A DNA stretch of 64,000 nt from Hydrocarboniphaga sp. (GTDB taxonomy: Bacteria; Pseudomonadota; Gammaproteobacteria; Nevskiales; Nevskiaceae), in NCBI RefSeq assembly GCF_028291725.1, contig NZ_JAQGNT010000027.1, positions 1 to 64,000 of the forward strand. The letters run 5' to 3'. Positions 1 through 64,000 of the stretch are shown here, one piece after another (the stretch's first letter is position 1; each line of letters opens with the position of its first letter). Made by a program: the position numbers and the translations under genes. The notes under the pieces are model-generated. The model was not told where the DNA came from and made no database searches. It worked only from the letters and a program-made list of their open reading frames with translations.

Positions 1-192
1 GCCCAGGCCCGTGTCGGCACTGGGCATCGCTCACGCGACCGCCAACCATCCCCCGTTCTGTCCAGCCTGGATTGGACTCGCTGACTTCTCGCCGCCAGAT
101 TTACGCGGATTTGAACCGCCGTTCACAAAGGGTATCCGTACGCGACAGAATGCGGTGAGCAAGACTTTCAAAGCAGGTGCAAAAGGGGGGCG
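1..192. other. Left edge, no recognised gene
   Basis: I see no recognisable gene here. A plus-strand frame stays open from the window edge to a TGA at 194-196 that overlaps the ATG of the hsdS fragment, so it could be the tail of an upstream operon gene such as hsdM. Its translation did not match any family I know, and no RNA gene is visible. Confidence 0.3.
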
Positions 193-305
193 ATGAGCGT
201 TATCAATAGTGAGCTTCCGAAGGGGTGGGCTTCAGTCCGTGTGGACAGGGTTGGCGCTGTCCGACTCGGCCGTCAGAGGTCCCCTGATAAGCACACCGGC
301 GAGCT
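193..305 (+). pseudogene. hsdS: Type I R-M specificity subunit (HsdS), N-terminal fragment
   Basis: The ATG at 193 follows a purine-rich AAAGGGGGGCG and begins about 37 residues that read like the start of a type I restriction specificity subunit: an 'ELPKGWASV' opening followed by 'RLGRQRSPDKHTG', the kind of sequence at the start of a target-recognition domain. After about position 300 the frame continues only as antisense of the neighbouring aldo/keto reductase, so the remaining 350 or so residues of a normal HsdS are gone. The join lies within CACCGGCGAGCTGG. The assignment rests on motif resemblance. HsdS would normally set sequence specificity for an HsdRMS complex; neither partner is present here. 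Confidence 0.55.
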
Positions 306-1149
306 GGTCCGGCCGACGCGCGCCCCACAGCGCAAGCGTCGGTCCCTGGTCGAGGATCCAGCGTATCGCCAGCGCCAGCACCGACTTGCCGTGGCGTTCG
401 CGCGCGTAGCGCTCCAGCGCATCGACGGCCGCCAGGTATTGGCCGAAGCGCGGTTGCTGGAACTTGGGATCGGAGCTGCGAAGGTCGTCGCGCGGAAAGA
501 CCGTGTCCGCACGCATGCGTCCCGATAGCAGCCCGCGGCACAGGGTGCCGTACGCGAGGACCGTCAGGCCGTGCTGCCTGGCGTAGCGCAGCACGTCGTT
601 CTCGATGCTGCGCTCGAACAGGTTGGGCGGCTGCACCGTGGCCAGCGGCGCCTTGCGGCTGAAGCTCTCCATCTGCGACGGCGAATAGTTGCTCACGCCG
701 ATGGCGAGGATCTTTCCCTCGCGCCGGAGAGTCTCCAGCTGCATGGCGGTCTCGTCGTGAGGCACCAGCGGGTCCGGCCAGTGGATCTGGTAGAGATCGA
801 TGCGGTCCGTGCGCAGCCGGCGCAGCGAGTCCTCCACCTCGGTGCGGATGCGCGCTGCCGTCGCATTGCGCCGCACCGAACCGTTTGGCCAGTCCAGGCC
901 CGCCTTGGTGGCGATCACGGCCTGGTCGCGCAGGCCCTCCAGGGCATGGCCGAGCACTTCTTCCGAGTGACCGAAGCTGTAGACCGGCGCGGTGTCGATG
1001 AGGTTGATGCCCGAGTCGATGGCAGCGCGTATCGTCGCGATCGACTGGGCGTCGTCGGTACCGCCCCACATCTAGCCGCCGATGGCCCAAGTGCCGAGCC
1101 CGACGCGTGAGACAGGTGTCGCGATACCTTCGATATGCAGTGTTTCCAT
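295..1149 (-). pseudogene. Aldo/keto reductase, nonsense codon and lost C-terminus
   Basis: An NADPH-dependent aldo/keto reductase family barrel. Translation from the ATG at 1149 (in-frame ATGs also at 1155 and 1161) gives the usual opening ending 'VGLGTWAIGG', then a TAG at 1072-1074 where the family normally has Trp, then 'MWGGTDDAQSI' and a good barrel: 'DTAPVYSFGHSEE' with the catalytic-type Asp/Tyr, 'ATKAGLDW', 'DRIDLYQIHWPDP' and 'AIGVSNYSP'. A conserved 'QPPYNLFER' appears as 'QPPNLFER', one codon short. After 'ALWGARRPDQL' the frame runs into the hsdS fragment, so the last 40 or so residues are missing. A single TGG-to-TAG change explains the stop. It is divergent from the LysR remnant, the common pairing for this family. 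Almost certainly inactive. Confidence 0.8.
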
Positions 1150-1249
1150 GGTCATCGTCATCCGTTGAAAGAGCGCATTCGATGTAGTTAAAAGGACGAT
1201 GAATGGATTTCAACGGTCCATTAAACTGCGCGCAACGACGGAGTCACCG

Positions 1250-1648
1250 ATGCCAGCCTTCTCTCGCTCCGAACTGGCCGACAAGCTGGAGCGCGGCTTC
1301 CAGGCGATCGGCGATGCATTGGGCGAACTGGATGTCTATCGCGGCGTACCCGCGGGGCGGCTGCGCATCAACGTGCCGCGCGATGCCTCCCGGCTCCTGC
1401 TCGGGCCGATACTTCCTGTTTTCTTCGCGGCCTACCCGGACGTCCGGCTCGAAATCACCGTCGAGGACCGTCTGGTCGACATCGTCGCCGACGGCTACGA
1501 CGCCGGCACCGTGCCGCAGGACATGGTGGCGGTGCCGCTGACGCGGCCCTTGCGCTGGGTGGTCGTCGGCTCGCCGGACTATCTCTCGCGTCGCGGCCGC
1601 CCCTCGCAGCCCGCGGACCTGATGCGACATGCCTGCGTGCGCAAGTGA
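1250..1648 (+). pseudogene. LysR-type regulator remnant lacking its HTH
   Basis: The frame matches the linker helix and the first half of a LysR substrate-binding domain ('GRLRINVPRDASRLLLGPIL', 'FFAAYPDVRLEITVEDRLVD'). The N-terminal winged HTH of about 60 residues is absent, and the sequence passes directly into the promoter of the reductase. A short internal deletion is suggested at 'GYDAGTVPQDM', where family members have several extra residues (typically an 'IRFGE'-like stretch). The frame ends at 'HACVRK', where the second lobe should continue. It overlaps the next gene by a GTGA. It was probably the regulator of the divergent reductase; without a DNA-binding domain it cannot act. Confidence 0.7.
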
Positions 1649-2238
1649 GCAAGGTGAATCGCGCACATCCCTCGGCCCAGGCATCGCTGTTCGGCGAGCC
1701 TGAAACCGCGACGGATCGCCTGTTCTTCGCGATCTTCCCGGCCACCGATGCGGCGGCGCAGGCCGCGGCACTCGCATGTGACCTGCGCAGCCGGCATCGT
1801 CTCGGCGGCCAGCCGCTGGCGAGTGATCGCCTGCATGTCACGCTGAATCATCTAGGTGACTACGTCGGCGTGCCCAGGGATCTTGTCGCCGCCGCGACCA
1901 AAGCGGGCGGCGCGGTCGCGGCATCGTCTTTCGACGTCTGCTTCGATCGCGTTGCGAGCTTCGCGAGCGCGAGGGCTGTGGTGCTGCAAGGGGGTGAGGG
2001 TCTCGCGGCCTTGATCGCATTTCAGCAAGCGCTGGTCCTTGAGATGACGAAAGCCGGCCTGGGCCGCAAGGCCGAGAAAAATTTCACGCCGCACATGACC
2101 CTGCTCTACGACAAAAGCCCTTTTGCCGAGCAGCCGATCGAACCGGTCAGCTGGACGGTTCAGGAATTCGTGCTCGTCCACAGCCTGCTGGGCCAGACCC
2201 GTCACATTGCGCTGGCTCGCTGGCGGCTCCAGGGCTGA
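1645..2238 (+). CDS. thpR: RNA 2',3'-cyclic phosphodiesterase (2H/LigT family)
   Basis: A 197-residue 2H phosphoesterase expected to hydrolyse 2',3'-cyclic phosphate ends of RNA to 2'-phosphate; it is often annotated as 2'-5' RNA ligase. Both signature motifs are present: 'HVTLNHLG' near residue 61 and 'HMTLLYD' near residue 152, the paired HxT(L) histidines that form the active site. Length is normal for the family. The GTG start at 1645 overlaps the stop of the LysR remnant; an in-frame GTG also lies at 1654. It is the only intact gene in this decayed corner. Cytoplasmic, with no partner genes nearby. Confidence 0.85.
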   Translation: MSKVNRAHPSAQASLFGEPETATDRLFFAIFPATDAAAQAAALACDLRSRHRLGGQPLASDRLHVTLNHLGDYVGVPRDLVAAATKAGGAVAASSFDVCFDRVASFASARAVVLQGGEGLAALIAFQQALVLEMTKAGLGRKAEKNFTPHMTLLYDKSPFAEQPIEPVSWTVQEFVLVHSLLGQTRHIALARWRLQG

Positions 2239-2245
2239 AGTATCA

Positions 2246-2273
2246 GTAGGTCGGCAAGGGATTGCCGACTTAC
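2246..2273. repeat. Dispersed palindrome (GTCGGCAA family), copy 1
   Basis: GTAGGTCGGCAA-GGGA-TTGCCGACTTAC forms a 12-bp stem with one G-T pair and a 4-nt loop. It sits between the 3' ends of thpR and the TonB receptor, where it may serve as a bidirectional transcript end. Related copies lie at 34496-34541, 36115-36160 and, as a mirrored pair, 50234-50315. Confidence 0.85.
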
Positions 2274-2286
2274 GAAAGCGACCTAC

Positions 2287-5468
<3,182 letters not shown>

Positions 5469-5504
5469 CGCACCCCGGAGCGGGCTCTATCATTCGCGCC
5501 CTTC

Positions 5505-5579
5505 GGATAGTTAGCTCAGCGGTAGAGCATCGCCTTCACACGGCGGGGGTCACAGGTTCAATCCCTGTACTATCCACCA
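5505..5579 (+). tRNA. tRNA-Val(CAC)
   Basis: A complete cloverleaf of 75 nt including the encoded CCA: acceptor stem GGATAGT/ACTATCC, D stem GCTC/GAGC, anticodon loop TTCACAC with anticodon CAC reading GTG codons, and T stem ACAGG/CCTGT with loop TTCAATC. Its 3' end is the apparent integration site of the downstream island. Confidence 0.95.
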
Positions 5580-5638
5580 AACAAGTGTCCAAAGAAGTCC
5601 AAGGCTGCACATAACCCCGCGTAATTGCGGGGTTTTTT
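5566..5638. other. Putative island attachment site, left (att)
   Basis: The 3' end of tRNA-Val and the following hairpin reappear in degenerate form at 22550-22619. Shared blocks in the same order are TGTACTA, ACCAAA, GTCCA, GTCC and the hairpin loop region CCGCGTAATTGCGGG followed by TTTTTTGTG. This is what a tRNA-targeting integrase leaves at the two ends of an inserted element. The exact crossover cannot be fixed because the copies differ. Confidence 0.6.
5613..5638 (+). terminator. Rho-independent terminator after tRNA-Val
   Basis: CCCCGC-GTAATT-GCGGGG followed by six T residues, 34 nt after the tRNA. Its stem and loop are nearly identical to the hairpin at 22596-22619. Confidence 0.9.
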
Positions 5639-5682
5639 GTGTCCTTCGATCCGAAGGTGTCCGAGCTGATCCATTGACTTCC

Positions 5683-5714
5683 GGGGGCAACTGGGGGCAA
5701 CTGTGGGGGCAAGT
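5683..5714. repeat. GGGGGCAACT tandem array, left end of island
   Basis: Three near-identical 10-bp units (GGGGGCAACT at 5683 and 5693, GGGGGCAAGT at 5705). Further GGGGGCAA words occur in both orientations at the start of the integrase gene. Two exact units recur at the other end of the island (22468, 22480). The position fits arm-type binding sites for the integrase; binding itself is inference. Confidence 0.7.
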
Positions 5715-5743
5715 CACCTCAACTCCAAAGCGGTTGCCCCCAA

Positions 5744-6949
5744 ATGCCCCTTACAGCGACGGCAATTCGTAACGTCAAACCGGCCGCAAAGGCACAACGG
5801 CTGTTCGACGGAGGGGGTCTTTACCTGGAAGTTGCCCCCAATGGGGGCAAGTGGTGGCGTCTGAAGTACCGTTTTGGGGGCAAGGAGAAGCGCATTTCCT
5901 TCGGAGTCTTCCCGGACGTGTCGCTCAGCGATGCGCGGGAAAAGCGCGACGAGGCCCGCAAGCTGCTCGGCAAGGGAATCGATCCCGGCGAGAGCCGGAA
6001 GGCGCTGAAGGCGGCGGTAGAGAAGGCCAGCGACAGCTTTGAGGTGATCGCCCGCGAGTGGTTCGCCAAGCACAAGCCAAATTGGGTCGAAAGCCATTCC
6101 TCAAAAGTGGAGGCACGGTTGGAGCGCGACCTGTTCCCCTGGCTTGGCATGCGTCCGATTGCTTCGATCACCGCTCCAGATGTTTTGGCCACACTGCGCC
6201 GAATCGAATTCCGTGGTGCCTTGGACACGGCGCACCGCGCCAAGCAGGACTGCGGCGCCGTCTTCCGCTACGCAGTCGCCACAGGTCGCGCCGAACGTGA
6301 TCCGACCGGTGACCTGCGCGGCGCCCTACCGCCAGCGAAGGGCGGGCACTTCGCGACAATCACTGACCCCAAGGCGATCGGTGAACTACTGCGCGCCACC
6401 GGCACATATTCAGGTGGCTTCGTGACCGGATGCGCGCTGCGGCTGGCACCGTTGGTCTTCGTTCGTCCTGGCGAGCTTAGGAATGCCGAGTGGTCCGAAG
6501 TCGACTCCGAGAAAGCCGAGTGGCGCATTCCCGGCGAGAAAATGAAGATGAGGGTGCCGCACATCGTCCCGCTCTCGGAGCAAGCGCTGGCTGTTCTGGC
6601 AGACCTCCGACCACTGACCGGCGAAGGCCGCTACCTGTTCCCCAGCGTGCGCACCGGTTCTCGGCCAATGTCTGAGAACACGGTTCTGGCCGCTCTGCGC
6701 CGTCTCGGATACTCGACCGAGCAGATGACTGGCCATGGATTCCGAGCGATGGCATCAACGCTGCTGAACGAGCAGGGCTGGAACAAGGACGCGATTGAGA
6801 GGCAGTTGGCGCATTCCGAGCGCAACCGGGTGAGAGCCTCATACAACTATGCCGAGCACCTGCCGGAGCGTCGAAGGATGATGCAGGCATGGGCGGACCA
6901 TCTTGATGCGCTCACTTTCACGCAAAAGGACCAGCCCCGCCGGGCCTGA
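5744..6949 (+). CDS. int: Tyrosine integrase, P4-like
   Basis: A 401-residue site-specific recombinase, the full length expected for P4-type island integrases. The N-terminal arm-binding DUF4102-like domain ('LTATAIRNVKPAAKAQRLFD', 'GLYLEV', 'RISFGVFPDVSLSDAR') is followed by a SAM-like core-binding domain and a catalytic domain. The catalytic set is complete: R241 ('RPGELRNAEW'), H331-x-x-R334 ('HGFRAM'), H357 ('QLAHSE') and Y367 ('SYNYAEHL'). It lies 165 bp past tRNA-Val, pointing inward, as usual for tRNA-inserted islands. A degenerate sister copy lies at 22716-23775. Its substrate is presumably the tRNA-Val 3' end. No clear ribosome-binding site precedes the ATG. Confidence 0.95.
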   Translation: MPLTATAIRNVKPAAKAQRLFDGGGLYLEVAPNGGKWWRLKYRFGGKEKRISFGVFPDVSLSDAREKRDEARKLLGKGIDPGESRKALKAAVEKASDSFEVIAREWFAKHKPNWVESHSSKVEARLERDLFPWLGMRPIASITAPDVLATLRRIEFRGALDTAHRAKQDCGAVFRYAVATGRAERDPTGDLRGALPPAKGGHFATITDPKAIGELLRATGTYSGGFVTGCALRLAPLVFVRPGELRNAEWSEVDSEKAEWRIPGEKMKMRVPHIVPLSEQALAVLADLRPLTGEGRYLFPSVRTGSRPMSENTVLAALRRLGYSTEQMTGHGFRAMASTLLNEQGWNKDAIERQLAHSERNRVRASYNYAEHLPERRRMMQAWADHLDALTFTQKDQPRRA

Positions 6950-7073
6950 TGTAGGACAATGAGACGCGGCGTCTTGGGTAAGGCGGTGGGGCACCTCCGA
7001 ACTCTCGCCATAGACCCACGTCAATTACTGAAACCGCCGCATTTCGTGTGCGCGATTTGGACAGCGGCAGACC

Positions 7074-9872
7074 ATGAATGCAGTAGAAATCGAGACCGCA
7101 ATATCGGAGTTGGCCCTTCAGCCGTTCGATGGGGCAGAGTTTCCCTACGCGTTCCTGGCTGCCTTCGGTAACAAGGACACCGCCCTTAAGCGCCTGCGTG
7201 CAGGCAACAATAATGCGTCGGATGTGTTCGGTGGAGTGCTCCAGCGCAGCAACATCCATCTTGCCGTGTGCGAACCCGATGCTGTCGGTGAAACGCTCAA
7301 GGCCCTGCGCGCCAGCCCGGCCACTACCAAGGGTAAGGCCAAGTTTATCCTCGCCACCGACGGGGAGACTCTGGAGGCTGAAGAACTAGCCAATGGCGAG
7401 ACAATCGCCTGCGCCTACTCGGACTTCTCCAATCATTTTGGTTTTTTCCTGCCGCTGGCAGGTATCTCCACTATCAAGGAGATCAAGGACAACCCGGTTG
7501 ATGTGCGCGCCACAGGGCGCCTGAACAAGCTGTATGTCGAGTTGCTGCGCGAGAACCCGAGCTGGGCCTCGGACGCGCGTCGCGCCGATATGAACCACTT
7601 CATGGCACGATTGATTTTCTGCTTTTTTGCCGAAGATACCGACATCTTCAACGGCGAGGGCCTGCTCACGCAGACCGTGGAGCAGATGAGCGAGCGCGAC
7701 GGCGCCAATACGCACGAGGTGCTGCAAACCGTCTTCCGCGCGATGAACATCAAGGTCGCCGATCGCCCCGATGCCGAGCCGCGTTTACCAAGCTGGGCCA
7801 ATGGCTTCCCGTATGTAAACGGCGGCCTGTTCAGCGGCAGCACCGAGGTGCCGCGCTTTACGCGCATGGCGCGCACTTATCTGAACCACGCCGGCAATCT
7901 GAACTGGAAGCAGATCAACCCGGACATCTTTGGCAGCATGATCCAGGCCGTGGCTGACGACGAAGAGCGCGGCGCGCTCGGCATGCACTACACCAGCGTG
8001 CCCAATATCCTCAAAGTGCTGAATCCGCTGTTTCTGGATGAGTTGCGCGCCGCTTTGAATGAGGCCGGCGATAACGATCGCAAATTGCTGAACCTGCGCA
8101 AGCGCATGGCGCGTATCCGCGTGTTCGATCCGGCCTGCGGGTCCGGCAATTTTCTGGTTATCGCGTATAAGCAGATGCGCGAAATCGAGGCGCAAATCAA
8201 TCGCCGACGCGGCGAATCGAGTCTGGGTAGTGAAATCCCGCTGACCAACTTTCGCGGCATCGAGCTGCGCGATTTTCCAGCGGAAATTGCTCGGCTTGCG
8301 CTAATCATTGCCGAGTTCCAGTGCGACGTGCTGTATCGCGGGCAGAAGGACGCGCTTGCGGAATTTCTGCCGCTGGATACGCAGAACTGGATCGTTTGCG
8401 GTAATGCGCTGAGGCTGGATTGGTTGAGTATTTGCCCGCCTACGGGTGCGGGCGTGAAGCTAATTGCTGATGACTTGTTCGGCACACCGCTCAACCAGAC
8501 AGAAATCAGCTTCGAGAATGAGGGCGGCGAAACGTATGTCTGCGGAAATCCGCCATACAAAGGTGGAACGGAGCAGAACGCGATACAAAAATCGGATATG
8601 AAAGCTCTGTTCGAATCTGAAACCGATAGTTGGAAGTCGCTCGATTACGTTTCCGGTTGGTTTATAAAGTTTGCACGGTACGCAATAGCAACAAGGGCTG
8701 CTTGCGCCTTCGTCAGCACTAATTCGATTACCCAAGGCGAACAAGTGGCACGCCTGTGGCCGCTTATTCTTGGTGGTGGGCTACGAATTAGGTTCGCATA
8801 CACCTCTTTCAAATGGGCGAACCTTGCTGCGCATAATGCCGGTGTCACGGTCGTTATTATCGGACTTTCTACAAATTCGGCAAGCAAGGTGTCGTTGTAC
8901 GAGGAAGCCGGCGATGACGGTGTTAAGCGGCGTGATGTTGATAATATCAATGCCTATCTTGTTCCCACTCGTGACATCTTAGTCGAAACCTCAACAGACG
9001 CTATTTGTCCGCTTGGAAAAATGACTAAGGGAAATCAGCCGGCAGATGGTGGAAATCTTCTCTTTGGCGTGAATGAAGCACGGTTGATGAAGCAACAAGA
9101 TGGGCGGGTTTTGCCATTTATTCGTCCATTTATTGGAGCTGCTGACACAATCCAGGGTGGTCTGAGGTATTGCTTGTGGATTAATGATAAACAAGCTGAT
9201 TTCGCACTGAGTATTCCGGCAATCAAGGAACGCACAGATCGAGTTGTTGAGATGCGCTCGGCGAGTGGAAAGGAGTTCACGAGGAAATGCGCAGAAACTC
9301 CGTATGCGTTTCAGCAGGTTCGTCAGACTGGCGAGGAGGCTGTTGTTCTGGTTCCACGCCATTCCTCGGCCGCCAGACCATATTTGCCGGTCAGTCTCTA
9401 TCCAAAAGGTGCAATCGTTGCAGATGGAGCATTCGCAATGTTTGATGCTCCTCGTTGGGCTTTTTCGCTTCTTGTTTCACGCATACACCTAATTTGGATC
9501 GCGACTGTCTGTGGGCGAATTAAAACCGATTTTCGCTACTCCAGCACCCTCGGCTGGAACACCTTCCCGGTGCCGCTGCTCACCGAGCAGAATAAGGCCG
9601 ATCTGACTGCCTGCTCCGAAAACATCCTGCTGGCCCGGGAAGCGCATTTCCCCGCCACCATCGCCGACCTCTACGACCCGGACGTTATGCCGGACAACCT
9701 GCGCCACGCTCACGAGCGCAACGACGAAGTGCTGGAACGCATCTACATCGGCCGCCGCTTCAAGAACGACACCGAGCGGCTGGAGAAACTGTTCGAGCTG
9801 TATACGAAGATGACGGCAGCAGCGGCCAAGGCCGTGGTCGCCACGAAGGCGCCCAGGGGAAAGAAAGCATGA
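7074..9872 (+). CDS. MmeI-like N6-adenine DNA methyltransferase
   Basis: A 932-residue class I SAM-dependent DNA methyltransferase with the layout of MmeI-type enzymes: N-terminal region, helical spacer ('ARLIFCFFAEDTDIF', 'HYTSVPNILKVLNPLF'), methyltransferase core with SAM motif 'DPACGSGNF' at 352-360 and catalytic NPPY at 492-495, a target-recognition region, and a C-terminal helical part ('GWNTFPVP', 'LYDPDVMPDNLRHAH'). The D...EXK nuclease of true MmeI enzymes is not visible in the first 120 residues, so cleavage would have to come from partners. It is the first gene of a four-gene operon and its stop overlaps the nuclease gene by 4 bp. The segment 8500-9520, covering the recognition region, is clearly more AT-rich than the flanks, suggesting domain exchange. 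A modification role within a restriction-type defence system is the best inference. Confidence 0.85.
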   Translation: MNAVEIETAISELALQPFDGAEFPYAFLAAFGNKDTALKRLRAGNNNASDVFGGVLQRSNIHLAVCEPDAVGETLKALRASPATTKGKAKFILATDGETLEAEELANGETIACAYSDFSNHFGFFLPLAGISTIKEIKDNPVDVRATGRLNKLYVELLRENPSWASDARRADMNHFMARLIFCFFAEDTDIFNGEGLLTQTVEQMSERDGANTHEVLQTVFRAMNIKVADRPDAEPRLPSWANGFPYVNGGLFSGSTEVPRFTRMARTYLNHAGNLNWKQINPDIFGSMIQAVADDEERGALGMHYTSVPNILKVLNPLFLDELRAALNEAGDNDRKLLNLRKRMARIRVFDPACGSGNFLVIAYKQMREIEAQINRRRGESSLGSEIPLTNFRGIELRDFPAEIARLALIIAEFQCDVLYRGQKDALAEFLPLDTQNWIVCGNALRLDWLSICPPTGAGVKLIADDLFGTPLNQTEISFENEGGETYVCGNPPYKGGTEQNAIQKSDMKALFESETDSWKSLDYVSGWFIKFARYAIATRAACAFVSTNSITQGEQVARLWPLILGGGLRIRFAYTSFKWANLAAHNAGVTVVIIGLSTNSASKVSLYEEAGDDGVKRRDVDNINAYLVPTRDILVETSTDAICPLGKMTKGNQPADGGNLLFGVNEARLMKQQDGRVLPFIRPFIGAADTIQGGLRYCLWINDKQADFALSIPAIKERTDRVVEMRSASGKEFTRKCAETPYAFQQVRQTGEEAVVLVPRHSSAARPYLPVSLYPKGAIVADGAFAMFDAPRWAFSLLVSRIHLIWIATVCGRIKTDFRYSSTLGWNTFPVPLLTEQNKADLTACSENILLAREAHFPATIADLYDPDVMPDNLRHAHERNDEVLERIYIGRRFKNDTERLEKLFELYTKMTAAAAKAVVATKAPRGKKA

Positions 9873-10930
9873 GCGATAGCCCCATTAGTATGACTAAACC
9901 CCCCGAAGGCTATGCCGACTGGCTGGCCGATCTCAAAGGCCGTATCCACGCCGCGCAGCAGCGCGCCACGCTGGCGGTCAACCGCGAATTGGTGCTGCTG
10001 TACTGGCAGATCGGGCGAGACATTCTGGCGCGGCAGGCCGAACAGGGCTGGGGTGCCAAGGTGATCGAGCGGCTGGCGCACGACCTGCGCACAGCTTTTC
10101 CCGCTATGAAGGGTTTTTCTCCGCGTAATCTCAAGTACATGCGCGCTTTTGCCGAAGCGTGGCCCGATGCAGACTTTGTGCAACAGGCTGCTGCACAATT
10201 GCCCTGGGGACACAATCTGGTTCTGCTGGACAGGCTCAACTCGCCGGAAGAGCGTCGCTGGTACTTAGCCAAAGCCATCGAGCACAACTGGTCTCGAAAC
10301 GTACTAAACATCCAAATCGAAACCGGCCTGCTGGCGCGCAGCGGCGTGGCGGTCACCAACTTCGAGGCTCGCCTGCCAAAGCCGCAATCCGACTTGGCTC
10401 GTGAGTCGCTCAAAGACCCCTACCGCTTCGACTTCCTCGGCCTGACCGATGAGGCGCAGGAGCGCGCGATAGAGAACGCTCTGGTGAAACACGTCACCGA
10501 GTTCTTGCTGGAACTTGGCGCGGGCTTCGCATTCGTCGGTCGCCAGGTGCTGCTGAACGTTGGCGGTGACGAGTTTTTCATCGACCTGTTGTTCTATCAC
10601 CTCAAGCTGCGCTGTTATGTAGTGATCGAACTCAAGGGCGGCAAGTTCAAGCCCGAGCACCTGGGCCAACTCGGTTTTTATCTAACTGCGGTGGATCGCC
10701 AAGTCAAAAGCGAGCAAGACAACCCAACCATCGGCCTCTTGCTCTGCAAGAGCAAGAACAAGGTGGTGGCTGAATATGCCTTGGGCGACAAGACCCAGCC
10801 CATGGGTATTGCCGAATATAAGTTGCTCGAATCCCTCCCTGCCGAGCTGCAGACCAGCCTGCCCAGCATCGAACAGATCGAGCGCGAACTCACGGGCGGC
10901 GGCATATCCACTGAAGACGACTCGGAATGA
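9869..10930 (+). CDS. YhcG/DUF1016-family PD-(D/E)XK nuclease
   Basis: 353 residues: an N-terminal DUF1016 helical domain ('RIHAAQQRATLAVNRELVLL', 'YWQIGRDI', 'FSPRNLKYMRAFAEAWP') and a C-terminal PD-(D/E)XK fold. The nuclease triad is visible as D239 ('FFIDLLFYH'), E254 and K256 ('VVIELKGGKF'), followed by a helix with 'LGQLGFYLTAVD'. It starts in an ATGA overlap with the methyltransferase and ends in another with the helicase, so the three are translationally coupled. The family is common next to R-M genes and is thought to cut or process DNA. Here it is the likely restriction component, since the methyltransferase lacks its own nuclease. Confidence 0.9.
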   Translation: MSDSPISMTKPPEGYADWLADLKGRIHAAQQRATLAVNRELVLLYWQIGRDILARQAEQGWGAKVIERLAHDLRTAFPAMKGFSPRNLKYMRAFAEAWPDADFVQQAAAQLPWGHNLVLLDRLNSPEERRWYLAKAIEHNWSRNVLNIQIETGLLARSGVAVTNFEARLPKPQSDLARESLKDPYRFDFLGLTDEAQERAIENALVKHVTEFLLELGAGFAFVGRQVLLNVGGDEFFIDLLFYHLKLRCYVVIELKGGKFKPEHLGQLGFYLTAVDRQVKSEQDNPTIGLLLCKSKNKVVAEYALGDKTQPMGIAEYKLLESLPAELQTSLPSIEQIERELTGGGISTEDDSE

Positions 10931-13029
10931 TCAACCCAACCAATACATATACCGTGCCGTCGGTGTCCATCACCACGGCGCGCACGGGCGCTTCAAACAA
11001 GGCCAACGCGCTGGGTATGCGGGCCATGCAGGAGCGCGTCTACGCCAAGCGGGGCGAGCAGTATCTGCTGATCAAGTCGCCGCCGGCCTCGGGGAAGTCC
11101 CGCGCGCTGATGTTCGTTGCGCTGGACAAGCTCAATAATCAGGGTTTGCAGCAGGCCATCGTCGTCGTGCCGGAGCGCTCGATTGGCGGCAGCTTTTCCG
11201 ATGAGCCCTTGAGCCAGTACGGCTTCTACTGGGATTGGCAGGTCGCGCCGCAGTGGAACCTGTGCAATGCCCCCGGCGCGGACGAGCCCCGCGTGGCCAA
11301 GTCCAAGGTGGACGCGGTGCGCAAGTTCCTGGCGAGCACCGACAAGGTGCTAGTTTGCACCCATGCCACCTTCCGGTTCGCAGTGGACGAACTGGGCATC
11401 GAGGCGTTCGACAAACGTCTCATCGCCATCGACGAGTTCCACCACGTCTCCAGCAATCCGGACAACCGGCTGGGCAGCCAGCTGGGTGCGTTGATCACCC
11501 GTGACAAGGTGCATCTGGTCGCGATGACCGGCTCCTACTTTCGCGGCGACAGCGAGGCAGTGCTGGCGCCTGCGGACGAAGCTCGATTCGAGACCGTCAC
11601 CTACACCTACTACGAACAACTCAACGGCTATCGCTGGCTCAAGTCGCTGGACATCGGCTATTTCTTCTACACCGGCCGTTACGTGGATGCCGTCGCCAAG
11701 GTCTTGGACCCGGCGCTGAAGACCATCGTTCACATTCCCAACGTCAATTCGCGCGAGAGCCTGCAAGACAAAGAGCGCGAAGTGAACGAGATCATGAGTG
11801 CGCTGGGCGAATGGAAGGGCGTCGATCCGTCCACCGGCTTTCACCATGTGCAAGCCAAGGATGGTCGTATTTTGAAGGTGGCTGATCTTGTCGATGACAG
11901 CGATGCTGCCAAGCGTTCTCGCGTCTTGTCAGCATTGAAGGACTCGGCGCAAAAGGAAAATCGAGACCATGTCGATGTTGTCATCGCACTGGGTATGGCG
12001 AAAGAAGGCTTTGATTGGATTTGGTGCGAGCATGCGTTGACTATCGGCTATCGCAGCAGCCTGACCGAGATTGTGCAGATCATTGGCCGTGCCACCCGTG
12101 ATGCGAACGGGAAGGAACGAGCGCGCTTCACCAATCTGATCGCCGAGCCCGCGGCAGAACAAACTGCCGTTGCCGAGGCAGTGAACGACATGCTCAAGGC
12201 CATCTCTGCCAGCTTGCTGATGGAGCAAGTGCTGGCGCCGCGCTATGAGTTCACGCCGAAGGACGCCGGGGAGAAGCCAGGCTTTAACTACGGACCCGAC
12301 GGTTATCAAACAGGTCGCACTAATGTTGGCGTGAACGAGTCCACGGGCCAGTATCACGTCGAGATCAACGGATTGGCTACACCGGAAACGCCCGAAGCCA
12401 CTCGCATCTGCAAAGAAGACTTGAACGAGGTGGTTACGAGTTTCTTGCAGGACAAGACCGTAGTGGAGCGCGGCCTGTTCGACAAGGAAAACACGCTACC
12501 CGAAGAGCTGACCCAGTTGCGTATGGGTAAGATCGTGCGCGAGCGATACCCGGACCTGAGCGAAGTCGATCAGGAGGCCATCCGACAGCACGCCATCGCG
12601 GCCATGAACATCACCCAACAGGCGAAGCTGGCCCTAGCTCAGGCGGATGCAGCGGGATCGTCACAAGGTAGCACCGCTTTGCTGGATGGCGTGCGCAAGT
12701 TCGTCAACGTGCGCGACCTGGACATCGACCTGATCGACCGCATCAACCCCTTTGATGCGGCCTACGCCGTGTTGGCAAAAGCGATGGACGAAAAATCGCT
12801 GCGGCAGGTGCAGGCCAGCATTGCCGCCAAGAAGGTAAGCATTCCCGAGGACGAAGCCCGCGAACTTGCGAAACGCGCCTTGCAGTTCAAAAACGAGCGA
12901 GGTCGCCTGCCGGACATCAACTCAGCCGATGCTTGGGAAAAGAAAATGGCCGAGGGCGTTGCCGCGCTGGTGCGCTACCGCGCTCAGGCCAAGGCGACCC
13001 AGGCGCAAGGGAAGTCTAGCGATGGCTGA
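10927..13029 (+). CDS. SF2 DEAD/DEAH-type helicase/translocase
   Basis: 700 residues. The ATPase core shows Walker A 'PPASGKS' (52-58), Walker B as 'DEFHH' (169-173) and motif VI 'QIIGRATR' (384-391), with an intervening 'AMTGSYFRGD' matching motif III. The C-terminal 280 residues have no motif I recognise and may mediate contacts. The DEFH box is shared with some R-M and defence helicases. Overlaps of 4 bp upstream and 8 bp downstream place it in the middle of the methyltransferase-nuclease-helicase-GIY-YIG operon, so DNA translocation or unwinding for the nucleases is the likely role. Cytoplasmic. Confidence 0.88.
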   Translation: MINPTNTYTVPSVSITTARTGASNKANALGMRAMQERVYAKRGEQYLLIKSPPASGKSRALMFVALDKLNNQGLQQAIVVVPERSIGGSFSDEPLSQYGFYWDWQVAPQWNLCNAPGADEPRVAKSKVDAVRKFLASTDKVLVCTHATFRFAVDELGIEAFDKRLIAIDEFHHVSSNPDNRLGSQLGALITRDKVHLVAMTGSYFRGDSEAVLAPADEARFETVTYTYYEQLNGYRWLKSLDIGYFFYTGRYVDAVAKVLDPALKTIVHIPNVNSRESLQDKEREVNEIMSALGEWKGVDPSTGFHHVQAKDGRILKVADLVDDSDAAKRSRVLSALKDSAQKENRDHVDVVIALGMAKEGFDWIWCEHALTIGYRSSLTEIVQIIGRATRDANGKERARFTNLIAEPAAEQTAVAEAVNDMLKAISASLLMEQVLAPRYEFTPKDAGEKPGFNYGPDGYQTGRTNVGVNESTGQYHVEINGLATPETPEATRICKEDLNEVVTSFLQDKTVVERGLFDKENTLPEELTQLRMGKIVRERYPDLSEVDQEAIRQHAIAAMNITQQAKLALAQADAAGSSQGSTALLDGVRKFVNVRDLDIDLIDRINPFDAAYAVLAKAMDEKSLRQVQASIAAKKVSIPEDEARELAKRALQFKNERGRLPDINSADAWEKKMAEGVAALVRYRAQAKATQAQGKSSDG

Positions 13030-14206
13030 CATGGACGATGACGCCCTACTAGATGCTCTGGGTGTAGAAATCGCGCCGCTGAAGGCCGGCAGCCGAACTC
13101 CGCGTGAGGAACGTATCATCGCCGGCTTCGAGGACATCTTGCGCTTCCACCAGGCCCACGGTCGCGCGCCGCTGCATGGAGAGGATCACGATATCTTCGA
13201 GCGCTTATATGCCGTGCGCCTGGACCAGCTGCGCAGGCTGCCGGAAGCGCAAACCTTGTTGGCCGAGCTGGATAGTCCGGGACTTTTGGCGGGAGCTATG
13301 GCGGTCGTGGTCGATGCGGATGGCTTGGATGAAGATGCACTCCTGGCCGAGTTGGGCATTGGCGACGAACCCGCGGCCGAAGACGACATCACCGTGCTTC
13401 GCCATGTGCGGTCTCACGCCGAGAAACGTGTGGCAGAGGAAGTTGCCGATCGCATGCCCTGCGCGGACTTCGACAAGTTTGAACCCTTATTCGAGCAGGT
13501 AGAACGCGACCTTAAGTCCGGTGCTCGCAAAACGCTGCGGTTCGGGCGGGATACCAGCATCGCCAACGGGAACTATTTCATCGTAGGTGGGCAACTGGCT
13601 TATGTGGCGGAGACCGGCGAGGCCATCAAGGCACCGAACGGCGAGAGCGATGCTCGCTTGCGCGTCATCTATGCCAATGGCACGGAAAGCAATTTGCTTC
13701 GCCGCTCCTTACAGCGAGCGCTATATAAGGACGATACCGGCCGGCGTCTGACTGATCCAGACTTGGGGCCGCTGTTCGGCGATGAGTCAGAGCCTGACGA
13801 CATTGAAAGCGGAACGATCTACGTGCTGCGTAGCCTGTCCAGCCATCCATTCGTTATCGAGCACCGCGAACTGATCCACAAAATCGGCGTGACGGGCGGA
13901 AAGGTTGAAGCGCGGATCGCAGCGGCGGAAAAGGATGCCACTTACCTTCTTGCTGATGTTGAAGTAATTGCTACCTACACGCTTCACAATCTGAATCGCG
14001 TCAGGCTGGAAAATATTTTCCACCGTTTATTTGGCGGTGCTCAGCTCGATTTGACGATTGAAGATCGCTTTGGAAATCCGGTGAAGCCAAGGGAATGGTT
14101 TCTGGTGCCGCTGCATGTGATTGACGAAGCGGTGCAGCACATTCGTGACGGGTCAATTACCGATCTGATCTATGACCCGAAAGCAGCGCGGTTGATCGGT
14201 ATCTGA
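13022..14206 (+). CDS. GIY-YIG (T5orf172/MUG113-like) nuclease-domain protein
   Basis: 394 residues from the ATG at 13022, chosen because ATGGCTGA overlaps the helicase stop by 8 bp. The first 250 residues are acidic helical sequence without a family I know ('DDDALLDALGVE'; 'EDALLAELGIGDEPAAEDD' is a partial internal repeat of it). The C-terminal part is a GIY-YIG domain: 'GTIYVLRS' at 264-271, 'KIGVT' at 287-291, an Arg about 10 residues on, and the metal-binding Glu in 'LENIFHRLF'. It is the last gene of the operon and would supply a second nuclease chemistry beside the PD-(D/E)XK protein. Base composition drops toward the 3' end, as in the methyltransferase recognition region. Confidence 0.82.
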   Translation: MADMDDDALLDALGVEIAPLKAGSRTPREERIIAGFEDILRFHQAHGRAPLHGEDHDIFERLYAVRLDQLRRLPEAQTLLAELDSPGLLAGAMAVVVDADGLDEDALLAELGIGDEPAAEDDITVLRHVRSHAEKRVAEEVADRMPCADFDKFEPLFEQVERDLKSGARKTLRFGRDTSIANGNYFIVGGQLAYVAETGEAIKAPNGESDARLRVIYANGTESNLLRRSLQRALYKDDTGRRLTDPDLGPLFGDESEPDDIESGTIYVLRSLSSHPFVIEHRELIHKIGVTGGKVEARIAAAEKDATYLLADVEVIATYTLHNLNRVRLENIFHRLFGGAQLDLTIEDRFGNPVKPREWFLVPLHVIDEAVQHIRDGSITDLIYDPKAARLIGI

Positions 14207-14292
14207 AATAGTCAGAACGGTGTACTTTTTTATAAAAATCTGATCCGTGCGCCGTCCTACGTGGTCGCCTTGGTGGACCTCTGAGGTCGGAG

Positions 14293-15390
14293 TTATAGAA
14301 CGAATCGTGCGTCTTCATGCAACAAAAGAAAGGCACGCATCTCTTGATAGACGACCCTCTCGGTCTCAACCATGAGTTTTTGCTTCTCCGGCAGGCTCGT
14401 CGTTTGGTCGAACTGCCTGAGCAATCGCTTCAAATTCGCGCGGTAATTCGAGTATCGCTCAATCTCTCGGCCGGGCTGAAGCCCTTCCTCGAACGCCCTG
14501 GTTGCCATCATGACGATAGCTAGCCAGACGACGACGACCTCGATCAAATGGCCGACTGCTTGCCCTCTGGCGAGGGTGGCGGCCACCCATAGATGCAGGG
14601 CAAACATAACAGCGATACAAGCGAGAGCTATAGCACGCAATACGCGAAATTGACCGGCTGCCGATTTTGGTAGCAACTTCGCGTCGTTGCGCAGCATTGT
14701 ATTTGCGTATTGAATCTGGTGTTCGAGCCGAAGCAGACGATATGCGGCTAAAAAGTCCTCGGCCGCAGACCCGATTTCCGTAGGTATCGAGGAGCTGTCG
14801 GCGATCAGCATCTCGAATTCGCTGTCGTCACTATCATCGAGAACCGCCTTAAGTTTCGCGGCCTCGTGCCCCTCGTAGCGTAGGCCAAAGGCTGACAGCC
14901 ATGTTCGGCGATTGGCCAACAGATCCTGCATCCGCTGCCCATCTTGTAAAGCGACCAGAACTTCCGGTAACCGGAAGACCATGATCTGAAAGTGCAGCTG
15001 CCTTAAGCGCTCTGTCATCAAACGATGACAAAACCAATCGTGTTTGCTGGATTCGCTGGCAATTCCTAATGCACCGATAAGAACACTGACGATGCCGAGA
15101 AAGGCGGAAATCCATCCGATAGCCCGCGGCCAGTCGCCAGCATCTTCTAGCAGCGGGCTTGAAGATGCGCCCAGCAGCGCAACTACCCCCATTGCGATAG
15201 CGGCGATGCCCCAGCGTTGACGCTTTTTCTTCAGCCGATTCGCAGGTCGATCGTGCCTGCCGAAGGTCTCTCTCAACTCTGGAAAATCAAGTAGCGGGAA
15301 GAGATTCGGAAAAGTCCTGCTTGCGAGTTCCCGGTCGTCCTGAGAAAGCAATAGATCGTCGTTAAATTTTGGTTCTTCGAAGGAGGCCAT
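14293..15390 (-). CDS. Four-helix membrane protein, candidate effector partner of ThsB-like gene
   Basis: 365 residues with two predicted transmembrane hairpins: about 60-80 and 89-110 ('GIAAIAMGVVALLG', 'AIGWISAFLGIVSVLIGALG'), then about 247-270 and 278-298 ('ALACIAVMFALHLWVAATL', 'LIEVVVVWLAIVMMA'). Each hairpin is followed by an Arg/Glu-rich amphipathic helix ('HRLMTERLRQLHFQ'; 'YSNYRANLKRLLRQFD'), which resembles SLATT-type two-helix effector domains in duplicate. No Macro, SIR2 or SLOG domain is visible, unlike known Thoeris ThsA proteins. It starts 16 nt after the ThsB-like gene, in the same operon. Membrane disruption after a TIR-made signal is an inference from this pairing. I know no named family for it. 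Confidence 0.75.
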   Translation of the reverse strand: MASFEEPKFNDDLLLSQDDRELASRTFPNLFPLLDFPELRETFGRHDRPANRLKKKRQRWGIAAIAMGVVALLGASSSPLLEDAGDWPRAIGWISAFLGIVSVLIGALGIASESSKHDWFCHRLMTERLRQLHFQIMVFRLPEVLVALQDGQRMQDLLANRRTWLSAFGLRYEGHEAAKLKAVLDDSDDSEFEMLIADSSSIPTEIGSAAEDFLAAYRLLRLEHQIQYANTMLRNDAKLLPKSAAGQFRVLRAIALACIAVMFALHLWVAATLARGQAVGHLIEVVVVWLAIVMMATRAFEEGLQPGREIERYSNYRANLKRLLRQFDQTTSLPEKQKLMVETERVVYQEMRAFLLLHEDARFVL

Positions 15391-15406
15391 AGCGATGGGG
15401 GCAGCT

Positions 15407-15796
15407 TTATCGCCCGCCAGCGATCAATGTCTTCAAATTTTCCCAAGTCCAGTTATAAAGCTTGTCCGATGAGCTCGCGGACGTGGGTTTGGTGCAAGTC
15501 TTCGTGGAATAGGCCTGCAAAAGGAAGTAGGGTTTGTTCTTTTCCTTGGCTATCGACAATTCCTCAGCGACACCTTTTGCCGTATGAGTAGATTCGCCGC
15601 ACAGGACAATAACAACGTCGATATTGTCCATGCGGCGCCTGACCTTTTCCTTCCAGTCACCGGTGAGATGGTCCTTAACGGACGAATCTTTGAACTCGAA
15701 CGGGCTATCAGAGTGCTTAGCTTGACCGGCGAGCATAATCTTGGCTCCCTCGTCGTGGTCATAGTCAAAACTGATAAAAGCGCGCTTCATAGCCAT
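15407..15796 (-). CDS. ThsB-like TIR (MTH538/DUF1863) protein
   Basis: 129 residues spanning one MTH538-type TIR-like domain (the Thoeris ThsB family): 'KRAFISFDYDHDEG' at the first strand, 'DSSVKDHLTGDWKEKVRRRM', 'VVIVLCGESTHTAKGV', the acidic pair E78-E79 that may serve catalysis, and a C-terminal 'LYNWTWENL'. In Thoeris such proteins sense phage and make a NAD-derived cyclic signal for a partner effector. A good ribosome-binding site (GGGGAG) precedes the ATG at 15796; a second in-frame ATG lies 2 codons on. It is first in a two-gene operon with the four-helix membrane protein and converges on the restriction-like operon. Confidence 0.88.
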   Translation of the reverse strand: MAMKRAFISFDYDHDEGAKIMLAGQAKHSDSPFEFKDSSVKDHLTGDWKEKVRRRMDNIDVVIVLCGESTHTAKGVAEELSIAKEKNKPYFLLQAYSTKTCTKPTSASSSDKLYNWTWENLKTLIAGGR

Positions 15797-15931
15797 ACTT
15801 GCTCCCCGAGATCATCGGTGGTCGATTATACGCCGCTATGAGGTGCGAGCTGGATCAGGCTCGCCCCCAAATACTCTCGGCTTTTCGCGGCAATCGTCGC
15901 TGTTCTGGTGCCGACGGCGGCCGATCCAATT

Positions 15932-17125
15932 TCAACGATCGCGGTCGCGTTCAGAACCCGATTCTCGGCCACGGTTTTTGTTCACGGCGGTGGCTATCTG
16001 TTGACCACGGGTGGGCGTCGGCTGGGTTTCATTTGCCAGCACTCGAAGCAACAGCGAGGCACGTTCTAGCGTCTGTCGCCGTGGCTCGTTGTCGGCAGCT
16101 TTGGCCTCGATCAGAAGCGCATCGGACTGGTCCCGAAAGCCTTGCGAAACTTGGTGGGCGTTGCGGACTCGGGCCTCTTCCCACGTTTTTTCCGGTGCCG
16201 CCGTCCGTCCTTCCGCTGCGACCCGTCGGACCAACTGATCATCCGTCCGCATCCGCAGGCTGGCGGCCTTCGCCTTCAAGGCCGCGGCCTTTTTATGGTC
16301 GCCGGCCGACGCTGCCACGGTCGATTCGGACAATAGGCGTTGCTTGCGCGCCTCCAGTCCGCGCTTCACCTGTTCGCGGGTCCAGTGCGCCGGCTTCGGC
16401 GCTCCGGTGCGAGCCACTCCCCGCGAACGTGTCGGCGACTTACCCCGTTCCCAGGCTCGTGTCGCATCGACATCAATGCCATGGTCGCGGGCGACCTTGG
16501 CGAAGTGCTCCCGCCATGCCTGCACCTCTGCGACGCTCGTATGCAGCCGCTTACCCTGAGCGTTCATAAGGCTCAGGACGACGTGGACGTGCGGCTGTTT
16601 CGTGTCGTCGTGACGGACGAACAGATACTCGTGGCCATCCTTTCCGAACCGCTCGGATAAGAACTGGCGGGTCGCTTTGGTCAGTGCTTCCGGCTTTGCC
16701 TTCGCGCCAGCATCAAGGATGAAATGCGCCGTGACGCGACGCATCCGCAGCTGGGCAGCGCCCGGCTCCTTCATTCCGGCTCCGGCCTGTTCTGCCCACG
16801 ACCGGACACGCTTGCGCAACTGATTGATGTCATCGACCGGGGCACCCATCTCGTCCTCGGGCGACAGCTTCCCGTGCCGGCGGATGTACTCGATGTGCCC
16901 CAGAATCTTGCTGCCACCATGACCGAACTTTGTGATCTTCAGAATGGCCTGTGGGCGGTGCTGCGCAATCCGAAGGCTACGCGCCAGAGCCCCGCCGGTC
17001 CCGCCCGCTCGACGATAGGGCGAGCCCGAACTGCCCGGCCCGAGTAGGCGGCCGGCCTTGGCTTTGCTCCCATGCGGCTGCTCATCGAGCAGGCCCGGCT
17101 CGTCGCGTTGGTCAGTTCCGGCCAT
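15932..17125 (-). CDS. Relaxase (MobA/VirD2-like)
   Basis: 397 residues from the ATG at 17125, which overlaps the mobC stop by 14 bp; the frame is open further upstream but those codons lie inside mobC. Relaxase features: 'ITKFGHGGSKILGHIEYI' with a candidate catalytic Tyr80, then the metal-binding histidines H172, H179 and H181 in 'RHDDTKQPHVHVVLSL'. The C-terminal half is charged and helical. It would nick the transfer strand at an oriT and stay covalently attached. With MobC but no coupling protein or mating-pore genes, the island would be mobilisable rather than self-transmissible. Confidence 0.87.
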   Translation of the reverse strand: MAGTDQRDEPGLLDEQPHGSKAKAGRLLGPGSSGSPYRRAGGTGGALARSLRIAQHRPQAILKITKFGHGGSKILGHIEYIRRHGKLSPEDEMGAPVDDINQLRKRVRSWAEQAGAGMKEPGAAQLRMRRVTAHFILDAGAKAKPEALTKATRQFLSERFGKDGHEYLFVRHDDTKQPHVHVVLSLMNAQGKRLHTSVAEVQAWREHFAKVARDHGIDVDATRAWERGKSPTRSRGVARTGAPKPAHWTREQVKRGLEARKQRLLSESTVAASAGDHKKAAALKAKAASLRMRTDDQLVRRVAAEGRTAAPEKTWEEARVRNAHQVSQGFRDQSDALLIEAKAADNEPRRQTLERASLLLRVLANETQPTPTRGQQIATAVNKNRGRESGSERDRDR

Positions 17126-17687
17126 GTTCGGGCACCGTGCGTGCTCGTGCAGTGGCGACCAGACGACGCCAAGTAAATTCGCTCTCGCTGCACGCCGACG
17201 CCAGCTGATCGACGACTTCTGCGAGCGCGTGACCGGGTGCGTCGCCGCCATTGAGCTGGCGCGCAACCTGGTTGAGGTTCACGCCGATCGACCGCATCTG
17301 CCGCGCGAGTTCCATCACCGCCATCTGCTCGCGGTCGAGTAAATCGACACCGCCAGTGACGAGTTCGCGCAAAGCTTTTCGGGCCAGCCGGCAGCGGTTG
17401 ATCCCGGTCTTCACGGCAAGCTGCTGCAGGCCGTACAGTTCCTCTTCGGTGAGCCGAAGACGAAGCTTCTCGCTGCGTTTCTGGCGCCGCGCGAGCGGCG
17501 CTGGATTCGTCTTTCTGCTGTCTCGGTGCGCAGCACCGGCGGCCAGCGCAGCGTCCGAGGGCGCAGGCCCTCCTGCAAAATGTCCCCCATTTTGCGAATC
17601 GGCGCCCTCACTCTTTTCCTCGCTTTTGACTCTCCTTTCCGCTTCACCTGCGTTCGGCATCTGCTGATCTCGCGCTAGCATCTTCAT
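17112..17687 (-). CDS. mobC: MobC-like relaxosome accessory protein
   Basis: About 191 residues. The C-terminal 110 carry the MobC signature: 'RSEKLRLRLTEEELYGLQQL', 'SIGVNLNQVARQLN' near residue 145. The N-terminal 60 are low-complexity and charged. The start is uncertain: ATGs at 17687, 17681 and 17660 are possible. MobC proteins help the relaxase melt or bind oriT. It is co-transcribed with, and overlaps, the relaxase gene, and is divergent from a small plus-strand gene; the intervening 32 bp and adjacent DNA are the natural place to look for oriT. Confidence 0.82.
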   Translation of the reverse strand: MKMLARDQQMPNAGEAERRVKSEEKSEGADSQNGGHFAGGPAPSDAALAAGAAHRDSRKTNPAPLARRQKRSEKLRLRLTEEELYGLQQLAVKTGINRCRLARKALRELVTGGVDLLDREQMAVMELARQMRSIGVNLNQVARQLNGGDAPGHALAEVVDQLASACSESEFTWRRLVATARARTVPEHGRN

Positions 17688-17719
17688 CACCTGCACCCAC
17701 AGCACAAGGATCGTGTGAA

Positions 17720-17896
17720 ATGACGAAGTCCATCTTTCTCGACAAGCCCAAGACCACCGCATTCCATTGCCGCATCAGTAACGAGCTTCACGGGCGTGTG
17801 CGCGCCATTCAAGCGCACCTCAAACAGCACAGCGACGACGCAGTCTTCCCACTGGATCAAATCGTCGAAGAGGCGCAGCAGCGGGCAACCCGATAG
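17720..17896 (+). CDS. Small 58-residue protein of mobilisation modules
   Basis: A short gene that starts at an ATG with AAGGA 9 nt upstream. The product opens 'MTKSIFLDKPKTTAFHCRIS' and continues with 'LHGRVRAIQAHLKQH' and 'AVFPLDQIVEEAQQRA'. The pattern (short strand, two helices, a C-terminal amphipathic helix) resembles small ribbon-helix-helix-like proteins I have seen beside mob or integrative-element genes. It is divergent from mobC and could regulate it or bind oriT; that is inference. No family name is offered. Confidence 0.6.
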   Translation: MTKSIFLDKPKTTAFHCRISNELHGRVRAIQAHLKQHSDDAVFPLDQIVEEAQQRATR

Positions 17897-18148
17897 CCAT
17901 CCTGTGTTGATAGGCAGGACGCTGTAGTCGATCGAGCCGTCAGCGTTCACGTGCCATGGGACAGCCGGTCCGCCATCCTGCGAGCGAACTGCTGTCAGCA
18001 ACACCGCTGGTATGCCGAGACGTTCGGCAGACGCTTCGATGTAACGCGCTTCTGGCGATGACCGGTCGTATCGAGCGTGAGCCGCCGCTGTGTGTGTGAA
18101 GGGCAATAGCGCAATCAGTACGCCGAGGCAGGAGCGAGCGCGGCTCAT
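17897..18148 (-). pseudogene. Lytic transglycosylase-like fragment (conjugation type)
   Basis: From the ATG at 18148 the frame gives a signal peptide ('MSRARSCLGVLIALLPFTHT' then AAAHA) and the first 60 residues of an SLT-type muramidase of conjugation systems ('EASAERLGIPAVLLTAVRS', 'NADGSIDYSVLPINTGWL'). The position of the catalytic Glu (usually VEGG or VESG) reads 'SQDGG', and after 'TGWLSG' the frame passes into antisense of the small gene and stops at 17687 with no family resemblance. It is therefore truncated, probably by a deletion that joined it to the mob region, and is likely inactive. It hints that the island once had mating-pair genes. Confidence 0.6.
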
Positions 18149-18581
18149 GGTCGGGAACGTCGTAGGAAATAAGTCGTGTGTCCACGTTGCACTGCTCTTC
18201 ATGGCTCTCTCGCAGATCTCAAGAGCCACGATCCAGCGCGTTCTCAGCGCCCTTCGTCAATGGCGAAGCGAGGACGGAACTGTCTATGCGAGGGAGTGAA
18301 CTGCAATCCGGGATTACGGCATCGCACTGTCGTTAGACCGGAATGCAACTGCCATTGAAAAACGACGCTGTTCTGTCGAAGCCGTGTTGAGAGCAAGCAA
18401 CGACGCAACGAAATCGAAAACCTCGCAGTGCGCGAATTGGCCCGTGTCTGGAATGCGTCCGGAAGCGTTACGGACGCAGATAGCCTTCAGCATCGGCGCG
18501 ATCGTCGGTCATCGCCGCCCGGCAATCGAAAACTCAATGTGCACACACTGCTGCAATCGGCGCCAATCCGCCCCACTCGAC
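18149..18581. other. Gap with faint upstream remains of the Mrr gene
   Basis: No intact gene. The plus strand shortly before 18582 is in frame with the Mrr remnant ('FSIGAIVGHRRPAIE', 'RRQSAPLD') and may be what is left of the membrane-anchored N-terminus found in many Mrr homologues. Nothing else is recognised. Confidence 0.35.
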
Positions 18582-19075
18582 ATGACCTGGCAGCAGTTCG
18601 AATCATTGGTCGGCGAGCACTTCCGCCAGCAAGGATTCGAGGTGCGTCTGACTGGTCAGAATGTCTCCGATGGCGGCGTCGATATCGAACTGCGCTGGGG
18701 TATCGAGTTCTGCCTGGTGTAATGCAAGCAGTGGCGCGCGATCCGCGTCGGCGTCGCAGTGGTACGCGAGCTTTATGGCGCCATGGCGGTCCAGGGAGCA
18801 GCGAGTGCGATCGTGGTGAGCGCCGGCTAGTTCACGGCCGACGCCAAAGAATTCGTTCAAGGGCGAAATATCCGGCTACTCGATGGCGCGCTGTTGAAGG
18901 CCGGCATGACAACCAAATCGCGAATTAGCGAGCGAGCGCCCGACTTTTTCACAATCGACTCCGTCCTGCCTCGCGTGTGGTGGATCAATGGCACTACGAA
19001 CCGCAAAGCAAAGGACGCAACGCCGGCCGCCAGTTCTGGGGCTGCACCTCGTATCAGAAAGGCAAAACGATGGCG
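18582..19075 (+). pseudogene. mrr: Mrr-type restriction endonuclease with two nonsense codons
   Basis: The frame from ATG 18582 gives an Mrr catalytic domain ('MTWQQFESLVGEHFRQQGFE', 'SDGGVDIEL'), then TAA at 18720-18722 exactly where the catalytic Q-x-K glutamine belongs (next residues 'CKQWRA'), continues 'VGVAVVRELYGAMAVQGAAS', meets TAG at 18828-18830 inside 'SAG*FTADAKEF', and ends 'GRNIRLLDGALL'. Beyond that, pieces of a topoisomerase-type zinc ribbon are spread over two frames ('CLACGGSMALRTAK', then 'GRNAGRQFWGCTSY'), implying a frameshift. Both stops are single C-to-T changes from Gln codons (CAA, CAG), if the second site was Gln. An intact version would be a modification-dependent restriction enzyme. 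Confidence 0.85.
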
Positions 19076-19147
19076 CCGATCTAGACTACCCCGTGGCGCC
19101 CCGGATGGTCTTGGGTGCGGGCGGATGCTTAGGGTGGATGTTCACTG

Positions 19148-20041
19148 CTAGCGCTTCCCCTTAAAGCGGATCGCCCACGATTCCCGTAGTTCTTCATCTT
19201 CGGCTGCCTCGTCGACTTCATCTTCATCGAACGAAAGTAGGGTCAGCCGGTATCCATTGGCCTGCACGAGCACCTGCTCGTAGAGGGACGGAAGACGGGT
19301 GCCGATCGTCGTGCTGAGCCACGTGGACCCGTCAACCGTTTCACAGTCCGACGGCCGGCCTAGCGGTGGATTCAACCGCGCGGTGATGGCCGTACGCGGA
19401 ATGGCTTCGCCTGATCGAACATCAATAAATGGAAAATCTCGCTGTCGATAGATGCGCAGCACCTTTCCCAAATGGGAGACGATCGCCGCACACCGCTCGC
19501 CGCGTAGCTCAACATAGCGACGCGCAGTCGCCTCCTTACTCATTTGATAGCGACCGGCAAGGTACAGGATGTGTTCGATATCGACGCCGGCCTTTTTCTT
19601 CAGGTCTCTGGAGATGGCAACCGCAGGCAGAAGCAGTAGCACCGAAAACCGGTTGGCCTGAACCTCGATATCTGCCAATCGATCAACTTGGCCCGTGATT
19701 GTTTTCCTCATGTCGCCGGTGGAACAGCGAAATCCATCGTTTGCCGGTGGCTGGTGCCACGTACACAAAAAATGCCCCAGTTCGTGCCCGACGGTGAATC
19801 GTCGCCGCTCGAGGCTGCTTCCTTCTTTAACGAGAATAGCGCCGCTGGAACGCTCCGCATCGGTGACCAAGCCACCTTCGAAACCGTCGGCTTCCAAGCC
19901 GCGGATATCCGCGATGTCGAGTGCAAGCGCGATGTCCTCTATCGGTACCGGCGTCGGAATTTCCGACATCTGCCTGAAAATCTCATCGGCGATTTTTTCA
20001 AGCGAGCCACAATCGGCGAGTTCCATCCGAGAGAGGATCAC
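19148..20041 (-). CDS. ImmA/IrrE-family metallopeptidase
   Basis: 297 residues with the zinc-protease motif HELGH at 86-90 ('FTVGHELGHFLCTWH') and a downstream Glu in 'DIEVQANRFS', the layout of ImmA/IrrE (COG2856) peptidases that cleave or inactivate a partner repressor. The C-terminal 150 residues are a long extension ending in an acidic stretch ('LLSFDEDEVDEAAEDEELRE'). The GTG start overlaps the stop of the XRE gene (GTGA); ATG at 20026 is an alternative. Paired with the upstream XRE regulator, it probably forms a derepression switch like ImmR/ImmA. Target genes are unknown; the divergent DUF2188-TIR operon is the obvious candidate. Confidence 0.88.
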   Translation of the reverse strand: MILSRMELADCGSLEKIADEIFRQMSEIPTPVPIEDIALALDIADIRGLEADGFEGGLVTDAERSSGAILVKEGSSLERRRFTVGHELGHFLCTWHQPPANDGFRCSTGDMRKTITGQVDRLADIEVQANRFSVLLLLPAVAISRDLKKKAGVDIEHILYLAGRYQMSKEATARRYVELRGERCAAIVSHLGKVLRIYRQRDFPFIDVRSGEAIPRTAITARLNPPLGRPSDCETVDGSTWLSTTIGTRLPSLYEQVLVQANGYRLTLLSFDEDEVDEAAEDEELRESWAIRFKGKR

Positions 20042-20355
20042 TTGTCCGACTTCTTCAGTGATTTCATGACGGCTTGAATCGTCTCTCGATCACGCTCTGA
20101 CAGCCCTTTCAGATCCCGGAACATCACAAGCAATTCTGGCGAATCTGTCTCCAATGGTTCCTCACCGACAAGGATCGAAACTGTCGTTTCAAAGTGGCTG
20201 GCCAGCCGGGTCAACAGATCAAGTGTTGGATTCCTGGCCTTCCCCGTTTCGATGTCCCAGATATGCGCCTTCGAGCCGCCTACTGCGTCAGCCACCTCCT
20301 GTAATGTTTCTCCCTTTTTTAGCCGCAGCTGCTTCAGGCGGGCGCCCAGGGCCAT
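20038..20355 (-). CDS. XRE-family helix-turn-helix repressor
   Basis: 105 residues. The first 60 are a Cro/C1 HTH ('LKQLRLKKGETLQEVADAVG', 'SKAHIWDIETGKARNPTLDL'); the rest is a short tail that could be the recognition site for the neighbouring peptidase ('LSERDRETIQAVMKSLKK'). It is translationally coupled to the ImmA/IrrE gene. A perfect minus-strand TATAAT (complement at 20392-20397) lies about 40 bp upstream of the start, inside an inverted repeat, which suggests autoregulation and possibly joint control of the divergent DUF2188-TIR pair. Confidence 0.9.
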   Translation of the reverse strand: MALGARLKQLRLKKGETLQEVADAVGGSKAHIWDIETGKARNPTLDLLTRLASHFETTVSILVGEEPLETDSPELLVMFRDLKGLSERDRETIQAVMKSLKKSDK

Positions 20356-20385
20356 ATAAGACTCTCCAGTTTGTTCGATATAGTG

Positions 20386-20411
20386 GTACAGATTATACTA
20401 ACAGGCTGTAC
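20386..20411. promoter_or_regulatory. Inverted repeat over divergent promoter (likely operator)
   Basis: GTACAG-N14-CTGTAC brackets a perfect TATAAT for the XRE gene on the minus strand. A related ACTGTAC word lies at about 20434-20440 nearer the plus-strand genes. The placement fits repressor binding by the XRE protein; no strong -35 box is visible. Confidence 0.6.
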
Positions 20412-20479
20412 TTGAGCCCTGACATCTGTTATAACTGTACTCGCTGTAAGTCCAGTTGAACAACCTTTAGGAGTTTCAA

Positions 20480-20692
20480 ATGAAGAAAGATGGTGGAAAC
20501 AACCTGTTTGTCGAGAAACACCCCAACGGCTTCGCCGTTTTGAGGCCAGGCGCGGACCGCGCCAGCGCAGTTAAGTCCACCCAGGGCGAGGCGATCGATC
20601 GCGCACGCGAGATCAATCCCAAGGCGGCGGTCCATGTCGAGCGTGTTCGTCACACCACGGTTGGTAAGCCGGATCAGTGGCGCAAGCCGTAA
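20480..20692 (+). CDS. DUF2188 small protein
   Basis: 70 residues forming one DUF2188 unit: 'NNLFVEKHPNGFAVLRPGAD', then 'SAVKSTQGEAIDRAREINP', then 'AVHVERVRH'. An ideal AGGAG sits 6 nt before the ATG. It lies 15 nt upstream of a TIR-domain gene on the same strand, so the two should be co-expressed. The biochemical role of DUF2188 is not established; its presence beside a TIR gene suggests an accessory or inhibitory role in a defence or toxin pair. It is divergent from the XRE/ImmA switch. Confidence 0.88.
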   Translation: MKKDGGNNLFVEKHPNGFAVLRPGADRASAVKSTQGEAIDRAREINPKAAVHVERVRHTTVGKPDQWRKP

Positions 20693-20707
20693 CGGGAGCA
20701 TCACGAC

Positions 20708-21418
20708 ATGTCTAGTTGCACAGCACCTGTAAGAGGCCATCGCTCATCGAGCGCCGCAGCGGACTGCCCTGCATGCGGTGGCCGCTATGGCCGCCACAGC
20801 AGCTACAGCAGCTACGCGTCGTACCCGTACCCGTCCCCGTCCTACTCTTCGTCGGGGAGTAGTGGGGGTGGCCGAAGTAGCGGCGGCGGGGTCGGCAGCA
20901 GCGCAAGGCCGCGTTGGTCGCCTGCCGGTTCGTCCGTGGCGTATTCGCTTGACGAGGTGCGGGCACTCACCCCGGTCCGCCGAAGCGTCGAGGAGCGAGT
21001 ACCTCTGCCAGATCGTCGGGACGTTTTTCTCTGCCATGCGTGGGACGATCGGGGAGGGGCGGCCAAGGAGCTGCATGATTTGCTCGAGTCACGCGGTGTC
21101 TCGGTCTGGTTCAGTGAGAAGGACGTTGCCCTCGGCACGTCGTTGCTCCGCGAAATCGACAAGGGACTGGCAAAATCGCGAGTCGGGATCGTGCTGGTGA
21201 CCCCTGCACTGCTGCGCCGCCTCCGAGGTGAGGGCATCGCCGACAAAGAGCTTTCGGCACTTCTAGCGCGTGACCTGCTTGTTCCCATCGTGCACGACAC
21301 GACGTATGACGTTCTCCGCGACGTCAGCCCCCTGCTCGGCTCGCGGAGCGGCCTGAACACTGCAGAAGATACGATGGCAAACGTCGCGGCCAAGCTTGCC
21401 GAGCTGGTTGCCCCCTAG
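20708..21418 (+). CDS. TIR-domain protein with Ser/Gly-rich N-terminal linker
   Basis: 236 residues. It opens with a CxxC knuckle ('CPACGGRYG' at 20-28), then a 45-residue Ser/Tyr/Pro/Gly linker, and a TIR domain from about 104 to 232: 'RRDVFLCHAWDDRGGAAKEL', 'GVSVWFSEKDVALG', 'VGIVLVTPALL', and a candidate catalytic Glu181 in 'ADKELSALLARD'. Many bacterial TIR domains are NADases or make NAD-derived signals. It lies directly after the DUF2188 gene. It is a different TIR subfamily from the ThsB-like protein 5 kb away, so the island carries two independent TIR modules. Confidence 0.9.
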   Translation: MSSCTAPVRGHRSSSAAADCPACGGRYGRHSSYSSYASYPYPSPSYSSSGSSGGGRSSGGGVGSSARPRWSPAGSSVAYSLDEVRALTPVRRSVEERVPLPDRRDVFLCHAWDDRGGAAKELHDLLESRGVSVWFSEKDVALGTSLLREIDKGLAKSRVGIVLVTPALLRRLRGEGIADKELSALLARDLLVPIVHDTTYDVLRDVSPLLGSRSGLNTAEDTMANVAAKLAELVAP

Positions 21419-21832
21419 CTCCGGTAGCCTGGGAATCGGTGAGGGGATCGAGTAGTCCTGTCCTAGCGCAATGCGGAAGGCGCCGCCGTGATAAGGAGAA
21501 AGCGCCTTCCGGGACGCGGCTTTCATCTTCAGCGATTGAAGGTGCCAATCACGCGAACGCTGTTCCGTGGCGACGACTTTCTAAAGGAGCAAAAGGTCTT
21601 TATTGGTCCGCCGATCGTCGTGCGTAACTTTGCTTCCAATGGTCAACGAGCGGCGTCCAGGAATGGACACTGGCAATGTCATGGCAAATGGAATCGGTTC
21701 GCCGAGTGCCGCCCACTCTTCGAGGTGGAACGTATCGGGCGTCAGGCCGATGCCGACTCCTAGTCTTCTGAACGATGAAATCCATGTCGTTCCGGAAAGC
21801 TCAAGCTCGCACCGTGACACGGAGCTATCCAG
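21419..21832. other. Unassigned 414-bp gap
   Basis: No gene I can support. A minus-strand frame at 21581-21820 contains 'TPDTFHLEEWAALGEPIPFA' and a plus-strand frame at 21488-21763 contains 'FRGDDFLKEQKVFIGPP'. Both look partly protein-like, but neither matches a known family or has a convincing ribosome-binding site. A decayed gene is possible. Confidence 0.3.
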
Positions 21833-22285
21833 ATGAAACTCTTACTTGCCTCCGACTGGTGCCGGAAGTATTTCGCGGAGGAGAGCATGCCCGATCCACA
21901 CTCCGTGCATGGCTGGATACAGAAAGGTGTCGTACCGGGTGAGACGTTCGGCAAACAGGCGTACGTCGATGAAAGCGCATGGCTCGCGCATAGCCGCGGC
22001 GCAGGCGATGAATTGCCTGATGTCATCCATTCGGGACCGATCAAGACCGACTTTTATCAGCCCGCACCAAATGCGCTGCGCATCCTGCGCCGCCGTGACC
22101 TTCAAGCCAGCGTGCGGCTTTCGCGCAGCACCATTTACGACAAGATCAACCCGCTGTCTTTGCGCTACGACGCCACTTTTCCGAAGCCGATCCGCCTGGG
22201 TGGTGGCGCGGCCGTGGGCTGGCTCGCCCATGAAGTGGATGCCTGGCTGCTGGCGCGGATGGACGCCAGCCGCAAGACGGTCTGA
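21833..22285 (+). CDS. AlpA/excisionase-type DNA-binding protein
   Basis: 150 residues with two MerR/AlpA-like halves. The first ('SDWCRKYFAEES', 'SVHGWIQKGVVPGETFGKQA' then YVDE) resembles excisionase winged helices. The second ('ILRRRDLQASVRLSRSTIYD', 'FPKPIRLGGGAAVGWLAHEV') is a classic AlpA regulator. AlpA proteins activate island or prophage integrase and excision functions. It is the last gene before the right att region, opposite the integrase across the island, and probably acts as the excision or regulatory factor. The double layout is longer than the usual 70-residue AlpA. Confidence 0.85.
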   Translation: MKLLLASDWCRKYFAEESMPDPHSVHGWIQKGVVPGETFGKQAYVDESAWLAHSRGAGDELPDVIHSGPIKTDFYQPAPNALRILRRRDLQASVRLSRSTIYDKINPLSLRYDATFPKPIRLGGGAAVGWLAHEVDAWLLARMDASRKTV

Positions 22286-22402
22286 CCGACGTTGCCAGCC
22301 AACTGCCGATCCGCGCGCCGACAAGAGGAGCGGCGCGCGACGGCCGCGCAAGTAATCCTACGGGAGCTTCCGGTGTAGACCGTTCGTTTAAAATTTGCCC
22401 GC

Positions 22403-22416
22403 CGTTGCCGGCAACG
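22403..22416. repeat. Perfect 14-bp palindrome near right island end
   Basis: CGTTGCCGGCAACG is a gapless palindrome between the AlpA gene and the GGGGGCAACT array. It could be a protein-binding site for island excision; no family link is visible. Confidence 0.5.
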
Positions 22417-22467
22417 ATCGGCTGATGCAGGGCGGCATGCCTCCGTTTACAGCATCGAAGGGCCGCT

Positions 22468-22489
22468 GGGGGCAACTATGGGGGCAACT
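22468..22489. repeat. GGGGGCAACT pair, right end of island
   Basis: Two exact GGGGGCAACT units at 22468-22477 and 22480-22489 match the three-unit array at 5683-5714 in sequence and orientation. They lie just inside the right repeat of the putative att site. Confidence 0.7.
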
Positions 22490-22549
22490 GAAATTCACGC
22501 ATTCAATAAGTAGCTTGAATTTAGGAAAATAATGCGTAAATGTGATAGT

Positions 22550-22619
22550 TGTACTAACCAAATACTTGTCCATATATGTCCCGTTTCATCCTTAAGCCCG
22601 CGTAATTGCGGGCTTTTTT
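22550..22619. other. Putative island attachment site, right (att)
   Basis: A degenerate copy of the tRNA-Val 3' end plus terminator found at 5566-5638: TGTACTA, ACCAAA, GTCCA, GTCC and the GCGTAATTGCGGG hairpin recur in order with a 3-bp gap. It no longer forms a tRNA end. It marks both the right edge of the first island and the left edge of the second integrase element. Confidence 0.6.
22596..22619 (+). terminator. Rho-independent terminator, second copy
   Basis: GCCCGC-GTAATT-GCGGGC plus six T residues, with the same loop and stem as the hairpin after tRNA-Val. It probably arrived with the attachment site rather than as a local gene terminator. Confidence 0.85.
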
Positions 22620-22715
22620 GTGGGAGCCTTGTCCCGTCTTGTCCATTCCCGTCCATTGACATCCCTGATTCTTGGGGGCCGGATATAGGGGTCAGGAAGT
22701 GAATAGGGGCCAGCC

Positions 22716-23775
22716 ATGCGGAAAATCGTCGGTTTGACGCACACCGGATGCAAAAACGCGAAGGCGCGAGAGAAGTCTTACAAGCTGTTCCATGGAGGCG
22801 GGCTCTGTCTACCTGGAAGTCGAGCCATCCGGCCGCAAAGTGTGGCGCATGAAATTCACCCACGACGGCAAAGAGTATCGCGTGAAGGCGGGAGGGTGGG
22901 TGGAGAGTCATTCGGAAAAGGTCATCGCCCGGCTCGAGCGCGACGTGTTCCCCTGGATCGGCAAACGCCCCATCTCCGCAATTACGGCACCGGAAGTCTT
23001 GATCGTGTTGCGCCGCATTGAATCCCGTGGCGCCCTGGATACGGCCCACAGAGCGAAGCAGGACTGTGGGGCTGTCTTCCGGTATGCGATCCATGACGGG
23101 CGAGCAGAGCGCGACCCCACTGCCGATCTCCGCGGCGCTTTACCGCCGGCCAGGGGCGGGCACTTTGCGACAATCACGGAACCGAAGGCCATAGGCGAGT
23201 TGCTGCGCGCGATCCACGGGTATTCCGGAACCTTCGCCACCTGCTGTGCGTTGAAGCTGGCACCGCTGGTATTCGTCCGCCCCGGAGAGCTTCGGAACGC
23301 TGAGTGGTCTGAGGTCGATCTGGAGAAAGCCGAGTGGCGCATCCCGAGCGACAAGATGAAAGCCGGCGAGCCCCACATCGTCCCGCTGTCGGAGCAAGCC
23401 GTGGCGGTGCTCGCCGATTTGCAGCCGCTGACAGGCGACGATCGCTACCTATTCCCGAGCGAGCGGACCAGGACGCGGCCGATGTCTGAGAACACCATCC
23501 TTGCCGCTCTGCGTCGTCTCGGTTATTCCACCGACCAGATGAGTGGGCACGGCTTCCGGGCTATGGCATCGACGCTGCTGAACGAGCAGGGCTGGAACAG
23601 GGACGCGATCGAGCGGCAGCTCGCACATGCTGAGCGCAACCGCGTGCGGGCCTCGTACAACTATGCTGAGCACCTGCCGGAGCGCCGCAAGATGATGCAG
23701 GCCTGGGCCGACTACTTGGACATGCTCAAAAACGAGCGCAAGGTGATTGATCAGCACTTCGGCAGGGCGGCTTGA
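22716..23775 (+). pseudogene. int: Degenerate tyrosine integrase (sister of 5744-6949)
   Basis: Closely related to the first integrase along its catalytic part ('RPGELRNAEWSEVD', 'HGFRAMASTLLNEQGW', 'ASYNYAEHLPERR' all present). The start at 22716 ('KIVGLTHTGCKNAKAREKSY') is interrupted by a +1 frameshift near 22800, after 'LFHGGGL'; the second frame resumes with 'YLEVEPSGRKVWRMKFTHDG'. About 55-60 residues between the arm domain and 'WVESHSEK' are deleted. The upstream DNA keeps 'CCATTGAC' and decayed GGGG(G)C(A/C) words in the places where the intact integrase has the GGGGGCAACT array. The catalytic domain could still be made from the ATG at 22792, but recombination is unlikely. Confidence 0.88.
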
Positions 23776-23801
23776 CTATGTCATGCACTGCATTACAATG
23801 C
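23772..23801 (+). promoter_or_regulatory. higBA promoter with palindromic operator
   Basis: TTGACT (23772-23777), 16-bp spacer and TACAAT (23794-23799) make a near-consensus sigma70 promoter 25 bp before higB. GCATT-AC-AATGC (23790-23801) overlaps the -10 box and is a good candidate HigA operator, as in autoregulated toxin-antitoxin operons. Confidence 0.75.
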
Positions 23802-23824
23802 TCTATAGCTAATTACAGACACCG

Positions 23825-24103
23825 ATGATCCGCACATTCCGCCATCGTGGGCTTGAGCGCTTTTTCACCCGGAGCGACTACCGCGGCATTCCGGCACAGT
23901 TTGCGCCGCGTCTGGAGCGGCTGCTGGATCGCCTGGATGCATCAACGAAGGCTGACGACATGAACCTGCCCGGCTACAAGTTTCACGGCCTGAAAGGTGA
24001 GCGCAAGGGCACATTTGCTGTGTCAGTGTCGGGGAACTGGCGCCTGACCTTTCGTTTCGATGGCGAGGACGCCATCGACGTCGATCTTGAGGACTACCAC
24101 TGA
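23825..24103 (+). CDS. higB: HigB-type toxin (RelE/ParE fold)
   Basis: 92 residues matching the HigB/killer family: 'TFRHRGLERFFTRSDYRGI', 'LPGYKFHGLKGERKGTFAVS' and 'SGNWRLTFRFDGEDAIDVDL'. Such toxins cleave mRNA on the ribosome. It precedes its antitoxin, the usual HigBA order, and its TGA overlaps the higA ATG by one base. The family-typical 'LKG...G.(W/F).(V/I).(V/I)..N.R..F.(F/W)' pattern is complete, so it should be functional. It lies in the remains of the second element. Confidence 0.93.
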   Translation: MIRTFRHRGLERFFTRSDYRGIPAQFAPRLERLLDRLDASTKADDMNLPGYKFHGLKGERKGTFAVSVSGNWRLTFRFDGEDAIDVDLEDYH

Positions 24104-24411
24104 TGAAGACCTTACGAAATCCCGACCGACGCCCCACGCATCCGGGCGCAGTGCTGCGCGAGGATGTATTGCCTGCGCTCGACATGTCGCAGACCGCTTT
24201 CGCCGAGCGCCTGGGTGTCAGCCGCCTCACCGTCTCCGATCTGTTGCTAGAGAAGCGTGGCCTTTCGGCCGAGATGGCGGCCCGAATCGGAAAACTGCTG
24301 AACACGTCCCCCGAGAGTTGGCTGCGCATGCAACAGGGCGTGGATCTGTGGGATGTAATGCAGAAGCCGGAGAAACTGGCAGGCATCAAGCCCATTGAGA
24401 AAGCCGCATGA
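24103..24411 (+). CDS. higA: HigA-type antitoxin
   Basis: 102 residues with a single XRE HTH ('SQTAFAERLGVSRLTVSDLL', 'RGLSAEMAARIGKLLNTSPE') and the HigA opening 'RRPTHPGAVLREDVLPAL'. It neutralises HigB and represses the operon, probably through the GCATT-AC-AATGC site over the promoter. Translationally coupled to higB. It is followed by a perfect 12-bp inverted repeat. Confidence 0.93.
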   Translation: MKTLRNPDRRPTHPGAVLREDVLPALDMSQTAFAERLGVSRLTVSDLLLEKRGLSAEMAARIGKLLNTSPESWLRMQQGVDLWDVMQKPEKLAGIKPIEKAA

Positions 24412-24441
24412 TAGATTGAACCGCTCGGCCACCCTCTTTTG

Positions 24442-24466
24442 AACTACTGCAAATTTTGCAGTAGTT
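24442..24466. repeat. Perfect 12-bp inverted repeat between convergent genes
   Basis: AACTACTGCAAA-T-TTTGCAGTAGTT lies between the 3' ends of higA and the convergent minus-strand gene. It is AT-rich with no T tract beyond the arm, so it is a weak terminator at best. It could be a bidirectional transcript end or a recombination or protein-binding site. Confidence 0.7.
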
Positions 24467-24501
24467 GCAGATGCGGTGTCGGTTGATCTGATCGGTCGCC
24501 T

Positions 24502-24903
24502 CTACCGTAAAAAACCCTGCTCCACTTTCGCGAGAGTGACGCCAAGTTTCTTGGCGATTTCTTTTGCCGACGACCCGGCAGCCTGCATCTCACTGACCTG
24601 TTTTGGCAGGACCTCGTACTCGAAGGCGTTGCCGGCCTTGTATGCCACCGCCTCGCCAAAATGCTGCTGAGCTGCGTGCTCTCGAGCCGCCCGCGTTCGA
24701 AAGACGCCGAAGTTGCTGGTCTCCGCCAATTCACGGGCCATCGCGAGCGTCTGCTCTTCGTCGATGCGGCGATCATTTTCGTAGTCCTCGTCCTCTTCGC
24801 TCTCCTGGTACTCCTCCCCTTCCGCGTCGTCGAGGCTATCGCCGTAGGCTGGATCTGCATTGAACAAGTACAGGCCAGCGCCAGAGCACTCGAACTTCAC
24901 CAT
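24502..24903 (-). CDS. Acidic conserved-looking protein of unknown function
   Basis: 133 residues from the ATG at 24903 ('MVKFECSGAGLYLFNADPAY'); an ATG at 24921 is possible, and neither has a clear ribosome-binding site. The middle is strongly acidic ('DSLDDAEGEEYQESEEDEDY'). The C-terminal 35 residues look like a small HTH ('AAGSSAKEIAKKLGVTLAKV'). No transmembrane segment. I do not recognise a family. Codon use and the biased third position look like a real gene. It converges on higBA and may be the last gene of the second element or the first of the chromosomal backbone. Confidence 0.6.
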   Translation of the reverse strand: MVKFECSGAGLYLFNADPAYGDSLDDAEGEEYQESEEDEDYENDRRIDEEQTLAMARELAETSNFGVFRTRAAREHAAQQHFGEAVAYKAGNAFEYEVLPKQVSEMQAAGSSAKEIAKKLGVTLAKVEQGFLR

Positions 24904-24921
24904 TGGGCCCAGATGGAACAT

Positions 24922-25200
24922 GGCAGAGCGTTACCGAGGACGTTTATACCGCTGTGGATATTCCGGACATCGGCACCGGTTCTTCGAGGTACGGCGCGGA
25001 TTGTTTGAGACAGGGGTGGATTCTCCTGACTGGCTTGCCGGCGGAAAGGCGATCCGGTCTGGTGCAGCCGTCGTGCTGGCCGGCGGGCTCTTCGAATGCG
25101 ATTATCGGCCGGCTGATTCGGAATGGGCGACGCGCGGCAAACTCGCTTCGAGCCGGCCAAGGTGTGTTCGCCCATGCAGTTCGTATTCAAGGAAGAGTCC
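24922..25200. other. Gap upstream of the efflux operon
   Basis: No gene I can support. It contains the region from which the efflux operon must be transcribed. No TetR-type repressor gene, the usual neighbour of such operons, is present on either strand, and no strong promoter boxes stand out. Confidence 0.4.
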
Positions 25201-26367
25201 ATGGTGAGTCGTTTCCGGTATGTGGCGCCACGAGGTCTGGCACTGGGCTTCGCCGTGGCGCTGATGAGCCTGGCGGCCTGCGGGCAGAAGCAGGCACCGC
25301 CACCACCGCCGCCTGCACTGGTCAAGGTCGTGACCCTGCACCCGAGTTCGGTGACCCTGACCACCGATCTTCCGGGCCGGACCGTGGCCTACCGCGTGGC
25401 AGACATCCGTCCGCAGGTCAACGGCCTGATCCAGAAGCGCATGTTCAGTGAAGGCGGCGACGTCAAGGAAGGTCAGCAGCTGTACCAGATCGATCCCGCG
25501 CCGTATCGAGCCACCTACGAGAGCGCCAAGGCCACCGCCCTGTCGTCCCAACAGCAGGTCGATCGCTACAAGCCACTCGCGGCCATCAACGCCGTAAGCC
25601 AGCAGGATTACGACAACGCCGTCGCCACGGCCGCGCAGAGCAAGGCCCAATTGGACATGGCGCAGATCAACCTGGTCTACACGCGGCTGCTGTCGCCGAT
25701 ATCGGGTCGCATCGGGCGCTCATCGGTCACCGAGGGCGCGCTGGTCACCGCCAACCAGACGACGGCGCTGGCGACGGTGCAGCAACTCGATCCGATCTAC
25801 GTCGATGTCACGCAGCCAAGCGCGGTGCTGCTGCGGCTCAAGCGTGAAATGGCGGCGGGCGCCTTGCGCAGCGCCGGCGACAATCAGGCCGAGGTCCATC
25901 TCACGCTCGAAGACGGCAGCGGCTACGCCAGTGCCGGCAAGCTGCAGTTCGCCGAGGTTTCGGTCGATGCGAGCACTGGCTCGGTGACGCTGCGCGCGCT
26001 GTTTCCCAACCCCGACAAGCTGCTGCTGCCCGGCATGTACGTGACCGAGCGTATCGAGGAAGGCCAGCGTGGCGATGCGCTGCTGGTGCCGCAACAGGCC
26101 ATCACGCACAACCAGAAAGGTGATCCGACCGCGATGGTCGTCGGCGCCGGAAACAAGGTGGAAATGCGCCAGCTGAAGACCGACCGCACGATCGGCGATC
26201 AGTGGCTGGTGGCGGACGGGCTTGCGGCCGGCGACCGGGTGATCGTCGAAGGCCTGCAGTTCGTCAAGCCCGGTGCCGTCGTCACGCCCGAGGAATTCCA
26301 GCCGCCAGCGCCGGGCGTCAAGCCTGCGGCTCCGGCCGGCTCCACGCCGCCGCAGCCGGGCAAGTAG
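25201..26367 (+). CDS. RND efflux periplasmic adaptor (AcrA/MexA-like)
   Basis: 388 residues from the ATG at 25201, which has AAGGA 8-9 nt upstream and begins a lipoprotein signal with lipobox 'LAAC'. After a Pro-rich linker come the membrane-fusion domains: '[11 protein letters not shown]'-type lipoyl half (here '[20 protein letters not shown]'), an alpha-hairpin, '[20 protein letters not shown]', and a beta-barrel/membrane-proximal part ending in a Pro/Ala-rich tail. It joins the inner-membrane pump to the outer-membrane channel. First gene of a complete three-gene tripartite efflux operon, 19 nt before the pump gene. Likely exports drugs, solvents or other hydrophobic compounds. Confidence 0.95.
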
Positions 26368-26386
26368 AGCCACTGGAGTTCACCCG

Positions 26387-29300
26387 ATGGTCAATTTCTT
26401 CATTGACCGGCCGATCTTCGCCTGGGTCCTGGCGATCATCATCATGCTCGGCGGCGCGCTCGCCGTGACGACGCTGCCGATCGCGCAATATCCCAGCATC
26501 GCGCCGCCGGCGATCTCGATCAGCGTGAGCTATCCCGGCGCGTCTGCCGAAACGGTGCAGAGCACGGTGACGCAGGTCATCGAGCAGCAGATGAATGGCA
26601 TCGATCACCTGCTGTATTTCTCGTCCGAAAGCGACAAGGACGGCAGCATGACGATCACGCTGTCGTTCGAGCAGGGCACCGATGCCGACACCGCGCAGGT
26701 GCAGGTGCAGAACAAGCTGCAGCTGGCGACGCCGCTGCTGCCGGCCGAAGTGCAGAGCCAGGGCATCCGCGTGGCCAAGGCGACCAAGAACTTCCTGGTC
26801 GTGGTCGGTTTCGTCTCCACCGACGGCAGCATGGACGGCCAGGACATCGGCGACTACATCGCCTCCAACGTGCAGGATCCGATCAGCCGCACCAAGGGCG
26901 TCGGCGATTTCCAGCTGTTCGGCGCGCAGTACGCGATGCGCATCTGGCTCGATCCGGTCAAGCTCAACAACTACGGACTGACGCCGACCGATGTTTCGAG
27001 TGCGCTGCAGGCGCAGAACGTACAGATCGCGTCGGGGGAAATCGGCGGTTTGCCGGCGGCGCGCGGGCAGCGCCTGAACGTGACGATCATCGGTCCGCAG
27101 CGACTGCAGTCGGCGGACCAGTTCGGGCGCATCCTGCTGCGAGTGACGTCCAGCGGCGCGCGCGTGCTCCTGCGCGACGTCGCCCGCGTCAGCCTGGGCG
27201 GCGAAAATTATTCGGTCGCTTCGAAATACAACGGCAAGCCTGCAGCGGGCCTCGCGATCAAGCTCGCGCCCGGCGCCAATGCGCTGGATACGGCCAAGGC
27301 GGTGCGTGCGACGCTGGAGGAACTCAAGCCGTTCTTCCCGCCAGGACTGGAAGCGGTTTATCCGTTCGACACCACGCCGTTCGTGCGCGTGTCGATCGAG
27401 GAAGTCGTCAAGACGCTGTTCGAGGCGATCGTGCTGGTGTTCCTCGTGATGTACGTGTTCCTGCAGAACATCCGCGCCACGCTGATCCCGACCATCGCAG
27501 TGCCGGTGGTGCTGCTCGGCACCTTCGGCATCCTCTCCATCGCCGGCTTCTCGATCAACACGCTGACGATGTTCGGCATGGTGCTGGCCATCGGCCTGCT
27601 GGTGGACGACGCGATCGTCGTCGTCGAGAACGTCGAGCGCGTGATGGCCGAGGAAAAGCTCTCGCCCAAGGAAGCGGTGCGCAAGTCGATGGGCCAGATC
27701 ACCGGCGCACTGGTCGGCATCGCGCTGGTGCTGTCGGCGGTGTTCCTGCCGATGGCGTTTTTCGGTGGATCGACCGGCGTGATCTACCGCCAGTTCTCGA
27801 TCACGATCATTTCGGCGATGTCGCTGTCGGTGCTGGTCGCGCTGATCTTCACGCCGGCGCTGTGCGCAACGCTGCTCAAGCCGGCCGACGAAAAACATGC
27901 GCACAACGAGCATGGTTTCTTCGGCTGGTTCAATCGCAGCTTCGATCGGATGAACCACGGTTATACCGCTGGCGTCGGCCACGTGACGCGCCGCACGGGC
28001 CGCTATCTGCTGGTCTACGTCGTCATCGTCGCCGTGATGGGCGGGCTGTTTCTGCTGATCCCCAAATCCTTTCTGCCGGACGAGGATCAGGGCGTGTTGT
28101 TCGTGCAGGTAGTAGAGCCGGCCGGTACTTCGGTGGAACTTACCGAGCAGGCGCTGGACCAGGTGCGCGACTTCTTCTTGAATGACGAGAAAGCCTCGGT
28201 CAACGGCGTGTTCACGGTCAGCGGTTTCAGCTTCGGTGGGCACGGCCAGGGTTCGGGCCTGGCATTCGTGAGCCTCAAGGACTGGAGTCAGCGCGGCGCC
28301 AAAGATGCGGGCGTGCTCGCAATCGCGGCACGCGCACAGAAGCATTTCGCATCGATCCGCGGCGCGCAGGTGGCGGCGTTCGCGCCGCCGGCGGTGCTCG
28401 AACTCGGCAACGCCACCGGTTTCGATTTCGAACTGCTCGATCGTGCCAACCTCGGCCACGACGCCTTGATGGAAGCGCGCGGCAAGCTGATGCAGGCGGC
28501 GAGCAAGAATCCCGCCATCGGCATGCTGCGCCCTAACGGACTCGACGACGAGCCGCAGTACAAGCTCGATATCGACTGGGAAAAAGCCAGCGCGCTGGGC
28601 CTGTCGATCGCCGACATCAGCTCTACGCTCGCGATCGGCTGGGGCTCGTCGTACGTCAACCAGTTCATCGACCGCGGACGTGTGAAAAAAGTCTTCATCC
28701 AGGGCGATGTGGATACGCGGATGGCGCCGCAGGATTTCGATCACTGGTACGTCCGCAATGCCTCGAACCAGATGATTCCGTTCTCGGAATTTTCCACTGC
28801 GACCTGGACGCTGGGCTCGCCCAAGCTGGAGCGCTACAACGGCACCGCATCGCTCGAATTCCTCGGCGCGCCGGCGCCCGGCAAGAGCACCGGCGACGCG
28901 ATGAAGGCGATGGAGGACGCGCAGCGCAGCCTGCCCAAGGGCACCGGGTTCCAGTGGACCGGCCTGTCTTTTGAGGAGCGCCTGTCCGGCTCGCAGGCGC
29001 CGATGCTGTACGGCATTTCGCTGACCATCGTGTTCCTGTGCCTGGCCGCGCTCTACGAGAGCTGGTCGATCCCGGTCGCGGTGATGCTGGTAGTGCCGCT
29101 GGGCATCATCGGCACGGTGCTCGCGACCTTGGCCCGCGGTCTTTCCAACGATGTGTTCTTCCAGGTGGGTTTGCTGACCACGGTCGGTCTCGCCGCGAAA
29201 AACGCGATCCTGATCGTCGAGTTCGCCAAGGAGAACCACGAGCAGGGCCAGAGTCTGATCGACGCAGCGGTCAACGCCGCGCGCCAGCGCCTGCGGCCGA

Positions 29301-29569
29301 TCCTGATGACCTCGTTCGCCTTCATTCTCGGCGTGCTGCCGCTGGCGATCGCGAGCGGCGCCGGTGCCGGCGGCCGCGTCGCCATCGGCACCGGCGTGAT
29401 CGGAGGCATGCTCAGCGCGACCATCCTGGCGGTGTTTCTGGTACCGGTGTTCTTCGTCTCGGTGCTGACGCTGTTCAAGACCAGAACCGGCCCGGACGAA
29501 TCGGCCGAAGACGATCGTCCCGGTCCGCAGCCGCCGCAGGACGGCGACAGCCCGGGAGCATCGGCATGA
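26387..29569 (+). CDS. RND efflux pump, inner-membrane transporter (AcrB/MexB-like)
   Basis: 1060 residues, the normal length for HAE1-family pumps. It starts at ATG 26387 after GGAG with the classic '[20 protein letters not shown]'. Further marks: '[19 protein letters not shown]', the TM4 proton-relay segment '[16 protein letters not shown]' with the Asp-Asp pair, and '[11 protein letters not shown]' at the start of the second half. Twelve transmembrane helices and two large periplasmic loops are expected. It uses the proton gradient to capture substrates from the periplasm and membrane. The stop overlaps the outer-membrane channel gene (ATGA). Confidence 0.96.
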
Positions 29570-31044
29570 ACGCGCGCCTCGGAACCGGCGTTTTCGCCGC
29601 CTTCGTTTTTGCAGTGTCGGTGATGGCGGGCTGCGCGCTGGAACCCGACTACCAGCGGCCGGCGGCGCCAGTGCAGCCGGGCTGGACCGATGGCACATCG
29701 TCAGCCGCGGCAGGCACTGCGGCGGACATCGGCTGGCGCGAGTTCTTCCCCGATCCCAACCTGAAGAGGCTGATCGAACTGGCGCTGCAGAGCAATCGCG
29801 ATCTTCGCGTGGCGGCGCTGAACGTGCAGGCTGCGCAGGCGCAGTACCGCATCCAGCGCGCGGACCTGTTGCCGACCATCGCGGCTACCGGAACCGAAGA
29901 AGTGCAGCGCTCACCTGGCAGCGTCATCAGCTCCAGCGCCTCGGCGGCCGCGGCATCGGGCGGAACCGCGACGACCAGCAGCGGCGTGATCACACGCGTG
30001 TTCAATGCCGGCGTCGGCTTCACCTCCTACGAGATCGACCTGTTCGGCCGCATCCGCAGCCTGGATCACGCGGCGCTCGAACAGTATCTCGGCTACGAAG
30101 AGACACGGCGCGGCATGCAGCTGAGCCTGATCGCGGAAGTCGCCAGCAGCTACCTCACCATTCTCGCGGATCAGGCAAACCTGAAAGTCACGCGTGACCA
30201 GTTCGAAGGCCAGAGCGCTTCCTACGAGCTGATTCGCCGCAGCCTTGAGGCCGGAGCCACCACGGCGCTGGCGGCGCGGCAGCAGGAAATCGCGGTGGAT
30301 ACCGCCAAGGCCAACCTTTCCGCTTACACGCGACAGCTCGCGCAGGACCGCAACGCGCTCGCGCTGCTGATCGGTGGCCCGCTGCCCGACGATCTGGACC
30401 TGAGCGCTCCGCTGGAGGCCGTGCAGCTGCAGGCCGATCTGCCGGCCGGGCTGCCGTCCGAGGTGCTCGCGCGCAGGCCGGACGTGCTGGCCGCCGAGCA
30501 CCAGCTGATCGCCGCCAATGCCGACATCGGCGCCGCGCGCGCCGCGTTCTTCCCGAGCATCAGTCTGACCGGCAGTTACGGCACGGCGAGCACCGAGCTC
30601 TCCGGCCTGTTCAAGGACGGCTCCACGGCCTGGACTTTTTCGCCGCAGATCAGCCTGCCGATTTTCGCCGGCGGCGCCAACCAGGCGAATCTCGATCTGT
30701 CCAAGATCCAGAAGAACGTCAACATCGCCCAATACGAAAAGGCTCTGCAGAGTGCCTTCAAGGAAGTCGACGATGCGCTGGCCGCCAGGAAGACACTCGA
30801 CGAGCAGTTGTCGGCGCAGCGCGAACTCCAGGCAGCTGCTGCCGATGCGTATCACCTCGCTGACGTGCGTTTCCGCGGCGGAGTCGACAGCTTTCTGCCG
30901 GTACTGACTGCGCAGCAGGCGCTGTACAGTGCACAGCAAGGCGTGGTGAGCCTGGAGCTGTCCCGCCTGCAGAACATGGCCACGCTGTACAAGGCGCTCG
31001 GCGGCGGTTCGCTGGAGCACTCCGCTTCTTTGGTGCCACAGTAA
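29566..31044 (+). CDS. Outer-membrane efflux channel (OprM/NodT family)
   Basis: 492 residues from ATG 29566, overlapping the pump stop by 4 bp. Lipoprotein signal '[18 protein letters not shown]' is followed by two OEP repeats: '[20 protein letters not shown]' and, in the second half, '[20 protein letters not shown]'. It contains a Ser/Ala/Thr-rich insertion near residue 125. It forms the trimeric tunnel that completes the tripartite pump. The third and last gene of the operon; a 29-nt hairpin lies at 31081-31109. Confidence 0.95.
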
Positions 31045-31080
31045 GTGGCCATTCGTCACTTGAGCTACGGGTTTTGACAG

Positions 31081-31109
31081 CACTTCGGCCGTTCGTTACG
31101 GTCGAAGTG
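31081..31109. terminator. Weak hairpin after efflux operon
   Basis: CACTTCGGCCG-TTCGTTA-CGGTCGAAGTG forms an 11-bp stem with one mismatch, 36 nt past the channel gene. No T tract follows, so any terminator role is uncertain. Confidence 0.4.
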
Positions 31110-31164
31110 TGAAGAGGTAAACCGGCATGAAGACCGGAAGCCGCACCAGCGAGGAGAACGCGCA

Positions 31165-32487
31165 ATGACAACGATAGTGATGGGAAAAGCGGCGCCGGGC
31201 AGTCCCGTCGACCAGAGCGTCAACGCTGCCGGCGAACTGGCGTTGCGCCTGACCGGCGCGGCTCTTCAGGTGATTGCGACGGTCGTGGTGGTGCGGGCGC
31301 TGGCACCGCAGGCGGTCGGCATCTATTTTGAAGGCTTCGTTATCGCGCTGGCGCTGGCTTCGCTGCTGCGCGGCAAGTACGAGATGCTGGTCCTGCGCTA
31401 CGTCCTGGGCGAAAGCGCTCAGCAGACCTGCATCCCGGTCATCGACCTGCTGACGGCGCTGAGCAAGCGGATCGCGATCCGCTGCGTCCTGGTCTGCGGC
31501 GTGCTGCTGGTCGTCATCGCAGACCTCGACATCATGGAGCCGCGGCTGCGGGCGTTCCTCGATACCTTCCTGCCCTTTGTGCTGGCGGTGCCATTCCTGG
31601 CTGTGGCGCTGTTTCTTTCGAGCGCCCTGCGCGCGGCCCGCCGTTCGATCGGCAGCACCATCATCAGCGCCTACGCGGTCAACCTGGCGGTCATTCTGTC
31701 CGGGCTGATTGCTTCGCCGGAGAACGCGCTGGTGATGATGTCGTGGGCTTTCGTTGCGGGTTCCGCGGTCGCGTCCGTGATCGGGATTCTGCTGGTCCGC
31801 AAGGTCTTTCCGGCAGGTCTCAAGCGCGGCGTGCCCCAGCCTTGCGTCGCGGACTGGCGCCAGATCTACGGCCTGGCCGCCTTCGATTACGGCATCGCGG
31901 GCCTCGCGTTTTCGGCGTTGCAATGGGGCCCGCTGTGCGTGCTCGCAATCGCCGGGCCGGCGTTGCAGATCGCTGAAGTCGCGGTGACGTTGCGCCTCGC
32001 GCTGGCGGTTGAACTGATGATGCCTGCGCTGGTTTTCGTGCCTCTGGGTTTGAACATCGCGTCGCGTCTGATCGAGACCCTGAGCACGGAACGTGGCCGT
32101 CTCGTAGCCAACCTCGTGCTGTCGGCTCTGGCCGCATCCGGCTTCAGCTTCGTTCTGATGATCTTCGTGCCGCAGCTGCTGGGCGAATTGGGCGCACCTT
32201 ATGCGGAACTCACGGGGCTGTTCGTGATCTTGCTCGCGGCGCAGTGGATCAACGCCGCGGCAAGGCCTGCACTTCGGTTCATGACGACGTATCACTACAA
32301 GCCCGTCCTGCAAGCGCTTTGCCTGAGCGCGGTGATCGCGCTGATCATCGCCCTCTTTGGCGTCAACCAACATGGCGCCTACGCAGTCGCTACCGCGACG
32401 CTGATCGGTACGCTGGTTCTCAATGCCCATTCACTGCTGGCTGCGCTCAGGCAGTCATCGGGACAGGTCATCGCGCCGCCTGCCTGA
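31165..32487 (+). CDS. Polysaccharide flippase-like MOP-superfamily protein
   Basis: 440 residues, very hydrophobic, with about 12 predicted transmembrane segments ('ALQVIATVVVVRALAPQAVG', 'FLPFVLAVPFLAVALFLSSA', 'FSFVLMIFVPQLLGELGAPY'). The arrangement resembles Wzx/RfbX-type lipid-linked oligosaccharide flippases of the MOP superfamily. GAGGAG lies 8 nt before the ATG. No glycosyltransferase gene is adjacent, which is unusual for Wzx; the main EPS locus lies 18 kb away and has its own flippase. Substrate unknown. Confidence 0.75.
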   Translation: MTTIVMGKAAPGSPVDQSVNAAGELALRLTGAALQVIATVVVVRALAPQAVGIYFEGFVIALALASLLRGKYEMLVLRYVLGESAQQTCIPVIDLLTALSKRIAIRCVLVCGVLLVVIADLDIMEPRLRAFLDTFLPFVLAVPFLAVALFLSSALRAARRSIGSTIISAYAVNLAVILSGLIASPENALVMMSWAFVAGSAVASVIGILLVRKVFPAGLKRGVPQPCVADWRQIYGLAAFDYGIAGLAFSALQWGPLCVLAIAGPALQIAEVAVTLRLALAVELMMPALVFVPLGLNIASRLIETLSTERGRLVANLVLSALAASGFSFVLMIFVPQLLGELGAPYAELTGLFVILLAAQWINAAARPALRFMTTYHYKPVLQALCLSAVIALIIALFGVNQHGAYAVATATLIGTLVLNAHSLLAALRQSSGQVIAPPA

Positions 32488-32663
32488 AGCGACTCGCCGA
32501 GCCGGAGGTCGACATCGCAGCGACGAACGGCGTGCCGGCCGAGTCCGGCGCATGGCCTTGCTGCAATTGGATGCCTGCGACGGTACCGATCCCCAAAACC
32601 TGATGCCAAGCGCAGGTCGGCCGGTTCAACCGCACCGTTGATCGGCATTGCGCCCACCGGGCC

Positions 32664-33425
32664 CTATGTCAAGCGCAATCTGGACCCGTCTTCTTCACTC
32701 CCTGGGAAGACATAAGGCCGGCCTAACCCGTCCGGCACTTGGGGCCCCGTATTACTCCCTGGTACGGGGCTTTTTCTTGTCCGTTGAATGGCCCCGATGC
32801 CCGAGCCGGTCAGTCGTCGTGAAAGCGACTGGACGCGTTGCAGCGCCGGGGTCAGATGCGCCTGCCATCGCTGCCGCGGCCGCAGATCGACGATCGGCAA
32901 CGGGTGCATCGAAGCGCCCGCCTGCAAATCTGCCTGGTCTGCGCGGATGCGCTGCATGATCCAGTCGGCGATGGACGCACGCGTCACCTCGTCGATGCCG
33001 GCCGGATCGTAGCGGCAGCAGGGCGCGCCCTGCAGATCGGTCGGCATCTGCTTCAGCGACGACGATTTCAGATGCAACACCGGCTTGTTCAAGGCCTGCA
33101 GATAACCGACTTCCAGCGCGACGTTGGGATTGAAGCCGCGGTCTTCGGCGTCCTCGAACACCGAGATGGCGAATGCGCAGCCGTGCAGATACACGCAGAC
33201 GTTATCGAAGAGTTGCCGGTGATAGCGGTGGTGATCCGCGCGTAGCAGGGTGACGCCGGTGCGGCGCGACACGTCGGCCAGCGCCGCGAGCACGGCGGCG
33301 TGCTCGGCCGTCAGGCCGAAGCGCATAACCACAAAGCCTGCCGGTTCGGTGGCGGGGTAATCGTCCTGGAACTGCTTCAGTGCGGCGCCGAAATCGTCTG
33401 CTGACGGGCCGCGGCCGGGTTTCAT
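32664..33425 (-). CDS. Nucleotide-binding/TIR-like fold protein
   Basis: About 253 residues from the ATG at 33425 ('MKPGRGPSADDFGAALKQFQ'). The core resembles stand-alone TIR-like or deoxyribosyltransferase-like nucleotide-binding proteins: 'DNVCVYLHGCAFAISVFEDA', 'RGFNPNVALEVGYLQALNKP', 'VLHLKSSSLKQMPTDLQGAP', where an Asn-Pro-Asn and Glu lie on the active-site side of the family. The last 60 residues are low in resemblance to anything and are encoded across a plus-strand terminator, so the true protein may be C-terminally altered. It is divergent from the DMT transporter. A signalling or defence role is possible but not shown. Confidence 0.65.
   Translation of the reverse strand: MKPGRGPSADDFGAALKQFQDDYPATEPAGFVVMRFGLTAEHAAVLAALADVSRRTGVTLLRADHHRYHRQLFDNVCVYLHGCAFAISVFEDAEDRGFNPNVALEVGYLQALNKPVLHLKSSSLKQMPTDLQGAPCCRYDPAGIDEVTRASIADWIMQRIRADQADLQAGASMHPLPIVDLRPRQRWQAHLTPALQRVQSLSRRLTGSGIGAIQRTRKSPVPGSNTGPQVPDGLGRPYVFPGSEEDGSRLRLT
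32688..32775 (+). ncRNA. Candidate structured small RNA ending in a terminator
   Basis: Three consecutive hairpins, GTCTTC/GAAGAC (32688-32711), GCCGG/CCGGC (32717-32736) and GCCCCGTA/TACGGGGC (32744-32770), are followed by TTTTT. The last is a strong rho-independent terminator, but the nearest plus-strand gene ends 200 nt upstream, so the transcript it ends may be a small RNA or a long 3' UTR. It lies antisense to the 3' end of the TIR-like gene. No known RNA family is recognised. Confidence 0.4.
32744..32775 (+). terminator. Strong rho-independent terminator
   Basis: GCCCCGTA-N11-TACGGGGC stem (8 bp) followed by five T residues. It points in the plus direction, away from the flippase gene. 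Confidence 0.85.
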
Positions 33426-33540
33426 CGCGCGCTCCATTGTGAAAGCATGTGGGGCCAGTATTTCGCGGCGCTGCACCGGGCTCATCGTCAAGCTTGATGA
33501 CGCCGCGCCGGCGAGCCGGCCGTTTCCCACTCTCAAGAAC

Positions 33541-34467
33541 ATGTCCAGCCTGCGTAAACCTCTAGACGGCCTCGCTGTCGGCCTGATGATCGTGCTGTGC
33601 GCCTGCTGGGGTTTTCAGCAGATTGCGATGAAGCTCGCCGCGCCGTCGCTGCATCCGGTGATGCAGAACGGCCTGCGCTCGCTGATTGCGGCGATTCTGC
33701 TGATTGCGCTGATGCGGGCCCGGAGCGAGCCGTTCTCGCTGCGCGACGGCCGGCTGCTCGCCGGGCTCGGCGCCGGCGCGCTGTTTGCCGGCGAATTCCT
33801 GATGGTCGGGCTCGGTCTGGTGTTCACGACGGCCTCGCACCTGGTGGTGTTCGTCTACACCGCGCCGATTTTTACCGCGCTCGGCCTGCACTTCTTCGTC
33901 GCCGGCGAGCGGATGACGCGGGTGCAATGGCTGGGCGTATTGCTCGCGTTCGCCGGCATCGCACTCGCGTTCTCGGATGGATTCGCGGCCGGGATCGCCG
34001 CCGGTAGCGCGGGTGACCGGCACTCGCTCCAGATGCTGATCGGCGATGCGCTTGGCGTGGTCGGCGGCCTGATGTGGGCGGCGACCACGCTGCTGATTCG
34101 CGGCTCCTCGCTGTCCGAGGCGCCGCCGATGCAGACGCTGCTGTATCAGCTCGCGGTCGGTGCGCTGCTGCTGCTGATCGCCGGCGGGCTAATCGGCGAG
34201 TGGCATGCGGTGACGATGACGCCGGTGGCCTGGGCGAGCCTTGCATTCCAGGGAATCGGCGTTGCCTTTGCCAGTTTCCTGGCCTGGTTCTGGCTGTTGC
34301 GGCACTACCTCGCGTCGCGGCTGTCGGCGTTTTCATTCCTGACACCGCTGTTCGGCGTCAGCTTCGGCGTGCTGCTGCTGGGCGACCCGGTTGATCCCCG
34401 CTTCATTGGCGGCGCCGTGCTGGTGCTGGCCGGCATCGCGCTGGTCAACCTGCGGCGCTCATCGTAG
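33541..34467 (+). CDS. EamA-family DMT transporter
   Basis: 308 residues with ten predicted transmembrane helices in two EamA halves ('IVLCACWGFQQIAMKLAAPS', 'SHLVVFVYTAPIFTALGLHF', 'SRLSAFSFLTPLFGVSFGVL'). Members export or import small metabolites, amino acids or drugs; the substrate cannot be inferred. I chose ATG 33541 because it starts directly before the first membrane segment. It is divergent from the TIR-like gene and ends just before a dispersed palindrome. Confidence 0.9.
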   Translation: MSSLRKPLDGLAVGLMIVLCACWGFQQIAMKLAAPSLHPVMQNGLRSLIAAILLIALMRARSEPFSLRDGRLLAGLGAGALFAGEFLMVGLGLVFTTASHLVVFVYTAPIFTALGLHFFVAGERMTRVQWLGVLLAFAGIALAFSDGFAAGIAAGSAGDRHSLQMLIGDALGVVGGLMWAATTLLIRGSSLSEAPPMQTLLYQLAVGALLLLIAGGLIGEWHAVTMTPVAWASLAFQGIGVAFASFLAWFWLLRHYLASRLSAFSFLTPLFGVSFGVLLLGDPVDPRFIGGAVLVLAGIALVNLRRSS

Positions 34468-34495
34468 GCCGGTCTTTTGTCGACGTGTACCCTTG

Positions 34496-34541
34496 GATGC
34501 GCAATCACTGCCTCGCGTCGGCAGGGGATTGCCGACCTACG
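34496..34541. repeat. Dispersed palindrome (GTCGGCAA family), copy 2
   Basis: Contains GATGCGCAATC, a spacer, then GTCGGCA-GGGGAT-TGCCGAC and CTACG, matching the full-length element at 36115-36160. It lies after the DMT gene. Confidence 0.8.
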
Positions 34542-34784
34542 ACTCGAGCGCCCCGTTGATTCCATCATCGGGCGCGGCAAAAAGCGTTACATACCCGATA
34601 TCTGATCGATCGTCTCCTCGTCCGCGTGGACTGATGATGGCGGCGGGGCTGCGGCATGTTCAGCATGCGTCCATTCGGCTGTGAAACGATGCGACAGACG
34701 AGTCAGGGAAGACTCGCGACGACAACGTCCCGGCCGGGCATGGCCCGGGCGTTCCGGCGGTGCAGGGTTTGAAAGGAGACGCGC

Positions 34785-35900
34785 GTGGCAGTTGATGACG
34801 CCACTGCTTTGAATATGGAGCAGAGAGTCGATTTTTTCCCTGGTTTTTCCGTTCGGCATGCAGACGTGGAGAAGCAGGCTGTCGAACGCCTCTGCGTTCC
34901 CGGCGTGGACAACCGGGTGCGGCCTGCCGTGAGTTCGGTTGCGCATTGCGCCGGCATGTTGGACGCGGACTCCTTGGCACCGACGATTTTCCACCAGGGC
35001 TGGTGGCTCGATATTGTCGGTCGCGGCCGCTGCGAACTGGCCGAGGTCAGCCGCAATGGCCGCGTCGTCGGCCGCCTGCCGTACCTGATCACCCGGCAGC
35101 GCGGTTTCAAGGTATCGGTAATGCCGCAGTTGACCCATGTGCTCGGGCCTGCGGTTGATCCAGGCCGGGGCAGCACCAATACCCGGATGCTGAATCGCCT
35201 GGACATCATGAAAGAGCTGGCCGGCAAGTTGCCGCAGCTGGCGCTGTTCTGGCAGAGCTGCCACCGGCAGGTAGAGGACGTGATTGCATTCCAGGGCTGC
35301 GGCTTCGATGCGACGGCGCATTTCACCTCGGAGATCACACCCGCGCCGGAAGCGCAGCTATGGTCGGCGATGCGCGACAAGACGCGCAACGTGATCCGCC
35401 GCAGCACCGAGCGCAACAGCGTCGAAGATATCGACGATCCTGAATTATTCCGCGCGTTCTACAGCCACAATCTGGGTGCAAGCGGTCGCGATGCCTATTT
35501 TGATCTGGGCCTGATCGCGCCGCTGTTCGAAGCCTGCCGGGCTCGCGATTGCGGCCGCATGCTGATGACGCGCGACGAGCGCGGCCAGGCGAGCGCATCG
35601 GTGTTCTATGTCTGGGACAGCCAGACCCTGTGGTATTTCCTGTCCACGCGTGATCGCGACGCTCACGACAACGGTGCGGTCAGCCTGCTGCTATGGCATG
35701 CGATCCGGGATGCCGCACGCCGCGAACTGCTGTTCGATTTCGACGGCGTCTCCAGCGAAGGCTCGGCGCGTTTCTTCGCCGGCTTCGGCGGCACGCTCGC
35801 GCCGCGCTACGCGATCCGCCGCAGCAGCGCCGCCTATGACCTGATGAAGAGCGTCGCTGCCATGTTTCATGGATCAGGGCGCAATCACTTCACCGGATGA
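34785..35900 (+). CDS. GNAT/FemAB-like acyltransferase
   Basis: 371 residues starting at GTG 34785, with GAAAGGAGA 5-6 nt upstream. The body matches FemAB/BioF2-like double-GNAT proteins: 'FHQGWWLDIVG' near residue 68, 'GRLPYLITRQRGFKVSVMPQ', 'RDKTRNVIRRSTERNSVEDI', and 'LLFDFDGVSSEGSARFFAGF' near the end. Such enzymes transfer amino acyl or acyl groups, often to peptidoglycan or surface glycans; several are linked to polysaccharide loci. It stands alone here, 315 bp after the DMT gene. Substrate unknown. Confidence 0.75.
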   Translation: MAVDDATALNMEQRVDFFPGFSVRHADVEKQAVERLCVPGVDNRVRPAVSSVAHCAGMLDADSLAPTIFHQGWWLDIVGRGRCELAEVSRNGRVVGRLPYLITRQRGFKVSVMPQLTHVLGPAVDPGRGSTNTRMLNRLDIMKELAGKLPQLALFWQSCHRQVEDVIAFQGCGFDATAHFTSEITPAPEAQLWSAMRDKTRNVIRRSTERNSVEDIDDPELFRAFYSHNLGASGRDAYFDLGLIAPLFEACRARDCGRMLMTRDERGQASASVFYVWDSQTLWYFLSTRDRDAHDNGAVSLLLWHAIRDAARRELLFDFDGVSSEGSARFFAGFGGTLAPRYAIRRSSAAYDLMKSVAAMFHGSGRNHFTG

Positions 35901-35974
35901 GCGCCGCCGCGTCGATCTCCAAAGCTCTAGTCCGCTGGATCATTGGAATTGGCGGTGAGGGACGCCCGAGGCGG

Positions 35975-36051
35975 GATGCGATGCAAGGCGCAAAGCACAG
36001 CGATACCCGTAGGTATCGCGAGCATTTGCAACGCAGCAGCGCGCCCGCATC
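35975..36051. repeat. Nested-palindrome extragenic element
   Basis: An outer pair GATGCG (35975-35980) / CGCATC (36046-36051) encloses a perfect inner hairpin GATACC-CGTA-GGTATC (36002-36017). I recall similar sequences between genes in other proteobacteria, so it may be a repeat family. It lies between the acyltransferase and the M36 protease 3' ends. Confidence 0.5.
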
Positions 36052-36100
36052 GGGTGGACAGCACCGTCGATTTCAGTGATTCAGTGGACTAGGTCGGCAG

Positions 36101-39100
36101 TCAGTGCGAAGCCCGATGCGCAATCGGGGTTTCAGGTCGGCAAGGGATTGCCGACCTACGCAGGCGTTGTCGCAGGCCGCCCGCCGCCGCCAGTAGCGCC
36201 AGCAGCGCCAGGTTCGGTGCGCCGCCGCCGTGATGTTTGGAACTGCCGCCCGACGAGCCGCCGCCAGCCTGTACCGTGACTTCGTCGCTGCTGCTGGCGT
36301 TGGCCGGATCGGTCACCGTCAGCTGGAACACGTAGCTGCCGTCGCCGTTCGGCGTGAAGCTCGGATACGCGCCGCCCGCGCCTGAGAGCGTCACCGACGG
36401 GCCGCTGACCTGGCTCCAGACGTAACTCAGCGCATCACCGTCCGGATCGCTCGAAGCCGAGCCATTCAGCGCTGATGCCAGGCCGGTGCTGCCGCTGCCG
36501 TCGGCTCCGGCATTGGCGATCGGCGGACGATTGACGTTGACGATGGTCACCTGCACCTCGTCGCTGGCGCTGAGTCCGCCGCCATCGGTCGCGGTCAGCC
36601 GGAAGCGCAGCGCGGTGTCGGCGGAAACACTGGGCGACACGAAGCTCGCCGTCAGCGTGCTGGCGTTCGTCAGCGTCACCATCGGCCCCGCGGTCTGCGT
36701 CCATTTCACCGTGAAGCCCGCCGCGCCTTCCGGATCGGCCGCCTGGCCGGCCAGTGTGATCGTCGACAGGCTCAGGCCGGACCCGCTGCGTTCCGGTGCC
36801 GAGAAGTCGTCGCCGGCCATTGCCACCGGCGCGCGGTTCGCGCAGATGCCGTTGTCGCTGCTGATCTGGTTGAACGGCGTGCCGGCGTCGGTGGCGACGA
36901 CGTTGTCGATGATCCAGCCGGCGCCGCCGACCGAGGCATCGCTGCCGAGCACGAAGCGCAGCTTGACGGTGTGGCCGGACAGCGTGCTGCCGAAGTCCAG
37001 GGTTTCGTGCACGACGCCGCCGGACGATCCGCCGTAGCCGCTGCGGCCGAGTGCGCTGATGTTGCCGTCGTAGCCCCTGGCGAAGCTCGCGCCCGCGGCC
37101 GCCGCATCCTGCCAGGCGCCGCCGTCGACGCTGACGTCGATCGCACCGCCGTCGTACTTGACGAGCAGGTCCGCGTCGAAATCGTATTCGTGATCGAACG
37201 AGAACGCGAAGCGGCCGCCCGCCGGCACCGTGAACAGCGGGCTGGTCAGATCCAGCGTGGCGGCGCTGGCCTCGTCGGGCGCGAACCAGGCGTTGCCGCT
37301 GCCGGTGATCGCGTTCTGGTCGGTGATTGCCCAGACCTCGCTGGTGCCGGTGCTGGCGACCGCCCAGTCCGGCGACGACAGCGCCGCGTATTCGAAGCCG
37401 TCGGTGGCCGAAGTGCGCGCGATGTCGGCGTTGGCGATCAGCGCGTAGCTCGACGGCTCCGGATACTGCACCGCCGGATCGGGGCTGGCCGGCGGATCGA
37501 GCTTAAGCGTCAGCGCGATCGTCTGCGGGCCGCTGACGCTGGACGCGAGCGTAGCCTTGACCGTGGCCTTGGACGTGGTGCCGACCGCGCCGACCGCGAA
37601 GCCGAGCTTGCCGCCGTTGGCGAGCGTGACGCCGGCGGAGCTGGTGCTCAGGGTTCCGCTCAGCGTCTGGCCCGGCTCATAGCCGCCGTTGTTGATCAGC
37701 TCGAAGCTCAGTATCCCGGATTCGCCGGCGTCCAGAACGCCATCCTGGTCGCAGGAGTCGAGCGTGAAGTCGAGCACGTCGCCGCCGATGCCGGGCGCCA
37801 GCGTCGGTGTCGATGCGATCAGCGCGACGTAGCTTTCGGTGACGCCGGTGTTGTCGGTGCTGGTGCTCGCCGGCGCGATCGCGCCGATGCCGGCGCCGCG
37901 CTTGGCAAAGCCGCGGGCGCAGGCGTTGTAGTCGCCGAAGTCGGCAGCCAGCGCGGCGGCCAGCACGCCGTCGCGCGCCTGGGTGATGGTCGGCTGCGAC
38001 GGCGTCATCTTCAGGCCGGCGATCACGTAGTCCATCATGTTGCTGCGCGACTGCTCGAAGCTGTGCTCGCCGTTGTCGAGGATGTTGGTGTAGCACTCGA
38101 ACAGCATCTGCGCCCAGACTTCGCCGGTGTTGTGCACCTCGGAATTGCTGGCGCCGTCCTGGCCGTAGGCGACCGGTGCCGTGTCCGCCAGCGGCTCGCC
38201 GTCCTGGACGTGTTTGAACGTCAGCGAGTTGTACTGGAACTGCTTGGAATACGGCATGCGGCGGATGCCGTAATAGAACGGCGCTACCGGCACGATGCCG
38301 GGCACCGCGTAATACGCCAGCGGATAGATGCCCTGGTAGTGCTCGTTGCCGGCGACCAGCGCGTCTTCCGGCCGGATCGTCAGCAGCAGCGCGTCGAAGT
38401 CGCTCCAGCCTTCGCCCATGCCGCCGCCCTGGGTGTTGGACAGGCCCGAGCCGTCGCCGACCAGGCGGTTGCTGACGTGGTGGAAGAATTCGTGCGCGAT
38501 GATCTGCTCGTCGAGCGTGCCGTCGTAGTCGATCGAGTGCAGACGCTGCACGTGCATCGTCAGCGTCTCGCCAGCCGCGATGCGTGCTTTCAGCGCGTCG
38601 CCGTCGGCCTTGCCGATCATCACCGCCGGCAGCGTGTACAGCGTGTCGGTGGTCGGCAGCGGAATGTTGATCGGCAGCGTCGGCAGATCCGCGTTGCCCA
38701 TCACGATCGGCGAGCCGTCGACGTTATTGATGACGATCATCGCCACCGCGCCGGACAGCGTCGCGAACTGCTCCTTGGTCGTGAACGCGCAAGTGCCGCG
38801 GTCGATCAGCGCAATCTTGCCGCTCAGATTCAAGTCGGGCGTAGCCGGCAAGGTGGTGCCGACCACCGGCACCGCCGGCAGCGCGGAGCAGCCGTCGCTG
38901 GTGGAATCGCCGTCGCTTTCGCTGGCGAGAGCAGCGATGTTGCTCACGTCGAATTCGGTGGGCCCGAACGAGGCCTGGGTGAACACCAGCGGCTCGCCCG
39001 CGGTCGGCGCGGTGACCTTGACTTCACCGTGGATCGAGCCGTCGAACAAGTACATCTGCATCGTCGGCGAGCCGCCGTCGGCCGGCGTCGACATGTTGGC

Positions 39101-40546
39101 GTTGTCGCGGCCGGAAGCGTCCTGTCCCTGAGCCGAGATCGCATCGCCCTCGCTGCCGTTGCGGCCGTAGTTGCTGGTCTGCGCGTTGCCCGCGGCCTCG
39201 TTGAAGCCGTGGTCGTACCACCAGTCGTGCAGCCAGTTGTTCATGTAGAACAGATTGACGATCGCCGCGTTCTTGGCGTTGTCGGTAGAGGGATCGTCGT
39301 CGGCGGCGATAGGCCAGTCGAAGGTATTCGCCGAGGTCAATGTGGTGCGCAGGTCGCCGGTGCCGGCCTGGTAGCCGTCGGTCACCAGGCTGGTCGCGTC
39401 GACACCGAGCAGCAGGCCGCTGTCGAGGAAGGCGTCGACGTTGTTGCCGGTGGTCGTCGTTGCATCCGCGCTCAGCCAGGGATCGCCGGTGCTGATCGCC
39501 GGGGAGTGATCCAGCGTGACCAGACTGGAGGCGACGCCGCTGCGCGCGATCAAATCGGCCGGACCGGTGCCGGGGTAGGGCGCATAGCCATTGCCCAGCG
39601 GCTGATCGTAGGGCTGGTTGATGCCGTCGGTGTCGGCGAACACGCGGTAGGTGAAGCTCTCGTAGGCAGTCAGGTCTTTGCGGAACAGCAGGCTGCCGTC
39701 GGCCGCGGAAATCACGTAGCCGTAGGCGTCGCGACGATGGCTGCCGGCCGGCGCGCCCATCACCTCAATGTAGTACGCGGGCTGCAGGCCATCGGCAGCC
39801 GGGTAATAGACGCGCTTGGCGCGCACAGCGCGGCTCAGCACGTAGTCGCTCGAGTTCGTGGCCGACGCGAACCAGCTGTAGTCGTCAAGGGTCTTGAAAC
39901 TGCTCAGTGCACCGGCCGGCAGATGGCCGCCGAGATCGGCGATCGCCTTGCTGATCGCCGCGCTCTGGCTCAACGCGAAACTGCCGGTGACGCCGCGCGG
40001 CTTGTGGAAGCCGCCGCTGGTCGCGATCAGCCTGCCGCTGGAATCCATCAGCAGGTTGAGGCTGCGCGTGAACACGTCGATGCCGTCAACGCGCTGCTGG
40101 AAGCGCGCGATCATCGTGCCCTGGCGGTTCTGGCCGGCGTCGGTGACGCGGGCGTCCTCGATGGCCTGGCGATCCAGGCCGAGCAGACCGGCCTGGGTCG
40201 ACAGGTAGGCGCGGCCCAGCGCTTCGGGCAGCGCGCGGCGATTCAGCGCGCCGACTGTGGCGCGGGGCAGCGCGGGCGCTGCCCACAGAAACGGCGCGCT
40301 GCCGGTCTGCACATCGAAGCTCGATGCGTAGCCCTGCGCGTTGCGCTGCGCGGCGACTCGCGACTGCAGGCTCGCGCGCTTGGCGGAGACCGGCGGTGAC
40401 GCCAGGCTGTCCGTGGCCAGCGAGGCGCGATAAGAATCGAAGTTCGGGCGCTGCGGGCTCGCCTCGTAGCGAGGCGCTGACGGCTGGGCGGCGTAGGTAC
40501 TGGATGCGGCGAGCGACAAAGACAAAACGAAAACGCGAGCTTTCAC
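36101..40546 (-). CDS. Secreted M36 (fungalysin-type) metallopeptidase
   Basis: About 1481 residues. I start at GTG 40546 (GGGGA 5 nt before it), giving a signal peptide 'KARVFVLSLSLAASSTYA'; a TTG four codons earlier is possible. Order: FTP-type propeptide (near 'LLGLDRQAIEDARV'), catalytic M36 domain with HEFFHH at about 685-690 and 'GEGWSDF' for the third ligand, an inserted PA domain ('ALIDRGTCAFTTKEQFAT'), a jelly-roll-like region, two PKD/Ig-like repeats ('PVAMAGDDF', 'PPIANAGADGSG'), then a Gly/Ser linker, hydrophobic 'LALLALLAAAGG' and basic 'LRQRLRR'. That tail resembles a GlyGly-CTERM sorting signal used with type II secretion and rhombosortase. The last 19 residues come from a dispersed repeat. 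Confidence 0.9.
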   Translation of the reverse strand: MKARVFVLSLSLAASSTYAAQPSAPRYEASPQRPNFDSYRASLATDSLASPPVSAKRASLQSRVAAQRNAQGYASSFDVQTGSAPFLWAAPALPRATVGALNRRALPEALGRAYLSTQAGLLGLDRQAIEDARVTDAGQNRQGTMIARFQQRVDGIDVFTRSLNLLMDSSGRLIATSGGFHKPRGVTGSFALSQSAAISKAIADLGGHLPAGALSSFKTLDDYSWFASATNSSDYVLSRAVRAKRVYYPAADGLQPAYYIEVMGAPAGSHRRDAYGYVISAADGSLLFRKDLTAYESFTYRVFADTDGINQPYDQPLGNGYAPYPGTGPADLIARSGVASSLVTLDHSPAISTGDPWLSADATTTTGNNVDAFLDSGLLLGVDATSLVTDGYQAGTGDLRTTLTSANTFDWPIAADDDPSTDNAKNAAIVNLFYMNNWLHDWWYDHGFNEAAGNAQTSNYGRNGSEGDAISAQGQDASGRDNANMSTPADGGSPTMQMYLFDGSIHGEVKVTAPTAGEPLVFTQASFGPTEFDVSNIAALASESDGDSTSDGCSALPAVPVVGTTLPATPDLNLSGKIALIDRGTCAFTTKEQFATLSGAVAMIVINNVDGSPIVMGNADLPTLPINIPLPTTDTLYTLPAVMIGKADGDALKARIAAGETLTMHVQRLHSIDYDGTLDEQIIAHEFFHHVSNRLVGDGSGLSNTQGGGMGEGWSDFDALLLTIRPEDALVAGNEHYQGIYPLAYYAVPGIVPVAPFYYGIRRMPYSKQFQYNSLTFKHVQDGEPLADTAPVAYGQDGASNSEVHNTGEVWAQMLFECYTNILDNGEHSFEQSRSNMMDYVIAGLKMTPSQPTITQARDGVLAAALAADFGDYNACARGFAKRGAGIGAIAPASTSTDNTGVTESYVALIASTPTLAPGIGGDVLDFTLDSCDQDGVLDAGESGILSFELINNGGYEPGQTLSGTLSTSSAGVTLANGGKLGFAVGAVGTTSKATVKATLASSVSGPQTIALTLKLDPPASPDPAVQYPEPSSYALIANADIARTSATDGFEYAALSSPDWAVASTGTSEVWAITDQNAITGSGNAWFAPDEASAATLDLTSPLFTVPAGGRFAFSFDHEYDFDADLLVKYDGGAIDVSVDGGAWQDAAAAGASFARGYDGNISALGRSGYGGSSGGVVHETLDFGSTLSGHTVKLRFVLGSDASVGGAGWIIDNVVATDAGTPFNQISSDNGICANRAPVAMAGDDFSAPERSGSGLSLSTITLAGQAADPEGAAGFTVKWTQTAGPMVTLTNASTLTASFVSPSVSADTALRFRLTATDGGGLSASDEVQVTIVNVNRPPIANAGADGSGSTGLASALNGSASSDPDGDALSYVWSQVSGPSVTLSGAGGAYPSFTPNGDGSYVFQLTVTDPANASSSDEVTVQAGGGSSGGSSKHHGGGAPNLALLALLAAAGGLRQRLRRSAIPCRPETPIAHRASH
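36115..36160. repeat. Dispersed palindrome (GTCGGCAA family), copy 3
   Basis: GATGCGCAATC, GGGTTTC, then AGGTCGGCAA-GGGA-TTGCCGACCT (36134-36157) and ACG. The stop codon and last residues of the M36 protease are encoded inside this element on the minus strand. Confidence 0.85.
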
Positions 40547-40773
40547 GCTGATCCCCAAGAATGCGATGAAAAATCCACGCGCATTCCCTGCGCCGACCTC
40601 CCTGCGAGGCCGTCCGCAACCGCCGTCCGAGCTCGCTGGAGTTATCGGCGAACGGAACCTGAACCGTCAATCAGCATAACTACCCAAAGCGGTCACCCGC
40701 CGCTCCTGCCGCGACAAAAAGAGCTGTTTTTACCAAGCCATTCGAGCGCTGCAGGCGCGACGAGATCGGCCGA

Positions 40774-41100
40774 TCAGGCTGCCGCGGGACTGTAAGCGCG
40801 GCACCAGCCAGTCTTGGCGACGAGCTTGCCGCCGAAAGCGCCGCAGGGGGCGTGGCCGGCCGCTTCCTGGGCGACTGTGTACAGCGCGCAGTTGCCGCAA
40901 TGGCTGCCGGTCTTCAGGGCGGCTTCCTGGCCGGGCTTCAGGCTGGCGACGTTCTCGACATAGCCGAGCGCCTTGGCGGTCGGATCGTTGAGATCGACTT
41001 TGGCCGCCGCGGCCTGGGCAAAGCTGCGGGCGGGAATCGCGGCCAGCGCGGCGGCGCCGCACAGGCCGAGGAACCGACGGCGAGAGTTGGGGATCTGCAT
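40774..41100 (-). CDS. High-potential iron-sulfur protein (HiPIP)
   Basis: 108 residues. A Tat signal ('SRRRFLGLCGAAALAAIP') precedes a mature domain of about 78 residues with the four cluster cysteines of a HiPIP in the right order: 'HCGNCALY', 'HAPCGAF' and 'GWCRAYSP'. It carries one [4Fe-4S](3+/2+) cluster and shuttles electrons in the periplasm, for example between a bc1 complex and a terminal oxidase. GGAG lies 8 nt before the ATG. Single gene. HiPIPs are common in phototrophic and some aerobic beta- and gammaproteobacteria. Confidence 0.95.
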   Translation of the reverse strand: MQIPNSRRRFLGLCGAAALAAIPARSFAQAAAAKVDLNDPTAKALGYVENVASLKPGQEAALKTGSHCGNCALYTVAQEAAGHAPCGAFGGKLVAKTGWCRAYSPAAA

Positions 41101-41155
41101 GGGGTTTACTCCTGTTGGCTTGGTGGGCCTGGCTGACAGGGCTGCAATGCTAACC

Positions 41156-41181
41156 CCTAAACTGATCGCCTAAACTGATCG
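41156..41181. repeat. Perfect 13-bp tandem duplication
   Basis: CCTAAACTGATCG occurs twice head to tail at 41156-41168 and 41169-41181, upstream of the HiPIP gene. Confidence 0.85.
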
Positions 41182-41261
41182 CGTCGCGGCTCACCGCGCT
41201 CTCGACCGAAATAAACCTGGCCGGGAATCGAGACGCGACCGCGGCGAGACCTGTTCATACC

Positions 41262-41339
41262 GCAACTGTAGGAGCGGGTCGTACCCGCGACTGTGCCGTC
41301 GAGTTCACAGTCGCGGGTACGACCCGCTCCTACAGTTGC
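41262..41339. repeat. REP-type 34-bp inverted repeat (TAGGAGCGGGTCG family)
   Basis: Two perfect 34-bp arms, 41262-41295 and 41306-41339, flank a 10-nt loop. Each contains TAGGAGCGGGTCGTACCCGC, a variant of the REP sequence well known in Pseudomonas and relatives. It lies 30 bp after the clpB stop, so it may stabilise or end that transcript. Confidence 0.95.
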
Positions 41340-41369
41340 AGGATTGGCAGCCTAAAAATTGTTCCCGCG

Positions 41370-43967
<2,598 letters not shown>

Positions 43968-44109
43968 GGGCACAGGTCCTCACGTTGGTTGAAACGGATG
44001 CCGTCTATCTGGAGTCAGGGGGGCGGCTTTCAAGTCGATTCTGGGGCTGCGCCTTATACTCGGCCTTGATCCCGATCAAGCCGTCATCGTCGATGAAAGG
44101 ACTCTGAAC

Positions 44110-44733
44110 ATGAGCGAACCGCTGCCGCTAACCGAAGCCACGGTGGCCGCTTTCGTCGCCGACTCGGTGGCGTTCAAGCAGAAGATGCTCGAAGACCGCG
44201 CACTGCTGCGCGCAATCGCGCAGGTCGCCGAGGTCTGCGTCGCGGCGTATCGCGCCGGCAACAAGATCCTGATCGCCGGCAACGGCGGCAGCGCCGCGGA
44301 TGCACAGCACGTCGCCGCCGAGCTGGTGGCACGCTTCGAGTTCGATCGTCCTGGCCTGCCGGCCATCGCATTGACCACCGACACCTCGGCGCTGACCGCA
44401 ATCGGCAACGACTACGGTTTCGAGCGCCTGTTCTCGCGCCAGGTAGAGGCGTTGGGCCGCGCCGGCGACGTTTTCATCGGCCTGAGCACCTCGGGCAATT
44501 CCAGGAATATCCTGAAGGCGATGGAAGTCGCCCAGGCGCAGGGCCTGATCCGTGTCGCGATGTGCGGCGCCGGCGGCCGCATCCACCAGATGGCCGAGCA
44601 TGTGCTGGCGATGCCGTCGATGCATACGCCGCGGATTCAGGAGGGGCACGGCCTGGTCGGGCACATCATCTGCGCGATGATCGAGGAGCAGCTGTTCGCC
44701 AGGGAATACCGGGCAATTGCCAACAGGCCCTAG
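44110..44733 (+). CDS. gmhA: D-sedoheptulose-7-phosphate isomerase
   Basis: 207 residues of the SIS-domain GmhA/DiaA family. Signature stretches: 'ILIAGNGGSAADAQHVAAEL', 'TTDTSALTAIGNDYGFERLF', 'GLSTSGNSRNILKAMEVA', and 'TPRIQEGHGLVGHIICAMIE' with the metal/catalytic Glu-His set. It makes D-glycero-D-manno-heptose 7-phosphate, the first step to heptose for LPS inner core. AAGGAC precedes the ATG. It lies 6 nt before the HlyD gene and may share its transcript. Confidence 0.93.
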   Translation: MSEPLPLTEATVAAFVADSVAFKQKMLEDRALLRAIAQVAEVCVAAYRAGNKILIAGNGGSAADAQHVAAELVARFEFDRPGLPAIALTTDTSALTAIGNDYGFERLFSRQVEALGRAGDVFIGLSTSGNSRNILKAMEVAQAQGLIRVAMCGAGGRIHQMAEHVLAMPSMHTPRIQEGHGLVGHIICAMIEEQLFAREYRAIANRP

Positions 44734-44739
44734 CCTGAT

Positions 44740-45936
44740 ATGGACCCGAGCAAGCGGTCCTGGCGTAGCGTTCGCATCAATTGGAAGCTGGCCGGCGGTC
44801 TGGTGCTGCTGGTGCTGGCGGTGTACGCATTCGCGCAGAACATCTGGCGCACCACGGCGACCGAGGCCTACGTCAACGCGGCGCTGGCCAGCGTCGCGTC
44901 GCCGATCCCGGGCCGGGTTACCGGCGCCTTGCCGCCGCTGGGCAGCCGGGTTCCAGGCGGCTTCGAGCTGCGCGTCGAAGACGAGCGCGCTGACCTCGCG
45001 CCCAGCGTCGATGTCGACAACAAGCTGGCGGAAACCGAATCCGAACTCGCCGGCGCCGAACTCAAGATCGCGGCGATGGACAAGTCGCAGCGCGACTTCC
45101 GCGGCTACGCCAGCGAGTTCGGGCGGGCCAAGACCGGTTTCCTGGATCAGCGGATCGCGCAGGCGCGGGCGCTCGCCGATTCCCGCCAGGCTTCGCTGGA
45201 TCAGCTGATCGACGACTTGAACCGCGTTCAGCAACTGCCCGAGCGCGCGATCGCGGTACGCGACGTGATCATCGCCCAGACCCGCGTGACCGCGGCCCGC
45301 ACCGATCTCGCCGCGCAGCAGGCCGAGGTGCAGAGCCTGATCATCTCGCGCGATGCGCTGGGCCGCGGCGTGCAGTTGACCGAGGGGCTGCCCGATCGCA
45401 TTTATTCCGACCAGCGCGCTCAGGAACTCGCGTTGCTACTGGCGACCGAGAAAGCGCGCCGCCAGGGGCTGCTGGCGCTGCGTGACACGCTGCGCAAGAG
45501 TCAGCAGGCCAGCCGCCAGGCACTGGAGCGCCGCCGCGACGCCCGTATTCCGGTATCGGACGGCGTGGTCTGGCGGCGCACGCCGGAAAACAGCTTCGTC
45601 GCGGCGGGCGGCGTGCTCGGTGCGGTCGCGGTGTGCTCGGAAGTGGTGCTGACGGCGACGCTGACGCGGCGCGATTTTCAGCGCGTCTACGTCGGGCAGG
45701 CGGTCGATGCCGAGGTGCGGATCGAGGACGGCGCCGAGATCGAACTCAGCGGCAAGGTGATCGCGCTGACCGGGCCGACGATCGAGAATGCGCAGGGCAT
45801 GGCGATCCCGTTCGGCCGTTCTTCGAGCAGCGACGGTTACGGCGTCGTCGTGCGCCCGGACCAGCCGGCGCAGCTGGGCTGTCGTATCGGCGCGCAGGCC
45901 AAGCTCGAATTCAGCCGCGGCGCCGCGGGCAGCTGA
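44740..45936 (+). CDS. HlyD-family membrane-fusion adaptor
   Basis: 398 residues. One N-terminal membrane helix ('LAGGLVLLVLAVYAFAQNIW') is followed by 'EAYVNAALASVASPIPGRVT' (first lipoyl half), a long coiled coil (about 95-260), and 'VVWRRTPENSFVAAGGVLGA' plus a beta-barrel ('RVYVGQAVDAEVRIEDGAEI'). It is one base upstream of a cellulose-synthase-like gene, so it is the probable periplasmic conduit for that polysaccharide, in place of BcsB/BcsC. Similar HlyD plus synthase pairings exist in other bacteria, to my recollection including cyanobacteria. Confidence 0.85.
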   Translation: MDPSKRSWRSVRINWKLAGGLVLLVLAVYAFAQNIWRTTATEAYVNAALASVASPIPGRVTGALPPLGSRVPGGFELRVEDERADLAPSVDVDNKLAETESELAGAELKIAAMDKSQRDFRGYASEFGRAKTGFLDQRIAQARALADSRQASLDQLIDDLNRVQQLPERAIAVRDVIIAQTRVTAARTDLAAQQAEVQSLIISRDALGRGVQLTEGLPDRIYSDQRAQELALLLATEKARRQGLLALRDTLRKSQQASRQALERRRDARIPVSDGVVWRRTPENSFVAAGGVLGAVAVCSEVVLTATLTRRDFQRVYVGQAVDAEVRIEDGAEIELSGKVIALTGPTIENAQGMAIPFGRSSSSDGYGVVVRPDQPAQLGCRIGAQAKLEFSRGAAGS

Positions 45937-45937
45937 A

Positions 45938-47959
45938 ATGGACACGATGGTCGTCCTGGCGCCGGTGATGCTGGTGGCCGGCTTGCTGTTCGCGGTCTTC
46001 GGTCTGCGCCAGGCGCGCTGGGTGCCGCAGATGCATGACGAGAATCGCCGGCTGCGGCCCTGGCTGTTCGGCGGCCTGGGCCTGCTGCTGGCCCGCTATG
46101 TGATCTGGCGGCTGACCCAGACGCTGCCGCCGTTCGGCTTTTCGGTGGCCGGCTTGTGGCCGTACCTGTTCCTGCTGTTCGAGATCAGCAGCGTGGTGAT
46201 GACGGTGATCACCTACCTGACGCTGTCGCGGCATACCAACCGCACCCACGAAGTCGAAGCGGCGCTGCCGGCACTGCGTGCGCGACCGCCGTACCGGATC
46301 GCGCTGCTGATCCCGACCTACAACGAGCCGCTGGTGGTGCTGGAGCGCACCATCCTCGGCTCGCTGGTGCAGGATTACCCCGACGTGCGCGTCTGGGTGC
46401 TCGACGACAGCCGGCGCGACTGGCTGCGCGATTACTGCGCCGAGGCCGGCGTCGGCTACGGCACGCGCACCGACAACGCCGGCGCCAAGGCCGGCAACAT
46501 GAATGCGGGCCTGGCGACGATCCGCGCCAGCGGCTTCGAGCCGGATTTCCTCGGCGTACTCGACGCCGACTTCGTGCCGACCTCGTCCTTCATCCGCCGC
46601 TGCCTGGCCTTGCATCTGGTGCATCCCGAGGCCGGCATCGTGCAGACGCCGCAGCACTTCTTCAATCCGGACCCGATCCAGATGAATCTGGCGCTGTCCG
46701 GCCTGGCGCCGGACGAGCAGCGGTTTTTCTTCGACGAGCTGCTGCCGGGCCGCGACGGCTGGGGCACCGCGTTCTGCTGCGGCACCTCGTCGGTGATCCG
46801 CACCGCGGCGGTGGATGCGATCAACGGCTTCCCGATGGACAGCGTCACCGAGGACATGCTGATGTCGATGCGCATGCGCGAGGCCGGCTACCAGACGCTG
46901 TATCTGAACGAGCCGCTGACCACGGGCCTTGCGCCGGAAGGGCTCGGCGAATACATCGTGCAGCGGCACCGCTGGTGCCTGGGGCTGATGCAAATTGTCC
47001 GCGACCATTACAACCCGTTCTCACGGCGTCATCGGCTGAAGCTGATGGACCGCGTGCACCTGTTCGATACCTTCATGTACTGGGCGTTTTCGTTTCCGAC
47101 ACGCTACGTGTTCATGGCGGCGCCGGTGATCTACTGGACCACCGGGATGCTGGTGATCGAGGCGGATTTTCCGAGCATGCTGTACTACATGGCGCCGTGG
47201 CTGGTGCTGCACATGACGGCGATGACCTGGATCACGCGCGGCAGCCTGCAGCCAGTGTTGAACGACGTGACCCAGCTGCTGATCGCGCCCGCTGCGATAC
47301 ATGCCACTTTCACCGGCCTGTTCTCCAACGAGAAGCACAAGTTCAAGGTCACGCCGAAGGGCCTGACCGGCACCGAGATCAGCATCGACTGGCGCGCGCT
47401 GTCGCCGGTGCTCGCGTTCCTGCTGCTGAATCTGCTCGGCCTGTTGCTGGCTTTGACGCCGCAGTTCCAGCCGCAGCTGGACCCGGCGCCGCGCCTGGTC
47501 AACCTGTTCTGGATCATCGTCAACGTGCTGGTGCTGAGCCTGACCGCGGCGGCCTGCGTCGAGTTGCCGCGGCAGCGCACGCAGGAGCGTTTTGCGTCCG
47601 CCGGAACGCGTGCCTGGCTGGTGCTGGGCCGCTCCAAGCTGCCGGTGGAACTGCGCGACCTCTCGTTCGGCGGCTGCAGCCTGGCGCTGGACGTGGCGCT
47701 GGCCGACAGCGGCAGCGCGACCGCCGCGGTGACGCTGATGTTCTCGCCTGGCGAGACCTACCAGGTGCTGCGGATGCGCTCGCGCATCGTCAACGGCCAC
47801 AGCGTCCTCGGCTGCCGCTTTGTCTCGTTGAGCCTGGAGCAGCAGCAGTCCCTGGTGCTGCGCATCTATGGCGGCGGCAAGGGCCGGCTGCTGCACGGCA
47901 ACGACACGCTGGGCCTGGTGTCGACGATGTTCCGCCGCCTGTTCAATGCGGGTCCCTGA
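45938..47959 (+). CDS. Cellulose-synthase-like GT2 with PilZ domain
   Basis: 673 residues from ATG 45938. A processive GT2 core sits between membrane helices: 'LIPTYNEP', 'VLDDSRR', the D-x-D 'LDADF', 'TEDM' and 'QRHRW', that is, the D, DxD, TED and Q(Q/R)xRW set of beta-glucan synthases. The C-terminus holds a PilZ domain with both c-di-GMP motifs: RTQER (RxxxR, near residue 547) and 'DLSFGG' (D/N-x-S-x-x-G). Synthesis should therefore be switched on by c-di-GMP. Partners are the HlyD adaptor upstream and a GH8 glucanase downstream; bcsB and bcsC are absent from the window. The product is probably cellulose or a related beta-glucan. Confidence 0.92.
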   Translation: MDTMVVLAPVMLVAGLLFAVFGLRQARWVPQMHDENRRLRPWLFGGLGLLLARYVIWRLTQTLPPFGFSVAGLWPYLFLLFEISSVVMTVITYLTLSRHTNRTHEVEAALPALRARPPYRIALLIPTYNEPLVVLERTILGSLVQDYPDVRVWVLDDSRRDWLRDYCAEAGVGYGTRTDNAGAKAGNMNAGLATIRASGFEPDFLGVLDADFVPTSSFIRRCLALHLVHPEAGIVQTPQHFFNPDPIQMNLALSGLAPDEQRFFFDELLPGRDGWGTAFCCGTSSVIRTAAVDAINGFPMDSVTEDMLMSMRMREAGYQTLYLNEPLTTGLAPEGLGEYIVQRHRWCLGLMQIVRDHYNPFSRRHRLKLMDRVHLFDTFMYWAFSFPTRYVFMAAPVIYWTTGMLVIEADFPSMLYYMAPWLVLHMTAMTWITRGSLQPVLNDVTQLLIAPAAIHATFTGLFSNEKHKFKVTPKGLTGTEISIDWRALSPVLAFLLLNLLGLLLALTPQFQPQLDPAPRLVNLFWIIVNVLVLSLTAAACVELPRQRTQERFASAGTRAWLVLGRSKLPVELRDLSFGGCSLALDVALADSGSATAAVTLMFSPGETYQVLRMRSRIVNGHSVLGCRFVSLSLEQQQSLVLRIYGGGKGRLLHGNDTLGLVSTMFRRLFNAGP

Positions 47960-47999
47960 GCCGGCGAGATTCATTCAGCTGTGGACGTTATCGCCTAAT

Positions 48000-48021
48000 T
48001 AAGCTGCGCCTAAGCTGCGCC
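48000..48021. repeat. Perfect 11-bp tandem duplication
   Basis: TAAGCTGCGCC occurs twice head to tail in the 120-bp gap between the synthase and the GH8 gene. Confidence 0.8.
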
Positions 48022-48079
48022 GGAGCAGGGCATTGCGCAGGGTGCGTCGCGTCGCCACGGCATCGATCAAGGAGCGATC

Positions 48080-49201
48080 ATGCGGGTCAAGTGGATACTT
48101 TTCGGCTGGCTGCTCAGCAGCATCTGCGCTGCCTGCAGTCCCGGCGCGGGCTGGGACGACTGGACCCGCTACGCCGAACGTTTCGTGCAGGCCGATGGCC
48201 GCGTGATCGATCTGACGTTCGATCAGAAAAGCACATCCGAAGGGCAGTCGTACGGTTTGTTCTTCGCGCTGGTCGCCAATGACCGGCCGCGCTTCGATGC
48301 GATCCTGAACTGGACCGCGCTGAATCTCGCCGACGGCCAGCTCGCCACCCAGCTGCCCGGCTGGCTGTGGGGCAGGCGCGACGACGGCAGCTGGGGCATC
48401 AAGGACACCAACTCCGCGGCCGACGGCGACCTGTGGACGGCTTACGCGCTGCTCGAAGCCGGCCGGCTGTGGAAGTCGCCGGTGTATTCGGCGCTGGGCA
48501 GGAACCTGCTCGACCTGGCCGCGCAGCACGAGATCGCCGATGTCGGCAATGACCAATACCTGCTGCCGGCACCGCTCGGCTTCAAGCTCGACGACGGCCG
48601 CCTGCGCGTCGATCCCTCGTATGTGCCGCCGTTCCAGTTCCGCTACTTCGGCACTCTCGATCCAAAGGGTCCGTGGATGCCGATCCTCGACACCTACCAG
48701 CGGCGCATGCCGGACATGTTCCGGCACGGCATCGCCCCCGATCTGGTGCGCGTGGCGCCGGACGGCGCGATCGAGTTGGACCCGGAGCGTCCCACCGCCA
48801 GCTACGACGCGATCCGCGTTTACCTGTGGGCGGCGATGTCGGGCCGCGACGGTGTCGAGCAGTTGCCGAAACTGCGCGGCTTCGTCGAGATCGTACGCGA
48901 GCGCAAGGCGCCGCCGGAGAAGATCGACGTCGCCAGCGGCAAGCCGGTCGCCGGTGACTATTCGCCGATCGGTTTCATGGCCGCGGCGCTGCCGTATCTG
49001 CAGGCGGTGGGCGAACAGCCGCTGGCCGATGCGCTGCGCACGCGGCTGAAACTGGCTCGCACGAAATCGCAGCTGATGAAGAATGCGAACTACTACGACG
49101 AGTCGCTAGTGTTGTTCGCGCTCGGCTATCTGGACGGCTACTACCGCTTCGACGACCAGGGCCGGCTGCTGCCGCGCTGGGCGGCGCCGCACCAGGACTG
49201 A
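48080..49201 (+). CDS. GH8 endoglucanase (BcsZ-like)
   Basis: 373 residues with a signal peptide and GH8 barrel. Catalytic residues are visible: acid Glu54 in 'STSEGQSYG', the Asp pair in 'NSAADGDLW' (115-117) and 'ASYDAIR'. The family cleaves beta-1,4-glucan and, in cellulose operons, trims or releases the chain during export. AAGGAG lies 6-8 nt before the ATG. The cysteine near residue 18 does not fit a good lipobox. Its place behind the synthase supports cellulose as the product. Confidence 0.93.
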   Translation: MRVKWILFGWLLSSICAACSPGAGWDDWTRYAERFVQADGRVIDLTFDQKSTSEGQSYGLFFALVANDRPRFDAILNWTALNLADGQLATQLPGWLWGRRDDGSWGIKDTNSAADGDLWTAYALLEAGRLWKSPVYSALGRNLLDLAAQHEIADVGNDQYLLPAPLGFKLDDGRLRVDPSYVPPFQFRYFGTLDPKGPWMPILDTYQRRMPDMFRHGIAPDLVRVAPDGAIELDPERPTASYDAIRVYLWAAMSGRDGVEQLPKLRGFVEIVRERKAPPEKIDVASGKPVAGDYSPIGFMAAALPYLQAVGEQPLADALRTRLKLARTKSQLMKNANYYDESLVLFALGYLDGYYRFDDQGRLLPRWAAPHQD

Positions 49202-49210
49202 GAGGGAAAT

Positions 49211-50134
49211 ATGGACCTGTCATCCGATGCGCAGATGGCGAGCGCCGCGTTGCCGGTCGATCGCTGTTCGATACACGAGCGCCGCCGGCTGCTCGAGAAC
49301 TATGTGCTCGCCGCAAGGCCGGTGGTGATTCCGGATGCCGCGGAGGCCTGGCCGGCGCGGCGGCGCTGGACGCCGCCGTTCTTCGCGCGCCACTACGGCG
49401 AACTGACGATGACGATCGCCGGACGCCGCTGGAGCCTCGCCGAATACATCGCGCAGATGCAGCGCGGGCCCTGCGATCCGCCGCTGCCGTACCCGTTCAA
49501 CTTCGACATGCAGCAGCACTTTCCGGAGCTGATCGCCGACGTGCAGCCGCAGCCGCGGTTCGGGCGCATCGATCGCCTGAATCATCCGCTGATGTGGCAT
49601 AGCCTGCTGCGCGGCACGCGGCCGCACGAGCTGTTCTTCGGCGGCCATGGCTCGGTATTCCGCCAGCTGCATTACGACACGCTGTTCCTGCACGGCCACA
49701 TCACCCAGATTCTCGGCGACAAGGAGTTCTTCCTGTATCCGCCGGAACAGACGCCGCTGATGTATCCCTCGGCCGCCAACCCGAAGCTCTCAGTGATCGA
49801 CGATCCCGCGGCTCCCGATCCGCAGCGCTTCCCGCTGTTCGCGCAGGCACGCCCTTGCCGGACGATGCTCAAGGCCGGCGAGACGATTTTCTTTCCGGCC
49901 GGCTGGTGGCATTACACGCGCGTCCACGGGCCGTGCATCGCTTACGGCGGCATCGGCCTGACCTCGACGAACTGGCCCGACTTCATCCGTGACAACCTCC
50001 ACCACCGCATCGCCGGCGGCACGCCGCGCGCGAAGCGGATCGCGCTATCGGCCTACGGCGCCATCGCCGGCGCGGCGATGAACCTGCAGGAGTCGCTGCT
50101 GCGGCTGCGCGAGACGAATGCGGCACCGACTTAA
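49211..50134 (+). CDS. Cupin-like (JmjC-type) Fe(II)/2-oxoglutarate oxygenase
   Basis: 307 residues of the cupin_8/JmjC superfamily. Iron ligands are visible: H-x-D in 'QLHYDTLFLH' and the distal His in 'FFPAGWWHYTR', with 'GHGSVFRQLHYD' and 'GDKEFFLYPPEQ' typical of the fold. Members hydroxylate proteins or small molecules. It starts 9 nt after the GH8 stop with GAGGGA upstream, so it is co-expressed with the polysaccharide genes. Its substrate there is unknown; this partnership is the odd part of the operon. Confidence 0.85.
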   Translation: MDLSSDAQMASAALPVDRCSIHERRRLLENYVLAARPVVIPDAAEAWPARRRWTPPFFARHYGELTMTIAGRRWSLAEYIAQMQRGPCDPPLPYPFNFDMQQHFPELIADVQPQPRFGRIDRLNHPLMWHSLLRGTRPHELFFGGHGSVFRQLHYDTLFLHGHITQILGDKEFFLYPPEQTPLMYPSAANPKLSVIDDPAAPDPQRFPLFAQARPCRTMLKAGETIFFPAGWWHYTRVHGPCIAYGGIGLTSTNWPDFIRDNLHHRIAGGTPRAKRIALSAYGAIAGAAMNLQESLLRLRETNAAPT

Positions 50135-50233
50135 CGGGAATGGCACTAACTCTGGCGGGGACGGGCATCTACCCATCATCTCGCCACCGTGCCGATGTTG
50201 GGGTTCGCTGCGCTCACCCCAACCTACTCAGCT

Positions 50234-50315
50234 CGTAGGTCGGCAATCCTTTGCCGACGTGAGGCCTCGATTGCGCATCCGGCGTTGCACGTCGGCAAAG
50301 GATTGCCGACCTACG
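50234..50315. repeat. Mirrored pair of the GTCGGCAA palindrome (copies 4 and 5)
   Basis: Two perfect 28-bp arms (50234-50261 and 50288-50315), each containing GTCGGCAAAGGATTGCCGAC or its complement, enclose 26 bp that include ATTGCGCATC. The unit lies between the 3' ends of the cupin gene and the EPS flippase, a natural place for a two-way transcript end. Confidence 0.92.
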
Positions 50316-50336
50316 GGTCAACTGATCATCGATGGC

Positions 50337-51644
50337 CTAGGCAACCGCGGCGTGATCCACCGCGCCCGGCGCTATCGCGGTGCGGCGCCGCACTTCGCGC
50401 CAGCACAGCGCGCCGACCGCGATCAGGTTCAGCACTTCGCCCGACAGCGTGCCGAACAGCGCGCCGACCTGGCCGTACTGGCGCATCGCCGCATAGCTCA
50501 CCGCAATCGAGGCCAGCGCGCAGGCCAGCGTCGACAGGCTCAGCGCGCGGAAGCGCGAGCGGATCAGCGGCAGATAGATCAGCTGGTCGCGCATCACCAT
50601 CAGCAGGAAGATCGCCGACCACAGCAGCAGCATCTCGTCGCGGTTGACGAAGTGCTTTTTCAGCACCACGTCGAACAGCCAGTCGCGCGCCAGCCACATC
50701 ACGCCGACGTAGGCCAGCGATACCGTGGCCATCGCCAGCGCGATCGCCATCAGCCGCGCCAGCACGCGCGGGGCGCCGTGCTCGATCAGCCAGCGCGAGG
50801 TCACCGGCATCATCTGCGAGCGGATGCCGGACGACAGCAGGTTGATCGGCATCATCATCAGCCGTGTCGCGCCGAGCGCTGTCACCGCGGCGACGCCGAG
50901 CACCGCGGTCACCAGATAGCTGTAGCTCTGCGCGAACAGCCAGTGAATGCCGGCGCCGGACAGCGACCACATGCCGGACGACGCGAACTGGCGCTGCGCG
51001 CCGCCGTCGGCGCGGCCGACCTGCCACGGAAGATGCGCGCGCAACTGGCGCCGCATCAGCAGGCTGCCGACAGCGGCGGCAATGCCATTGCCGGTGATCG
51101 CGAACAGCACCGGTTTCGGCGTCAGCGCCGCCAGCGCAGCACTGCCGAGTACGACGACGACGTAGACGACGTCCGCGCGCAGCACGCGTTCCGCCTGCTG
51201 ATGGGCGAGCAGCGCGATGCGGAAATATTCGCGATCCAGCACCGCCAGCACCGCGATCAGACCGAACACGGTCACCGCAGCCGAATCCGATTGATACAGA
51301 CCGGCAGCGGTGATCGCCGCCACCAGCGCGATCGCGCCGCCGACGCCGAACAGCAGCCAGCGGCGCTGCTCGGCATACAGGTCGCCGAGAAAGCGCGCGT
51401 GCGTGGTCCGGTCGTGGCGGATCGAGTGATTGACTACGAATGGGCCGACCCAGGCGTTCTCCAGCGCGACCGCCAGCAGCAGGCCGTTGGTGAACAGCAT
51501 GTAGTAGCCGTACTGCAGATCGCTGACCTGGCGGATCAGCACCAGGCCAATCAGAAAATTGCCGGCCGACAGCAGCACCTGGCTGAGTACCGCGCTGCTG
51601 AACATGCGGACGAAGCCGCTGTGCTTCTGCAGTCGCGCGATCAT
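50337..51644 (-). CDS. EPS flippase (Wzx-like)
   Basis: 435 residues with 12 or so transmembrane helices ('AVLSQVLLSAGNFLIGLVLI', 'SYLVTAVLGVAAVTALGATR', 'LLSSGIRSQMMPVTSRWLIE'). MOP-superfamily proteins of this type flip undecaprenyl-linked repeat units to the periplasm. It is the last gene of the minus-strand EPS operon and overlaps the preceding glycosyltransferase by 4 bp. Confidence 0.8.
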   Translation of the reverse strand: MIARLQKHSGFVRMFSSAVLSQVLLSAGNFLIGLVLIRQVSDLQYGYYMLFTNGLLLAVALENAWVGPFVVNHSIRHDRTTHARFLGDLYAEQRRWLLFGVGGAIALVAAITAAGLYQSDSAAVTVFGLIAVLAVLDREYFRIALLAHQQAERVLRADVVYVVVVLGSAALAALTPKPVLFAITGNGIAAAVGSLLMRRQLRAHLPWQVGRADGGAQRQFASSGMWSLSGAGIHWLFAQSYSYLVTAVLGVAAVTALGATRLMMMPINLLSSGIRSQMMPVTSRWLIEHGAPRVLARLMAIALAMATVSLAYVGVMWLARDWLFDVVLKKHFVNRDEMLLLWSAIFLLMVMRDQLIYLPLIRSRFRALSLSTLACALASIAVSYAAMRQYGQVGALFGTLSGEVLNLIAVGALCWREVRRRTAIAPGAVDHAAVA

Positions 51645-52840
51645 GGCCGGCCGGTTTCGCGCTCAGTGCGCAGCCATTCGCGCGTGCCGCGACGCTGCAG
51701 TATCAGCAGCACTTTCCAGATCACGAAGAACGGTGCCCGTGCCAGATCGATCAGCCCGCGTCTGCCGACGCCGCTGAGCTGCCAGCCGCGCAATACGTAC
51801 ACGGCGATGCTGGCGAGGCTCGCCACGCCGATCCAGGCCAGCAGCGCCGGCGTAGCCAGCCACCGCGCAGCGAGCATCGCGACGACGGTATAGCCGACCG
51901 CCGCCAGTGCGATATACGACAGCGGCAGCACCAGCAGGTCGAGCCCCAGGTCCAGGCACACGGCGGATCGCCGTGCCAGCGCCGCGCGCAGCAGCGGCAT
52001 CGTCTTGCTGCGGATCTGTGCGAAGCGGCCGCTCTCCCAGCGCTGGCGCTGTGTCGCCGCGCTCCGCTCGCCCGAGACCATGTCGCCGAGCACTTCAGCT
52101 TCGTCGGCGTAGGCGACGCGCACGCCGGCCATGCCGAGCTCGATGCCGTATTCCAGATCCTCGGCCAGCGACCAGGCCTGGTAAGGCACGCGCCGCAACA
52201 GCGCATGCGTCAGGCACCAGCCGTTGCCGCGGATGCCACAGGACAGGCCGAGGCGTTCGCGCGCCCTTGAGCGCAGCGCATGGATCGCGGCCATCGCGAT
52301 CGTCATCAGCCGCGTGCGCCAGGAGTCCTGTGGATTGCGCACGCCGTAATGCACCTGCACCGCATCGGCGCCGGCCTCGATGCGCGCCGCGCAGGCTTCG
52401 AGCAGGTTGGGCAGCGCGTCGGTGTCGGCGTCGACGACCACCACCGCATCGGCAAAGCCGTCGTCGCGGCTGCGGGCAAAGGCATGGCGCAGCGCATAGC
52501 CCTTGCCATGCAGGGTCGGGTCGTGCCGTTCCAGCACTTCGGCGCCGGCATCGTGAGCGCGCTCCGCGGTGTCGTCGTTGCAGTTGTCGGCGACGACCAG
52601 GATGCGGAAGCGCTCCGGCGGCCAGTCCAGCTTCTGCAGGCCGGTGACGGTGCGGCCGATCAGAGCCGCCTCGTCATGCGCCGGTACGATCACGTCGAAG
52701 CGCAGGCGGCGCGATGAGGCCGGCGGCGGCTGCGTTTCGCCGGACAACAGGGTCAGCAGCAGCAGGTAGCCGCAGGCGAGCACCACCGGCACCGCCAGCA
52801 AGGCGATCAGCGGGGAGGCGATGAGGGCCAGATCAAGCAT
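51641..52840 (-). CDS. GT2-family glycosyltransferase with membrane helices
   Basis: 399 residues from ATG 52840 (a TTG at 52849 is possible). An N-terminal membrane helix is followed by a GT-A domain: 'FDVIVPAHDEAALIGRTVTG', 'VVADNCNDDTA', 'VVVDADTDALPN' (DxD-like), 'LAEDLEYGIEL' and 'TQRQRWESGR', then three C-terminal helices. The layout resembles membrane GT2 enzymes that add a sugar to a lipid-linked acceptor. Its start codon lies in a 13-bp tandem repeat shared with the upstream gene's stop. Confidence 0.88.
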   Translation of the reverse strand: MLDLALIASPLIALLAVPVVLACGYLLLLTLLSGETQPPPASSRRLRFDVIVPAHDEAALIGRTVTGLQKLDWPPERFRILVVADNCNDDTAERAHDAGAEVLERHDPTLHGKGYALRHAFARSRDDGFADAVVVVDADTDALPNLLEACAARIEAGADAVQVHYGVRNPQDSWRTRLMTIAMAAIHALRSRARERLGLSCGIRGNGWCLTHALLRRVPYQAWSLAEDLEYGIELGMAGVRVAYADEAEVLGDMVSGERSAATQRQRWESGRFAQIRSKTMPLLRAALARRSAVCLDLGLDLLVLPLSYIALAAVGYTVVAMLAARWLATPALLAWIGVASLASIAVYVLRGWQLSGVGRRGLIDLARAPFFVIWKVLLILQRRGTREWLRTERETGRP

Positions 52841-52883
52841 GTTTATCAAGCCTATTCATCAAGCATGTTCATCAAGCATATTC
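52832..52883. repeat. Four 13-bp tandem units over a stop/start junction
   Basis: ATCAAGC(A/C)T(G/A)TT(T/C) repeats four times without gaps. On the minus strand each unit reads roughly GAACATGCTTGAT, so two units supply an ATG and the unit nearest the upstream gene supplies its TGA (52872). A change in copy number would move the start codon relative to the stop by 13 nt. Confidence 0.9.
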
Positions 52884-53786
52884 GCGGTAGTGCCATCCGC
52901 AGAAAATCGACAGCTTGCCGAGATTGGCGGAGGCCTTGGTCAGCCAGCGGGCGGCGTGATGCCGGCCGAGTGGCAACAGCAGCAAGGCAAGAGCGGCGGC
53001 GGTGAAAGCTTGCAACAGCGCGCGCAGCAACAGGCGCGTGCGCACGGCTAGCGTCACCGGGCCGTAACGGCCGCTGACGGTGTGCCGCGCAAAGTCCTGA
53101 CCGCCGCGCAGCGAGCGGCGCAGCAGCCAGCGCAGCGACAGGCGTGAGCCCTCGACCGGCTCGCTGACGATTGCCTCGTCGCACCAGACGATGTTCGCGC
53201 CGGCCAGCGTCAGCCGCGACAGCAGGTCGCCGTCTTCACCGCCGGTGAGTCCGTAGGCGGGATCGAAAACCGGGGTCGTGGCCTGCAGCAGGTCGGCGCG
53301 CAGCAGCACGTTGCCGAATCTCAGGCGATTCGGCGGCACTCGCGTGCCACTCGCCATCCGCGCCCAGTCGTAGAAGCGGCCGCGCCTGATCCAGCGCGGT
53401 GCCTCGCTCGGCAGCAGCGGTTCGACCGGGCCGAGCACGCCGTCGGCGCGATACCGGGCCGCGCAGGCGAGCAGCTGCGACAGCCACGCGGCCGGCGCGC
53501 GCTCATCGTCGTCGACAAACGCCAGCCAGTCGCCAGTCGCGAGTTCCACCGTGCGGTTGCGCGTCAGCGAGATGTTCTTCTCGGGCTGCACTGCGTAAAC
53601 CAGCTCGAACGGCGCGCGGCGGCGATGACGCTCCGTGACCTCGCGCGCGCTGGCCGCCGCGTCGTTGTCGACGACGACCACCTGATCAGGCAGCCGCTGC
53701 TGCAGCGCCAGGTCGGCGAGCAGCGCGTCGAGTCTGGGCTGCCGGCGATAGGTGGCGATGCAGACGCTGACGCGGCTTGCGCTCAT
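52872..53786 (-). CDS. GT2-family glycosyltransferase
   Basis: 304 residues from ATG 53786, in ATGA overlap with the HAD gene. A standard GT-A GT2 fold: 'VSVCIATYRRQPRLDALLAD', 'QVVVVDNDAA', 'SLTRNRTVELATGDWLAFVD' then DDE, the metal-binding acidic motif, and 'LTGGEDGDLLSRLTLAGANI'. A C-terminal membrane helix is likely ('AFTAAALALLLLPLG'). It adds one sugar of the EPS repeat. Its stop codon is inside the tandem repeat. Confidence 0.9.
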   Translation of the reverse strand: MSASRVSVCIATYRRQPRLDALLADLALQQRLPDQVVVVDNDAAASAREVTERHRRRAPFELVYAVQPEKNISLTRNRTVELATGDWLAFVDDDERAPAAWLSQLLACAARYRADGVLGPVEPLLPSEAPRWIRRGRFYDWARMASGTRVPPNRLRFGNVLLRADLLQATTPVFDPAYGLTGGEDGDLLSRLTLAGANIVWCDEAIVSEPVEGSRLSLRWLLRRSLRGGQDFARHTVSGRYGPVTLAVRTRLLLRALLQAFTAAALALLLLPLGRHHAARWLTKASANLGKLSIFCGWHYREYA

Positions 53787-55294
53787 GAAGACGCCGCCAC
53801 GCCGCGCGCCGATATGAGCGCGTGCTTCAGCTCCGCGCGGGCGCGGAACAGATTCCAGGCGAGCAGCAGCCAGGCCGACGGGCCAAGCAGGATCTGATAG
53901 CCCTCGGCGATCGCCAGGGTGCCCGCAATCACGACGAAGAACAGCAGCCGCAATGGAAAAATGCTGCTGTCCGGCCATTGGTTGCCGCCGCGCCGGTACA
54001 CGTAATACGGAATCCAGCGTGCGATCACGTGGGCCGCCAGCGCCGCCGCGCCGATCGCGGTCACCGGCACCAGCGCTGCGAAAGCGGTGGCGCGGGCAAA
54101 CTGCAGCAGCGGGAAAACCCAGACCCGCGTCGGCTTGTCGAGACGGTTGTAGAACACGAACACGCCGTAGGTCGCGAGCAATACCGCCGCCCATATCGCC
54201 GCGTCGATCAGGCCGGGCGGCGCCGGCCAGCGCAGTGCGAGGACGGCTAGCCCTCCGAGCACGGCGGCCCAGATCCACGGCTGCCAGCGCGGCGTCGCCA
54301 CCGGCGCTTCGTAGAAAGCCGCGCTCAGCCGCGGCTCGGCTTCGTGCTTCGCGGCCATCAGGTCGTTGTCGACGTAGCCGCGTTCGTAGATCGTCCAGAA
54401 CGAGATCAGCAGCAGTAAAAGCCCGAGTACGTGCGTCACTGGCAATGCGGCCAGCGTGATCGAGCTGAGCACCCAGAACGCCCAGTCTTCCTGCAGGATG
54501 CCGCGCACGATGTAGCGCTCGCCGGGCCGCTTGACCCGGCTCAGATACTGGCCGGGCAGGTAGACGCCGGATAGCGCCTGCCGATAGCGCGCCTCGGGCC
54601 AGACCGTGTGCAGGCCGCGCTCGCAGTGGCGCAGCAGCGGCAGATCCTGCAGCGAATCGGTGACCAGCAGCGCGCCGCGCACTTTCGCATCGCCGAGTGC
54701 ATCGATCGCCATGGCGAGCTTGCCCTTGCGGCGCTCGGCAAAGCTCGGTTCGCAGGCGATGAGCCGGTGGCTCGACAGGCCGAGCGCCTCGACCAGCGGA
54801 GCGACGATGAAGCGGAAGCCGACGGTGACGATGATGGCCGGCTCGGTGCGCGATTCCAGCGCTTCGAGCAAAGGTTTGTTGGCGTGCAGTGTCGCGAGCC
54901 CGCCGACCCGGCGCCGCCAGCGCGCGGTGGTCCAGGGCAGCAGGGCGCGCAGCAGCCGCACGCGCCAGACATCGCGTGTGGTTTCACCGCCGCTCCAGCG
55001 CCAGGGTTTCAGCACGTCCAGCAGCCGCAGTGTCACCAGCGCGATCGGGCCGGGCCAGGCGCTGTCCAGGTAGTCCTCGGTGGAGTTGCGCAGGTAGAGC
55101 GTCTCGTCGAGGTCGACCAGCACGGTGCCGGCGTGCGTCACGCACTCGGCGATCGCGGCCGAGGGCTCGGGGCGATAACGCGGGTCATGGCCGGCTGTGG
55201 CGGGCGCCGCCGCTTCACGAACGAATGCCGGTATCGTCGCGGACAGCTGCGCTCGCTCGGCGGCGGGCACGTCGGGGTTGCTGATGCTTGTCAT
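53783..55294 (-). CDS. HAD-domain protein fused to a polytopic membrane domain
   Basis: 503 residues. The first 270 are a HAD phosphatase fold ('TVLVDLDETLYLRN' with the Asp nucleophile; 'GALLVTDSLQDLPLL' as the Asp-containing fourth motif). The rest is membrane-embedded with about eight helices and 'ERGYVDNDLMAAKHEAEP', which is reminiscent of UbiA-type Asp motifs. HAD-UbiA fusions act on polyprenyl-phosphate sugars in some bacteria, so a lipid-linked donor step for EPS is a plausible inference. It is between an acyltransferase gene and a GT2 gene. Confidence 0.7.
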   Translation of the reverse strand: MTSISNPDVPAAERAQLSATIPAFVREAAAPATAGHDPRYRPEPSAAIAECVTHAGTVLVDLDETLYLRNSTEDYLDSAWPGPIALVTLRLLDVLKPWRWSGGETTRDVWRVRLLRALLPWTTARWRRRVGGLATLHANKPLLEALESRTEPAIIVTVGFRFIVAPLVEALGLSSHRLIACEPSFAERRKGKLAMAIDALGDAKVRGALLVTDSLQDLPLLRHCERGLHTVWPEARYRQALSGVYLPGQYLSRVKRPGERYIVRGILQEDWAFWVLSSITLAALPVTHVLGLLLLLISFWTIYERGYVDNDLMAAKHEAEPRLSAAFYEAPVATPRWQPWIWAAVLGGLAVLALRWPAPPGLIDAAIWAAVLLATYGVFVFYNRLDKPTRVWVFPLLQFARATAFAALVPVTAIGAAALAAHVIARWIPYYVYRRGGNQWPDSSIFPLRLLFFVVIAGTLAIAEGYQILLGPSAWLLLAWNLFRARAELKHALISARGVAASS

Positions 55295-55300
55295 GCTGGC

Positions 55301-56476
55301 TCAGTGTCCGCCGCCGCCCGCCCGGGGCTGCCCGTACACCGGACCCGGCGCGCTGCCGCCGACCCTCGCGACGGCGGTTCCGGCCGGCGAAGTCAGTGCC
55401 CGCCGATGCAGGCGCTTGCGCATCGCGGCGCAGGGCTCCTCGACCCAGCGACGCATCGCTTCGCAGACCGCCAGCGTCATCGTCGCGGCGATCACGGTGG
55501 TCAGTGCCCAGTCGGCATGAGGCCAGTGGTACTGCAGCCCGAGCAGGATCATGTGATGCGACAGGTACAGCGCGTACGAGACCGTGCCGAGATAGACCAT
55601 CGGCCGCGCGTTCAGCCAGCGCAGCCACACCGAGTCGGCACGGGCGACCGCCAGCCACAGCAAGGGCGCGATCGCCATGCTCTGCACGGTGTAGCGTAGC
55701 GTCAGCCGGAACTGCTCGTCGCGATACAGCAGCGTGACCAGCAGCACTGCGCAGCAGCCGGCCGCCATCGCGACTTCGGCGCCCGCCCGCTGCGGCGGCA
55801 CCGGGTCGATCCAGGGATTGCGCAGCACCGCGAGCAGGCAGCCGATCAGGATCGCGTCGATGCGGGTATCGGTGGCCATGCCCAGATAGTGTTCGCCGAC
55901 ACCCTGCTCGTACAGCCACAAGCGCCAGACCGTTACGGCCGCGACCAGAGCGCCGAGTACGGTTGCCGATACCTTGCGGCGATTCAATTTCAGCAGCACC
56001 GCGGCCAGCGGCGGATAGAGCAGGTAGAAGTGTTCTTCGACGGCCAGCGACCAGGTCAGGCCCAGACCGTGCGGCATGCCGGCGAAGTCATGGGCAATGA
56101 CGTAATAGTTGCCGAAGTAGAACAGCACCGACAAAAACCCCTGCGGTGTGAAGCGGCCTTCGATCCAGCCCAGCCGTGACGCGAGCTGCGCGATCAGGAC
56201 GATCACCAGCAGCGGCGGCATCAGCCGCACCACGCGGCGCAGGTAGAACGAGCGGAAGTGGATGCCGCCGCTGCGCTGCTGCTCCATGCGCATCAGTGTC
56301 GTGATCAAAAATCCGCTGAGCACGAAGAACACCGTCACGCCCAGGCCTCCGGGCAATACACCGTCGAGGCCGCTGTGCGCGAAGAAAACCAGAATCACCG
56401 CGAGCGCGCGGATGCCATTGAGACCGGGGATGGTTTCCATGCCCGATCGGACGATGGCGGAGGCGGTGAGCGTCAT
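55301..56476 (-). CDS. Acyltransferase 3 family (OafA/YrhL-like)
   Basis: 391 residues, ten predicted transmembrane helices. Family marks: 'IPGLNGIRALAVILVFFAHS' with the catalytic-type His, 'GLGVTVFFVLSGFLITTLM', 'SFYLRRVVRLMPPLLVI' and 'LTWSLAVEEHFYLLYPPLAA'. Such proteins acetylate or otherwise acylate surface glycans. A Gly/Ala/Pro-rich tail follows. It is within the EPS operon, 6 nt upstream of the HAD gene, so it likely decorates the EPS repeat. Confidence 0.92.
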   Translation of the reverse strand: MTLTASAIVRSGMETIPGLNGIRALAVILVFFAHSGLDGVLPGGLGVTVFFVLSGFLITTLMRMEQQRSGGIHFRSFYLRRVVRLMPPLLVIVLIAQLASRLGWIEGRFTPQGFLSVLFYFGNYYVIAHDFAGMPHGLGLTWSLAVEEHFYLLYPPLAAVLLKLNRRKVSATVLGALVAAVTVWRLWLYEQGVGEHYLGMATDTRIDAILIGCLLAVLRNPWIDPVPPQRAGAEVAMAAGCCAVLLVTLLYRDEQFRLTLRYTVQSMAIAPLLWLAVARADSVWLRWLNARPMVYLGTVSYALYLSHHMILLGLQYHWPHADWALTTVIAATMTLAVCEAMRRWVEEPCAAMRKRLHRRALTSPAGTAVARVGGSAPGPVYGQPRAGGGGH

Positions 56477-56500
56477 CCTTGCATTGCTCCGGGAGCGATA

Positions 56501-57937
56501 TCAGCTTGCACGTGTGGGGGAAGGTGCCGGCTGCGGCTCGCCGAAATAGCGCCGCAGGTCGCTCTGCAGGTGCGCGCGCGCCAGCGCAAAGCTGGCTAGC
56601 GTGACAATGACGAAATCGACGTTCATCACGCTGAGCCAATGCGTTTCAGACAAATTCGATACCGCCTGCTGAAAGAACAGTGCAAGAAACAGCGCCGCCT
56701 GGTTGCGGTCGATGCGCAGCAGCGCGAGCGACTGCGCGACGTGCGTCAGCAGATAGCCGCCCAGGCACAGCAAGCCGAGCGCGCCGAGATCGTTGACGAT
56801 CTCCAGATAGCCGTTGTGCGCCGAACCCGGATAGAAATGCAGCTTCTGCATCATCACGTACGAAGGCGAACCCGGTATCGGGCCTGTCCAGTACGCGCCA
56901 TAGCCGCTGCCGAGCAAGGGGCTGAAGCGGATGTGCTCGTTGAGCAGCGCCCAGATATCGCTGCGGCCGGTGAAAGTCAGATCCTTGCCGGTGATCATTA
57001 CGATCGGCTTCAGCAGCAGATCGGTGCCCGGCACCAGACGCAGCACCGCCAGCGCATAGGTCAGCAGCGCGGCGACGAACAGCGTGATGATCAGTGGCAT
57101 CCAGCGCCGCAGGTTGGGCGGCGAGCGCAGCAGCATCAGCAGCAGGCCGAACACGAACAGCGTCGTCACCAGCGCGGTGGAGCTGCGCGACAGCAGCAGC
57201 GTGGTCATCGCGATGGCGCCGCAGAACAGTGCGGTCAGCGGCCGCACTTCGCGCGCAAGCCAGGCGTGGAACCAGAAGATTGCGGTGATCGAGCTGATCG
57301 CGCCGAGCGTGTTCTTGTGATTGGTCAGGCCGCGCCAGGCGCCGGCGAGTTCATACGACGTCGACTGGTGAATCGCCAGCGTCGGATACAGCATGCCGAA
57401 CACGATCGAGCCGGCCAGCATTGCCGTCAGCACCGGCCGCATCAGCTGCTGGTAACGCCGTTCATGCCAGCAGGCGAGGGTAAAGGCGGCGCCGACTCCG
57501 ACCACGGTATACAGGCGTATCATCCGCCGCGTGGTCACCGCCGGCTCGATCGACCAGGCGATGCTGGCCGTCGCCAGCACCAGGAAGATCAGGAAAAAAA
57601 GATTCAGGCGGCTGAACAGCAGCCAGGCCAGCGCGGAGCGCCAGACCAGCACCAGCAGCCCGCCGCCGAGCAGCCCCAGCCACAGCAAGCGGCTGACGGC
57701 GCCGCCGGACGCCGGCATCGCGTTGGAGCTGAGGCTTTTGTAATCGAAGCCTTCCGGCACGATCATCAGCACGATCAGCGTCCATACCAGCAGCGTCAGC
57801 AGCGGTGCCTTGCGACTGTCGTCGATCCAGCGATGCGCTGCGGAAGCTGCGGCGCGAACCGGCCGGCCGGCGGCGCGCGGGAGCACGGATACCGCGTTCA
57901 TCGCGTCTGCATTCGGATGCCGATGCGATGCGCCCAT
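56501..57937 (-). CDS. O-antigen ligase/polymerase-like protein (Wzy_C)
   Basis: 478 residues with 11-12 membrane helices and a large periplasmic loop. The Wzy_C region is recognisable: 'AGAWRGLTNHKNTLGAISSI', '[16 protein letters not shown]', 'TFTGRSDIWALLNEHIRFSP' and 'YPGSAHNGYLEIVNDLGALG'. In an EPS locus such a protein is the best candidate for the Wzy polymerase. ATG 57901 is an alternative start. It begins 1 nt after the EpsG gene ends. Confidence 0.88.
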   Translation of the reverse strand: MGASHRHPNADAMNAVSVLPRAAGRPVRAAASAAHRWIDDSRKAPLLTLLVWTLIVLMIVPEGFDYKSLSSNAMPASGGAVSRLLWLGLLGGGLLVLVWRSALAWLLFSRLNLFFLIFLVLATASIAWSIEPAVTTRRMIRLYTVVGVGAAFTLACWHERRYQQLMRPVLTAMLAGSIVFGMLYPTLAIHQSTSYELAGAWRGLTNHKNTLGAISSITAIFWFHAWLAREVRPLTALFCGAIAMTTLLLSRSSTALVTTLFVFGLLLMLLRSPPNLRRWMPLIITLFVAALLTYALAVLRLVPGTDLLLKPIVMITGKDLTFTGRSDIWALLNEHIRFSPLLGSGYGAYWTGPIPGSPSYVMMQKLHFYPGSAHNGYLEIVNDLGALGLLCLGGYLLTHVAQSLALLRIDRNQAALFLALFFQQAVSNLSETHWLSVMNVDFVIVTLASFALARAHLQSDLRRYFGEPQPAPSPTRAS

Positions 57938-57938
57938 G

Positions 57939-58793
57939 TCAGAAGTGATTCACGACGGCGCCGACGACCTGCGACTGCGTCGCCGCCAGACGGCGCAGCA
58001 TCTCGCGCGTCGACTTGTACGGCGTGTGCCGGGCTCGGGTCACCACGAGTACGCGAGCCACCAGCGTCGCTACCGCGAGCGCGTCCGAATACTCGGACAC
58101 CGGCGAGGTGTCGATGACCACGTGTTCGTAGCGACGGCGCCACTGGTCGACCAGCAATTCGAGGCGTCCGTCGGACAGCAGTTCGACCGGGTTCGCCGAC
58201 ATCGCGCCGGCGGTCAGCACCGACAGATGCGGCAGGTGCTCCACCGGATTCAGATACGGCGATTCGCCGTCGGCGATCGCCTGCGCCAGGCCCAGCGGGC
58301 TTTCGGCGTTGAACAGCTGGTGCTGGCGCGGGCGGCGCAGATCGGCGTCGACCAGCAGGGTGGCCTGGCCGAGCTGCGAGAACGCGATCGCCAGTTCCGC
58401 AGCCAGCCGCGAGCGGCCTTCACCGCTGCCAGGGCTCATCACCGCGATCGCGTTGCGGCCGCCGGATTCATGACGCAGCATCAGCTCGGTGCGCAGCACG
58501 CGGACGCGCTCGCTGCGGTCATTGAACGGATCGTGCGCGATCACCAGTTCGGGACTCGGCCGTAGCGGACGCTTCTCGATCACGGCGAGCTTGCGCGTGC
58601 CGGCGTGGGCGCTGTCGATGTCGCTCGGCGACACATGACCGAGCCGCAGAGCCGCCTCGGCGAAACTCATCTGGTGCTCGAGTTGCGCCTCATGGATCTG
58701 ATCGACGACGTCCTGCGGCAGCTGGCTCAGCCGGATCAGCGCATGCTCGATCTGGTCGTCGGCGTCGAAACGGTATTCGGCTGCAGCGCTCAT
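57939..58793 (-). CDS. epsG: EpsG-like chain-length tyrosine kinase
   Basis: 284 residues from ATG 58793. The BY-kinase ATPase domain carries the EpsG variant P-loop 'SPGSGEGRS' in place of GxxxxGKS/T, Walker A' 'LLVDADLRRP' and a Walker B-like 'HVVIDTSPVSEYSDAL'. No Tyr-rich tail is seen. The first 90 residues resemble the N-terminal region of EpsG/GspE-type proteins. Together with EpsF it controls export and chain length. The start overlaps the epsF stop (ATGA). Confidence 0.9.
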   Translation of the reverse strand: MSAAAEYRFDADDQIEHALIRLSQLPQDVVDQIHEAQLEHQMSFAEAALRLGHVSPSDIDSAHAGTRKLAVIEKRPLRPSPELVIAHDPFNDRSERVRVLRTELMLRHESGGRNAIAVMSPGSGEGRSRLAAELAIAFSQLGQATLLVDADLRRPRQHQLFNAESPLGLAQAIADGESPYLNPVEHLPHLSVLTAGAMSANPVELLSDGRLELLVDQWRRRYEHVVIDTSPVSEYSDALAVATLVARVLVVTRARHTPYKSTREMLRRLAATQSQVVGAVVNHF

Positions 58794-60226
58794 GCGAGGG
58801 CTCCATGCATCGGAGTGCTTCCAAATTCGGCCAGGACCGGTATGCCGAAGTCGCGATCGAGATCGTCGCGGCAACGGATGCGGCGATTGAACAGCTCGTA
58901 GGCCAGCGGGCCGGCCACGCCGACCAGACCGCCGAGAATGATCGCCAGCGCGATGTACATCATCGGCTTGGGCTTGCTCGCCTTCACCGGAGGTGAAGCG
59001 CGGCTGACGAAGTGGACGTTGTTGTAGCCGCCGCCGGTGCCAGTGCTCTCGAAGCCATTGAGGGCCTTCGAATACAGGGTCTGCGCGGCCTGCAGATCAC
59101 GCTCGAATGTGGAGGCCTCATCCAGTGTTTTGCGCAGGCTCAGTGCCCTGGCATGCTCGGCTGCGACCGCGGCGACCAACTGGTTTTCGAGCGCCCGAGC
59201 GGCACCGATCTGCGTCTGCGAATTGCCTGAATAGGTTGCCATTTCGGATTCCAGCGAGCGTTGCGTCGCTTCCATCTGCGACTGCAGCTGCAGCACTTCG
59301 GGGTGGCGTGTGCCCAGCGTGGTGCTGAGCTGCGCCAGCTGCGTGCGCTGCGCCGCAAGCTCGCCCTTCAAGGTCTGGATCGAGTTGGCGCCGAGTACGG
59401 AATCCCGCGTCGAGGCCTCGCCCACCATCCGCGATTCCGCCGAGCGGCGCGCCTCCTGTGCGGACAGCAGCTGGGATTCCAGGCTGCCGAGACGCGTCAT
59501 GTCGATGTCGGCCTTGCCGTCGGTCTCGACCAGGCCGGCTTTCTGCCGGTAGTCGATCAGCTTCTGCTGCGCCTGATCAACCTTGGCCTTGAGTTCTTCG
59601 AGCTGCGCCGAATAGCGCGCCTGGCGTTCCGACGCCGGGCCGGTCAGACGAAGGAATTGCTGCTCCGCATAGACATCGGCCACGGTGTTTGCGGCCTCGG
59701 CGGCCTGCAGTGCACTCGGGGCGGAGTAGGTGATGTAGATCAGCTGGCTGCCCCATTCGCCCTGTTCGACCGTGAGCCGCTTGATGAACTGGTCGCGCAC
59801 CCATTCCTGCAGCATGGTGGCGTCACCGCTGAAGCCGCCGGAATAGTGCTTGTCCCGGGTCAGCGCCATCTTGTCGATCACCGGAGTCAGCACCGCCGGG
59901 CTCTTGATCAGCTGAATCTGTGTGGACATGTAGCTGCCCATCAGCCCGACCGGAAATTCGCGGCCGCCGAGCGGATCGTTGACCTCGTAGTCGACCATCA
60001 GGGTTGCGGTCGCGGTATAGCTCTTCGGCAGCAGCTGTGCGACGGCGATCGCGATCACCAGGGCGCCGACGATGACGCCGAGGCTGAAGCGCCGATACGC
60101 CCACAGGATCGTCCACAACTGGGCGAGCGAAATGCCGGGGCTGGCATATTGCTGGGGCAGGGCGGCATAGCCGGCAGGCATCTGGGACGGCTGGATGATG
60201 GTTGGCAGATGATTTCGGTCCGACAT
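58790..60226 (-). CDS. epsF: EpsF-like chain-length determinant (Wzz family)
   Basis: 478 residues: N-terminal Wzz segment with the first membrane helix ('FSLGVIVGALVIAIAVAQLL'), a long coiled-coil periplasmic part (about 200-400; 'QLEELKAKVDQAQQKLIDYR', 'TTLGTRHPEVLQLQSQMEAT'), a Pro-Lys-rich 'ASPPVKASKPKP' motif and the second helix ('MMYIALAIILGGLVGVAGPL'). This polysaccharide co-polymerase regulates chain length together with EpsG. Overlaps epsG, and abuts epsE, whose stop coincides with its start. Confidence 0.93.
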   Translation of the reverse strand: MSDRNHLPTIIQPSQMPAGYAALPQQYASPGISLAQLWTILWAYRRFSLGVIVGALVIAIAVAQLLPKSYTATATLMVDYEVNDPLGGREFPVGLMGSYMSTQIQLIKSPAVLTPVIDKMALTRDKHYSGGFSGDATMLQEWVRDQFIKRLTVEQGEWGSQLIYITYSAPSALQAAEAANTVADVYAEQQFLRLTGPASERQARYSAQLEELKAKVDQAQQKLIDYRQKAGLVETDGKADIDMTRLGSLESQLLSAQEARRSAESRMVGEASTRDSVLGANSIQTLKGELAAQRTQLAQLSTTLGTRHPEVLQLQSQMEATQRSLESEMATYSGNSQTQIGAARALENQLVAAVAAEHARALSLRKTLDEASTFERDLQAAQTLYSKALNGFESTGTGGGYNNVHFVSRASPPVKASKPKPMMYIALAIILGGLVGVAGPLAYELFNRRIRCRDDLDRDFGIPVLAEFGSTPMHGALA

Positions 60227-61398
60227 CAGAAAATCCTCTCTTTGACGCGGATGACATCGTTGGGCTGCACCGAATCGCTGAGCGATGCGTCCAGGGTCCT
60301 GTACTCGCCGTCGCGAGTCAGACGCTTGATTTCGATGCGGCGATCGCTGCCGCGCGGCGTCAGGCCACCGCTGCGCGAGATCGCCTGCACCACCGTCATA
60401 CCGGCTTCGAGCCGATACATGTTCGGCGAGGTCACTTCGCCGTAGACGTAGTACTGTTCGGCTCGCGGTATGAACAGCGAGTCGCCGCCGCGCAGCGCGA
60501 CCTGCGACTGACTCGGATCGCCGGAAACCAGTTTTTTAAGATTGATCGGCAGGTGCTCGACCTGGCCGTCGGTGCCGGTGCGAATCAAGGTGATCACGTC
60601 GGCGCCGGTTTCGTTGACGCCGCCGGCTTGCGCCAGCATGTCGAGCACCGAAGTCCTGGATTCGATCGAGTAGCGGCCCGGCGTATGCACCTCGCCGAGT
60701 ACCGAAATCTGCTGGCTGCGGAACTGCGAGATGTTGATGCTGACTTGGGGGTTGACCAGGTACTGTCCATCGCGCAGTGCATCGCCAACCCGCATCGCCG
60801 CGTCTGCCGGTGATAGGCCACCGACTTTTACCGGCCCTGCCAGCGGTACCAGAATCGTCTGGTCCTCGCTGACATAAGCGGTGGTGTTGAATTCCGGACG
60901 ACCGAAGACCTGCACCGTAACGGCGTCGCCGGGCCCCAGACGGAGTATCGGTTCGGGGGTCGATGTCGGCGCTGCACCCGACGACATCAGCGAGGCGACG
61001 TTGTTTGCGTTGCCGTCGGTTGCGATGGGTACCGGCGCCACCTCCATCGTCGCGACCGGCTGCGTGGACGCAAGGGCGGTGCTGATTGACGTTGACATCT
61101 GCATCGTCGGCGTCGAAGTCGCCGACGGTAAGATTCTCGGTGAAGGCAACTGGAGTTCGGTCGGCATTCGCGCTGCATGGGCAGTGACGGCATCGTCCTG
61201 CACAATGGGGTCCGATTCGGCGTGCTGTGCGTCGGCGACCACCGGCCCGGTCAACCCCGTGGCCAGTGCCAGGGTGGTACAGGATCGACGTACAGCCACC
61301 AGTGCCGCTGAAACCCATCCGCGGACTCGTTCAGGAGGCTCCCTATTCGCCGCGCCATTGGGCGCACGCGCACGTTTACCCTCGCTGCATCCTTGCAT
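60226..61398 (-). CDS. epsE: EpsE-like polysaccharide export protein (Wza family)
   Basis: 390 residues from ATG 61398 (GGGAG 7 nt upstream); a TTG at 61428 is possible. After a signal-like helix and a Ser/Thr/Pro-rich stretch comes the Poly_export domain ('LRLGPGDAVTVQVFGRPEFN', 'DQTILVPLAGPVKVGGLSPA') and two SLBB domains ('QISVLGEVHTPGRYSI', 'YVYGEVTSPNMYRLEAGMTV'). It forms the outer-membrane export ring. The long N-terminal extension (about 110 residues before the export domain) is unusual. First gene of the minus-strand EPS operon. Confidence 0.93.
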   Translation of the reverse strand: MQGCSEGKRARAPNGAANREPPERVRGWVSAALVAVRRSCTTLALATGLTGPVVADAQHAESDPIVQDDAVTAHAARMPTELQLPSPRILPSATSTPTMQMSTSISTALASTQPVATMEVAPVPIATDGNANNVASLMSSGAAPTSTPEPILRLGPGDAVTVQVFGRPEFNTTAYVSEDQTILVPLAGPVKVGGLSPADAAMRVGDALRDGQYLVNPQVSINISQFRSQQISVLGEVHTPGRYSIESRTSVLDMLAQAGGVNETGADVITLIRTGTDGQVEHLPINLKKLVSGDPSQSQVALRGGDSLFIPRAEQYYVYGEVTSPNMYRLEAGMTVVQAISRSGGLTPRGSDRRIEIKRLTRDGEYRTLDASLSDSVQPNDVIRVKERIF

Positions 61399-61921
61399 TG
61401 CTGCTCCCTGTCGCCGACGTATACGCAAACGATCCGGAACGCAAACCCTTCAGGGCCGCGCATCCGGATCAATGCGGAAACAAAATTGACAGCCGATACC
61501 GAAATGCAGGCTGAACAGTCTGCCGGCGCCCATATTGGATGGGCTATCGACTCGAATTAAATATTGTTAACCCCGTTTTTTTCTCGTCCGATTCACATCT
61601 GCTTCAGTGTCGGATTCGTAGCTTGTGTTGCATCGGACATGAACCGAATGGCGTTCTAAAGTAGTCGGTCGTCCAGTGCGAGTATCGATGCAAGCATTAG
61701 AAAGAAAGATTGCACCGCAAAATTTTGCCTGACTGCAGAATTTGGCGGCGCTGAGCAGTATCGGGACCTATGACCCGGTGGTCATGAACGGCGGTGATGC
61801 CTCAAGGGCATTTCCGCCGGGCTTTTGTTGGACGGCGCTGATACGGATAGCCGGTGGTCGGGAAACACGCTCCACGACGGAGCGTGCCATGGAAGGCTCT
61901 GCAACGCTAAGGAAGGCGACA
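61399..61921. other. Divergent control region of the EPS locus
   Basis: A 523-bp gap between the divergent epsE and WecG-type genes. It is clearly AT-richer than its surroundings from about 61550 to 61735, includes a T tract (61580-61587) and the 12-bp palindrome GCAAAATTTTGC (61717-61728). Promoters for both EPS arms must lie here, but I cannot place -10/-35 boxes with confidence. No gene is evident. Confidence 0.5.
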
Positions 61922-62749
61922 ATGACTCAGGGTACATTTTGTTTCGACAATTACGACCTGGATGGCATCACTTCCAAGGTCGCGGACTTTGGTCAGAACC
62001 GTTTCGGTTATCTGGTTACTCCCAACACCGATCACCTGGTTCGCCTGCTCGACGATTCGGCGATGCGCTCGGCCTACGACCGTGCGACTTTCGTGCTGCT
62101 CGACAGTCGCTTCGTCGCCAAGGTGGTCGGGCTGCTGCGTGGCCTGCAACTGCCGGTGTGCACCGGTAGCGACCTGACCGCGCGCCTGTTTGGTTCGGTC
62201 GTGCAGCAGGAAGACCGGCTGGTACTGATAGGCGGCAGCGCCGAGCAAGCTCAGGACCTGCGCCGGCGCTATCGCCTGCTGCGCCTGGCGCATCACAACC
62301 CGCCTATGGGTTTCATCCATGATCCGGCCGCTGTTGAGCAAACGCTGCGCTTCGTCGAGTCGATGAGCCCGTTCCGCTTTTGCCTGCTCGCCGTCGGATC
62401 GCCCCAGCAGGAGCTGATTGCTCAAATGCTGGCGCAGCGCGCCCGTGCCCGCGGTCTGGCGTTGTGCGTCGGCGCGTCGATTGACTTCCTTACCGGCGTC
62501 GAACAGCGCGCCCCCAAGTGGATGCAGAACAGCGGCCTGGAGTGGCTTTATCGCCTGATGCAGAACCCGCGACGCCTGGCCTACCGCTATCTGATACGCG
62601 GCCCGCGCATCCTGCCGAGGCTCGCGTTCTACAGGATCGGCTTCCGTGACTTGCCGCTGACGCAGCAGATGCCGCCTCCTCAGCCGCCGCAGCCGCTGCT
62701 GAACCGCGCATGCGCCCCAATAGCGCTGGACGTGCGTCGCGCGGCTTGA
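61922..62749 (+). CDS. WecG/TagA/CpsF-family glycosyltransferase (GT26)
   Basis: 275 residues from ATG 61922, chosen for the AAGGAAGG 6-8 nt upstream; the frame is open to 61742. GT26 marks: 'VTPNTDHLVRLLDDSAMRSA', 'VLLDSRFVAKVVGLLRG', 'VLIGGSAEQAQDLRRRYR', 'AVGSPQQELIAQML' and 'GASIDFLTGVEQRAPKWMQN' then SGLEWLYRL. Family members transfer ManNAc(A) or similar sugars to undecaprenyl-diphospho-GlcNAc or comparable acceptors. It is the first plus-strand gene of the EPS locus, next to the initiating sugar transferase. Confidence 0.92.
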   Translation: MTQGTFCFDNYDLDGITSKVADFGQNRFGYLVTPNTDHLVRLLDDSAMRSAYDRATFVLLDSRFVAKVVGLLRGLQLPVCTGSDLTARLFGSVVQQEDRLVLIGGSAEQAQDLRRRYRLLRLAHHNPPMGFIHDPAAVEQTLRFVESMSPFRFCLLAVGSPQQELIAQMLAQRARARGLALCVGASIDFLTGVEQRAPKWMQNSGLEWLYRLMQNPRRLAYRYLIRGPRILPRLAFYRIGFRDLPLTQQMPPPQPPQPLLNRACAPIALDVRRAA

Positions 62750-62767
62750 ACCTGCCTGCCGTCATAA

Positions 62768-62848
62768 GCCTGTTTTCGTCGGCCTGTGTTCATCAGCCTG
62801 TTTTCGTCAGAACTAAAACCACAGTCAAAACCACAGCCAAAACCACAG
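62768..62848. repeat. Two adjacent short tandem arrays
   Basis: Three 14-bp units of GCCTGT(T/G)TTC(G/A)TC(G/A) occupy 62768-62809; three 10-bp AAAACCACAG words spaced at a 12-bp period occupy 62815-62848. Both sit in the gap between the GT26 gene and the sugar transferase. Confidence 0.85.
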
Positions 62849-62885
62849 TGTTTGCGGGCGTGATCGCCCCAAGTGAGCTCTCCAA

Positions 62886-64000
62886 ATGCTGGCACCTCGA
62901 CTGAATGCCGTCCCGCCGGACGGCAGTAGCTTGCTGAACACCGACGAGCCTCCTTCGCGAGCCGCCGCCACCCGGGTATTTTCGGCCGCACAGTCCGCGA
63001 CGATCAGCGCGTTCGCACTGAGCTGCCACGGGGCTTTGTACGGCGCCGTAACCTACGGCGTTCTGCGCCTGATCGCGGCGCTGATGCGGCAGCCGTTCGA
63101 GGCTCCGTACCAGATCCTCGGCCTGCTTGCCTCAATGCTGGTTTACATGAACCTGCGCACTATCAATCTGTCGCTGCCGTGGCGCGTCGGCCGAGTCGGC
63201 TCGCTGGGCAACCGGATGATCATGACCTGGTCCGGCATCGTCGCAGTCCTGCTGTTCCTCGGCTACAGCACGCAGCGTTCGGAGTATTTCTCCCGGCTGG
63301 TCCTGTTGGTGTGGTTCGTCGGCACGCCGGTCGCGCTGTTCGGTGTCAACGCGACGGCGCGGTTCATTGCCGGCCGCTCGGTGCTGATCTCCGGACGGCG
63401 TGCCGTCTTGATCAATGCGAACGGATCGGCGCGCCGTTTCGTCGACAATGCCCAGCGCTCCGGCGTCTACGACGTCGTCGGCTATTTTGGCGAGCGCGGG
63501 CACGACGACGATCGCGATGCCTTCGGGCGGCTGCCGTTTCTCGGCGACGCGATGAGTGCCGCCGAATACGTCCGCATGAAGCAGGTCGACGTGGTTTTCA
63601 TTTTCCTGCCCAAGCTGCACGGACCGGAGGCGCGCCTGCTGCTCGACGATCTGGGCGACACCACCGCGTCGATCTACTACGTGCCGCAGCTCGAGGTGTT
63701 CGACGACATCCAGACGCGGATGATCACGGTCGAGTCGATGCCGATGCTCGAAGTCGTCGAGACTCCGTTCTACGGTGCCGACGGTCTGTTGAAACGTCTG
63801 TTCGATTTCGGCAGCGCTCTGCTGGCGGTGCTGTTGCTGTCCCCCCTGCTGGCGTCGATCGCCCTCGCGGTGTCGCTGAGTTCGCCGGGCCCGGTGATCT
63901 TTCGACAGAAACGCTATGGCCTGAACGGGCGCTCGTTCTCGATCTACAAGTTCCGCACGATGACCGTGCAGCATGGCACCGACACGATGGCCGAAGTGGT
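62886..64000 (+). CDS. Initiating sugar-phosphate transferase (WcaJ/EpsB-like), cut by window end
   Basis: The reading frame from ATG 62886 stays open to the window edge (371 codons seen). Four N-terminal membrane helices, a CoA-binding-like middle ('RAVLINANGSARRFVDNAQR', 'QLEVFDDIQTRMITVESMPM'), and the start of the C-terminal catalytic domain ('GSALLAVLLLSPLLA', 'PGPVIFRQKRYGLNGRSFSI' then YKFRTM). This is the polyisoprenyl-phosphate hexose-1-phosphate transferase that begins each EPS repeat on undecaprenyl phosphate. About 90 further residues are expected beyond the window. The ribosome-binding site is weak, so a nearby start cannot be excluded. Confidence 0.92.
   Translation, partial: MLAPRLNAVPPDGSSLLNTDEPPSRAAATRVFSAAQSATISAFALSCHGALYGAVTYGVLRLIAALMRQPFEAPYQILGLLASMLVYMNLRTINLSLPWRVGRVGSLGNRMIMTWSGIVAVLLFLGYSTQRSEYFSRLVLLVWFVGTPVALFGVNATARFIAGRSVLISGRRAVLINANGSARRFVDNAQRSGVYDVVGYFGERGHDDDRDAFGRLPFLGDAMSAAEYVRMKQVDVVFIFLPKLHGPEARLLLDDLGDTTASIYYVPQLEVFDDIQTRMITVESMPMLEVVETPFYGADGLLKRLFDFGSALLAVLLLSPLLASIALAVSLSSPGPVIFRQKRYGLNGRSFSIYKFRTMTVQHGTDTMAEV

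Follow-up and report, generated by a model that had tools for sequence, protein, structure and literature searches.

The DnmA(YeeA)-YeeB-YeeC cluster has been described in Bacillus subtilis (PMC7261158, PMC9973331). According to the portions of these papers available to us, the cluster failed to restrict three phages or a transformed plasmid, no phage phenotype was seen for single deletions, and deleting dnmA gave no transformation phenotype. The same portions of PMC9973331 suggest that uncharacterised proteins around dnmA might be further members, and cite V. crassostreae mutants with raised phage sensitivity. The embedding of accessory genes is already known in other systems: type I systems carry TgvAB (V. 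cholerae), DarTG2 (EPEC), and PrrC (excerpts of PMC11411939, PMC12255303, and PMC3710099), and Payne and colleagues reported candidate genes inside defence systems made of several genes (as cited in excerpts of PMC11411939 and PMC12255303). Finally, the nuclease residues of MmeI are D70..E80-M81-K82 (PMC4833311).

The window (the whole stretch of 64,000 nucleotides analysed here) carries an operon of four intact genes on the plus strand. ORF calls on the window give overlaps of 4, 4, and 8 bp, in agreement with a preliminary description of this DNA, in which each gene overlapped the next by 4–8 bp. The features are:

5505 to 5579, plus strand: tRNA-Val, probable insertion site of an island (Rfam)
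5744 to 6949, plus strand: tyrosine integrase, its gene immediately preceding the operon (domain match)
7074 to 9872, plus strand: methyltransferase, MmeI-like, 932 aa; the ExK of its N-terminal nuclease fold is replaced by NxH
7221 to 7259, plus strand: D50-x9-N60-I-H62, at the place of D70-x9-E80-M-K82 of MmeI (alignment and published MmeI residues)
9869 to 10930, plus strand: YhcG/DUF1016 PD-(D/E)XK nuclease, 353 aa; apparently an optional occupant of the methyltransferase-helicase slot
10927 to 13029, plus strand: SF2 helicase/translocase, YeeB type, 700 aa (DEAD domain, fold matches)
13022 to 14206, plus strand: GIY-YIG (T5orf172/MUG113) nuclease, YeeC type, 394 aa from the ATG at 13022

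The longest ORF for the GIY-YIG gene starts at a TTG at 12866; the relatives' ORFs favour 13022, where several of them start.

The first, third, and fourth genes match DnmA-YeeB-YeeC by protein family, gene order, and published description rather than by direct alignment. Three features of that system were found: a methyltransferase without D..ExK, an SF2 helicase next downstream (an optional gene may intervene), and a T5orf172/GIY-YIG gene after it. PF20464 (MmeI_N) has profile matches in the B. subtilis control genome. From its sequence, the operon appears to be a poorly understood but known three-gene modification and cutting system with one optional inserted nuclease gene. The preliminary description saw a possibly recurrent but uncharacterised set of four genes. 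The recurrence is supported, but the methyltransferase-helicase-GIY-YIG arrangement is already in print as DnmA-YeeB-YeeC (in the available parts of PMC7261158 and PMC9973331), and the distribution of YhcG (below) does not support a unit of four genes.

The operon is part of an island that also carries an integrase and a relaxase; the tRNA-Val is probably the site where this island inserted. This tRNA was the sole Rfam match in positions 5400–24000. A second copy of its 3' end was absent from the window (allowing up to 3 mismatches), and the search for the end of the island gave only short repeats, near 22.4–22.6 kb. A scan of 6700–14500 for consensus promoters gave 2 sites (2.8 in shuffled sequences), none of which precedes the operon, and terminator-like sites in the same region numbered 13 (8.2 in shuffles, sd 3.3). 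Just 3 of 50,697 phage records match the helicase, and none covers more than 80% of it.

All five MmeI Pfam domains are present in the methyltransferase, and in an alignment of 110 rows every column of its DPACGSGNF and NPPY motifs shows conservation of 89% or more. A search of PDB sequences matched 5HR4 from residue 89 onward (3e-127). In PADLOC, a type IIG model matches it best, over the full length (1.5e-275), despite the replaced nuclease motif. The D50..N60-I-H62 residues lie at the MmeI spacing and are themselves conserved (88, 80, and 86% of the 110 rows), and the pattern D-x(6-16)-(E/Q)xK within the first 110 residues matches only 4 of 109 relatives. Thus, the N-terminal D...EXK is indeed lost, as first described, with N60 and H62 replacing E and K; the N-terminal domain itself is still there (MmeI_N, residues 1–159, 2.4e-33).

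Does the loss of ExK go with the partner genes? We compared 29 loci (28 of a set of 47 places, plus one locus from the helicase sample). D..ExK was kept in 18 of these, and the helicase and GIY-YIG genes were seen beside none of them (17 have at least 3 kb downstream). Both partners were present in 8 loci, and all 7 with an alignable N-terminus lacked ExK. (The remaining loci were two without ExK that end with the contig and one that gave no match.) At the level of sequence, then, the fused nuclease motif is replaced where the helicase and GIY-YIG partners are present. The earlier idea that modification, motor, and nuclease are divided among proteins is supported. The replacement also bears on the proposal that YhcG is the nuclease partner of the methyltransferase and that the helicase and GIY-YIG protein are a separate module. 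The methyltransferase has lost its own ExK and YhcG has an intact PD-(D/E)XK set, which speaks for that proposal, but ExK is equally lost without YhcG where the helicase and GIY-YIG genes are present. Because, by co-occurrence, the loss tracks those two genes and not YhcG, we consider the proposal extremely improbable.

The helicase matches DEAD at 27.4 bits (cut-off 26), and ResIII at 19.9 bits is under its cut-off of 22.5. Nearly all positions of SPPASGKSRA, DEFHH, and QIIGRATRD are invariant among its relatives, and a plasmid relative at 64.6% is annotated as YeeB. The best Foldseek matches of the helicase model are SF2 helicases and HsdR. The domain scan, the PDB sequence search (no match at all), and Foldseek found no nuclease domain in the helicase, and on the last two we rejected the idea of a hidden one. 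The GIY-YIG protein matches MUG113 and T5orf172, and G264, Y267, K287, G289, R298, and E330 are invariant in a 37-row alignment; a fold search with its model gave nothing below E 0.001, with weak EF-P/eIF5A-like matches on top. YhcG has DUF1016_N and YhcG_C domains with D-E-K and matches the PADLOC model PDC-S02. Its catalytic residues are conserved (D239 in 31 of 31 rows, E254 and K256 in 30 of 31), and its best PDB match is an unrelated protein at E 0.94. Conservation in the alignments of all four families confirms that the catalytic motifs are intact, as the preliminary description stated.

We propose that the methyltransferase would use its own TRD to recognise a short, asymmetric site, and would protect host DNA via N6-adenine methylation. 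At unmethylated sites it would recruit the helicase, which would translocate like the HsdR motor, and the GIY-YIG protein would cut the DNA. The methyltransferase may thus stand in for HsdM plus HsdS, and the helicase and GIY-YIG protein for HsdR. Another possibility is that the operon is a relic, in which the methyltransferase is a working orphan that acts on gene expression and the helicase and GIY-YIG protein have ceased to work in restriction, an idea put forward for B. subtilis. The deletion phenotypes in B. subtilis are in favour of this. Nevertheless, it seems quite unlikely, because the catalytic motifs are intact in the window and conserved across the families, because the genes are coupled and the island carries an integrase and a relaxase, and because the TRDs diverge between closely related operons. 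In the four closest of eleven operon pairs (hand-picked for differing slots or to place the window's operon), TRD identity was 36–44% and helicase identity 94–98%, which suggests selection on specificity.

In our samples the three core genes recur together. All 20 loci fetched wide from the phylum sample had the methyltransferase upstream of the helicase, and a GIY-YIG gene followed the helicase in 137 of the 140 non-redundant loci that have 1.2 kb or more of downstream sequence. (The helicase is incomplete in the other 3.) The helicase is present in 24 of 398 genomes sampled from the window's phylum, the window's own included, yet in PADLOC the methyltransferase is best matched by the type IIG model. 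Tumebacillus, Fictibacillus, and Cohnella loci were also found. In the phylum of the Fictibacillus locus (L068), a full-length helicase occurred only at L068 among 348 genomes, with two weak partial matches; there the helicase is present but rare, and our survey speaks mainly for proteobacteria. Clustering at 98% helicase identity (4 clusters) removed 6 near-duplicates from 154 loci, and we also dropped 11 loci without a visible methyltransferase, all within 1 kb of a sequence end. The 137 operons that were left include the window, L172, L173, and loci found through MmeI_N.

A variable slot evidently lies between the first and second core genes. Among these 137 non-redundant operons, 70 have more than 110 bp extra at the methyltransferase-helicase junction (the best 80 of 559 genome loci were taken, which biases the sample), versus 2 of 128 at the helicase-GIY-YIG junction. 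For the 128 shared loci, the discordant counts are 63 and 2 (P = 1.2e-16, which is only a guide as the loci are related). With gene ends estimated by homology and a limit of 150 bp, the counts are 67 of 137 and 2 of 130 junctions. Occupied versus empty requires at least 28 changes on a helicase tree, and slot contents differ among operons whose helicases are 92–97.5% identical. The occupants include YhcG, RhuM, Schlafen/AlbA, GmrSD-like, PDDEXK, PLD-like, Fic, PIN, and toxin-antitoxin genes, as well as unmatched families and two 7-kb insertions; a same-strand ORF is lacking in 11 of the 70 occupied slots, and in 2 others the only one is unmatched. For six slot families (137, 205–213, 254–264, 272, 277, and 288 aa), neither Pfam nor NCBIfam gave a match at E 0.01. 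PADLOC models matched by occupants are PDC-S02 (YhcG), PDC-S05 (RhuM), PDC-S26, and HEC-05/06. (We take the PDC names to be from the preprint of Payne and colleagues.)

YhcG appears to be an optional occupant of this slot, outside the core: only 6 of 134 operons have an intact YhcG gene between those for methyltransferase and helicase (leaving out the window, L172, and L173, which were not found through the helicase; two were fetched through YhcG), and most YhcG loci are elsewhere. We fetched 30 YhcG loci from 369 genomes and saw this placement only in the window and two others; eight of the remaining loci adjoin hsdM, hsdS, or hsdR genes. Copies 79–84% identical to the window's also sit between hsdM and hsdS in type I systems. 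For example, Aeromonas media plasmid pE31A has hsdM-YhcG-hsdS-rhuM-hsdR, with a YhcG 84% identical to the window's. At L104, YhcG is 83% identical to the window's and the helicase just 69%. In the YhcG tree, one supported clade holds 10 slot copies plus the type I copies L174 and L175. Slot versus other placement needs only 2 changes on this tree, so few independent entries into the slot are shown. As to whether the homologues occur without each other, in our samples the core three recur together and YhcG is mostly found apart from them.

The original view, that all four genes are an obligate system, is therefore very improbable. The overlaps do couple all four, and Polaromonas plasmid pH1NP1 has the same four genes, but intact YhcG is missing at the slot in 128 of the 134 operons, and in close relatives the slot is empty or filled by a different gene (L032 has YhcG and L041 has none, with helicases 92% identical). 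We consider it likely that the operon is a split restriction-modification operon of the DnmA-YeeB-YeeC type with one embedded accessory nuclease gene, type I-like and a chassis for accessory genes. YhcG would be an add-on effector right behind the methyltransferase gene, as between hsdM and hsdS in type I systems, and most likely a second line of attack on DNA that the core misses, or for when the core is blocked.

Alternatively, YhcG and the other slot genes could be functionally unlinked to the core, and the slot just a place where a well-expressed operon tolerates insertions. The occupants are mutually unrelated and often swapped, and the contents of some slots are toxin-antitoxin genes, insertions of 7 kb, or a broken YhcG (L105, where it is split over two frames, and L162, among the eight slot copies found without the YhcG search). 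On the other hand, the helicase-GIY-YIG junction of the same operons is filled in just 2 of 128, 8 of 10 slot YhcG copies overlap both neighbouring genes by 4 bp (for L040, the neighbour downstream is the following gene of the slot), and the same YhcG lineage sits behind hsdM. We view such hitchhiking as possible but somewhat unlikely. A more specific version of the accessory-gene reading, which we offer tentatively and hold to be rather doubtful, is that the slot is a dedicated cassette site that exchanges effectors, often translationally coupled, from a pool partly shared with the embedded genes of type I systems. Besides restricting DNA, the core would then serve as a guarded chassis, and YhcG-like effectors would stay quiet until a phage blocks the core, like PrrC in the PrrI system. 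If so, the unmatched slot families would be new defence genes. The operon makes it testable whether embedded effectors guard their carrier system, and a slot that is often refilled and fixed in place offers an easy way to look for new defence genes.

How does the operon compare with known systems? It was first said to fall outside the textbook schemes of types I, II, and III, and the defining features of each are indeed missing. As to type I, a separate HsdS is absent (the scan of seven proteins gave no match to Methylase_S), and MmeI_TRD lies inside the methyltransferase. A type III Res would have helicase and nuclease in one protein; here ResIII is below its cut-off and no nuclease domain was found. 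Among the seven proteins in 5744–15796, neither PglZ/BrxC of BREX nor DrmA/DrmB of DISARM was found; weak PglX matches, DrmMI matches, and the PADLOC matches to MADS were to the methyltransferase only. The five-domain methyltransferase architecture is shared with MmeI (type IIL/IIG), but MmeI is a single polypeptide with D70..E80-M81-K82, and here N and H are in place of the fused PD-(D/E)XK nuclease motif and there are two partner genes.

DnmA-YeeB-YeeC has, in the same order, an N6-adenine MmeI-like methyltransferase without the nuclease motif, a helicase, and a T5orf172/GIY-YIG protein, in a region that is also thought to be horizontally acquired; the available portions of its descriptions differ in not describing YhcG or a variable slot (PMC9973331, PMC7261158). 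None of the reports found in our literature search names this operon as one that carries embedded genes. More surprising than the rest is the variable slot of DnmA-YeeB-YeeC-type operons: about half of those compared hold extra DNA there, usually other genes, many of them defence-related or toxin-antitoxin. Type I systems with embedded genes share with the window's operon an N6-adenine methyltransferase, a translocase, and accessory genes, including the YhcG and RhuM families. In contrast to them, the window's operon has no HsdS, would cut DNA with a separate GIY-YIG protein, and has its slot between methyltransferase and helicase.

The four genes of the operon do overlap (by 4, 4, and 8 bp), as the preliminary description had claimed, and its claim of intact motifs was also borne out: the conserved motifs of all four proteins are complete. 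A domain search identified the products as a complete methyltransferase of MmeI architecture, a YhcG/DUF1016 nuclease (PD-(D/E)XK), an SF2 helicase, and a GIY-YIG/T5orf172 protein. The helicase is single-copy in the source genome. The operon and other features of its region are:

4491-5468, plus strand: single ORF, a DUF559-like stretch and then a TadA-like deaminase (by eye)
7074-14206, one strand for all genes: four-gene operon
14293-15796, minus strand: behind the operon and on the opposite strand, a ThsB-like TIR protein (15407-15796) adjoining a protein (14293-15390) with a SLATT match below threshold
15932-23775: relaxase, MobC, IrrE-like peptidase, AlpA, and a second tyrosine integrase
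20708-21418, plus strand: the region's second TIR protein, whose TIR_2 domain (8.4e-15) comes after a serine-rich N-terminus

Because a tRNA-Val and then a tyrosine integrase lie upstream of the operon, GC content drops from 0.64-0.66 ahead of it to 0.54-0.60 across it, and relaxase, MobC, and AlpA genes lie downstream, we infer that the operon region is a mobilisable genomic island. We searched the window for the island's right attachment site and saw no clear one. The second tyrosine integrase gene shares a 300-bp stretch with the first (72% identity), and two tandem elements may occupy the tRNA-Val site. The ThsB-like TIR protein and its SLATT-like neighbor are a possible second defence pair. 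The ORF at 4491-5468 is either a fusion or has a start that was called over-long.

The methyltransferase had been described as lacking the N-terminal D...EXK of MmeI. The ExK is gone, but the N-terminal domain itself is present and conserved. The catalytic residues of MmeI are D70, E80, and K82 (PMC4833311), and at the equivalent spacing a 110-row alignment of relatives has D50 (88%), N60 (80%), and H62 (86%), so the ExK was replaced inside a kept domain. (A D..(E/Q)xK pattern matched the first 110 residues of 4 of 109 relatives.) Beyond the helicase-based sample, we checked the motif at 28 of 47 MmeI_N-family places, plus one locus from the helicase sample. The motif was kept in 18 of these 29 loci, with a helicase or GIY-YIG gene seen in none of the 18 (17 of which had at least 3 kb downstream to inspect). 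Both partners were present in 8 loci, and the motif was absent from all 7 of these with an alignable N-terminus. (Two further loci lacked the motif, and the contig ends there; one had no methyltransferase match.) Thus, in this 29-locus sample, the fused nuclease motif and the separate partners are mutually exclusive.

For the operon as a whole, we compared 154 helicase loci, or 148 after clustering at 98% identity; the genome loci among them number 80, the best of 559 relatives, so close ones are over-represented. The methyltransferase was visible upstream in 137 of 148 loci (in the other 11, a sequence end lies less than 1 kb away), and GIY-YIG followed the helicase in 137 of the 140 loci with at least 1.2 kb downstream. 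In this sample, with its best 80 of 559, more than 110 bp separated methyltransferase and helicase in 70 of 137 operons, against 2 of 128 for helicase and GIY-YIG. Across the 128 loci common to both, discordant cases numbered 63 versus 2 (p = 1.2e-16, which is a guide as the loci are related). With a 150-bp limit and homology-estimated gene ends, the counts were 67/137 and 2/130 (discordant, 62 and 2). The slot is unexpectedly specific and often refilled. On the helicase tree (FastTree), its occupied and empty states require at least 28 changes. L124 (with RhuM) and L125 (with none) differ in slot content despite helicases that are 97.5% identical, as do L032 (YhcG) and L041 (none), at 92%.

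By Pfam or PADLOC, the occupants are YhcG, RhuM (PDC-S05), PDDEXK_4 (PDC-S26), SLFN_AlbA_2 with HATPase_c_4, GmrSD_N, a weak PLD-like match, Fic with CcdA, and also YafQ, PIN, DUF559, CoiA-like, and FRG proteins. Six slot families had no Pfam or NCBIfam match. Among the 70 occupied slots, 11 had no same-strand ORF and 2 had only an unmatched ORF. Two loci, L160 and L162, carry 7-kb insertions in the slot, each with about 10 ORFs; these may be mini defence islands within the operon, and one of them includes a YhcG that is broken. One family of 276-277 amino acids (L097 8115-8948, L150 276-1109, L160 1748-2578) had no Pfam, NCBIfam, or PADLOC match; near the end of its L097 member we noticed by eye RDYRNYIHP, which resembles RNxxxH, the motif of HEPN ribonucleases.

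YhcG is an optional gene of the operon. It was intact in the slot of 6 of 134 operons (L032, L036, L039, L040, L044, and L104, leaving out the window and L172 and L173, which were fetched through YhcG) and broken in 2 of the 134 (L105 and L162), with at least 7 changes between presence and absence on the helicase tree (FastTree). In a phylum sample, the helicase was found in 24 of 398 genomes. Among 22 judgeable loci there, including the window, the methyltransferase-helicase gap exceeded 110 bp in 10 and did not in 12, and the window alone had an intact YhcG in it. Polaromonas pH1NP1 has the window's four genes; Acidovorax p1-T1 has the three core genes without YhcG.

YhcG itself occurs in 66 of 369 genomes of the class, and in 3 of 30 fetched YhcG loci (window included) it lay between methyltransferase and helicase. 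At eight other loci, ten ORFs beside YhcG, picked by eye from 59 neighbors for domain scanning, all had N6_Mtase, Methylase_S, or HSDR_N domains; among the other 49, integrases, transposases, and unrelated genes were recognized by eye. In Aeromonas media pE31A, the gene order is hsdM-YhcG-hsdS-rhuM-hsdR, and YhcG is 84% identical to the window's. In a quick tree of 31 sequences, the 10 slot copies of YhcG form one clade (SH-aLRT 99) with L174 and L175, two copies from type I systems that share 79-80% identity with that of the window. As L104 and the window are 83% identical in YhcG and 69% in the helicase, the sequences suggest that YhcG has moved between operons. The source genome has more YhcG matches on contigs 42, 79, and 118, and two adjoin on contig 118.

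We also compared eleven operon pairs, chosen for differing slots or for placing the window. In the four closest (helicases 94-98% identical), the target recognition parts (TRDs) of the methyltransferases were 36-44% identical, while the N-termini were 89-96% and the C-termini 80-87% identical. Recognition therefore appears to be swapped, as in other restriction families. L124/L125, L061/L066, and L039/L047 have TRD identities of 39-44% with helicases at 94-98%.

The core families, motif replacement, gene order, coupling, and slot are observed; the mechanism is proposed. The methyltransferase would recognize and methylate the site, the helicase would translocate DNA, the GIY-YIG protein would cut it, and YhcG would have an auxiliary role.

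The set had been described as perhaps not characterised, which does not hold for the three core genes because they match DnmA-YeeB-YeeC, a named and partly characterised system, in gene order and architecture; YhcG falls outside this core. DnmA of B. subtilis makes N6-mA at GACGAG, dnmA, yeeB, and yeeC are conserved neighbors, and a type I-like system was already suggested for them; as cited there, Morgan and colleagues (2009) reported motif-less MmeI relatives beside yeeB and yeeC, and YeeB/YeeC relatives are on the putative antiphage gene list of Makarova and colleagues (PMC7261158, PMC9973331). According to these reports, B. subtilis restricts neither a plasmid nor three phages (PMC7261158, PMC9973331); in V. 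crassostreae, as cited, deletion of dnmA or yeeB increased sensitivity to some phages (PMC9973331). The core is real and largely known. We found no description of the slot in DnmA-YeeB-YeeC operons in open-licence PMC papers. Embedding as an idea is already known, because there are reports of PrrC within PrrI (PMC3710099), TgvAB inside a type I operon (PMC11411939), hsdS and hsdR with DarTG2 between them (PMC12255303), Pseudomonas islands whose type I loci contain second systems (PMC12629846), and auxiliary nucleases in BREX (PMC12839542).
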